This document shows, piece after piece, positions 1 to 35,330 of a stretch of 35,330 nucleotides of DNA; within the stretch, counting starts at the first letter, position 1, and each line of letters opens with the position of its first letter. The notes beneath the pieces are model-generated. The model did no database searches. It saw nothing but the letters and a program-made list of their open reading frames with translations, and was not told the DNA's origin. The DNA comes from a virus. Location: positions 1 to 35,330 of the IMG/VR virus record IMGVR_UViG_3300031857_000655. One strand, written 5' to 3'. The position numbers and the translations under genes were made by a program.

Positions 1-711
1 GAACCTTATTATATACATGATTACTACAATCAAAAGATATCTCTAGCAGAAGCTTTTGATCGTCAAATAAATAATACAACAGACCATAAAGATCTTAGTA
101 AACCTAATCTATATATCAGCACTTATGAGCGTACTTCTGTTGAAAGAATTGTTGAAGAATTTAAACAAATACATAAAAAGAACAAAGTAGTGGTATTTCA
201 GCCTTATGGAAGTACTATGTCAATTTCCAACAATAGACCGTATGATATTTCTAATAGAAGTTTAGACGTTGACGACTATTTAAAAATTGCAAAATTTTTA
301 AATGATAAAGACTGCTTAATATTCTTTTTTGGAAATAAAGAACTTAAACATCCTGGAGATAACTTTAGCGCAGATCTAACTAACTTTAACCCTGAGCTAA
401 GAATGTACATGTCGTTAATAAGTGAATGTGATTACTTTGTAGGATGCGACAGTGTAGGTCAGCATATGGCTAGAGCGTTTGACAAACCTGGCTCTATATT
501 CATGGGTAGTACGTTTGAAAAGAATGTAAGTTATCCAGATCATTTTAAGTTTTTTAGAAAACAAGGGCAAACTCCAGTTTATAGTCCTATTCGTCTTGGT
601 GGAGTAGAATCAGACTTTACAGATAGATTGAACGACGGGATCATGAACTTTTCTGCTAATGAAATCAACGAGTTTTGCCAGATAATACTTAAAGACATAT
701 ATGATGAATAG
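1..711 (+). CDS. Glycosyltransferase family 9 (heptosyltransferase-like), 5' partial
   Basis: The frame is open from the first base, so the true start lies before the window; a GTG at 190 is only an internal codon. About 236 residues are visible. Around fragment residues 135-165 the sequence reads MSLISECDYFVGCDSVGQHM followed by ARAFDKPGSIFMGST, matching the nucleotide-sugar-binding segment of GT-B heptosyltransferases (usual form DxGxxHxAxAxxxPxxxxxGxT). Family members such as WaaC/WaaF move L,D-heptose from ADP-heptose onto LPS inner core. Two genes just downstream resemble the last two ADP-heptose synthesis enzymes, which supports a heptose donor; the acceptor (host LPS, virion protein or something else) is not shown. 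The next gene begins 12 bases after the stop, so they are probably co-transcribed. The family call is fairly sure, the sugar specificity is inferred. Confidence 0.72.
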   Translation, partial: EPYYIHDYYNQKISLAEAFDRQINNTTDHKDLSKPNLYISTYERTSVERIVEEFKQIHKKNKVVVFQPYGSTMSISNNRPYDISNRSLDVDDYLKIAKFLNDKDCLIFFFGNKELKHPGDNFSADLTNFNPELRMYMSLISECDYFVGCDSVGQHMARAFDKPGSIFMGSTFEKNVSYPDHFKFFRKQGQTPVYSPIRLGGVESDFTDRLNDGIMNFSANEINEFCQIILKDIYDE

Positions 712-722
712 TGAGAAGATAA

Positions 723-1268
723 ATGACTAATACAAATTTTTCTGTAAATCGATCTGTAATTAATTATATACATGCAAGAGACTACTTTCCAAAAGATGAA
801 GTAGAACAGCTTCGCCCACTTGTACAAGACGTGCACTGGGTAGATAAAAAGTTTGGTAAAGAGATGGCACACTTCAATCTCATCTTCAACGATATTGATC
901 TTGTAATCGGTAAGATGGTTGGCGATATAGTTGAGATAGACAGACCCTCATCAGGAACTCTTCGTAGAACAATAAATGAAGTAATACACTTCGAAGATTT
1001 TGAAGACTTAAATGATTGGAGATTTGTTGTTTCACTTGAAGAAAATGAATTTAAGACATATATACACAAAGATGGGTATAAAAGCGTTCTTGATTTTATT
1101 AAAGATGAACAGAGTCAAGATAAAGAGCTCGATTATCTCAATAAAGATGATTGGGAAGTAGAAACATCAATAAAAATGAAACCAAACGATGTTTTATTCT
1201 ATCGTCCGTGGATATTCCACTCATTTCAAGATGGCATACTCCATTACTACAAGCTAAAAGTGTTGTGA
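723..1268 (+). CDS. Putative Fe(II)/2-oxoglutarate-dependent oxygenase-like protein
   Basis: A 181-residue soluble protein starting at an ATG preceded by GAGAAG. It lacks a family signature I can name with certainty. Its C-terminal half has the spacing expected of a double-stranded beta-helix oxygenase: FVVSLEENEF, then H115-K-D117 (HxD iron ligands), the segment KPNDVLFYRPWIFHSF giving a distal histidine H166, and lysines at 177 and 179 that could hold 2-oxoglutarate. In known members the order is HxD, about 50 residues, H, then R or K, as here. It sits between a heptosyltransferase-like gene and an epimerase, so a hydroxylation or other oxidation of a sugar or glycosylated product is possible. 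A cupin without catalytic role is the main alternative. Its stop codon ends two bases before the next start. Confidence 0.45.
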   Translation: MTNTNFSVNRSVINYIHARDYFPKDEVEQLRPLVQDVHWVDKKFGKEMAHFNLIFNDIDLVIGKMVGDIVEIDRPSSGTLRRTINEVIHFEDFEDLNDWRFVVSLEENEFKTYIHKDGYKSVLDFIKDEQSQDKELDYLNKDDWEVETSIKMKPNDVLFYRPWIFHSFQDGILHYYKLKVL

Positions 1269-1270
1269 AA

Positions 1271-2059
1271 ATGAAAATATTAGTTACTGGTGCAAGCGGG
1301 TTCATAGGTCAGAATTTAGTAAAAAAACTACCAACTGATTGGGATATAATTAAGTTTGATATCAAAGATTATCCAGATACTCGTCCAAAGCATTTAAGCT
1401 TTAGTAACGTCAATTGGGTTATACACTTAGGAGCGTTAAGTTCTACCACCGAAAAAGATGCTAAAAGAGTGATGGATTTAAATCTTGCGTGGTCTATAGA
1501 ACTTGCAGAGGAATGTGAAAAACATAATGTAAACCTACAATGGTCTTCATCCGCGTCTGTATATGGAAATAAATATAAATGTGCAGTTGATGAAAATAAA
1601 GCTGCACAACCTCTCAATCTATACGCTATGAGCAAATATTTTTTTGAAGAGTATATGAAACTAAAATCTTATGAATTTACATGGCAAGGATTTCGTTATT
1701 TCAACGTATATGGACCACATGAAGAACATAAGGGATCTCAGGCAAGTCCTTATACTCAATTTTCAAAACAAGCTAGTGAGACTGGTGTTATTCGAGTGTT
1801 CGAAGGCTCTGAGAATTATAAAAGAGACTTTGTGCATGTTGATTATGTAGTAGATACTCATGTTAAGATGATACAAAAAAAAGAAAGTGGAATTTTTAAT
1901 TTAGGAACTGGGTCTACTCGTAGTTTTCTTGATGTGGCTAAAGAAATTGCTACTACATACAATGCTAGAATTGAGACGATACCGTTTCCTGAACATTTGA
2001 AATCTCACTATCAAGAATATACTCATGCAGATATGAATAAATTAAGCATGATACTTTAA
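1271..2059 (+). CDS. hldD-like: NAD-dependent epimerase, ADP-heptose 6-epimerase (HldD)-like, short C-terminus
   Basis: A 262-residue Rossmann-fold short-chain epimerase. MKILVTGASGFIG gives the GxxGxxG NAD site (residues 7-13); GALSSTTE at 54-61, Y118xxxK122 (catalytic pair), RYFNVYGPHEEHKG at 142-155 and EGSENYKRDFVHV at 178-190 agree closely with bacterial HldD, which converts ADP-D-glycero- to ADP-L-glycero-manno-heptose. I chose the ATG at 1271, two bases after the preceding stop, because the fold begins there; an ATG at 1151 in the same frame adds 40 residues that overlap the previous gene and look non-native. The protein stops at THADMNKLSMIL, where HldD normally continues about 40 more residues, so it is either a naturally trimmed form or recently truncated; no continuation is visible in other frames. 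HldD assignment rather than a generic UDP-sugar epimerase rests on the SSTTE and EGSENxKRDF motifs. Confidence 0.8.
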   Translation: MKILVTGASGFIGQNLVKKLPTDWDIIKFDIKDYPDTRPKHLSFSNVNWVIHLGALSSTTEKDAKRVMDLNLAWSIELAEECEKHNVNLQWSSSASVYGNKYKCAVDENKAAQPLNLYAMSKYFFEEYMKLKSYEFTWQGFRYFNVYGPHEEHKGSQASPYTQFSKQASETGVIRVFEGSENYKRDFVHVDYVVDTHVKMIQKKESGIFNLGTGSTRSFLDVAKEIATTYNARIETIPFPEHLKSHYQEYTHADMNKLSMIL

Positions 2060-2153
2060 TTTAATAATATATAGAACTAGGTTAAAATAGTCTGTAATTG
2101 ATGATTATCTATCAATATAGTAACTCATGTCCACTACTTTTTTAAAAATTATT

Positions 2154-2182
2154 TTGACTAAACAATATAAATTAGTTAAAAT
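2154..2182 (+). promoter_or_regulatory. Sigma-70-type promoter ahead of the adenylyltransferase and fibre genes
   Basis: TTGACT at 2154-2159, a 17-base spacer and TAAAAT at 2177-2182, in the largest gap of the window (2060-2217). Transcription would begin near 2189 and read the adenylyltransferase and both fibre genes. The -35 sits in the context ATTTTGACTA, nearly repeated at the promoter near 8158. The transcript start has a small GGGT/ACCC hairpin (2191-2203) before the GCGAGAGA ribosome site. Read by eye from consensus only. Confidence 0.55.
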
Positions 2183-2217
2183 TATTATAAGGGTAAAGCA
2201 CCCAGCGAGAGAATATA

Positions 2218-2634
2218 ATGACCAAAGTTTTTGTTAACGGCACTTTTGATATTATACATTCTGGTCATCTATACTTATTAAGCTACGCTAAAAGGTTAGG
2301 TGACCATTTACTTGTAGCGCTAGATAGTGACGACAGAATTCGATCTAAAAAAGGCGATTCTCGACCTGTAAATAATGCAAATACTAGAATCCATATTATG
2401 TCTAGTTTTAAATTTGTTGATGGCGTTAACATGTTTAATAGCGACGATGAATTAGTTCGTATTATACAAAACTACTCTCCTGATATAATGGTGGTCGGAT
2501 CTGATTGGCGCAATAAACCAGTTATAGGCAGTGAATACGCAAAACAGTTAATATTCTTTGATAGAATAGAAGATTTATCTACTACTAATACGTTAAATAA
2601 GTACTTGAGTAGTATAAGAGAGAATAATATATGA
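2218..2634 (+). CDS. hldE-C-like: Nucleotidyltransferase, heptose-1-phosphate adenylyltransferase (HldE C-terminal)-like
   Basis: A 138-residue single-domain cytidylyltransferase-fold enzyme. VNGTFDIIHSGH places the HxGH nucleotide-binding motif at residues 14-17; KKGDSRPVN at 44-52 is the signature of the C-terminal half of HldE (and stand-alone RfaE2), which joins ATP to heptose 1-phosphate to make ADP-heptose; STTNTL at 121-126 is the closing motif. Glycerol-3-phosphate cytidylyltransferases share the HxGH but lack KGDSRPVN. The N-terminal kinase half of HldE is not present here, so the phage would need a kinase encoded upstream of the window or the host's. It has its own promoter and leader, and its stop overlaps the start of the fibre gene (ATGA), so sugar activation and fibre genes share a transcript. 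Confidence 0.82.
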   Translation: MTKVFVNGTFDIIHSGHLYLLSYAKRLGDHLLVALDSDDRIRSKKGDSRPVNNANTRIHIMSSFKFVDGVNMFNSDDELVRIIQNYSPDIMVVGSDWRNKPVIGSEYAKQLIFFDRIEDLSTTNTLNKYLSSIRENNI

Positions 2635-5234
2635 GTAATACCTTTTCAACTCCTTCAGTAGTTACTACTATATCACAAAGTAGATTAGACTATAACGAGG
2701 CTTTGTTATCACTACTACAAAATTTTGCTAGTGCTGGACAGCCTTCTGGCGCAGAAATAAATTCTGATGGAACTACTGGACTGCGTACCGGTATGTTCTG
2801 GTATAAAAGCGGAGCTGATACTGCTGACGGTCAAGGCCGTATGCTAGTATACAATGGTGCAGAATTTACTAGAAACGGTTTAGCAGTTTATAAAATGCCT
2901 AGTTTAGTTGCCGCTAATGCGGCAGCAGTAGCTACAAAAATTTCTTACGGCGAACTAGTATCTGTAGGTAGTGACGCACTGTATATGGTAAATGCTGCTA
3001 ATAACGGCGTATTTCAAGTTGGTGGAGATGCTATAACTCTTTCTGGTTTGACATCTGGTCAATTTGTTCGTACAGATACAAGCTCTACTATAACAGGCAA
3101 TGTAACTTTTAGTGGAACTGGCTTTGTTAAACTGCCTCTAGGTAACGATTCTCAGCGACCTGGAACTCCTGCTCCTGGTATGCTTAGATTTAGTAATACT
3201 AGTGGGTCTTTTGAAGGTTATGACGGAACTGAGTGGGGTGAAATTGGCGGTGGCGGAGCATTTACAGATGACGGCACCTATGTGTTCTATACCGGCTCAG
3301 CTAACGTAGGTATAGGAGTTGCAGCACCGCAAGCTAATCTTCATATTAAAGGCACTGGAAATGTGCTAAGACTTGAAACTGGTACACTAACTGATGCTAA
3401 TGGTGTAGCTATTAGATTTCAACAAAGTGATACTACTATTACAAATGGACAAGGTTATGGAGCTATTGAATGGTCTGGCGCCGATACAGGTAATGATGGA
3501 GTTCGTGGTTATATAAAAGGAGTTGCTGAAGGCGATACTGGCGAGTTTGCAGTTAGAATAGGTACTCAATCATCAGGTGCTAGTGCTCCAACCGATAGAA
3601 TTACTGTAGACAGTGCTGGCAGGGTAGGTATTGGTACAGTCTCACCAAACGTAACACTACAAGTAGCTGGTAACGTTCATTTATCTGGAGGTGATGCTAC
3701 AATATTCAATAGAAGCAATAATTATTTAGCTTTAGGAGCTAACAATATTGAGGCTATTAGAATACTTCCTAATACTAATATTGGCATAGGAGTTACAGCT
3801 CCGACTGCCAATCTTCATATTGCCGGTGCAGGTTCTGTACTTAAGTTACAAACTGCCACAGCTACTGATAGCACTGGAGTTAGTTTACAATTAGTTCAAA
3901 CCGACACTACTATAATTTCCGGTCAAGGATATGGCGGAGTTGAATGGTTTGGTCTTGACGCATCTGGTACTGGAGTGCGTGGATACATCAAAGGCTTTGC
4001 AGAAGGCGATAGCGGAGAGTTTGGTATTAGGATTGCTACACAAGCTACTGGTATTAGTTCTCCTGTAGATCGAGTTTATGTATCTAATACAGGTAGCGTT
4101 GGTATAGGAGTTGCTGCTCCAACGTCTACACTAGATGTAAATGGCGCTGTTACTGCCTTGTTATATTCTGGAGATGGTGGAGGTTTAAGCAATCTAGTAA
4201 ATGCTTATGCTAATGACGGAGTTACGCTAGCAACTGCACGCGGTAATGACCATGCAACGCTACTTAGTGCTCAGTCTAATGACTATGCTACTTATCTTAC
4301 TCTTTCAGCTAACGATGGAGTTACGATAGCAACTGCACGAGGAAACGACCATACCACACTTCTTAGTGCTCAGTCTAATGACTTTGCTACCTTTAACTTT
4401 GCTAGATCTAATGACTACGCTACTTTGCTTAGCGCTCAAAGCAATGACGGAGCTACCTTACTTACAGCTCGTTCTAATGATTGGGCTACGCTACTATCAG
4501 CTCAAAGCAATGATGGAGCTACACTACTAACAGCACGCTCTAACGACTGGGCTACCTATACCACATTAGCTGCTAACGATTATAACACTTTATTAAGTGC
4601 ATACAGCAATGATTTAGTTACTCTAAATTCAGCTCGTGCTAACGATTTAGTTACTTTTAACTCAGCTCGTGCTAATGACTATAGTACATATACCACTTTA
4701 GTAACTACTATAAATGATTTAGATGCTAGATTCTTGCGTAGTAATGCAGCGGCTATTAAAGCTACTGGTGATCTAAAACTAAATGATAACATTCAGCTTA
4801 ATATAGGTACTGATAACGACGTTGAACATTATTTTAATGGAACTGATTATTATACTGATATTAATGTAGGAGCTAATTGGTTCTTAAGAGATGGTGATAG
4901 CGCTAATGCTACACGATTTACTTTTGATATAGATACCGGTAACTTTACTGCTACAGGGGATGTAGCAGCATTCTCAGATGCTAGACTAAAATCAAATATA
5001 CACACATATCAAAACGCTTTAGCTACTGTACAACAACTACGAGGAGTTAGGTATGAAAGAAATAACAAATTTAATATTGGTGTTATAGCTCAAGAAGTTC
5101 AGGCTATCCTACCTGAAGTAGTTAATACTGATAATGAATACTTAGCTGTAGCCTATGGAAATATCATTGCAGTATTAATTGAAGCAATAAAAGAACTAAG
5201 CTTAAAGATTGAAAAGTTAGAAAAAGGTAAGTAA
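2631..5234 (+). CDS. Tail fibre/spike with hendecad stalk and C-terminal S74 intramolecular chaperone
   Basis: An 867-residue receptor-binding-type structural protein. Residues 1-220 are a Gly/Ser/Thr-rich attachment and shaft region. Two gap-free 106-residue copies of a beta-rich module beginning N(V/I)GIGVxAP lie at about 225-330 and 383-488. Residues 528-692 are fifteen 11-residue units of the form NDxxTxxxAxx, predicted to form a trimeric right-handed coiled stalk. The last part has FSDARLKSNI (S782, K787), the hallmark of the S74 peptidase/endosialidase-type chaperone; in this family the released C-terminal domain (here about 85 residues) is cut off at the serine after trimer folding. 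The ATG overlaps the preceding stop. The head-proximal partner and receptor are unknown; it could equally be a side fibre or a central spike accessory. Confidence 0.85.
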   Translation: MSNTFSTPSVVTTISQSRLDYNEALLSLLQNFASAGQPSGAEINSDGTTGLRTGMFWYKSGADTADGQGRMLVYNGAEFTRNGLAVYKMPSLVAANAAAVATKISYGELVSVGSDALYMVNAANNGVFQVGGDAITLSGLTSGQFVRTDTSSTITGNVTFSGTGFVKLPLGNDSQRPGTPAPGMLRFSNTSGSFEGYDGTEWGEIGGGGAFTDDGTYVFYTGSANVGIGVAAPQANLHIKGTGNVLRLETGTLTDANGVAIRFQQSDTTITNGQGYGAIEWSGADTGNDGVRGYIKGVAEGDTGEFAVRIGTQSSGASAPTDRITVDSAGRVGIGTVSPNVTLQVAGNVHLSGGDATIFNRSNNYLALGANNIEAIRILPNTNIGIGVTAPTANLHIAGAGSVLKLQTATATDSTGVSLQLVQTDTTIISGQGYGGVEWFGLDASGTGVRGYIKGFAEGDSGEFGIRIATQATGISSPVDRVYVSNTGSVGIGVAAPTSTLDVNGAVTALLYSGDGGGLSNLVNAYANDGVTLATARGNDHATLLSAQSNDYATYLTLSANDGVTIATARGNDHTTLLSAQSNDFATFNFARSNDYATLLSAQSNDGATLLTARSNDWATLLSAQSNDGATLLTARSNDWATYTTLAANDYNTLLSAYSNDLVTLNSARANDLVTFNSARANDYSTYTTLVTTINDLDARFLRSNAAAIKATGDLKLNDNIQLNIGTDNDVEHYFNGTDYYTDINVGANWFLRDGDSANATRFTFDIDTGNFTATGDVAAFSDARLKSNIHTYQNALATVQQLRGVRYERNNKFNIGVIAQEVQAILPEVVNTDNEYLAVAYGNIIAVLIEAIKELSLKIEKLEKGK
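4212..4706 (+). repeat. 15-unit 33-bp tandem repeat coding a hendecad stalk in the tail fibre
   Basis: Fifteen in-frame units of 33 bases, each coding an 11-residue NDxxTxxxAxx block (for example NDGATLLTARS, NDWATLLSAQS, NDHATLLSAQS). Units 8 and 10 are identical in protein (NDGATLLTARS) although their DNA differs by silent changes. Eleven residues per three helical turns gives a right-handed coiled coil; Asn-Asp at a fixed phase and hydrophobic L/A positions suit a trimer core. This is coding sequence, not a CRISPR array. Confidence 0.88.
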
Positions 5235-5236
5235 TA

Positions 5237-6835
5237 ATGGTTTTACAAGCAAGCGGGCTAATAAGCTTATCAAATATAAAATCAGAATTTAATGGTATAG
5301 ACCCTGTAGAGCTTAGCGATTACTATAGAGGAGGCGTATATGTACCAGATCTTCCTTTGAATGCTAACGTACCTACGAGTGGCACTATTAACGTACGAAA
5401 TTTTTATGGATCTACACTATCTACATTCAATATTAGTCCTAATGTTAGCACCGTAAACGAAGGGGAAACTGTAAGATTTAATGTAACTAGCACTAATTTT
5501 TCTGGCACGCTATACTGGTCTATATTGGGCGGCGTTACAAATTCGGATTTTAGTAGTCCAGCAAGTGCTGTAACCTCTGGTGGAACTCTAACTATTTCTG
5601 AAAATTCAGGACTGCTAGATCTTACTACTAGCTCTGATAGAACTACAGAAGGTTCCGAATCTTTCTCTGTGCGTTTAAAAGCTCTTTCTACATCCGGCCC
5701 AGTAGTAACTCAATCTTCCAACGTATTTATAAACGATACTAGCTTAAATCCGTTCTATGTAACTCTGGCAACAAGCCAATCACCTATAATAGGTCCAAAT
5801 AGTGTTAACTTTACACTTATTGGTAATAGTATTCCAAACGGTAGAACTGTTGGATATACTATAACTGGAATACGAATTCCTAATGATACTAATGCAGCAT
5901 CATTGTCAGGTACATTTACTATGTCTAGTAATACAGCTACAGTATCTCTGCCTTTAAATAGTATTATGGGAGAACTGTTTGTAGTAGATATTAACCCGTT
6001 GGCAGATGTTCAATCATATGATGCTAATATTAGTTTACAGACTACTAGAATACCAAGAAGACAACAGTTTCAGAATATATCAAATAGCCAGTTCGTATAT
6101 ATGTTTTGGAAACCAGATGGTACTAGCTTATTCTTAGCTAACACTCTTAAAGATAGCGTTGATCAGTATAACCTGTCAAGACCTTTCGATACAACAAGCG
6201 CTACTATAACTACAGCTAATGCTAAAGCTTTACCCAGTGCTATTACTGCTCCGTTAGGTATGTATATATCTAGCGGCGGTACTAATCTACTTATTATGGA
6301 TTCTGTAGATAAACGAATATATAGAATGTCCATAGGCACTGCATGGAATATAAGCACACTTAGTGCTACTACCTTTGCATCTCCTGTACTTCCTTTAGTT
6401 ACCTATAGAGGCTTAGAGTTAAGCGCTAATGGTATTCTTTATTTTGTTTGTGCAGTATCTACTGGAAGTGTTAATGTATTTAAAGGTACTACAGCGTTTA
6501 GACCAGATACTATGAGTACTACTCTTATAGAAGACTTTAACCCTCCTGAACCCAGTACACCCACTAGCATAAGATTCAATAGCACAGGTACAGCAATGTA
6601 TTTAGCTGATCAAAGTCCTAATGTAAGTTTTTATACTTTAAGTACTCCTTATACCTTAAGTACTGCTACTCTTGTACACACCCAGAGCTTTAGTGCCTTT
6701 GCAGGTGGCTTACAAATTTCAGACGTATATTGGAATAACGTAATATCTAGAACTGCAACGATTACTACAGCCCTTTCAGATTCTGGTGGTACTAGTACTG
6801 GACCTAAGAGCAATTCTGTCGTTATTACAATATAA
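5237..6835 (+). CDS. Virion surface protein with Calx-beta/Ig-like and beta-propeller regions
   Basis: A 532-residue protein starting two bases after the fibre gene. Residues 1-60 (LQASGLISLSNIKSEF, then LSDYYRGG and INVRNFYG) match a short N-terminal module I recognise from phage tail-tip and fibre proteins. Residues 62-168 resemble a Calx-beta repeat: VNEGETVRFNV early and TTEGSESFSVRL late. A further Ig-like stretch follows to about 275. Residues 280-530 contain repeated units of the type FxxxGTxxxxxxxxxxxVxxYxLSxPxxxSTAT, typical of a beta-propeller. Such proteins act outside the particle in binding or adhesion. No signal peptide, membrane segment or catalytic motif is seen. Direct coupling to the S74 fibre suggests they form one adhesion apparatus. 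Exact blade number and target are unknown. Confidence 0.62.
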   Translation: MVLQASGLISLSNIKSEFNGIDPVELSDYYRGGVYVPDLPLNANVPTSGTINVRNFYGSTLSTFNISPNVSTVNEGETVRFNVTSTNFSGTLYWSILGGVTNSDFSSPASAVTSGGTLTISENSGLLDLTTSSDRTTEGSESFSVRLKALSTSGPVVTQSSNVFINDTSLNPFYVTLATSQSPIIGPNSVNFTLIGNSIPNGRTVGYTITGIRIPNDTNAASLSGTFTMSSNTATVSLPLNSIMGELFVVDINPLADVQSYDANISLQTTRIPRRQQFQNISNSQFVYMFWKPDGTSLFLANTLKDSVDQYNLSRPFDTTSATITTANAKALPSAITAPLGMYISSGGTNLLIMDSVDKRIYRMSIGTAWNISTLSATTFASPVLPLVTYRGLELSANGILYFVCAVSTGSVNVFKGTTAFRPDTMSTTLIEDFNPPEPSTPTSIRFNSTGTAMYLADQSPNVSFYTLSTPYTLSTATLVHTQSFSAFAGGLQISDVYWNNVISRTATITTALSDSGGTSTGPKSNSVVITI

Positions 6836-6844
6836 AGGAATACA

Positions 6845-8128
6845 ATGACTAACAATTATTTTAAGGTACCAGTAGACAAACTAGTATCACGACTACCCGA
6901 TAAGTACGGATTTAAAGAGCTTAACATTAGCCAACAAGCTATGATGGATGGTCTTTCAACTAAACGAAACTGGGTTCATATATCAGCTCGTCGTACTGGT
7001 AAGTCTAGTGGTGCTGCTGTGCTAGCGCTAGCAAAACTGCTAGAGCCTAACCAGCAAGTAATTGTTGTTGCGCCTGACTTTAACCTTAGCTCTATTATTT
7101 GGGATTTTACTACCGAATTGATTGAAGCGTTTAATATTGAAACAAAGCGTTTCAATCTAAAAGATCGTGTTGTAAAACTTGTAAATGATAGCACTCTAAG
7201 ACTGCTGTCAGCTAATAATAGAAGCTCACTAGTTGGTCGTGCTGCTAACTTACTAATTGTAGACGAAGCTGCACTTATTCCAGACGATGAATATTTTACT
7301 AGAGATCTTCGCCCTGCGCTATCAACCTTCCCAGATTCTCGTGCACTATTTATTTCTACTCCTCGAGGTAAGGAAAACTATCTATATAACTACTATTTAC
7401 GCGGTCAAGATGAAAGCTTTCCTGAATGGGGTAGCGGACTATTTCCTTGGCACGCTAATCCTAGACTTACACAAGAAGATATTGAGCAGGCTAGACGAGC
7501 TATTCCTGAATCGCTATTCAGACAAGAATATTATTGCGAATGGGCTACTTTTGAAGGTCAGATTTATAAACTAGACGAAAATGACCATCTAAAAGATCTT
7601 ACTAGTGAATCAGCTGCTTTCAAAATTACTCCAGGTGATTCTCGATTTACATTTATAGCAGGTCTTGACATGGGGTATAGAGACGCTACAGCCTTTGTAG
7701 TATTAGCTACTGATGGCAGTACATGGTTTGTTGTAGATGAATATATTGCTGAAGAGGGCACTACTAGTCAACATGCGGAAGTAATTAAGTCTATGGTTGA
7801 GTTATGGGATATCGAAAATATATTTATTGACTCTGCTGCCCAACAAACTAAAGCAGATTTAGTATACGATTATGATATTGCTTGTGAAAATGCTATTAAA
7901 AGTGTTAATGACGGTATAGCTCATGTGCAAAGTCTTATTGAACAAGATAAAATTATATTTGATATTGGTAATGCCTCTCACACCTTTAAAAGTATGACAG
8001 CTTATCGCTGGAATTCTAGAACTGAAAAGTCAAAACCTGTTCACGATTGGACTTCTCACTGCTGTGATGCTGTGCGCTATGCTATATATACATACACTAA
8101 AAATAGTGCTATTAGTATCTATGCCTAG
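6845..8128 (+). CDS. terL: Terminase large subunit (ATPase and nuclease)
   Basis: A 427-residue packaging motor. ATPase half: Walker A ARRTGKS at 48-54, Walker B LLIVDEAA at 136-143 with D140/E141, and the coupling motif STPRG at 171-175. Nuclease half of RNase H fold: GLDMG with D275, FIDS with D329 and CCDAV with D408, the three acidic metal ligands in the expected order. It pumps DNA into the prohead through the portal and cuts the concatemer. A GG-containing weak ribosome site (AAAGGAATACA) precedes the ATG. The gene lies downstream of fibre genes rather than behind a small terminase, and no small terminase candidate is visible in the window. All key residues are present, so it should be functional. 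Confidence 0.95.
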   Translation: MTNNYFKVPVDKLVSRLPDKYGFKELNISQQAMMDGLSTKRNWVHISARRTGKSSGAAVLALAKLLEPNQQVIVVAPDFNLSSIIWDFTTELIEAFNIETKRFNLKDRVVKLVNDSTLRLLSANNRSSLVGRAANLLIVDEAALIPDDEYFTRDLRPALSTFPDSRALFISTPRGKENYLYNYYLRGQDESFPEWGSGLFPWHANPRLTQEDIEQARRAIPESLFRQEYYCEWATFEGQIYKLDENDHLKDLTSESAAFKITPGDSRFTFIAGLDMGYRDATAFVVLATDGSTWFVVDEYIAEEGTTSQHAEVIKSMVELWDIENIFIDSAAQQTKADLVYDYDIACENAIKSVNDGIAHVQSLIEQDKIIFDIGNASHTFKSMTAYRWNSRTEKSKPVHDWTSHCCDAVRYAIYTYTKNSAISIYA

Positions 8129-8157
8129 GTATTAACATATTTCAAAAATAAAATATT

Positions 8158-8186
8158 TTGACTATTCCGAACATTAGACTTATAAT
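8158..8186 (+). promoter_or_regulatory. Near-consensus sigma-70 promoter ahead of the HNH gene
   Basis: TTGACT at 8158-8163, exactly 17 bases, then TATAAT at 8181-8186, the best promoter match in the window. It lies in the 87-base gap between terminase and HNH genes, so transcription would start near 8193 and run into HNH, portal, protease and capsid. The -35 context TATTTTGACTA is nearly the same as at 2151-2160. Confidence 0.75.
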
Positions 8187-8215
8187 AAATTAAGAAAATT
8201 AAAAGTGATACTCTT

Positions 8216-8596
8216 ATGTCAGATTTGAAACGTCTTCCCGTTAAATACTTACGAGACTACATAAAAAAAGATTATAAAATACGTGATAAATGTTTTATAT
8301 GCGGTTCTGTTTCTGACTTAGAACTCCACCACCTATACAGTGTTAGTGAATTGTTCGAGAGATGGTGTATAAAAAATAAAGTAAAGTCTGTTGACTCTAT
8401 AGATACTATGCTAACTTTGCGAGTTTCTTTTGCCGAAGATTGTAAGGAAGAATTAAGTAGCGAAAATCTGTATACACTATGTACGTCACATCATAAACGA
8501 TTACATTTTTTATTTGGTAAAAGCTATTCTAATTATACTGCTCTTAAAGTAAAAGATTGGCTTATCAAACAAAAAGATACTATGGAGATACAGTAA
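8216..8596 (+). CDS. HNH endonuclease, probably packaging-associated
   Basis: A 126-residue HNH protein. CFICG (C26, C29) and CTSHHKRLH (C89, H92, H93, H97) give zinc and metal ligands; LELHHLY supplies H38/H39, and N84 precedes the second cysteine, in the order C-x2-C, HH, N, C-x2-H. In HK97-type phages an HNH protein next to the terminase stimulates specific DNA cleavage during packaging, and the position between terminase and portal here fits that role. A selfish homing enzyme is the alternative, but it replaces no gene and is translationally packed against portal (its stop abuts the portal ATG). It has its own near-consensus promoter but a weak ribosome site, which may keep its level low. 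Confidence 0.85.
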   Translation: MSDLKRLPVKYLRDYIKKDYKIRDKCFICGSVSDLELHHLYSVSELFERWCIKNKVKSVDSIDTMLTLRVSFAEDCKEELSSENLYTLCTSHHKRLHFLFGKSYSNYTALKVKDWLIKQKDTMEIQ

Positions 8597-9844
8597 ATGG
8601 CAAGAGGCCCACTAGGTTGGATTGTAGAAAAGTTAAATCCTGTTCAGCCCTACATACAAAGTAGACAACCTTTTGCTATGCCTGAGTCTAATGTAGACTT
8701 TAGAGCTGCATACGATCAAATAGAAGTAGTACACCGCGCAGTAGACATGGTTGTTAGTGCATGTGTGGAAATACCTTTTGATATTGCAGGCGAAGGTCCG
8801 ATTAAAAAAATAAGCAAGCTACTTAACGACAGACCTAATCCTTTTGAAGATAGAGTTAAGCTGCTAAGAAGAGCATATTTTGATTTACTAATGGACGGTA
8901 ATGCTTTCTTTTACTATGATGGCACACACATATATGTTCTTCCAGCTAACGATGTTCAAGTTGTATCAGATCCAAAAACTTTTATTAAAGGATATACATT
9001 CTTAATTCATGGCGGTGGTTTATCATCTTATAATTCTGGGCGACAGTCAAAAGAGACTGTGATAGAATTTGGCGCTAACGAAATAATTCACATCAAAGAA
9101 GATAACGACGAAAGTATTTTTAGAGGCAAATCTAGAATAAAAAGCATAGGAAATATAATTAATATTTATAATGCTTTGTTAAAGTTTCAACGTCAATTCT
9201 TTAAGAATAACGCAGTACCTGGAGTGGTATTAACCACAGAAGCTGTTTTAAATACTAAAATAAAAGAAAGACTACTTCAAAGCTGGAGAAATTCTTACGC
9301 TACTATATTTGAAGGCGCTAGAAGTCCAGCTATTTTAGATGGCGGTCTTAAAATAGATAAGTTTAGCGAAATAAACTTTCAAAGTTTAGATTTCGAAGCA
9401 AGCATAGAAAGACTTGAGCAAGATATGGCCAAAGCAATTGGCGTACCTTATGTGTTAATGAAGAGTGGTAATAACGCCAACATAGCCGCTAATCAAGTTT
9501 TATTTTATGAGCATACCGTACTTCCTATAGTACTTATGTTTGCCAGTGCTTTTGCACACTACTTTAACTCTGTTAGAATAAATCCAGATAGAACTGTAAT
9601 CACTGCTTTACAACCAGACTTGAGAACTCAAAGTCAATATTATGTAAGTTTAGTTAATGCAGGTATTATATCAGCTGATGAAGCAAGATTAAAGCTTGGG
9701 TTTAGTACTTTAAACACACCAGAAACTTCTAATATCAGAGTACCACAAAACATAACTGGAAGCGCTGTTCAACCTGATACAGGCGGTAGACCTACTAATG
9801 AAGAAGTAGATACACTACCTGAAGACAGTGTTTCTATTAACTAA
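8597..9844 (+). CDS. Portal protein (HK97 type)
   Basis: A 415-residue portal subunit, forming the dodecameric ring at the unique capsid vertex that binds terminase and then the tail. Seen in sequence: an early helical segment AYDQIEVVHRAVDMV, the conserved RPNPFEDRVKLLRRAYFDLLMDGNAFFYY stretch (residues 76-104 approximately), the IIHIKEDN segment, the FQRQFFKNNAVPGVVLTTE stretch and QDMAKAIGVPYVL, all typical of the Phage_portal family; its length is usual for HK97 portals. The start directly follows the HNH stop and has GGAGAT upstream. The C-terminal 35 residues are polar and likely flexible. The protease-capsid gene follows after 13 bases. Confidence 0.92.
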   Translation: MARGPLGWIVEKLNPVQPYIQSRQPFAMPESNVDFRAAYDQIEVVHRAVDMVVSACVEIPFDIAGEGPIKKISKLLNDRPNPFEDRVKLLRRAYFDLLMDGNAFFYYDGTHIYVLPANDVQVVSDPKTFIKGYTFLIHGGGLSSYNSGRQSKETVIEFGANEIIHIKEDNDESIFRGKSRIKSIGNIINIYNALLKFQRQFFKNNAVPGVVLTTEAVLNTKIKERLLQSWRNSYATIFEGARSPAILDGGLKIDKFSEINFQSLDFEASIERLEQDMAKAIGVPYVLMKSGNNANIAANQVLFYEHTVLPIVLMFASAFAHYFNSVRINPDRTVITALQPDLRTQSQYYVSLVNAGIISADEARLKLGFSTLNTPETSNIRVPQNITGSAVQPDTGGRPTNEEVDTLPEDSVSIN

Positions 9845-9857
9845 GGAGCAAGCAAAT

Positions 9858-12431
9858 ATGGATAAAACATTTTTTATCACTACAGATGACATTCAAAAGA
9901 GTGCCAAAAGTAGTGACAAAACTTTAAGAATTGCTGGCTACGCTAATACAACTAGTAAAGATAGATCTGGAGATATTGTACTACCAGAAGCTTGGGCTAA
10001 AGGTGTAGAAAACTTCCGCAGAAATCCTATTTTACTTTATCAGCACGATCACGGTAAACCTATCGGTAGAGTTAGTGCTGTTACAGTAGATAAAAAAGGT
10101 ATTTTTGTTGAAGCTAGTATTAGTGAGGCTGCAGAACGTCAACACGGAGTTAAAACTCTTATTAATGATGGCGTGTTAAAAAGTTTTAGTGTTGGTTTCA
10201 GAATTAAGGATGCTAAATATGATAAATTAGCTGATACTTTCTATATCAAAGATGTAGAGCTATTAGAAATTTCTGTAGTTAGTGTTCCTGCAAACCAAAA
10301 TTCTTTATTCTCTGTACGCAAAACTTTTGAAGACGAAGCAGACTATGCTAAATTCAAAGATCAATTTGCAGACGATAATAAAGCCTCAGTAGAAGAATCA
10401 GCTGTTAAAGAGCTTGAAGCTACTGAAATCAAAGCCGCAGAAGATGAAGCTGAAGAAGAGTCTACCTTTGTAGAATCTGATCCTATGAAGCTAATTCCTT
10501 TTGTAAACCTTTTAAATGCAGACACTTCTAAAATCACAACTAAATCTTTTGTAGTTATTGATAAAGTTCGTTATAAAACTTCAGAAATTGCTACTGCAGA
10601 GAGCCCAGAATTTACTTTTGAAGAGTGTGACATATCAGGAAATCTAACTGGAAAATCTATTAAAGTACCAGCTATCGATATCACTGTTATTAATGCTTGG
10701 GATCTTGAAAAAGAATACGATATACTATTAAATATTACTAAAACACAAACACTAAACGACGAAGAGAAAGTTAGAGTAATTGGTAAGTTTAAAACTCTTA
10801 TTAATTCAAATGAGCTAGATCTTATTCAATTAAAGAATGATTCCGAACTAGCTTCAAATGCAAAGCTACAAAGAGCTTTAAATGATTCTATCAATCTCAT
10901 GAGTCAAAATTATACTGAATGGAATGACTCTCATTTCAACTTAGCTTACAAAAGCTGTATGGTTATTGAGACGCTAAAGCAGATCCCGGCGGATAGTAAC
11001 AGGGATCTAATGCTAAAAGTATATGGCCATAATATACAAAACACTCTAGAGGAGAAAAGAACTATGACTACTGAAAATGTAGGTGAACCAATGAAGATCG
11101 ATACAAAATCTACTGCAACTGAATCAGTTGCTAGAGTATCAGAACCTCGCGTAGCCCAACTAGTTGAAAAAGCTGGTGAGGCTATCATCAAAGCAGAAGC
11201 TGCTGAGTATAGAGCTCAAGAAACAAACTCTGCTCCAGATCCTCGCGTTATGGAAGAACTAGCTGAACTTAAAGGTCAACTAAAAGCTTATCGCGAGCAA
11301 GTAGGTGCAATGCAAACAAGCAAAATGCACTATCAGGAAAGCACTAGAACTAATGCTCAGTTCTCTGACGCAGAAAAGTCTAATGCAGTGTTCCTAGCAC
11401 GCGCCCTAAACAAGCGTGACATGTTTGACACTAGACTAGGTGATCGTATGAAAGCTGTTCTAACTGACGGCAATCTAAACGAAGCATTTAGCACTAACGT
11501 GTACAACGAAATGCAACAACAACTAGTTATTGCTCCAATGTTTAACCGCATTGATGTAAATAGCAAAGACTTCCGTATTCCAGTAGCCGACGAAGACGGT
11601 TCAGATTTCGTAGCACAATTCCCAAGCGGTTCATTCGCAGCAGGAGTTAACGATTCTACTACTGTACCAACATCTCGTCAAGCTCAAATTGGTGCTGTAA
11701 CTCTAAGCCCTAAAAAGTTCATGGTTGCGACACACATTGCCAAAGACGAAGAAGAAGATACAATTCTTCCACTTATCGACTTCCTACGCCAAGCTGCTAC
11801 TCGTCGCTTAGCTCGTGGTATCGACAAGGCTCTTCTACGTGGTAACGGCTCTCTAAGCGCATTCTCTGCTTCTAACACTCTAACTGCAGCTGGAGCATAT
11901 CCATCTGTTATTAAGGGTCTTGTAGAGCACGCTGCTGCTGTTAACGCTCTAGTTACTAAAACCGGAACAACAATTGATAAAGCAGATCCAGGTGATATCG
12001 CTGCTGCTCGCCTAACTCTAGGTAAGTACGGTCTATCTCTAGGTTCTAACCTAGCATATGTTACTTCTGTAGAAGGTTATAATAACCTAGTAACTAACAC
12101 TGATTTCCAAACTGTAGATAAGTTCGGTGCTCAAGCTACTTACCTAACTGGTAGCGTAGGTGCTGTATACGGTATTCCAATTTTCATCTCTGAATTCATG
12201 GACACCGCTTCTGCAGCTGACTCTAACCTAGGTATCCTAGTTTATAAGCCAGGATTCATTATCGGTGAGCGTCGTTCAATGGAAATTGAAAGCGAATACC
12301 TACCACAACAACAAGTAACTGCAATGTACCTAAGCACTCGTATGGACTTCCAAGCCTTAACAACTGTTTCACAGGCTGCATTAAGTGCTCGTTATTCTTA
12401 CGCAGGTCTAATTACTACTGCAAGCTCATAA
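9858..12431 (+). CDS. Prohead protease fused to HK97-fold major capsid protein
   Basis: An 857-residue fusion. I place the start at the ATG 9858 because AAGGAG sits ten bases upstream; a GTG-type start 30 bases earlier would overlap portal. Residues 1-155 are an HK97 (U35) serine protease: YQHDHGKPIGRV supplies H63/H65, LKSFSVGFR supplies S109/S111, and ELLEISVVSVPAN supplies E137. Residues 156-402 are acidic and of unknown role. From residue 403 (MTTENVGEP) comes a coiled-coil delta-like region to about 510, then the HK97 capsid fold (FRIPVADEDGSDFVAQFPSG, IAKDEEEDT, GILVYKPGFIIGERRSMEIE). A strong internal ribosome site and ATG at 11064 can give a separate 455-residue capsid protein. Fused protease-capsid genes are known but uncommon. 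The capsid part also changes codon use. Confidence 0.92.
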   Translation: MDKTFFITTDDIQKSAKSSDKTLRIAGYANTTSKDRSGDIVLPEAWAKGVENFRRNPILLYQHDHGKPIGRVSAVTVDKKGIFVEASISEAAERQHGVKTLINDGVLKSFSVGFRIKDAKYDKLADTFYIKDVELLEISVVSVPANQNSLFSVRKTFEDEADYAKFKDQFADDNKASVEESAVKELEATEIKAAEDEAEEESTFVESDPMKLIPFVNLLNADTSKITTKSFVVIDKVRYKTSEIATAESPEFTFEECDISGNLTGKSIKVPAIDITVINAWDLEKEYDILLNITKTQTLNDEEKVRVIGKFKTLINSNELDLIQLKNDSELASNAKLQRALNDSINLMSQNYTEWNDSHFNLAYKSCMVIETLKQIPADSNRDLMLKVYGHNIQNTLEEKRTMTTENVGEPMKIDTKSTATESVARVSEPRVAQLVEKAGEAIIKAEAAEYRAQETNSAPDPRVMEELAELKGQLKAYREQVGAMQTSKMHYQESTRTNAQFSDAEKSNAVFLARALNKRDMFDTRLGDRMKAVLTDGNLNEAFSTNVYNEMQQQLVIAPMFNRIDVNSKDFRIPVADEDGSDFVAQFPSGSFAAGVNDSTTVPTSRQAQIGAVTLSPKKFMVATHIAKDEEEDTILPLIDFLRQAATRRLARGIDKALLRGNGSLSAFSASNTLTAAGAYPSVIKGLVEHAAAVNALVTKTGTTIDKADPGDIAAARLTLGKYGLSLGSNLAYVTSVEGYNNLVTNTDFQTVDKFGAQATYLTGSVGAVYGIPIFISEFMDTASAADSNLGILVYKPGFIIGERRSMEIESEYLPQQQVTAMYLSTRMDFQALTTVSQAALSARYSYAGLITTASS
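11048..11066 (+). promoter_or_regulatory. Internal ribosome binding site and ATG for the capsid protein alone
   Basis: AGAGGAG at 11048-11054 lies nine bases before an in-frame ATG at 11064-11066 inside the protease-capsid gene. It is among the strongest Shine-Dalgarno matches in the window. Initiation here yields residues 403-857 of the fusion, i.e. delta-like region plus capsid fold (455 residues), a normal size for an HK97 capsid precursor. Codon use becomes richer in AAC, TTC, CTA and CGT soon after. A nested arrangement would supply capsid in large excess over protease. Confidence 0.75.
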
Positions 12432-12463
12432 TATACAATGTATATAATACGCTAACAAAAGGT

Positions 12464-12486
12464 GGGGGAGGGCTGAGCCCTCCCCC
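12464..12486 (+). terminator. Perfect GC-rich hairpin after the capsid gene
   Basis: GGGGGAGGGC at 12464-12473 and GCCCTCCCCC at 12477-12486 form a flawless 10-bp stem with a TGA loop, 32 bases after the capsid stop. In a genome this AT-rich it stands out strongly. The following TATTTACTAT is only weakly T-rich, so it may be a partial terminator or a 3' end that protects the abundant capsid message. Confidence 0.78.
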
Positions 12487-12506
12487 TATTTACTATCGGG
12501 ATACTC

Positions 12507-13223
12507 ATGCTTAAACATCATATATGCCATATCCACTGCTTAGATCATCCTAGTGTATTTAAAGTAGTATCATATGCTGCTAAATATAAAAAACTATTTA
12601 ACGGCGTAAAAATTGCCACTCTAATAAAAGTAACTCCAGAATCTGATATTTACGAAAGAGTGTATTCTATATTAACAAAGCTAGGATACGAAATTGTTAC
12701 AGTACAGAATACACCTCTTAGAGAGGTAGGTCATTTTTTTAATACTAGCCTACCTATATTACTATCTAAAACATCAGAAGGGGTAGTATATTACAACCAT
12801 TCTAAAGGTATTTCATATCATCCAGATTCAGAAGACGGCATAGCCACTACTCTTTGGACAGATGTTTTATATCACTACACGCTAGATTGCGCTGATAAAT
12901 TTCCTTTTGAAGATAAACGATATAAAACTTTTGGATCTTGTATTATTAAAAATAAAAACTTTCTAGAGCCAAAGACTCTAGGTGAAGAGTATAGCTACTT
13001 AGGAACATTTTTCTGGATCAAGATAGAAGATCTAGCTACTAAGAAGTTTAACCCAGAACTATCTGTATTTTACCTAGAGGCTCTGCCGGGCTTAGTTAGT
13101 AAGAGCACTCAGGCTTTTAATTTGGGTCCAACCTTTAGTAAATTTGAAAGCCCATATAAGTTAGAATCTTGGGAGAAGAAAGGTATAAATTTTGGATTTC
13201 CAAACAAAAATAATGCTAATTGA
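12507..13223 (+). CDS. Putative glycosyltransferase between capsid and neck genes
   Basis: A 238-residue protein with no exact family name I can give. VVYYNHSKGISY at 93-104, W117 within TTLWTDVLYHY, and YSYLGTFFWIKIEDL at 162-176 followed by an acidic LEALPG segment recall a group of cytosolic glycosyltransferase-like proteins in which YxHSKG and a (S)GxFWW-type motif frame the sugar site. Fold and donor sugar are inferred. It directly follows the capsid gene and hairpin and precedes neck genes, so a role in glycosylating capsid or neck protein is plausible, and it could use the ADP-heptose made by the upstream module. No membrane segment is visible. The ribosome site is poor (CGGGATACTC before ATG). 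An unrelated head accessory protein is the alternative. Confidence 0.5.
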   Translation: MLKHHICHIHCLDHPSVFKVVSYAAKYKKLFNGVKIATLIKVTPESDIYERVYSILTKLGYEIVTVQNTPLREVGHFFNTSLPILLSKTSEGVVYYNHSKGISYHPDSEDGIATTLWTDVLYHYTLDCADKFPFEDKRYKTFGSCIIKNKNFLEPKTLGEEYSYLGTFFWIKIEDLATKKFNPELSVFYLEALPGLVSKSTQAFNLGPTFSKFESPYKLESWEKKGINFGFPNKNNAN

Positions 13224-13224
13224 A

Positions 13225-13476
13225 ATGGCTAGACTCCAGTATATCACTTTTGATATGGAGTTTAGAGAATACACTTCCACAGGTAACTCTTTTAGTGGCG
13301 CTTATAACTTTTTTAGTTTAGAAGATATAGAGGCTCACAAAGAGAAGTCTGAAAGATATAAACAGATAGAAGCTTGGAATATAAAACATGCTAGCTTTAG
13401 GGATGCGTCCCCAATAAGACTTACTACGCATTCTATAGTGAAGAATTTGGAGAAATTAGATGGCGAACTTAGTTAG
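13225..13476 (+). CDS. Small neck-region protein of unknown function
   Basis: An 83-residue protein. I use the ATG at 13225, one base after the preceding stop, giving MARLQYITFDMEF; earlier in-frame ATGs at 13192 and 13213 overlap the glycosyltransferase gene and have no better ribosome site. The sequence is mixed charged (EDIEAHKEKSERYKQIEAW) with a probable central helix and no motif I recognise. Its stop overlaps the next start by 17 bases, so expression is likely coupled. In this position HK97-like phages often carry small head or capsid-accessory proteins, but nothing in the sequence proves that. Confidence 0.6.
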   Translation: MARLQYITFDMEFREYTSTGNSFSGAYNFFSLEDIEAHKEKSERYKQIEAWNIKHASFRDASPIRLTTHSIVKNLEKLDGELS

Positions 13477-14728
13477 TTTAGCAGAAATAAAAGACTTTTT
13501 AGTAATAAAAGTTATTAATACCGATGAAGATGGTCGTTTAGCTAATATTGCTACCCAAGTTAGTTCTCTAGTAGAGTCTTATTGTGGAAGAATATTTGCA
13601 GCAAATAATTATACAGAATACTTTGATGGCGGAATATCATCAGTATTTGTGGCTTACCCACCTCTAAATAGGGTAGATGAAGTATCACATTTTGATGGAA
13701 AAGACTATGTAATTTTAGGCGGGCCAGGAGTTAATGGTGAGCCTATAATAACAGATGGCACTTCTCATAGCATTACTAATGTGGGAAATCCCGTACTAAG
13801 TACTCGCGTTAAAAAGTTTAATAGATCTAGTTTAAAGTTAGACGGTAGTAGTTATGTCCAGACAGATTCTACAGAAGATTGGAACTTTGGAGTTGATCCT
13901 TTTACTATAGAAACGCAAGTTAGACTTGATAATGTTGCCTCGTCACATACTATAGCTTCTAGCGGGTTAATAGCTAATAATAGTCATTGGCAGTTTGAAG
14001 TTGATTTAATAAATGGCGCTCAATTTAGAGTTATAGAAAATAACATTGTAAAGATAAATGTTTCTCAAGGTTCTAATACAGGGTATAGTGCCAATCAATT
14101 CTACCATATGGCAATAGTTAGAGACAACACTACAATTAAAATATATAGAAATGGAACTAGCATAGCATCGTTAACCACAGCTAACTCAATACCTAATTTT
14201 AATAATGGCATATTTGTTGGTAGCGGCACACATAGTTTGACTGGATATCTAGACGATTTTAAGATTAGCCATATAGCAGAATATACCTCTAACTTTACTG
14301 CTCCTACATACCCTACTAGAATAGACGAAAATACTAAACTAATGCTTCGTTTTGATGGGGCGAATAACACAAATGTTATAGCTGATGTATCTAGACGAGT
14401 TAATCAGTTTAGTTTCTATCCAGTAACTGGTGAAATAACTTTTAATACTGGAAATGGCGGCGGAACAGAAGCGCTTGGATTCTTTAGGCCTCTTAAGTTT
14501 TATAACTATCCTAAAGGAGTTAAAGTTACTTATAATGGGGGATACACTACAATACCTAGCGATTTAAAGCTAGCTACGCTTGAAATGGTAAAAGTTATAT
14601 ATAAAGGCAGATCGGGTAGCGAGAGTGTTAGAATGCAGGGAGAAGATATTAGCAGCCATAAGCTGTCACTAGATGGGTTCCCGCCACAAGTTAGAAGAGT
14701 TTTAAATCTATACAGGTTGATTGAATAA
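13460..14728 (+). CDS. Head-tail connector (gp6-like) with inserted LamG lectin-like domain
   Basis: A 422-residue protein, about four times the usual connector. Residues 1-75 (LVSLAEIKDFL, IATQVSSLVESYCGRIF, YTEYFDGG) match the N-terminus of gp6-like connectors that sit below the portal; residues 318-422 (FYPVTGEITF, VKVTYNGGYTTIPSDLKLATLEMV) match their C-terminal half. Between them, about 90-310, lies a concanavalin/LamG fold: SSLKLDGSSYVQTDS, WNFGVDPFTIETQVRLDN, GYLDDFKISHIAEYTSNFT and TKLMLRFDG. Such domains bind carbohydrate or protein and are usual in fibres and decoration proteins, not in connectors. GGAGA lies six bases upstream of the ATG. The insert should project from the neck ring; its ligand is unknown. 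Confidence 0.85.
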   Translation: MANLVSLAEIKDFLVIKVINTDEDGRLANIATQVSSLVESYCGRIFAANNYTEYFDGGISSVFVAYPPLNRVDEVSHFDGKDYVILGGPGVNGEPIITDGTSHSITNVGNPVLSTRVKKFNRSSLKLDGSSYVQTDSTEDWNFGVDPFTIETQVRLDNVASSHTIASSGLIANNSHWQFEVDLINGAQFRVIENNIVKINVSQGSNTGYSANQFYHMAIVRDNTTIKIYRNGTSIASLTTANSIPNFNNGIFVGSGTHSLTGYLDDFKISHIAEYTSNFTAPTYPTRIDENTKLMLRFDGANNTNVIADVSRRVNQFSFYPVTGEITFNTGNGGGTEALGFFRPLKFYNYPKGVKVTYNGGYTTIPSDLKLATLEMVKVIYKGRSGSESVRMQGEDISSHKLSLDGFPPQVRRVLNLYRLIE

Positions 14729-15951
14729 TGTCTAATATTAGATTATCTGTACTTTCATTTAATAAAAATCCCGCACTATTACGCGTTTATCAATCTTATA
14801 TAGAAGCTGCAGATGAAACATCTAGAAATAGATTACAACAAAAACTAGAGCGAGTAATAGGTGATAAGTTATACGGTGCTAAAAAAGTAGCAGGAAATCC
14901 AAGGCTAATACCAGACTGGTATATTGATCAAAGTGACGCCGCTCTAGAAATTACTAATAAACTTGGGATATTTGAGAGAGATGCTAAATCAGGTATACTA
15001 GAAATTGAAGCCAAACTCCAAAGAAGACTTACAGAATCTAGAACCACTACTACTATCGGTTCAGGAGTACTAAATAATAGTATTATAAATGAGATACTAC
15101 AAAATAAAGGTCAAGTAACTACTAACAACGTAGAGCAAAAGATATTTAGGCAACTACGAAGAATTAAGTCTGGTACTAATCTATTTAATTTCTTAGCTAA
15201 AAATGCAGTTTCTACTATACACGAACCTGCATATCAAAAATCAAAAAACTTAACTATCCTGTCTAAAACGTCTGGTAGCTTATTAGCTTATCAAATATAT
15301 TTTCCAAGAGCTAAATTTAAAGCTCCTATCTTCGGTAGTTCTATTGGCTCTGATGGCACTATTAGTTACTTTTTACAAACTAGTTTTGAAAAACAACTTG
15401 TAGCCGCAGCTTCCAAAGCTATGATGGCTGTTGATGTAGAAATTATACGCGAGCAACAAGATCTTGCTAAAACTATAAAACCTACAGATATAAGCTTTAG
15501 TAAGCCAGCTAAAGGTAGAAAAACTAAACCAACTGAAACTATTGACATGATATATTATTCTACTAATAGTATACCTATGTCTAGAGGTATTCCTAAAGCG
15601 TCTGTCAATCTTCGATTGCCCGCAGATATTGAAGATAAAGACTTTGACACTCCTAGAGACTCAGTACTTGATATAACTAGAGCAGTACAAGCTAAAGTAA
15701 GAAGTAGAATGAGACGTGGAGTAGGTAAACCTCGCCCTCCTAAGCTATATGAACGTACCGGAACTTTTAGAGGAAGTATTCGTGCTCATTTTGTTGAGCG
15801 TCAAAATACTGTAGACTATTCTTATATACCTTATTACGATAGACTAGAACGTTCCGGCTATCAGGTTAATAGACTAGTAGAAGATTCTATTAGATCGGTA
15901 GTTCAAGCCAAGTTTAAACAACAGGCAACAACTAGAAGAATAAATCTTTAA
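14728..15951 (+). CDS. Neck/tail completion protein with HK97 gp10-like C-terminus
   Basis: A 407-residue protein whose start overlaps the previous stop by one base (TAATG). The C-terminal 80 residues (PPKLYERTGTFRGSIRA, TVDYSYIPYYDRLERSGY, RLVEDSIRSVV) have the R-TG-xF-R-S pattern and layout of HK97 gp10-type proteins, which bridge head and tail. The N-terminal 300 residues are unfamiliar: charged, predicted mixed helix and strand, with no catalytic motif. Family members are usually 110-180 residues, so this is an enlarged form. Position between the connector and tail terminator fits the role. The assignment rests mostly on the C-terminus and gene order. Confidence 0.6.
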   Translation: MSNIRLSVLSFNKNPALLRVYQSYIEAADETSRNRLQQKLERVIGDKLYGAKKVAGNPRLIPDWYIDQSDAALEITNKLGIFERDAKSGILEIEAKLQRRLTESRTTTTIGSGVLNNSIINEILQNKGQVTTNNVEQKIFRQLRRIKSGTNLFNFLAKNAVSTIHEPAYQKSKNLTILSKTSGSLLAYQIYFPRAKFKAPIFGSSIGSDGTISYFLQTSFEKQLVAAASKAMMAVDVEIIREQQDLAKTIKPTDISFSKPAKGRKTKPTETIDMIYYSTNSIPMSRGIPKASVNLRLPADIEDKDFDTPRDSVLDITRAVQAKVRSRMRRGVGKPRPPKLYERTGTFRGSIRAHFVERQNTVDYSYIPYYDRLERSGYQVNRLVEDSIRSVVQAKFKQQATTRRINL

Positions 15952-15962
15952 AAAATTAAAAT

Positions 15963-15991
15963 TTGCCAATTATAGTTCTGCGTGCTATACT
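15963..15991 (+). promoter_or_regulatory. Promoter for the tail terminator and tail tube genes
   Basis: TTGCCA at 15963-15968, 17 bases, then TATACT at 15986-15991, with TG one base before the -10 (TGCTATACT), an extended -10. It is in the 57-base gap after the neck gene. Transcription would start near 15998, leaving a very short leader before the ATG at 16009. With the hairpins downstream of the tube gene it delimits a two-gene unit. Confidence 0.6.
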
Positions 15992-16008
15992 TAAGAAAGA
16001 ATAGAGAG

Positions 16009-16458
16009 ATGTCCAATCGTTCCGATATAAATGACTTTATCGTAAGCCAATTACGAAATATAAACGGTAGAACGTCTCCGTACGATTCTACATACAATTT
16101 TAAGACGTCTTTACATGAAAATGTATACAGAGGAATTCGATTCTTAGATGAGATAAACGATTTCCCTTCTATATATGTATCTACAGGACGAGAAGTAAGA
16201 AAGTTTAATACTCAAGGAAATATAGAGGCTAGGGTAGAAACAACATTACGCTGTTACTTGTATGGAGATGATACAGTTAATCAAATTAACGATCTGATCC
16301 AAGACATAGAACACGTTATTTATAATTTAAAGTTTCAACCATCTCTACAAGTATTTGATGTTAGCATTACTACAGCTTTAACAGACTCTGGGTTGCTAAT
16401 ACCATATGGAATGGCCGAGATATTTCTTAGTACTCGTTTTGAAATTTTTAAAATCTAA
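16009..16458 (+). CDS. Tail terminator-like protein
   Basis: A 149-residue protein directly before the tail tube gene, where siphoviruses encode the terminator that caps the tube and docks to the neck. I use the ATG at 16009 with AGAGAG upstream; an ATG at 15982 in frame overlaps the -10 box of the promoter and would add nine unlikely residues. The sequence has an alternating strand pattern (FPSIYVSTG, ARVETTLRCYLYGDD) followed by a helix (QINDLIQDIEHVIYNL) and further strands, the layout of the lambda gpU and phage minor tail families. No specific signature residue is visible; the call depends mainly on gene order and fold pattern. The tube gene begins 14 bases after its stop. Confidence 0.6.
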   Translation: MSNRSDINDFIVSQLRNINGRTSPYDSTYNFKTSLHENVYRGIRFLDEINDFPSIYVSTGREVRKFNTQGNIEARVETTLRCYLYGDDTVNQINDLIQDIEHVIYNLKFQPSLQVFDVSITTALTDSGLLIPYGMAEIFLSTRFEIFKI

Positions 16459-16472
16459 AGGAGAAAGCTAAA

Positions 16473-17747
16473 ATGGCTTCATCACTAAACCTTCAAAGAA
16501 ACTCTGAAGTTTACATGTCTACCGTCGACCTAGCCGGTGGAGATACAGGCTCAGATATGACACCTACAAATACCTGGAGAATAGAAGTACTCGCCGGTTA
16601 TGCAGCAAGTCAATCAGCGGCTACACAAGATATTACATCACTGGAAAGTGGTCTAACTCCTGACCGCGGTACCCAGCGCTTTAACACTGCAATCAATCCA
16701 ACTGAGTGGAGTTTCCAGACCTACTTACGCCCAACTGGAGTTACAAATACTAGCGGAGGCACAAACGTAGACCCTACAGGTAACTCACAGCCACTAGCAG
16801 ACTGGTTCTTATGGCAGGCACTTCTATCTAATACTGCATACTCAGCAGGAACAGGAGCTTCTTCAGTTCTGCAGTCTGTATGGCAGACTAATGGGAAGTT
16901 TGCTCTAGCAGCTCGTGCAGCATCAGGTAACACTCGTGCCCACACTTCTAACATGGCTCGCGCAACAGAATATAATATGTACCTAAAAATGGATAACGTA
17001 GTATATCAAGTTCAAAACGCTACTGTTAATGAAGCTTCTATTGATGCCGCCATTGACTCTATCGCTATGACCAGCTGGAGCGGTTTTGGTACTGATTTTA
17101 TCGAACTAACAAGTACCGCACGTAACGACTTTATTGACGTTGTTGGTGGAGTTAAGAATGATGGAAGTTCTGTAACAGCAACTCCATCAGTTGACTCTAA
17201 TACACAAGCTTCTGCATATCACAGTTATGCAAGATATAACGTTGCTGGAACTACAACTACAAGCGCATTCATTCAGAACCGTTTAAGTGCTATTGAAGTA
17301 ACCCACACACCAGCAGGTCAAGCTTCAGATACTTACACATTCCCAGTAACTGGACTAGGATTTACATATTCTAACGCACTAACTTATCTAACTCCAGAAG
17401 AACTAGCTGCTCTAAATACTCCAATCAGTCAGTTTACTGGATCTAGAACTATCACAGGTAACTTTACTGCTTACCTACGTTCTGGAGATGATGAAAGTGC
17501 TCAGTTCCTACGTAATATCTCTAACGATTCTAGAACAAGTATCGCACAAGCAAGTACTGCTAACCTAAAGATTGGTGGTTCTACAGCTCCGTTCGTTGCG
17601 GCTTACATGCCTGCTACTCAGTTCAACTTCCCAACTCACACTGTGGAAGATATCATTGGTATCTCTGTAGAATTCTTAGCTCAAGAACCTACAGCTAGTC
17701 GTGGTACTGGTAGCGAATTAACACTAGTTGTTTCTGCCGCATCTTAA
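16473..17747 (+). CDS. Major tail tube protein
   Basis: A 424-residue abundant structural protein starting with MASSLNLQRNSEVYMST, a start I recognise from tail tube proteins of other phages. A strong AAAGGAGAAAG site lies seven bases upstream. It has strand-rich, Thr/Ser/Ala-rich sequence, DRGTQRFNTAINPTEWSFQT near residue 65-85 and a late SPTHT-type segment, with no catalytic motif. It is followed by hairpins and a terminator, and codon use is shifted to AAC, TTC, CTA and CGT as in the capsid gene, both signs of very high expression. Its place between the tail terminator and assembly chaperones is that of gpV in lambda. It is larger than lambda gpV (246), so it may carry an extra outer domain. 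Confidence 0.8.
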   Translation: MASSLNLQRNSEVYMSTVDLAGGDTGSDMTPTNTWRIEVLAGYAASQSAATQDITSLESGLTPDRGTQRFNTAINPTEWSFQTYLRPTGVTNTSGGTNVDPTGNSQPLADWFLWQALLSNTAYSAGTGASSVLQSVWQTNGKFALAARAASGNTRAHTSNMARATEYNMYLKMDNVVYQVQNATVNEASIDAAIDSIAMTSWSGFGTDFIELTSTARNDFIDVVGGVKNDGSSVTATPSVDSNTQASAYHSYARYNVAGTTTTSAFIQNRLSAIEVTHTPAGQASDTYTFPVTGLGFTYSNALTYLTPEELAALNTPISQFTGSRTITGNFTAYLRSGDDESAQFLRNISNDSRTSIAQASTANLKIGGSTAPFVAAYMPATQFNFPTHTVEDIIGISVEFLAQEPTASRGTGSELTLVVSAAS

Positions 17748-17756
17748 TAATTGAAT

Positions 17757-17782
17757 AAACTACGCTTGAGGGGGCGTAGTTT
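17757..17782 (+). other. 9-bp hairpin behind the tail tube gene
   Basis: AAACTACGC at 17757-17765 pairs perfectly with GCGTAGTTT at 17774-17782 around an 8-base loop (TTGAGGGG), starting ten bases after the tube stop codon. There is no T-tract, so it is more likely an RNA-stabilising 3' structure or an accessory to the terminator 15 bases further on. Confidence 0.6.
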
Positions 17783-17796
17783 ATAAAAATGCAGTT

Positions 17797-17869
17797 GGGT
17801 AGCTACCTCAGCAAGCTATTAGATCTCCCCTCACTAATAGTAAGTTGGATATGGTAGCTACCCTTTTTT
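17797..17869 (+). terminator. Bipartite terminator after the tail tube gene
   Basis: GGGTAGCTACC at 17797-17807 pairs with GGTAGCTACCC at 17853-17863 (11 bp), enclosing a second stem CTATTAG/CTAATAG (17816-17822 with 17834-17840), and is followed at once by six T. Each outer arm contains the self-complementary GGTAGCTACC, so alternative foldings exist. It would end the tail tube transcript. Confidence 0.78.
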
Positions 17870-17891
17870 ATAATAGAAATGAGAGGAAAAT

Positions 17892-18323
17892 ATGAGTTTA
17901 ATTAAAAATTTAATGGTAACAGAAAAGGTTACCGAAGTAGAGTTTCCAGATATTGACGGATTTGTAGTTCATGTTAACTATGTTGGCCGTGACAAAATGA
18001 TGAAAATTCGTAATAGCGCACTAGTATATAAGTTTAATAAGCGTACTCGCCAGCGTGAAGAAGAAGTAGATAATGATAAGTTCCTAGAAGCTTATACTGA
18101 AGCTACTATTAAAGGTTGGAAAGGTCTAACTGTAAAAGGACTAAGCCAGCTTATTCCAGTAGACACTTCTAAAATGGATGCTAGTAAAGAAATTCCTTAC
18201 ACTCCAGAAGACGCTCTTGACCTAGTTAAAAACTCTACTATTTTTGATCAATTTATCACTGACACGCTAAATGATTTTGATAACTTTGAACAAACTAGAA
18301 AAGAAACTCAAGAAAAAAACTAA
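17892..18323 (+). CDS. Tail assembly chaperone, short form (lambda gpG-like)
   Basis: A 143-residue acidic protein (MSLIKNLMVTEKVTEVEFPDIDGF) in the place of lambda gpG, between tail tube and tape measure genes, with GAGAGGAAAA upstream. Such chaperones coat the tape measure protein until tube subunits polymerise. Its last codons are GAA AAA AAC before TAA, the A AAA AAC slippery heptamer in frame, so a fraction of ribosomes shift -1 and continue into the next frame. No primary sequence signature is firm; the assignment comes from position, size and the frameshift site. It is predicted cytoplasmic and absent from the finished virion. Confidence 0.85.
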   Translation: MSLIKNLMVTEKVTEVEFPDIDGFVVHVNYVGRDKMMKIRNSALVYKFNKRTRQREEEVDNDKFLEAYTEATIKGWKGLTVKGLSQLIPVDTSKMDASKEIPYTPEDALDLVKNSTIFDQFITDTLNDFDNFEQTRKETQEKN

Positions 18324-18359
18324 AAGACTTCCTCCGCAATCAACTTCATGGCGGAGGGA
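18314..18359 (+). other. Programmed -1 ribosomal frameshift site
   Basis: The heptamer A AAA AAC at 18314-18320 lies in the zero-frame phase (aaa aac) immediately before the TAA of the short chaperone. Ten bases downstream CCTCCGC (18331-18337) pairs with GCGGAGG (18351-18357), extendable by two pairs to a spacer of eight, with a 13-base loop: a suitable stimulatory stem-loop. After slipping, the -1 frame reads LKDFLRNQLHGGG and enters the second chaperone reading frame without a stop. Confidence 0.9.
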
Positions 18360-18691
18360 TGTCAGCTGACCAATACTACGCTATGTGTGAACAAATGGGG
18401 TGGGAGCCAAGAGAAGATGAAATACCAAAAGATATTGGCTCTCTCCCATTTAATAGTCAACTAGCTGTTTTATTTTTAAACCTACTTCCAGATCGTTGGG
18501 ATACTACTGGTGGTGGATGGTTAGGAAAAGATTTTGCACCCTTAGAAGCTTTTATGAACATACATGAGGCGCAAGATAGAAAAGAAATCCTTGATTTAAT
18601 ACTAATAGCTCATAGCGTACTAGCTGAACACTATAATCAGCAAAAGAAAGCTAGAGATTCTGCAGGTAAGAACAAGGCAAGAGTGAGATAA
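18320..18691 (+). CDS. Tail assembly chaperone, -1 frame extension (lambda gpT-like)
   Basis: The T part of a G/GT chaperone pair, made as a fusion by the -1 shift at 18314-18320. The fused protein would be 266 residues (143 plus 123). An ATG at 18359 opens the same frame (MSADQYYAMCEQMGWEP) but the GGAGGG touches it and is locked in the hairpin, so independent starting is unlikely. The segment GWEPREDEIPKDIGSLPF and the lysine- and glutamate-rich C-terminus (YNQQKKARDSAGKNKARVR) fit a T domain that contacts tape measure and tube. Its TAA lies three bases before the tape measure start and in the same frame. Confidence 0.88.
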   Translation, partial: LKDFLRNQLHGGGMSADQYYAMCEQMGWEPREDEIPKDIGSLPFNSQLAVLFLNLLPDRWDTTGGGWLGKDFAPLEAFMNIHEAQDRKEILDLILIAHSVLAEHYNQQKKARDSAGKNKARVR

Positions 18692-18694
18692 GGT

Positions 18695-21600
18695 TTGGCT
18701 TTAATTAAGAATATAATTCAGACCCAGTTTACTAGTACTGGATCTGGCGCAGTAAATAAACAAGTAGAAACTTTAAATAAAAATCAAACCCGCCTAGCAC
18801 AGAGTAGTGCTAGCGCGGGTCGCTCTTTTGCTGCGCAATCACAAGGTTTAGGTGGTTTAGTTGGTGCCTATGCTGGTGCTGCTGCAACTACATTTGCCCT
18901 ACAACAAGCCTTCTCAAAATTAGCTGCTGCTGCTCGTGCTGAACAAACTCTAGAAGGTCTTAAAAGCTTAGCCACTGCTAGCGGTGAGTCTAGTTCTATC
19001 TTGCTTAAAAATGTTCGTGAAATAACTAAAAACCAATTAACACTTGCAGAAGCCGCACAACAAATTAACCTTAGCTTAAGTGCTGGTTTTGACCAAAGAC
19101 AAATTGAAGGACTAGCTACTGTAGCTATAAAAGCGTCACGCGCGTTAGGACGTGATTTAACTGACGCTTATACTCGTGTTATTCGCGGTTCAGCTAAGTT
19201 GGAAACAGAACTCTTAGACGAACTTGGTATTTATACTAAAATTGGACCATCTACTCGTGCTTATGCTGCTGCCTTAAATAGATCAGCAGAATCATTAACA
19301 GAATTTGAACGTCGTCAAGCATTTGTTAATAGCGTTATTGCAGAAGGAAATAGAAAATTCTCTTCTATAAATACTACTATACCAACTTCCGCAGAAAGGC
19401 TAGAAGCTTTTGGCGTTAAGATTGTTGATGTAGCTACGCAAATGGGTATTCTCTTAGCTAACTATCTAGCTCCATTGGCTGACTTCTTAACAAATAATTT
19501 TGCGGGTAGCTTAGCTGCAGTAGGTACACTGCTTGCTTTAATTTCTAAGACAGCCGTAGGCGCTTTAGGTTCGGCTATAGGTAAATTAGAAACTAAAATT
19601 GAATCTTTTACTAGTAAAACTAGTGGTTGGCTAGCTAAAAATGGTGGGGACTGGCAAGGGTATTCAAAAAAAGCTCAGGAAGCTATGCAAAGCGTAAATA
19701 CTCAAATGCGTGGATTAAACAAAGCAGAGCAAAGCCAACTTTCTGCCTTACGTGAAACTTCTAAACAACGCGCACTAACAAGTTCCGAGCTAAAATCTGC
19801 CAATGACATTTTGAAAAAAAGAGAAGATAGTTTAACTACCCTGACAGCTACTCAGACAAAAGAATTAGCGGTTCTTACGGCTTCACGAGCGGCAGGCAAG
19901 CTATCACAAGACCAAACTAAAGCTCTAGATACTACTATAAATAATTTAACTAAAAGACTCGAAATAAACCAGGCTATACTTGCTAGTACAACTGCTCAAA
20001 CTAAACTTTTTGGAGCTGCCCAAGCTGCTACCGGGGCTAGAATAGCAGCAGTTACTGCTACAGTTGCTTCAGGATTTAGTACTTTAGTAGTAGGAACAGT
20101 AAGTGCTGGTAGAGCTTTACTTGGTCTAACATCAGGTTTTCTTGGGGTTGTGTCAATTGCATCTTTAGTTGGTAGTTCTATTGCCGGATTAATGGGTAAA
20201 CAAGAAGCTTATAACGCCTTACTAAAAGAAGGGGCACTAGCTTTAGGAGCATTCTTTAATCCTGGGGCTGGAAATAGTACTCAGGAATCTTTTAATGCAT
20301 TAGCTGCTGCTGCCCTAGAAGATATGTCTAAAGTAGACGCTACACTAAGAGACATAGATACTTTTAAGATTAAAGATAAAGTTTTTGGTATAAGCGTTGA
20401 TGTAGAAAAAACAAAAGAAGACTTAGTACGCGAAGTTGGAGCTATTTTTGAAGAAGTAGCAAAAGACGGACAAAAGACTTTTACAGAGAGTTTTGCTTCT
20501 GGTAGTGCTGCTACAGGCGGATTATTAGGTTATATTTTTGGAGGTTCTATTATTAGAGGGATTGCCTCTTTTGTAACAGCTAGAGGATTAACAATGCTTG
20601 GCGGAGCGCTTGGTACTGCTTTTGGGGGTCCTATTGGTACTGCTGTTGGTGCGGCTATAGGTGCAGCAGCAGGTGCTGCTTTTGAGTACTATTTCTCAAA
20701 AAGCTTAGACGATTTAGATCCTCAGGCTTTAGAAGATGCACTAATTACTGTTGGTAGAAGGGTTTATAATGACCCTGAAGCATTTGCAGGTATAAATGAG
20801 ACACTAGCACAAGCTCTATATAAAATAGAAGAACAATACGGAGCATTAGCAGAAGCTTCTTTTGCAGGTAGAGAATATTATAGAATTATGGTACAAGTGG
20901 CGGAAGCCATTGGAGACTCTTCTAACAACCTAGAAATATTAACTGATCTATCAAAAGCTTTAGGAATTTCTATTGTAGATTTAAAAAAGAATTTTACCGA
21001 TCTAACAAGCGGCAATGGCAACATTCAACTTATACCTAAATTAGATATACCAGATATTAGCCTACCTGCGTTAACTATTACTATACAAGATGAAAAAGCT
21101 GTATTAAGTAGACTAGCTACAATTAGTGATATTGCAAATGAGTTAGCGTCAAGCTATTTTATAACTCCTGAACAAACTAACTCAGTTTTAACGTTATCAA
21201 ATGCTATTGGTGATTTGGCTGCTATAACTCAAACAGCTAGTACAGACATATTACTAGCTAATAATAATTTACAATCTTTTCGTAACGCTGTTGATGATGG
21301 GTCTATAACCTTAGAGAAATTTGCGGAAAATGAAGCAGCTGTATCTAAGAGTTTAATTAGAGCCGGTGCCGCATTAGATGTTGCTAAAGATAAATTAGCC
21401 GAATTAAAAGATCAAAGAGCTGCCGCTGAAGAACTTGGTATACCAACACAATTATTAGAAATACTTAATGAGGAAATTAGGTTACAGTCAAGTATAGTAG
21501 CAGAAATATCTAAAGGTATTGGTGCTACTCAAGAAAGACTTGGAATACTACTAACAGAGTCCCAGGCTCTTAGAGATCAGTTAAAGATTAAAGAGAACAT

Positions 21601-24600
21601 AACAACACTATTTGATGCAGAATTAAAAACTAAATTAGATCTTCTTGCTGTAGATCAGGCTAGTGGAGCTTTAGCTGCTACTTCTTTTGAAAAAGATTTG
21701 GCAAGAGCTGCTTTTTTACAAGATATATTAGAAAAAAATAAGGAGTCATATGACGCTAGACTTAAGTTCGAAACTGATGTAAACGAAGTACTAAAGGCCG
21801 CCGGTAAGGATCAAATAGGATTACAATCTGAAATATTCTCACTAGTTGGTAATACTGGACAAGCTCGTTTAGCTGAGATAGACGCAGCCTACGGGTTAAA
21901 TGGTGCATTATCTAGCCTTAATACCCTTTCTTCAGATGCATCTGAAGAAGCTAATAACTACAATGACGCATTGAAAGTTGTTAAGGTAACTGCTCTAGAA
22001 ATATATGAGGCACTACGTAAAGGCACTGAAGAATTTGATAAACAACTTAAGCAAGTAGAAAGAGATATTTCTGAATTTGTAGCTGAAGATAGAATAGTAA
22101 AACTAAGATTAGAAGCTGAAACCCTAAACTTAAATTATGAAGCTGTACAAGCGCAATTAGATGCACAGATAGCTTCTCTACAGTCTCAAATAGATATAGT
22201 TGAGGCATTAGCAGATTTAGATAATTTTGCTACTGTAGACTCTATTGTGGCCGAGGTTAACGCTGCTCTAGCAAATACTAAAGTTCAAGTTGAGGTACCG
22301 AAAGAACTTCAAAATTTAAGCGCAGTAGAAGCAGCTAAAACTGTAACACAAAAGCAATATGAAATATTAGCTTTACAAATTGATGCAGAAAACAAGCGCT
22401 ACTTAAATGAACTTCAAAATATAGCTATTGAAAAAGATATATTAAAACAAGAATACGCTCTAGAAGTGTCTAGAAGAGAAGCCGAGAAACAATCTAGATT
22501 AGCAGAGATAGAAGTTCAAAGAAATAATTTAACAGCCTTAGCTAGTACCTATGTTAAAAGTCTAACACAGCAAGAAGGCATAAATCAAATTTTAGTAGAA
22601 GGCTTAGCTAGAGTATTTTCTGAAGGAGCTTCTAGAATAGCTCTTGCAGTGGGCGCTGCGGCTCCTCCTGGTATAGCTGTTCCTAAAATGGGGCTGGGTG
22701 AGGCCGCAATAGCAGAAAATATTACAGCAGCTGCAAAGGCTTATGCTCCAGCATTTGATAAATTAACATCATCTATTGAAGATTTTTATTCTAAAACTGC
22801 CTATGCAGCTGCAGAGAATCATGCGACAGCATTAGATAATTTTGACGAGCAAGCAGATGCTGCTGCAGCTGCTCATGCAGCTAACCTAGAAGGTTTTAGA
22901 AACGATGGTATAGCAATTGGTATTGCTGGTCGTCAAGCATTAAAAACTATTGCAGATGAAAATGCTAAACAAGCCGAAGACGATGCAAAAAAGCGTGCCG
23001 AAGCTTTAGAAGAAATGCAAAAGATTATAAATGAAACCGGAGAAAAGATAAAAGAACTCACTAAGCAATTAGCTCAGCAAATTTTAGATACTCTTGGAGG
23101 AGTTGTTACTTCTGTTATGCAGAAAAAAGTTGATCTTTTAGCTGCTCAAGAAACTATGATTTCAGATACATTAAGTCTTATATCTGCTAAAACAGAAGAG
23201 GCAAGTAATAAGTTACAACAAACTTTAGAAAAAGAAAACTCACTAAGAGAAGAGGTCGCCTCTAAGACTGAGGCTGTAAATAAATCTTATACTGATTTTA
23301 TTGACGCTTTAGTAAGCAGTGACGGTAAAATACAAGAATCAGGTAAGGAATATGTTTCAAGACTATTAGAACAAAAAAATTCTATAATGGAATTGAATAA
23401 AGCAGGATCTGCTAGAATAGCTCAAGAAGGAGCTGCCAAAACTCTAGAAGAAATGAAAATAGATTTAGAGAAGCGTTTAGAAGAAGTAACTGCTAATCGC
23501 ATTAAAGCAGACGAAAAACTACAAAAGACACAAGAAACTTTATCAGTTTTGAGTGATCTACTTAATAGTAAATTTACTCAAATGACATCTACCATAACTC
23601 AACTTTCTCAAGCTATAGGAGCTTTTAATTCTATGGGTGGAGTAGGTGGTGCTGCTGGGATCGGTTTTCAACCGATTGTAAATAAATTTGCTGACGCAGT
23701 TAAGCAGTTTAATAAAGCTGCCGAAACAGCGGGTACAGCCTCTAAACAAAGTACTGAAGCAAGTACCAATATTGCAGGCGCAGGTAAGAACATAGCAACA
23801 GCGTTTAATCAAAATGTTGTTAAAGCTATGGACCTATTTGGTGCGGCTTTAGATGGTTTTAATCTTGGATCAATGATAGGGCAGCTAACTGGTGATATGG
23901 GTATGGGAAGTTCTATAGGCGGCGCTATTGGCGGCATAGTATCTGCTATACCAGCCTTTAGTAATGCAATAGCTGGAGCAATAACTGGTGCTCTTGGAAA
24001 AGGATTTTTTGCCACAGCATTAGGTGCGGCAATCCCAGTATTAGGTCCTATCATAGGCGCTTTACTAGGTGGGTTATTTAGTAAAAAACCTAGAGGACAA
24101 GCTCAGGGCACATTAACTTCTGAAGGCTTTGAAACTACTAGTATGTCAGGTAGAAAAATAGATGTTAAAGCTTTAGCTAGTATAGCTGAAGCGTCTCTTA
24201 CTGGGGTAATATCTTCTTTAGCAGCTGCAGGCATATCGTTTTCTGACACTGTTAATACAAGCATTAGCTATTATAAAAAAGGAATTAACGGTGCAACCTT
24301 AGAATTTGCTAACGGTTTTAAAGCATCGTTTGAGGGTGGTACTGCCGAACAGGCTGGAAAATTCTTTGTAGATTCTTTCTTTCAGGGATTAAGGATTGGC
24401 AGCTTAACTATTGACGAATCTATGCCGGCAGCCGATAGAATCCAAGCTGCTATAGATAGATTTGCAACTCTAGCAGACGTAGCTGAAAAAACAGCTGAAA
24501 GACTTGATAAAGCTATTCAATTTGCTTCTGAATTTGATACTTCATTAGCAGAACTAAGCGGTACTGGTTCTTCAGTTGCACAAATATTTAAAGCTATAAA

Positions 24601-27600
24601 TAATGCTGCATTAGCTAATGCAAATAATGTAGGTAGATACTATTCTGATTTCTTAGCAGACACTAAAGAAGTATTTGGTGAAGCTAGTTCTGAGTACGAA
24701 GAAGCATATAATTCTGTAGTAGATAATGCTTTAGCTCAAATAGGTTTGGCTAAGGACTTAGAAGGTAATATTATTTCTGTTGCAGAAGCAATGAAAGGTT
24801 TAAATGTTGGATCTATCATAGTTAGAGAAGCTATTGCTAACATACAAGCTTTTAGCACTGTACTTGAAGAATTAGAAATACCTGATGTAGATACTATTAT
24901 TACTCAAGCTATAAATGCTAAATTAACTACTTTAGTAACTGACGTTGGGGATGCTTTATCTAGCAGTATAGAGAAATTAAAAGAACCAACATATGCTGCT
25001 GCATTTGAGCTTAGAGATATGCTGGAAGAAAGTGCTGCTAGAATATCCGACTTACAAGGTATCTATGACCAACTTAATAAGGAAATTGGAGAAGGCACAA
25101 ATGTAAATGCTGATATAGTTACAGGCGCCGCAGATAATATTGCTAAAGCTACAGAATTAGCTGCCTTGCAAGTTGACGCCTACATAAATACTCTTGATAA
25201 ATCTGGCCTAAAAGCTATCATTACTAATGAAGCATGGGGTAACGCGGCGGCACTAGCTGCCGCGGAAACTCGTTTAGCTACTATACTAGAGTATGAGCGT
25301 ATCCAAGCTATAGTAAAATTTGTAGAGGTTAGCAGAAATTTTAGAAAGAAATTAGCTGAAATATCAGGCCAAATGGTAGACATTTCAAAGATACCTATTT
25401 CATTTACTGCCATAACTGATGTTATGAAAGCATTTGACCAACAAGTAAGTACTAGCTTAACTAATAGTTTTACAGGTTTTCTTAATAGTATAGGTAAGGG
25501 AGAAGACATTACAACTAACTTTGAAGATGCTATAACTCTACTAAATGATAATTTTATTAGTGGTGAATTAGATAGTATTGCGTATGCAAATGGTCTTGAA
25601 ATGCTACAAGAAGTATCGGTTTCTGTGTTAGAAGAAATTAAATCTATGGTAGACGAATATGAGTCTCTATTAAATCAAATTGCAAACTCCTATACTGACT
25701 CAAAAAATACTGTTATATCAGCCATTCAACAATTAGGTGAAGATCTTATATCTTTAACTCAAAACATAACAGACCAAACTTCAGAGATTTTAGGTATTTA
25801 TGACGATACTCTAGCTAGCGTAGCGGAATCAGGAAATGAATTATTTGATTTACGTGACACAGCTAAAGAAGCATTTTCTACTGCAGCTAAAGCTGTTGCA
25901 GAATTTGAAAAGAGTAATAAACTTAGTGGAAAATCTTCTGCAGCACTACGTGGAGAAATTGTAAGTGTACAGTCACAATTAGATCAGTTATTAGCTGGAG
26001 GATCTTTAGATTTTGCTGGATTTGCACAGTTTACAGAATTAAGCGCTAAGCAAAATGCCTTAAAGAAAGAACTTAAATCACTTGTCACTGTTGAAGCTGA
26101 ATATGAAGCTTTACTAGCTACTAGAAGTAGTAGTCAAGAAGATTTAGCATTCGTAGAAGCTACTCTAGCTACGTTAAATGATGAACTAATAGATACTCGT
26201 GTAAAAGAATCAGATATAATTAAAAAAACTAAAGATTCAACACAAACTTTTCTAGAATCACAACAGGATCTAAGAACAATAACAGAACTTCTTTCAGAGT
26301 CTAATTTTAATTTAAATCAGGTTAGAATTGATGAAGAGTCTGTGATAAATAGAATGAGAGCTGCGTTAAACGAGTTTAATAGAGATACTACATCTTTAAC
26401 AGAAATACTAACTGTTGTAGGAGGCGTAGCTGGTGCTGCACTAAGAGATTCATTTATTGAGGCAGCTAGACAAAATGCTGAAATTATGTTTGCAAGTTTA
26501 GCTGATCCAATAAGAAATCAAGAAGTAGCCACAGCTGTACAAGGAGCTTCTGATGCTTTTACACAACTTGAAAATTTAATAGGTAATATAGCTTCTTATT
26601 TCCAACCAGCAAATGCTATATCTCAAAGTTTAATAACTGTTAGTAATGCTAGCATAGCGCTAACTGATAGATTTGAAGAATTTAGTGATGACTTAGTAAG
26701 ATATTTAGATCAAGAAGGACTTTCTCAATTTTATGGTCAAGGTGGAATATTCTCACAATTTAGGGATTCCCTACTTACTACTCTACAAACAGATGGATTT
26801 GACGTTCTAACTGCTTCTGGCGGGCCTATGGAATCATTTAACCTAAACTTAATGACCATAGGTACTGCTATAAATACTCTAACACAATCTGGAAATTTCT
26901 TAAATGTAAGTATACAAGCGGTTGAAACTTCTTTTGGTAATTTAATTTCTGCTGTAGGTACAGACCTAGAAGGATTAACTAGTGCTTTTGTAGGCCTTTC
27001 AGTAGTTAATCAAACAATTGGAGATATAGAAACTGCTGCACTACAACTTATATTAGAAGATGTTGGACAAATTGGAATAGCTATGGATAGTCTCGGCAAT
27101 TTAGATGTAAATTTAGATGCATTTACATCTTTAGACGAGCTGTACGGATCTATACTAGTAGTAGAATCAACATTAAATAATATAAATTTTGAAGTAGCTG
27201 CAACAAGTGCTGTTAATTCTATAACTAGTGCTATAGAAGTAGTTAATAGCAGTATACAGGAAATAAATATTGACCCTGCAACACAGAATATAATAGGACA
27301 AGTAAATTCTTTTGTTACTGCTATTAATAGTACTTTACAAGCAGTTAATATAAATGTAGATACTACAGGAATTGTTAATTCTGTAACTACTGCTCTAAGC
27401 ACTCTTAATAGCACGTTACAAGCAGTTAATATAAACGTGTCTGCTACCAGTGCTGTTAATTCTATAACTACTGCCATAAGTACTATTGATAGCACTTTAC
27501 AAGCAGTTAACGTTCAAGTAGGCACTACAGGGTTTGTTAACTCTATAAACACTGCCATAAGTACTATTAATAGCACTTTACAAGCAGTTAATATTAGCAC

Positions 27601-30421
27601 GGCTGCAACAAGTGCTGTTAATTCTGTAACTACTGCCATAAGTACTATTGGTAGCACTTTACAAGCAGTTAATATAAACGTGGCTGCTGCCAGTGCTGTT
27701 AATTCTATAACTACTGCCATAAGTACTATTGATAGCACTTTACAAGCAGTTAATATAAACGTGGCTGCTGCCAGTGCTGTTAATTCTATAACTACAGCTA
27801 TAGGGGTGGTCAATAGTGCCATAGAAGAGTTAAATATTGATGCAGTATCAAGTTGGGTGTTAGGCCAGATAAGTACTTTTATTAGCGCTATCAACAGTGA
27901 TCTACCTGATACTAATATTAGTGTTAGGGCTAATCAAATTATAGGGCAAATTGTTACTGTTATTAGTGCTTTAGACTCTGGCATATCTAATATAAATTTT
28001 GATGTAACACTCGGATCAGCTGTTCAAGAGATTATAAATATACAAACTACTATTAATAGCGCATTAAATGGTATAACTTTTGGTGTTAGTATAGCTAATA
28101 TTAATTCTACAATAGCAAGTATACCAACATCTATTAACACTCAATTAAATGGCGTAAATTTTACTGCTAGTGTAACTAGTCTTAATGCTAGAATAAGTAG
28201 TATGCAGACATCTATCAATACTCAATTAGATGCAGCAACTTTTGCTACTAATATAGATAACTTAATATCTAGAATAACGGGTATAAGAACAGCTATTACT
28301 ACTCAATTAGACGCTACAACTTTTTCTCCTAACGTACCTAACTTAGTATCTAGAATAAATCAGATTGGAGTTCTTACAAATACTGGACTAGACGCTGTCA
28401 ACTTTACAACTAGTACAACTAACTTTGTTAACAGAATAAATGGAGTAGGGTCTGCCATAAATACCTCGTTAAACGCTTCAACTTTAACAAATATAAAAGA
28501 AACTTTTGATGCGCTATTAGCTGTATTCGACACAGGAGCAAATACTTCTATATCAAACTTTAAGACATCTATTGATGCTTTTAAAGACTTAACCCTTCAA
28601 ATAAATAGCGTGACTGGTTTAGCCGCTCAAATTAATGCTTTATCTAATCCTACTACAGGAGCTACTGCGACTCTTATTACTAGATTTAAAGATTTACAAA
28701 CACAAATTCAAACGTTAACAGGTACTACTGGAGTAGAGGCTCTAAGAACTCAAATAACCAAGATAGCAACAGATTTAGCTACTGCATGGGGTAAGGTAAA
28801 ATTAGAAGTTGATAAGTTAGATACTGATATTAGTGTTACTGTGGCTAGTACTCTTTCTAGTACTGATTCAGCTACTCTAAAGAGAATTGCTGATAATTCT
28901 GGTAAGGCTAAAGTTCTAGATAAGTCAGGTTTAAAATATACAACAGTTGCGTTAGCTGAAGGGGGTCCAGTATCTGGCCCAGGTACTAGTACTAGTGATT
29001 CTATCCCTGCAAGACTATCTGACGGAGAATATGTTATCAAGGCTTCTTCAGCTAAAATTATAGGTAAAGATATTCTATCTATGATAAACTCTGGAGCTAG
29101 TATGGAAGAAATTTTTTCTAAATTAGGTAGATACAACGATACAATGGTGGCACATATAACACCAGAAGAAGCTGAGATGCTAAAACGTGCTGGTGGTAGC
29201 GGTACTAGAAACCCTCGTACTGGTCTATATGAATTTTTCAATCCTGAAGCAGGTGCTTTAGTATATGGTGGACTATTTGATGCAGAAGAAAAAGCTTACC
29301 TAAATACTGCATATGGCACAGATGCAAATGCGGCTAATACTATGTATAAAGATGGTGCGCATTTCGGAGCTGTAGCTTCACTTGCTAACAGTAAGAACAG
29401 TTATCAACGTGGATTCTTCACAGTAAACCCTCTTGCAAAAGATTACGGTCTTAAGACTGAAGATCTGTTTGATAGTACTGGGTGGGCTACCGAAAGAAAA
29501 AGAATAAACGCAGTACATATGGGTTTAAATGATATGAGAAATGCTAGAGAAAAGAATTTAATTGGTGAGTTAACTTCTGGATATGGTGGTAAAATTGAAA
29601 AGAAGAAGAAAAACTGGCTTAATGCAATATTGGGAGCAATTGTCGGAGCTATTTTAGCAGTTGTTACCGGTGGTCTTAGTCTAGTTGCTGGAGCTGCTTT
29701 AGGCGGAGCCGCCGGCCTTGCACTAACTAATAACAAGCTATCTGTAGGCGCTGTGGCGGACGGCGTAACTGCTGGATATAAGGATAGCAATAACTACAGT
29801 GTTGACGCAGACAGAGCTAATAAAGTACTTGCAGAAGGTAAGCTACTTAAACAATTTGATAGATCCAGTAATTTAAATCTTAGATCTCCTGCAGTGGGCA
29901 ATAGTGCTCTAGGTTCTGGAGACGATAGTACTAGCCAAGATTATTTTGCAAAGACAGTAGATAAACTGAATAGCATAGATCCTCTTTTCTTTGATTTTTA
30001 TATGTTAGGGGATGCTAAACGTGCTCAAGCTGCTAAAACAATATATGGTAATATAAGTGCCTACGATAAAATAACTAGTGATAATCGCGCTTATGGTGGT
30101 CTAGTAACAAAATCTGCACAAAAAGGTATGCTAGGTAAGAGAGACTCCGTCTCTGCAATGTTAGAGCCTGGAGAGTTTATACTTCGTAAACCTATAGTAG
30201 AAAAACTTGGTATAGATACCCTAAACAAAATAAATGCTGGAAGCGGGGATTTTGGTGGGGATGTAAATGTAGAAGTTAATATTACTAATAATGGAACTCC
30301 TGTTAACGCTATTGCAACACCTGTAGTAAGACGTGAAAACGAAAAGATTATTGTTGATGTTATACTTGAAGATATTAGAACTAACGGACCTATTCGTCAA
30401 CAAATTAGGAGTATAAGATAA
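18695..30421 (+). CDS. Tape measure protein, 3908 residues
   Basis: The tail-length ruler and DNA-ejection protein. The only start consistent with the upstream in-frame stop (TAA at 18689) is the TTG at 18695, giving MALIKNIIQTQF, with GAGTGAGA upstream. Hydrophobic Gly/Ala-rich segments at about 465-502, 612-666, 1741-1795 and 3643-3678 could enter the host membrane; long helices fill 1100-1700. Residues 2804-3262 are seventeen 27-residue repeats. Two copies of a GG-(P/L)V-x(n)-DS(I/V)-x(n)-GE(Y/F)VI/L motif lie near 3423-3452 and 3800-3832, typical of tape measure C-termini. No lytic enzyme motif is visible. Scaling from lambda (853 residues, about 135 nm) predicts a tail of roughly 0.6 micrometre. 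Confidence 0.95.
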   Translation: MALIKNIIQTQFTSTGSGAVNKQVETLNKNQTRLAQSSASAGRSFAAQSQGLGGLVGAYAGAAATTFALQQAFSKLAAAARAEQTLEGLKSLATASGESSSILLKNVREITKNQLTLAEAAQQINLSLSAGFDQRQIEGLATVAIKASRALGRDLTDAYTRVIRGSAKLETELLDELGIYTKIGPSTRAYAAALNRSAESLTEFERRQAFVNSVIAEGNRKFSSINTTIPTSAERLEAFGVKIVDVATQMGILLANYLAPLADFLTNNFAGSLAAVGTLLALISKTAVGALGSAIGKLETKIESFTSKTSGWLAKNGGDWQGYSKKAQEAMQSVNTQMRGLNKAEQSQLSALRETSKQRALTSSELKSANDILKKREDSLTTLTATQTKELAVLTASRAAGKLSQDQTKALDTTINNLTKRLEINQAILASTTAQTKLFGAAQAATGARIAAVTATVASGFSTLVVGTVSAGRALLGLTSGFLGVVSIASLVGSSIAGLMGKQEAYNALLKEGALALGAFFNPGAGNSTQESFNALAAAALEDMSKVDATLRDIDTFKIKDKVFGISVDVEKTKEDLVREVGAIFEEVAKDGQKTFTESFASGSAATGGLLGYIFGGSIIRGIASFVTARGLTMLGGALGTAFGGPIGTAVGAAIGAAAGAAFEYYFSKSLDDLDPQALEDALITVGRRVYNDPEAFAGINETLAQALYKIEEQYGALAEASFAGREYYRIMVQVAEAIGDSSNNLEILTDLSKALGISIVDLKKNFTDLTSGNGNIQLIPKLDIPDISLPALTITIQDEKAVLSRLATISDIANELASSYFITPEQTNSVLTLSNAIGDLAAITQTASTDILLANNNLQSFRNAVDDGSITLEKFAENEAAVSKSLIRAGAALDVAKDKLAELKDQRAAAEELGIPTQLLEILNEEIRLQSSIVAEISKGIGATQERLGILLTESQALRDQLKIKENITTLFDAELKTKLDLLAVDQASGALAATSFEKDLARAAFLQDILEKNKESYDARLKFETDVNEVLKAAGKDQIGLQSEIFSLVGNTGQARLAEIDAAYGLNGALSSLNTLSSDASEEANNYNDALKVVKVTALEIYEALRKGTEEFDKQLKQVERDISEFVAEDRIVKLRLEAETLNLNYEAVQAQLDAQIASLQSQIDIVEALADLDNFATVDSIVAEVNAALANTKVQVEVPKELQNLSAVEAAKTVTQKQYEILALQIDAENKRYLNELQNIAIEKDILKQEYALEVSRREAEKQSRLAEIEVQRNNLTALASTYVKSLTQQEGINQILVEGLARVFSEGASRIALAVGAAAPPGIAVPKMGLGEAAIAENITAAAKAYAPAFDKLTSSIEDFYSKTAYAAAENHATALDNFDEQADAAAAAHAANLEGFRNDGIAIGIAGRQALKTIADENAKQAEDDAKKRAEALEEMQKIINETGEKIKELTKQLAQQILDTLGGVVTSVMQKKVDLLAAQETMISDTLSLISAKTEEASNKLQQTLEKENSLREEVASKTEAVNKSYTDFIDALVSSDGKIQESGKEYVSRLLEQKNSIMELNKAGSARIAQEGAAKTLEEMKIDLEKRLEEVTANRIKADEKLQKTQETLSVLSDLLNSKFTQMTSTITQLSQAIGAFNSMGGVGGAAGIGFQPIVNKFADAVKQFNKAAETAGTASKQSTEASTNIAGAGKNIATAFNQNVVKAMDLFGAALDGFNLGSMIGQLTGDMGMGSSIGGAIGGIVSAIPAFSNAIAGAITGALGKGFFATALGAAIPVLGPIIGALLGGLFSKKPRGQAQGTLTSEGFETTSMSGRKIDVKALASIAEASLTGVISSLAAAGISFSDTVNTSISYYKKGINGATLEFANGFKASFEGGTAEQAGKFFVDSFFQGLRIGSLTIDESMPAADRIQAAIDRFATLADVAEKTAERLDKAIQFASEFDTSLAELSGTGSSVAQIFKAINNAALANANNVGRYYSDFLADTKEVFGEASSEYEEAYNSVVDNALAQIGLAKDLEGNIISVAEAMKGLNVGSIIVREAIANIQAFSTVLEELEIPDVDTIITQAINAKLTTLVTDVGDALSSSIEKLKEPTYAAAFELRDMLEESAARISDLQGIYDQLNKEIGEGTNVNADIVTGAADNIAKATELAALQVDAYINTLDKSGLKAIITNEAWGNAAALAAAETRLATILEYERIQAIVKFVEVSRNFRKKLAEISGQMVDISKIPISFTAITDVMKAFDQQVSTSLTNSFTGFLNSIGKGEDITTNFEDAITLLNDNFISGELDSIAYANGLEMLQEVSVSVLEEIKSMVDEYESLLNQIANSYTDSKNTVISAIQQLGEDLISLTQNITDQTSEILGIYDDTLASVAESGNELFDLRDTAKEAFSTAAKAVAEFEKSNKLSGKSSAALRGEIVSVQSQLDQLLAGGSLDFAGFAQFTELSAKQNALKKELKSLVTVEAEYEALLATRSSSQEDLAFVEATLATLNDELIDTRVKESDIIKKTKDSTQTFLESQQDLRTITELLSESNFNLNQVRIDEESVINRMRAALNEFNRDTTSLTEILTVVGGVAGAALRDSFIEAARQNAEIMFASLADPIRNQEVATAVQGASDAFTQLENLIGNIASYFQPANAISQSLITVSNASIALTDRFEEFSDDLVRYLDQEGLSQFYGQGGIFSQFRDSLLTTLQTDGFDVLTASGGPMESFNLNLMTIGTAINTLTQSGNFLNVSIQAVETSFGNLISAVGTDLEGLTSAFVGLSVVNQTIGDIETAALQLILEDVGQIGIAMDSLGNLDVNLDAFTSLDELYGSILVVESTLNNINFEVAATSAVNSITSAIEVVNSSIQEINIDPATQNIIGQVNSFVTAINSTLQAVNINVDTTGIVNSVTTALSTLNSTLQAVNINVSATSAVNSITTAISTIDSTLQAVNVQVGTTGFVNSINTAISTINSTLQAVNISTAATSAVNSVTTAISTIGSTLQAVNINVAAASAVNSITTAISTIDSTLQAVNINVAAASAVNSITTAIGVVNSAIEELNIDAVSSWVLGQISTFISAINSDLPDTNISVRANQIIGQIVTVISALDSGISNINFDVTLGSAVQEIINIQTTINSALNGITFGVSIANINSTIASIPTSINTQLNGVNFTASVTSLNARISSMQTSINTQLDAATFATNIDNLISRITGIRTAITTQLDATTFSPNVPNLVSRINQIGVLTNTGLDAVNFTTSTTNFVNRINGVGSAINTSLNASTLTNIKETFDALLAVFDTGANTSISNFKTSIDAFKDLTLQINSVTGLAAQINALSNPTTGATATLITRFKDLQTQIQTLTGTTGVEALRTQITKIATDLATAWGKVKLEVDKLDTDISVTVASTLSSTDSATLKRIADNSGKAKVLDKSGLKYTTVALAEGGPVSGPGTSTSDSIPARLSDGEYVIKASSAKIIGKDILSMINSGASMEEIFSKLGRYNDTMVAHITPEEAEMLKRAGGSGTRNPRTGLYEFFNPEAGALVYGGLFDAEEKAYLNTAYGTDANAANTMYKDGAHFGAVASLANSKNSYQRGFFTVNPLAKDYGLKTEDLFDSTGWATERKRINAVHMGLNDMRNAREKNLIGELTSGYGGKIEKKKKNWLNAILGAIVGAILAVVTGGLSLVAGAALGGAAGLALTNNKLSVGAVADGVTAGYKDSNNYSVDADRANKVLAEGKLLKQFDRSSNLNLRSPAVGNSALGSGDDSTSQDYFAKTVDKLNSIDPLFFDFYMLGDAKRAQAAKTIYGNISAYDKITSDNRAYGGLVTKSAQKGMLGKRDSVSAMLEPGEFILRKPIVEKLGIDTLNKINAGSGDFGGDVNVEVNITNNGTPVNAIATPVVRRENEKIIVDVILEDIRTNGPIRQQIRSIR
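27104..28480 (+). repeat. 17-unit 81-bp tandem repeat in the tape measure gene
   Basis: Seventeen units of exactly 81 bases (27 residues), the first more diverged (27104-27184). Central units share the pattern NINVxxxSAVNSITTAIS plus TIDSTLQAV; the words CAAGCAGTT recur at 27338, 27419, 27500, 27581, 27662 and 27743. Units near 27665-27830 are almost identical in DNA, whereas outer units (for example TFGVSIANINSTIASIPTSI) are diverged. The period keeps frame and would alter tail length by one 27-residue step per unit. Confidence 0.9.
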
Positions 30422-30831
30422 TGACCGCCTTTCCTACGAATGCTACATATACCTATAATGCTATAGTTTATTCTATGGTTAACAGACGACCTGATAGAAA
30501 CTATGTGTATGTTCAGTCATTTGATAATGCCATTTTTACATCTCAGGGCGGGTATGAACGTAGAAGACAAATATCTCGTAGACGCAAACGTACTTTTAAC
30601 TTTGTATTCAACAATATTAGAGGAGTTTATAAAGAGGCAATAGAAAATTTTTATAATTCTAGGGGAGGAACCTACGAATCTTTTGAATTTGATTTGTCAT
30701 ATGCAGGGCAATCTGGTACAATGATATCAAGATTTAGTGGGGACTTAAATATTACTCAAGTAATTGCAACAGATAACCCACTTACTGATATTTACAACGT
30801 AACTTTTACAATACAGGAAGTATTTTCATAA
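30421..30831 (+). CDS. Distal minor tail protein (lambda gpM-like)
   Basis: A 136-residue protein starting on the last base of the tape measure stop (TAATG). RRRQISRRRKRTFNFVFNNI, then FYNSRGGTYESFEFDLSYAGQSGTMISRFSGDL and YNVTFTIQEV resemble gpM-type and related minor tail proteins that form the ring joining tube to tip. In such proteins a conserved RF segment and ending beta strands support the distal ring. The next gene begins at the stop (overlap of one base). The basic R-rich segment may lie in the inner surface. Confidence is moderate to good because lambda order M, L, K, I, J follows. Confidence 0.75.
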   Translation: MTAFPTNATYTYNAIVYSMVNRRPDRNYVYVQSFDNAIFTSQGGYERRRQISRRRKRTFNFVFNNIRGVYKEAIENFYNSRGGTYESFEFDLSYAGQSGTMISRFSGDLNITQVIATDNPLTDIYNVTFTIQEVFS

Positions 30832-32567
30832 TGTCTACAAGAGCGTATGACTATATAGTACAACTATCAGATACTGCCAACTTTTCAGTTGGAAATATTG
30901 TTATAGGTCAGTCCAGCAATACTGTAGGCGAAATTATAGCTATAGAGTCTGCTAATCTTAAGATTAGACTTAGCAACGTATACTTAGAGTTTATTAACGG
31001 TGAAAGGTTAATTAGCAATTCTGCTATATTATACTCTCAGAACACTTTTATAGATCATTCTGCTAGCATTAATGGAAGTATAAATGTATTTGCTACTCCT
31101 ACTTCAGTAGATTTAAGCGATACTATAACTGTGTATGTAGACGGTTTAGTAGCTCCTAGAGATAGTTATAGCAGTAATTCATCAGCAATACAGTTTCTAC
31201 CGTTAGAAGTTATAGCTAATACTCAAAGTGGATTTACTGATTTTGTTGTATATCCAACAACCGCAGTAACATCGCTATTTGTACAGGTAGTACGCGGCAA
31301 CATTGAATCTGCACATTTTGTAGCTTCTAATATAGTATCTTATGTAGAAACAGCTAACTCAGTTATAACTGGTATATTTAATACACCGTATATTGCAGAA
31401 AAGAATTCTTTTGAACAAACCCCCCTAGTAAAACTATACTCTATATATTATCCTGGAGAGTGGTATCCTAAAAATGCTAATGGTAATCCATCTAATTCAG
31501 GAGATACCTTTCCTTGGCCTCACGGCTTTCCGTTGCGATATGCAGAAGTAGTGGGCGAGACTTATAGTGATTTTAACTATTCAGTTATTTTTGGTGGCAA
31601 TAGTTATAAAGTTACTGCACTAGAGAGTGGAGACATTAGTACAGACAGTTCTGGTCAAATTAGTGAAATATCTTTATCTATTTCTAACTTTGATGGGTAC
31701 ATGGCTAGTTTAGTTGATAATGCTAATGTAGCTGGATTTAATTCTACAAATGCTACAATTGCATATATTAACGGTGAAGTAGTACAGAATATAGACCCTA
31801 GAACAGTACCGTCTAATGTGCATTATAATTCTTCAGTAGCTGCTTCTAGAGGGGTTAACGCTGCTCACACATATGAAACAACTGCAGCTACAGGTGCTAC
31901 TTGGATACCGTTTAAAAGTGACTCTAGAGATCTGCTAGGAGCTATAGTAGAAATCAAACTTACTTATGCTAAGTTTCTAGACTATTGGCCTGAGTATTCT
32001 GTAGTAAAATCTGCTAACGTATCAGAAAATAGTATAACAGTATATTCTACGGGGCCCTATAGAGTTGGTGATATCATAACTTCTAATGCAAAGATTGGTT
32101 TTTCTACAGTTATATCGTCTATTGACGGTAATAAACTATTTTGCACCACAGATGATTTAGTAGACTCTGTGTCAGGTCATAAGATTTATATAATTAACCA
32201 TGAAGCAGATAAAAATGCTTATGTAGAACATGCTTTTATTATTAATAGATTAGATGAGTTAGATGAACTAAAAGCTAATTTTAATATTAGCAATTGGTTA
32301 CAGTATTTTAAAAACTCAGCTCCTAGAAAAAAGTTTTTTATTACTACATGCCCCTTTAGATATAAAGGAGAAGACTGTAAGTATCCAGCTAATGGAAGCG
32401 GTACTATAGTTGGATCAAATCCGCCATTAACTGCTAACGGATATTTTACTATTAATAATGTGTCTACTGGTAATTTATCAGAAGATATTTGTGCAAAGAC
32501 TTTAACAGCTTGTTCACTACGTAAAAACTTAATTAACTTTGGAGGCTTTCCAGGTGCATCCACTTAA
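30831..32567 (+). CDS. Minor tail protein L-like with four-cysteine iron-sulfur motif and long N-terminal extension
   Basis: A 578-residue protein, more than twice lambda gpL (232). The C-terminal 77 residues contain CPFRYKGEDC (C507, C516) and DICAKTLTAC followed by SLRKNLINFGGFPG (C554, C561), aligning with gpL (CTWTYRGDEC and DKCSKCLSGC then KFRNNVGNFGGF), whose cysteines hold a [4Fe-4S] cluster. The middle (PGEWYPKNANGNPSN to ISLSISNFDGYMASLVDN) matches the gpL body. Residues 1 to about 200 are strand-rich, contain VGNIVIGQSSNTVGEI and DLSDTITVYVDGL, and look like surface domains added to the usual protein. It links M/tube to the J tip. The next gene starts inside its last bases. Confidence 0.85.
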   Translation: MSTRAYDYIVQLSDTANFSVGNIVIGQSSNTVGEIIAIESANLKIRLSNVYLEFINGERLISNSAILYSQNTFIDHSASINGSINVFATPTSVDLSDTITVYVDGLVAPRDSYSSNSSAIQFLPLEVIANTQSGFTDFVVYPTTAVTSLFVQVVRGNIESAHFVASNIVSYVETANSVITGIFNTPYIAEKNSFEQTPLVKLYSIYYPGEWYPKNANGNPSNSGDTFPWPHGFPLRYAEVVGETYSDFNYSVIFGGNSYKVTALESGDISTDSSGQISEISLSISNFDGYMASLVDNANVAGFNSTNATIAYINGEVVQNIDPRTVPSNVHYNSSVAASRGVNAAHTYETTAATGATWIPFKSDSRDLLGAIVEIKLTYAKFLDYWPEYSVVKSANVSENSITVYSTGPYRVGDIITSNAKIGFSTVISSIDGNKLFCTTDDLVDSVSGHKIYIINHEADKNAYVEHAFIINRLDELDELKANFNISNWLQYFKNSAPRKKFFITTCPFRYKGEDCKYPANGSGTIVGSNPPLTANGYFTINNVSTGNLSEDICAKTLTACSLRKNLINFGGFPGAST

Positions 32568-32928
32568 TTTTAATAAGCTTGAGTCTGATATGCAATCTCA
32601 CTCTATTAGAGAATATCCTAAAGAAGCTTGCGGTATTATAACTAAAGGTTTTGAATATATACCTTGTAAGAATATAAGTAATAGACCTAAAACTAGTTTT
32701 GTTATAGATCCACTAGCAATACTACAACATGAAGATGATATATGGGGATTCTACCACTCCCATCCAGGAAGTACAGATCCAATACCTAGTAAAAGAGATG
32801 TTAGTAGTACTGTGTTTTCAGAATATAAATTCTTAGTTGGGTTTGCTAATAACACATACATATACTGGTTAAATGATAGTTCTGAACTATCCTTTGAGAG
32901 ATTTAATGAAAGTCACTGTAAAATTTAG
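32554..32928 (+). CDS. Tail tip JAMM/MPN metalloprotease-like protein (N-terminal half of lambda gpK)
   Basis: A 124-residue MPN+ protein. I choose the GTG at 32554, eight bases after GGAGG (32541-32545); a TTG at 32539 in frame is less likely. E24 in PKEACG, GFYHSHPGS with H68/H70, then S79 and D82 form a JAMM zinc site (E, HxH, Sx2D), with one more residue than the usual spacing before the Ser. Lambda gpK joins such a domain to an NlpC/P60 cell-wall enzyme; that second half is absent here. The gene overlaps the previous stop by 14 bases and the next gene by 23, so translation is coupled. Likely role is in tip assembly or maturation. Confidence 0.82.
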   Translation: MHPLNFNKLESDMQSHSIREYPKEACGIITKGFEYIPCKNISNRPKTSFVIDPLAILQHEDDIWGFYHSHPGSTDPIPSKRDVSSTVFSEYKFLVGFANNTYIYWLNDSSELSFERFNESHCKI

Positions 32929-33526
32929 TAAAACACTACAAAGCTATACTAACTGCAATGAAATAACTATAGATGTTTTTTCTTATAGAGATGTGCTATC
33001 TGCTTGTATAAATTTACTTCCTCTATTTAAACAACATATATTCTCAGCTAATTTATACTCTCAGCTAACTTTAGTTGACGGGGATAAGTATATTAGAAAC
33101 TTTGAACTAGACTTCAAGCCTAGAACAGACAGCATATATTTAATACCTACTATTTCTGGCGGTGTATCTACTGGTTTTGATAGTTTAGGTAATCTAAATG
33201 TGTTTTACGGGTCTTCTAGCCCAGTTAGTAATCAAGTTATTGCGTTACGTGGTATTGATAAGCGTATTAGAGATTCTGTACTATTTGGTAAATCTTCTAC
33301 TGCTTTTGACATATCTCAACGAAAAGTTAATAGAGAAAATGGTGTGTTAGAAAACTCAGAAGATCCTTCGAAAGGTTTTGGTTCTTTAGCTACTATGGAT
33401 GCAGCTGGAAAAGCTATACCGTTACACTTTGGAATGGTTAGAACTTCAGGAGTGCTAATAAATCAGTATATTAAGCACATACAAAGAGGTGGAGTAGATA
33501 CTGTTAGAGTGGCTGATTATATATGA
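32906..33526 (+). CDS. Tail tip assembly protein I-like
   Basis: A 206-residue protein between K-like and J-like genes, where lambda places gpI. I use the ATG at 32906 (MKVTVKFSKT), which has GAGAG upstream; a start at 32873 adds eleven residues with no ribosome site. LTLVDGDKYI, SIYLIPTISGGV and the C-terminal AIPLHFGMVRTSGVLINQYI (the latter resembling gpI C-termini) support the call. The N-terminal half has a ubiquitin-like strand-helix pattern as reported for tail assembly I proteins. It is probably needed for building but not present in mature tips. Its stop overlaps the J start (ATGA). Confidence 0.78.
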   Translation: MKVTVKFSKTLQSYTNCNEITIDVFSYRDVLSACINLLPLFKQHIFSANLYSQLTLVDGDKYIRNFELDFKPRTDSIYLIPTISGGVSTGFDSLGNLNVFYGSSSPVSNQVIALRGIDKRIRDSVLFGKSSTAFDISQRKVNRENGVLENSEDPSKGFGSLATMDAAGKAIPLHFGMVRTSGVLINQYIKHIQRGGVDTVRVADYI

Positions 33527-35330
33527 ATAAAAAGTATTTTTACTTAAATAACAAACTAGTTCCTTTTATCGCTGGAGGAGTAGAATCAGTAGGTTCCACT
33601 CTTACAGTAGATTTTGATGGTAGTTTTAGCTATAACCCTAATACCTCTAAAAGTACAGATATACTTTATATGCAATTAGCTCTGGGTGAAGGTCCTATTT
33701 ACAGAATTAATCCTAACGGCCCGCAAGATATAGAAATTGACGGTAAGTATATAGATGATCTAGTAGACTTTGCTACCAACAACACCAGACCAGAAATATT
33801 TGCAGCAAGATACGCTACTGGTACAGCTACACAAACAGCTATGCCTTCTTTTTCAGAAGATATTGTAACTCCTGTTAGATTTGTAAGTCCAGTAATATTA
33901 AAAAGCGGTATATCAACCTTTGCTGGTACTTCAGCACCGCCTTCTACCAATATACTATTTTATCCTTCTAATTCATCTGAAGGACTAACCCCAATAGACT
34001 CTATTAAGGTAAAATTTAATGTACTAGGTCTAAGAACTGAATTCAATGGTGGTAATGAGCCAGCTCAACTATCAGTCGTAGGGTTAATTCATGATTTTGC
34101 AGAAACCTCAAACTTAAATAATTATATAGTCGGCAGTGGTTTGTTAATAAATAGTATTGTTAATGATAGTATGGCTGCTGAGTTAGAACTTAAAATACCA
34201 GAAAATAAACGTTCTAACGATGGTTACAATATATCTATTCTTAAGCTATCAGAAGATATAGCAGAAACAGGGTATGTATCTGAAGTTGAAGTTATAGGTT
34301 TTGACGAGATAAGAAAGCAAATTCACTCATACCCAAAAACTGCTATAGCAGGATACGCAGTTAAATCTTCAGACTTTAGAACAGAATCTCTTCCTATTTA
34401 TACTAGCTTAGTTAAAGGTATGATTGTAGATGTACCCTCTAATTATAATCAACCTATTTTAGCTAGTGGAGAAGTAGACTGGAGACAAATTGAAGTTCCT
34501 AGCACAGGGGCATTTAGTGCTGCAGTGTCAGGATACAGATTACAAAAAACTGGATCTCAGTTGTTAACATCACCAGATATTAATATTTATGATGGTATAT
34601 GGGATGGAACTTATAAAAAAGACTGGACTGAAAATAGAGTATGGATAATTAGACACCTACTAGTTAATATACTAGGAGTCCCAGAATCTTCTATAGATAA
34701 GTATAATTTTTATAACGCAGCACAATATGTAGATGCTGTAGACTCTCATACAGGTAATTTTGTAGGCGTAACTGGCTTTTCTGATGGATCTTTTAGATAT
34801 AAACCTAATGGGTATCAAACTGAAATAGAGAATGCGCTATTAGGTCTTCCAGAAGGTACTGAAATTAAAGAAAGACGTTTTGTATGCGGATTATCTATTA
34901 CAGACGAAACACCTGTTATAGATATTATAACTTCTTTAGCAGCCAGTATGAGAGCTGTATTTAGTAACACAGGTAATAAGATTAGACTTATTGTAGATAA
35001 AGCAAATTCTCTACCAGTAGCTTTATTTAATGAGACTAATATTGAAGCTGGTTCGTTAAAAATATCTGGGGTTAGATCAGAAGACGTGCCTACAGGGGTT
35101 GAAGTATCTTATATAGACTTTTTAAATCATTTTGAGAAGGAAACTGTAGTTCTTGATAGCTCTGAAGTTTCTGAATTTGAAGAGACTAATAGAATATCTA
35201 TAGATGTATCTGGTTGCACTAGAAAAAGTGAAGCCTTAAGATTTGCTCAATACGCATTAGATTCTGCTAGAAAGCTTAAAAGAAAAATGCAGTTTACTGC
35301 TTTTGCTGATGCGTCTGATTTAGAAGTTGG
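33523..35330 (+). CDS. Central tail tip/host specificity protein J-like, 3' partial
   Basis: Starts with ATG overlapping the I stop and stays open to the end of the window, so only the first 602 residues are seen. LALGEGPIYRINPNGPQDIE (residues 53-72 approximately), then IYDGIWDGTYKKDWTENRVW and IIRHLLVNILGVPESSID followed by YVDAVDSHTGN, are hallmarks of lambda gpJ-type proteins that plug the tail tip and recognise the host. The middle region (120-270) is strand-rich and looks like an inserted domain. A C-terminal receptor-binding segment must lie beyond the window. As the last gene of the M-L-K-I-J run it will decide, with the S74 fibre and the propeller protein, which host is bound. Confidence 0.88.
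   Translation, partial: MNKKYFYLNNKLVPFIAGGVESVGSTLTVDFDGSFSYNPNTSKSTDILYMQLALGEGPIYRINPNGPQDIEIDGKYIDDLVDFATNNTRPEIFAARYATGTATQTAMPSFSEDIVTPVRFVSPVILKSGISTFAGTSAPPSTNILFYPSNSSEGLTPIDSIKVKFNVLGLRTEFNGGNEPAQLSVVGLIHDFAETSNLNNYIVGSGLLINSIVNDSMAAELELKIPENKRSNDGYNISILKLSEDIAETGYVSEVEVIGFDEIRKQIHSYPKTAIAGYAVKSSDFRTESLPIYTSLVKGMIVDVPSNYNQPILASGEVDWRQIEVPSTGAFSAAVSGYRLQKTGSQLLTSPDINIYDGIWDGTYKKDWTENRVWIIRHLLVNILGVPESSIDKYNFYNAAQYVDAVDSHTGNFVGVTGFSDGSFRYKPNGYQTEIENALLGLPEGTEIKERRFVCGLSITDETPVIDIITSLAASMRAVFSNTGNKIRLIVDKANSLPVALFNETNIEAGSLKISGVRSEDVPTGVEVSYIDFLNHFEKETVVLDSSEVSEFEETNRISIDVSGCTRKSEALRFAQYALDSARKLKRKMQFTAFADASDLEV

Follow-up and report, generated by a model that had tools for sequence, protein, structure and literature searches.

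The opening genes of the analysed window, the whole 35,330-nt stretch of viral DNA, probably encode two enzymes of a siphovirus supply line for ADP-L-glycero-D-manno-heptose together with a GT9-like enzyme, and a small cupin encoded elsewhere in the same phage would act as the isomerase of that line. We consider it likely that the small cupin, found in this phage and its viral relatives as well as in some Woesearchaeota and Nanoarchaeota, represents a new family of D-sedoheptulose 7-phosphate isomerases. Such an enzyme would be a non-orthologous replacement of GmhA, and with it these phages could build ADP-heptose from a common sugar phosphate onwards even where the host has no heptose metabolism. 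The proposed route draws on gene content, homology, conserved residues, selection and co-occurrence.

The source phage is a freshwater siphovirus whose terminase is closest to those of T5-like phages (~40%). Four adjacent genes on the same strand open the window, in agreement with the initial annotation, and a tail-fibre gene is next (Table 1). The record begins inside gene 1. The junction between the module and the fibre gene is real in the window, the adenylyltransferase gene and the S74 fibre gene overlapping by 4 bases (2631-2634). The start of the HldD gene was placed at 1271; a longer reading frame, from 1151, runs into gene 2. For each of the four genes, the computable dN/dS ratios fall in the range 0.02-0.11 (0.03 for gene 2 against the T4-like myovirus locus L034, 0.10 for gene 4). 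The four genes are therefore not chance reading frames, and they are under purifying selection.

Table 1. Genes at the start of the window and the cyanophage cassettes compared with them
Feature	Position or locus	Strand	Basis and remarks
Gene 1, putative GT9-like glycosyltransferase, phrog_8954	1..711	+	5′ end cut by window edge; phrog_8954 E 2e-54
Gene 2, conserved phage protein	723..1268	+	Function not established
Gene 3, HldD-like ADP-glyceromanno-heptose 6-epimerase	1271..2059	+	TIGR02197, PDB 1EQ2, catalytic residues
Gene 4, HldE-C-like heptose-1-phosphate adenylyltransferase	2218..2634	+	TIGR02199, phrog_7878, HSGH and KGDSRPVN
Tail fibre, C-terminal S74 endosialidase chaperone	2631..5234	+	Pfam Peptidase_S74 1.9e-14; PHROG tail-fibre families
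Cyanophage heptose cassettes	P-SSM2 PSSM2_309-313; S-CAM1 SXBG_00220-00216; S-SSM7		

ADP-heptose metabolism is, judged from family matches and active residues, the best reading of genes 3 and 4, the best curated match of each enzyme being a heptose family. Among NCBIfam families, gene 3 matches TIGR02197 best (E 7e-70, 235.6 bits), with GalE next among other families at 88.9 bits, and its best solved structure is E. coli HldD, 1EQ2 (E 1e-51). Residues S116, Y140, K144 and K178 (E. coli HldD numbering) are kept in the window's protein and in every viral relative compared (54 of 54). For gene 4, TIGR02199 is the best family (E 8.5e-32, 110 bits), the next being glycerol-3-phosphate cytidylyltransferase with 69.6 bits; the gene also matches phrog_7878 (E 5e-44). 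Gene 4 carries HSGH and KGDSRPVN, and among viral HldE-C relatives HxGH is found in 84 of 84 sequences and KGxxRPxN in 71 of 84. The motifs on which the initial annotation had based these two identities (SSTTE, EGSENYKRDF, KGDSRPVN, STTNTL) are all present, and the active residues that it proposed to check are intact in both enzymes. The identities themselves stand with a reservation: both scores fall below the curated equivalog cut-offs (235.6 against 274.6 bits for gene 3, 110 against 181.5 bits for gene 4), and the products are therefore named HldD-like and HldE-C-like.

The ADP-heptose reading extends less well to the first two genes. Gene 1 had been called a GT9 heptosyltransferase, of which a faint likeness to GT9 remains. 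It matches phrog_8954, a family of unknown function, and scores 19.8 bits against Pfam Glyco_transf_9 (PF01075), below the gathering cut-off of 22. A GT9 match at E<0.01 was obtained for 10 of 21 relatives of gene 1, and a PDB search with a profile of 21 phage members returned no GT9 structure. The product appears to be a weakly GT9-like protein. The 2OG-oxygenase label earlier attached to gene 2 finds no support: no Pfam, NCBIfam or PHROG family was matched, and among ten relatives the first and the distal histidine are conserved while the Asp of HxD is variable, leaving the HxD...H triad unconserved. The structure model of gene 2, built from 3 sequences only, has a pLDDT of 41.5, too low to be of use.

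GmhA, GmhB and HldE-N had been expected upstream of the window. The kinase was found, but downstream of it. Another contig of this phage, 75.9 kb long, overlaps the right end of the window, agrees with it at 99.85% identity across 8.6 kb and contains an HldE-N-like kinase gene (TIGR02198, E 2e-58) that overlaps a cupin gene. Both genes lie on the other strand, ~21.5 kb past the right end of the window, in the replication region, with the other heptose genes at the fibre locus. Neither GmhA, nor GmhB (TIGR01656-type), nor HAD, nor any phosphatase was found in this contig, and the window and the loci L046 and L047 gave no HAD/GmhB match. In the sister strain represented by the contig, a deletion of ~70 bases truncates HldD; HldD may therefore be dispensable. 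GmhA was likewise found in 0 of 22 and 0 of 50 related viral records (72 in total), in searches with positive controls; relatives were found to carry the kinase, and neither GmhA nor TIGR01656-type phosphatases were found in them. At loci reached through HldE-C, counted where enough sequence was available and excluding the window's own type, kinase and cupin are nearby in 18 of 18, whereas counts that include loci fetched with the cupin are biased.

The cupin is the candidate for the step of GmhA. A profile of 58 cupins searched against the PDB matched the D-lyxose ketol-isomerase 2y0o at E 4e-7, other cupins being matched too, and the D-lyxose/D-mannose isomerase of Thermofilum, 7nzo, at E 3e-5; cupin-type phosphoglucose isomerase matched more weakly (E 0.4-0.9). 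The metal ligands of the Thermofilum enzyme are H75, H77, E88 and H143, with a lysine at K86 (PMC8378251). Residues H44, H46, E51, H91 and K49 of the cupin match H75, H77, E88, H143 and K86, respectively, and are invariant in 58 of 58 sequences, giving the cupin a 3His-1Glu metal site with a lysine two residues before the glutamate. Conversion of D-mannose to D-fructose is a shorter analogue of the conversion of D-glycero-D-manno-heptose to sedoheptulose. A Foldseek search with the cupin model ranked dioxygenases first and matched general cupins, and is not discriminating. Our inference is that GmhA has been replaced by the cupin, which would be a phosphoheptose isomerase so far unrecognised. 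Among the papers searched, none mentions a cupin together with phosphoheptose isomerase; in one paper GmhA and cupin both occur, once each.

The distribution of cupin and GmhA in archaea bears on this proposal. A genome scan with the cupin revealed operons of the order cupin-HldD-kinase-GmhB-HldE-C in Woesearchaeota and Nanoarchaeota. The archaeal sample comprises 99 genomes of one order, mostly draft MAGs, and matches were regarded as strong at E<=1e-30 for HldE-C, E<=1e-35 for the cupin and E<=1e-50 for GmhA, thresholds that were set after the tables had been seen. Strong HldE-C is present in 33 of the 99 genomes. Strong cupin is present in 11, all of them within the 33 and all with the cupin on the same contig as HldE-C. 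Strong GmhA occurs in 14 of the 33, with zero overlap with strong cupin, and 8 of the 33 have neither; in one genome, G033, the cupin is accompanied by an SIS match of lesser strength (E 6e-34). In X-HldD-kinase-GmhB-HldE-C operons, GmhA and the cupin share slot X (L207 against L209, L075, L076, L078-L080 and L082), and at some loci each of the two shares a single reading frame with the kinase. The kinase and HldE-C of L076 exceed their curated cut-offs. Fisher and hypergeometric values for cupin against GmhA ignore shared ancestry. On the HldE-C tree, the cupin/GmhA label switches ~5-6 times, and an independent-pair test had 3 well-supported pairs only, too few for significance.

Two other readings of these enzymes have to be weighed. 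One holds that the cupin is not the isomerase and modifies a sugar or nucleotide-sugar further along the pathway, with the host providing the isomerase. The functions of the cupin fold are diverse, and the link of cupins with archaeal heptose enzymes could have another reason; we nonetheless regard this reading as unlikely, given that GmhA and the cupin alternate in one operon slot, that either can share a single frame with the kinase, and that the metal and lysine residues are those of D-lyxose/D-mannose isomerases. It seems quite unlikely, too, that the enzymes are paralogues making another ADP-sugar, with the cupin acting on that sugar. The scores of the window's HldD and HldE-C below the curated cut-offs would suit such paralogues, as would the three viral sequences that form a clade apart from the archaeal ones in the HldE-C tree. 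Against them stand the fit of the three enzyme families, for each of which the heptose family is by far the best match, and the intact active site of HldD.

With the cupin as isomerase, the preferred reading, the route would begin with the metal-dependent conversion of sedoheptulose 7-phosphate to D-glycero-D-manno-heptose 7-phosphate, the step performed by GmhA in bacteria. The HldE-N-like kinase, judging from homology, would produce the 1,7-bisphosphate, and a phosphatase would then take off the 7-phosphate. Genes for a small HAD protein are common among relatives; no phosphatase was found in the contig of this phage, and the host would therefore have to supply it. The HldE-C encoded by gene 4 would form ADP-D,D-heptose, the HldD encoded by gene 3 would epimerise it, and the GT9-like protein may pass the heptose to an acceptor.

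A heptose module in phages is not new. HldD and HldE-C have their phage relatives mainly in T4-like cyanophages and in marine single-cell viruses, and the module is present in the T4-like cyanophages P-SSM2, S-CAM1 and S-SSM7. The set in these phages and in S-SM2 comprises HldE-C, a PfkB kinase, a small HAD protein, the cupin and HldD (T4-GC 304-308). A neighbouring gene encodes a tail fibre in both P-SSM2 and S-CAM1; in S-SSM7 a gene next to the cassette encodes a minor coat protein. For P-SSM2 the LPS genes have been described (PMC2984593), and the published contents of these cyanophage clusters include cupin sugar isomerases, kinases, nucleotidyltransferases and HAD phosphatases (PMC7824862). 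Cyanophage records label the HAD protein as a phosphoheptose isomerase and the cupin as a cysteine dioxygenase. Neither name seems right: a DxD is conserved in the HAD protein, which matches a structure entitled capsule biosynthesis protein, and the cupin has a conserved Glu at a metal-ligand position.

Positions 1-1266 of the window share 87.5% DNA identity with a T4-like myovirus locus (L034/L048, with sheath and terminase), and the window's HldD shares 78% with the same cassette. The likeness of the GT9-like gene, gene 2 and HldD to this myovirus cassette (78-88% at the DNA level) points to an exchange between phage lineages. Synonymous divergence is high, and any exchange would therefore not be recent.

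The sugar most likely goes either to the fibres or virion of the phage itself or to the surface of the infected host. That ADP-heptose alters the host surface glycan during infection and blocks competing phages, with no part in virion decoration, is a substantial possibility, if short of the balance of probability. For P-SSM2, published work favours a change of the host surface (PMC2984593), a similar view has been expressed elsewhere (PMC7824862), and many cassettes contain several glycosyltransferases, methyltransferases and epimerases. However, the LPS of Synechococcus WH8102 is without heptose (PMC4515613), yet phage Sf-CH8, for which WH8102 is the recorded host, carries HldE-C, kinase, HAD and cupin; there the genes therefore do not simply feed an existing heptose core. 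That tail-fibre genes adjoin the cassettes of the window, of P-SSM2 and of S-CAM1 also speaks against a use confined to the host surface. This adjacency is no general proof either way, since S74 fibres were found within 5 kb of the cassette in only 5 of 95 cases, a count by which S74-fibre adjacency was rejected as a general rule. We give hardly any credence to ADP-heptose feeding DNA modification, a use raised in the initial annotation for which nothing specific was found: the neighbours of the cassette are fibre and glycan genes, with no recognisable DNA-sugar transferase among them. Very improbable, too, is that the heptose genes are passing cargo in decay. The truncated HldD of the sister strain and the split cassette of the window, for which no phosphatase was found, would be expected of decay, but the low dN/dS ratios and the conservation of cassette order across many phages argue for genes that are kept. 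Fibre, virion or host surface remain the favoured destinations, and heptose on virions as against hosts becomes a testable question.

Were the cupin the missing isomerase, a pathway read as incomplete in hundreds of aquatic phage contigs would gain a coherent first step, two misleading database names, phosphoheptose isomerase for the HAD protein and cysteine dioxygenase for the cupin, could be put right, and an enzyme could be assigned in archaea as well. The proposal that the cupin stands in for GmhA can be tested at the bench.

The window itself is a modest case, a split and probably exchanged version of a module that cyanophages were known to carry. The T4-like cyanophage cassette shares with the window and the near-identical contig, taken together, the families of HldE-C, kinase, cupin and HldD, and adjacency to a fibre gene is common to the window, P-SSM2 and S-CAM1. 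In contrast to that cassette, the one described here belongs to a siphovirus with a T5-like terminase, has its kinase and cupin genes elsewhere in the near-identical contig, and gave no HAD match in the window, L046 or L047. The bacterial ADP-heptose pathway (GmhA, HldE, GmhB, HldD) provides the best matches of the phage HldD and HldE-C, whose active residues are intact; the phage version differs in having HldE divided between separate genes, in lacking GmhA and in pairing a cupin with the kinase. Cupin-type phosphoglucose isomerase appears to share the fold of the phage cupin, by a profile match weaker than that of the D-lyxose isomerases. The D-lyxose/D-mannose isomerases 2Y0O and 7NZO resemble the phage protein in being cupins with the same arrangement of metal ligands and lysine, whereas the phage cupin is shorter (~120 aa), is related to them by remote sequence similarity only, and would act on a heptose phosphate.

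The HldD-like gene of the window differs from that of a sister-strain contig (L002) by a deletion of about 70 bases in the sister strain, which spans window positions 1994-2062 against position 1862 of L002 and truncates the HldD C-terminus. The sequence adjoining the deletion is 99.85% identical between the two.

The 3908-aa reading frame lies directly downstream of two genes resembling tail assembly chaperones, and occupies the place expected of a tape-measure gene. A tape measure of this size, if the assignment is true, would imply a very long tail. In the product that carries the head-tail adaptor match, residues ~50-314 match phage structural and baseplate families beside the adaptor segment, an arrangement that looks like a domain insertion.

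Predicted structural genes of the window and heptose-cassette genes of the cyanophage record L052
Locus	Feature	Position
Window	Prohead protease and major capsid domains in one shared ORF	9828-12431
Window	ORF with head-tail adaptor match (residues 344-420)	13460-14728
Window	Single ORF of 3908 aa, candidate tape-measure gene by position	18695-30421
L052	HAD, recorded as phosphoheptose isomerase	10098-10442
L052	Cupin, recorded as cysteine dioxygenase	10423-10779

Both names, as recorded for cyanophages, look wrong. The T4-like relative carries a second HIGH-type nucleotidyltransferase-like gene (L049, 10679-11425), and in L048 several neighbouring proteins of ~440-456 aa with AWG-type motifs (375-9128) adjoin a glycan cassette.

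Across the cellular cupin-bearing operons (L071-L076, L078-L080, L082) GmhA is found in none, and the L074 operon has no GmhB match. These operons, from Woesearchaeota, Nanoarchaeota and one Nomurabacteria bin, have the make-up cupin-HldD-kinase-HldE-C, and most of them also include GmhB.

Follow-up and report, generated by a model that had tools for sequence, protein, structure and literature searches.

A conserved internal start is predicted to yield capsid protein alone from a protease–capsid fusion gene of a T5-related marine phage

The window analysed here, a 35,330-nucleotide stretch of viral DNA (IMG/VR record IMGVR_UViG_3300031857_000655), belongs to a marine tailed phage related to coliphage T5, and it contains a protease–capsid fusion gene that very probably gives rise to two products from one mRNA by dual initiation. 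A minor 857-residue fusion would deliver the maturation protease and a major 455-residue product would be the capsid precursor, which would be cut after Lys532. The assembly of a phage head calls for hundreds of capsid subunits and few proteases, and a fusion of the two seems to force a 1:1 ratio; an internal start under selection would resolve this.

The gene is a single ATG-to-TAA frame on the plus strand (positions 9858–12431) that translates into 857 residues. It had originally been predicted to join a protease, a linker and a capsid protein in one frame, and the domain matches agree, with an S78 protease at residues 16–153 and an HK97-type coat at residues 541–832 (Table 1). The protease domain lies above the curated cut-offs of TIGR01543 (78 bits, cut-off 59) and PF04586 (74 bits, cut-off 21), and the coat scores 46.4 bits against PF05065 (cut-off 24.2) and 49.4 bits against TIGR01554 (cut-off 27.5). 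In the family alignment, His63/65, Ser109/111 and Glu134/137 of the protease are invariant, and the His, Ser and Glu are candidates for the active site, the catalytic assignment being by motif and not by structure. At the predicted boundary between the delta and coat domains, Lys532/Ala533 aligns with Lys159/Ala160 of T5, and R530, M531 and K532 are invariant in the family alignment. The AlphaFold model of the full-length protein was poor (mean pLDDT 47), so it was used for secondary structure only and the linker domain was predicted separately.

Table 1 Features of the fusion gene and its immediate surroundings, in window coordinates.
Feature	Positions	Strand	Basis
Shine-Dalgarno (SD) AAGGAG for the full-length fusion; overlaps the stop codon of the portal gene	9843–9848	+	Sequence; predicted anti-SD pairing −8.3 kcal/mol
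Fusion ORF: protease, acidic linker, folded linker domain, delta domain, HK97 coat	9858–12431	+	Translation; single frame in all relatives spanning it
S78/HK97-type prohead protease domain, residues 16–153	9903–10316	+	PF04586 (1.9e-20), TIGR01543 (7.5e-22), family alignment
Acidic, low-complexity, length-variable linker, residues 161–205	10338–10472	+	Family alignment; 18–30% identity to second clade
Conserved folded linker domain, residues 206–398 (~208–398)	10473–11051	+	AlphaFold2, mean pLDDT 85.8: small beta-barrel and helical bundle
Internal SD AGGAGA, at −14 from the internal ATG	11050–11055	+	116/116 distinct relatives; predicted anti-SD pairing −9.1 kcal/mol
Nested major capsid protein precursor (predicted), 455 aa from Met403	11064–12431	+	Length class in relatives with complete genes 451–478 aa; T5 pb8 458 aa
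Delta (scaffold) domain, residues 403–532, mainly helical by prediction; predicted cut after Lys532	11064–11453	+	Alignment to T5
Mature HK97-fold coat protein (predicted), residues 533–857	11454–12428	+	PF05065; capsid chains of PDB 8ho3, 8zvi and 5tjt (E 5.8e-24 to 4.8e-23)
GC-rich hairpin after the capsid stop	12464–12486	+	Strong; different sequences across clades, in relatives with inspected downstream sequence

Within the frame, the motif AGAGGAG (11048–11054) stands ahead of an in-frame ATG (11064–11066) that encodes Met403 and opens a product of 455 residues. Among the internal ATGs of the window gene, only this one has a strong and properly spaced SD. The site had been singled out in the original prediction at 11048–11066, and it is no chance occurrence, since each of the 116 distinct loci covering the junction has AGGAGA at exactly −14 relative to an in-frame ATG. 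These loci derive from IMG/VR scans that gave several hundred hits, many overlapping between scans, from which duplicates were removed; the one apparent exception (L011) is a case where the scan halted at an earlier ATG. The fused frame and the AGGAGA/−14/ATG arrangement hold down to 44% protein identity, in a relative without the helical half of the linker domain (L074), and the same arrangement is kept in a clade (L075–L090) with ~150 extra residues, including a His-rich stretch, between the protease and the linker domain.

The residues encoded beneath the SD vary (L-E-E-K in one clade and either K-E-N or K-E-K in other clades), yet the nucleotides are fixed, which indicates that the constraint acts on the DNA or RNA. 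When corrected for each gene's codon use, silent-site conservation at codons 391–411 is among the highest of the gene, and this is one of its two strongest stretches. The internal SD and start thus appear to be conserved by selection, as for a nested start of the C/Nu3 type. The SD-like sequence might instead act as a translational pause between the protease and capsid domains, or be a relic of an ancestral capsid gene, and not be an active start at all. Such ancestry is plausible, given that the capsid gene of the T5 group has its own start at the corresponding position. However, a relic would decay, and here the SD, the ATG and their exact spacing are fixed in every one of the 116 relatives, whereas a pause requires no ATG; of the readings considered, we give this one the least credence. 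The strongest silent-site constraint of the gene (z 23.7) lies in the coat domain around EEEDTIL (11748–11768, codons 631–637); an RNA element, or codons chosen for high expression, may lie behind it.

The internal SD is predicted to pair more strongly than the upstream SD in 34/34 distinct pairs (mean −9.0 against −6.8 kcal/mol; Wilcoxon p 3.5e-7, a value that overstates the case because related sequences are not independent). The energies ignore mRNA structure and host and are not amounts, and in the window itself the upstream SD falls little short of the internal one (−8.3 against −9.1 kcal/mol), so the fusion need not be rare. The pattern of SD strengths would fit a minor fusion and a major capsid product. 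A small hairpin immediately before the SD, seen in some clades (GUAUAU/AUAUAC; CGGU/ACCG), was considered as a further element and rejected, as it is only weakly better than synonymous shuffles and is not evident in more distant clades.

In the window's own clade, silent-site conservation reaches ~45 nt upstream of the ATG, and part of the silent-site constraint could have a role other than initiation. A stretch longer than an SD might be expected if capsid alone were made from a shorter mRNA, with a promoter inside the protease–linker region, as in herpesvirus UL26.5, and the same internal start. The internal SD and ATG would look identical under such a model, and there is a strong hairpin after the capsid gene. 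We consider this model improbable, however, as no promoter-like (sigma-70-like) pair of at least 10/12 occurs on the plus strand between 9858 and 11064, the strongest nearby pair (11/12) lies at 8158–8186, ahead of the portal gene, and the extended conserved stretch is absent from other clades. The GC-rich hairpin itself suggests a terminator or mRNA 3′ end, with a role in termination or mRNA stability.

Codon use had also been said to shift towards high expression after the internal start. We do see a difference overall, in that codon use before and after Met403 differs in the window gene (pooled chi-square p = 2.5e-5). In six relatives (L010–L013, L015 and L044) the change-point lies no more than a few codons from the internal start, with log Bayes factors of 3.6 to 28. 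By the same model, the switch at the start is not present in every relative, and in the window the change-point is diffuse and lies near codon 500 (support 453–511), where it does not beat a model of no change (log Bayes factor −0.4). The codon argument thus holds in part of the family but is weak in the window itself. In short, several observations support the proposal that an internal start yields capsid alone: the SD and start are invariant, silent sites are conserved, the internal SD is predicted to be the stronger one, codon use switches in relatives and the nested product has nearly the length of pb8.

There are also signs that the full-length product is made. Protease, linker and coat share one frame, with no stop between them, in all 80 distinct loci that are not cut by a contig end. 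The linker had been described only as unknown, but it is more than a mere spacer: the region is 31–46% identical to that of the second clade, residues 206–398 contain 28 invariant columns over 35 sequences, and the predicted fold is confident (Table 1). A linker that is conserved as a protein and predicted to be folded argues that the full-length product is also made. Selection for capsid alone is thus indicated by the invariance of the internal SD and ATG, and additional selection for the fusion by a frame that is open throughout and by the conserved linker.

The unbroken frame and the protein-level conservation of the linker, together with the T5-like cleavage site at Lys532, would equally be expected of a polyprotein, in which only the full-length fusion is made, all capsid protein arises by autocleavage, and the internal SD and ATG go unused. 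This would leave unexplained the invariant AGGAGA and ATG with fixed spacing over changing amino acids, as well as the silent-site constraint and the codon switch at that place in relatives, and it would put ~400 extra residues per subunit inside every prohead. We judge it very improbable.

No fold could be assigned to the linker domain, since Foldseek gave no match in the PDB at E below 0.07 and the best VIA-align Z was 5.1. Sequence searches of Pfam, PHROG and PDB gave no convincing family for it. Among viral structures, it matches best the prohead protease of the archaeal virus HSTV-2, but this match is marginal (E 5.8e-3, probability 1.00, TM 0.43) and found no support in an hhalign sequence comparison. 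The HSTV-2 protease appears to be gene 10 (386 aa), which is apart from the capsid gene. This marginal structural match hints that the linker domain may be an accessory domain of prohead proteases. Across a large group of aquatic T5-like phages, apparently uncultured, the fused protease is accompanied by this uncharacterised folded domain.

We infer initiation at both sites, the ratio of products, their co-assembly and the cleavage site, and the following course of events is proposed for dual initiation. Ribosomes starting at 9858 would read through to give a small amount of the 857-residue protease–linker–capsid fusion, and those starting at the internal SD and ATG (11050–11066) would give a large amount of the 455-residue capsid precursor. 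Upstream ribosomes could interfere with internal initiation. As both products share the delta and coat domains they would co-assemble, and the fusion would carry the protease into the prohead, covalently joined to a delta domain. Cutting after Lys532, and probably at other sites too, the protease would next release itself and the scaffold, so that the same mature coat would be left from either product.

The nearest annotated relatives of the window virus are T5-like phages in which protease and capsid are separate genes, as in T5 and Kamaji. In T5, pb11 (210 aa) and pb8 (458 aa) are encoded by genes that lie 17 nt apart, and the N-terminal scaffolding domain of the T5 head protein is cleaved off by the protease pb11 (PMC5292684). 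The head module of Escherichia phage T5 (Demerecviridae) resembles that of the window in its order of portal, protease, capsid and head completion genes, in the size of the capsid precursor and in the P1 Lys at the delta/coat boundary. A portal gene (8597–9844) precedes the fusion, and the downstream ORF 13460–14728 carries a T5-type head completion domain, which together indicate a T5-like head module. The coat match is above cut-off, as for a T5-type HK97-fold capsid with a delta domain. Unlike T5 and Kamaji, where two genes are separated by a stop and there is no linker domain, the window family has one fused frame, and so departs from the separate protease and capsid genes of the T5/Demerecviridae head module. 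Most simply, the fusion would have arisen from a T5-like gene pair whose intervening stop was lost and to which the linker domain was added.

The two matches in ORF 13460–14728 are weak and lie at its ends, a gp6-like connector at residues 6–50 (N-terminal) and the head completion domain at residues 354–419 (C-terminal). A LamG-like lectin domain (~128–271) is found between them, so a sugar-binding domain would sit at the neck. Elsewhere in the window, the 3908-residue ORF 18695–30421 matches tape-measure proteins in residues 34–445 only, and upstream of the terminase, at 2631–5234 and 1151–2059, lie genes for a protein that resembles tail fibres and ends in a Peptidase_S74 chaperone and for a nucleotide-sugar epimerase-like product. 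Scanning the window for Rfam families and for tRNAs gave nothing. The bacterial genomes searched gave distant protease matches only, and no host was indicated.

Protease–capsid fusions as such are already known, as in the NCBIfam family NF045541 ('prohead protease/major capsid protein fusion protein') and in Arthrobacter and Rhodobacter phages. The window gene is not a member of NF045541, against which it scores 45.7 bits (cut-off 525) through its protease part only. The coat profile of the window family scores T5 pb8 at 114 bits but fusions of the NF045541 type at 15 bits at most, and the protease profile scores T5 pb11 at 140 bits but those fusions at 28 bits at most. These scores favour the T5 proteins, and the predicted nested product of 455 residues is thus the counterpart of the complete pb8 precursor.

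A set of 42 ORFs of the NF045541 type from Pseudomonadota genomes, distantly related to the window family, was examined for similar starts. These ORFs likewise encode a protease and an HK97-type coat in one frame, with an SD and start at the junction in part of the set. One junction column has a start codon preceded by an SD of at least 5 bases in 24/42 ORFs, compared with 6 in the next best column, and Met occurs at this column in 31/42. In contrast to the window family, no linker domain was detected and the SD spacing is not fixed. Prophage fusions in the set (L186, L190, L195, L198, L200 and others) have an SD and start at the junction. Among seven named fusion phages, the junction SD and start occur at this stringency in Rhodobacter RcKemmy and Stenotrophomonas S1 but not in the remaining five. 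The nested starts predicted for these two phages are Met215 in RcKemmy and Met207 in S1. In Dulem virus 34 the protease and capsid genes are apart, as expected if the fusion is the derived state. The nested-start device thus seems to recur without being universal, and the SD seems less uniform in this set than in the window family.

Fused capsid–protease genes have been reported as unusual in Arthrobacter clusters AM, AU and AN and Rhodococcus RRH1 (PMC5513430) and in Rhodobacter cluster RcC (PMC8601537). The fusions are of the same kind, in the case of Arthrobacter by their description, and the passages of these accounts that present them discuss no nested start. In the open-licence literature, we found no published case of a nested start in a protease–capsid fusion. 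On balance, we lean slightly towards the view that nested capsid initiation is a general answer to protease–capsid fusion, with at least two origins (in the T5-like lineage and in the NF045541 prophage lineage), that the capsid start is misannotated in many fusions, and that covalent dosing of the protease as a minority product is widespread. Annotations of the main virion protein in fusion-type phages would then need a corrected start. Without any need for new chemistry, a nested start would turn an annotation oddity into a testable and probably recurrent way to dose the maturation protease.

Lambda C/Nu3 and herpesvirus UL26/UL26.5 have the same layout, in which the protease is N-terminal and the C-terminal part of the frame doubles as a nested gene for an abundant structural partner. 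The nested product of those systems is a scaffold that is later removed, whereas the nested product predicted for the window is the capsid protein itself, together with its delta domain.
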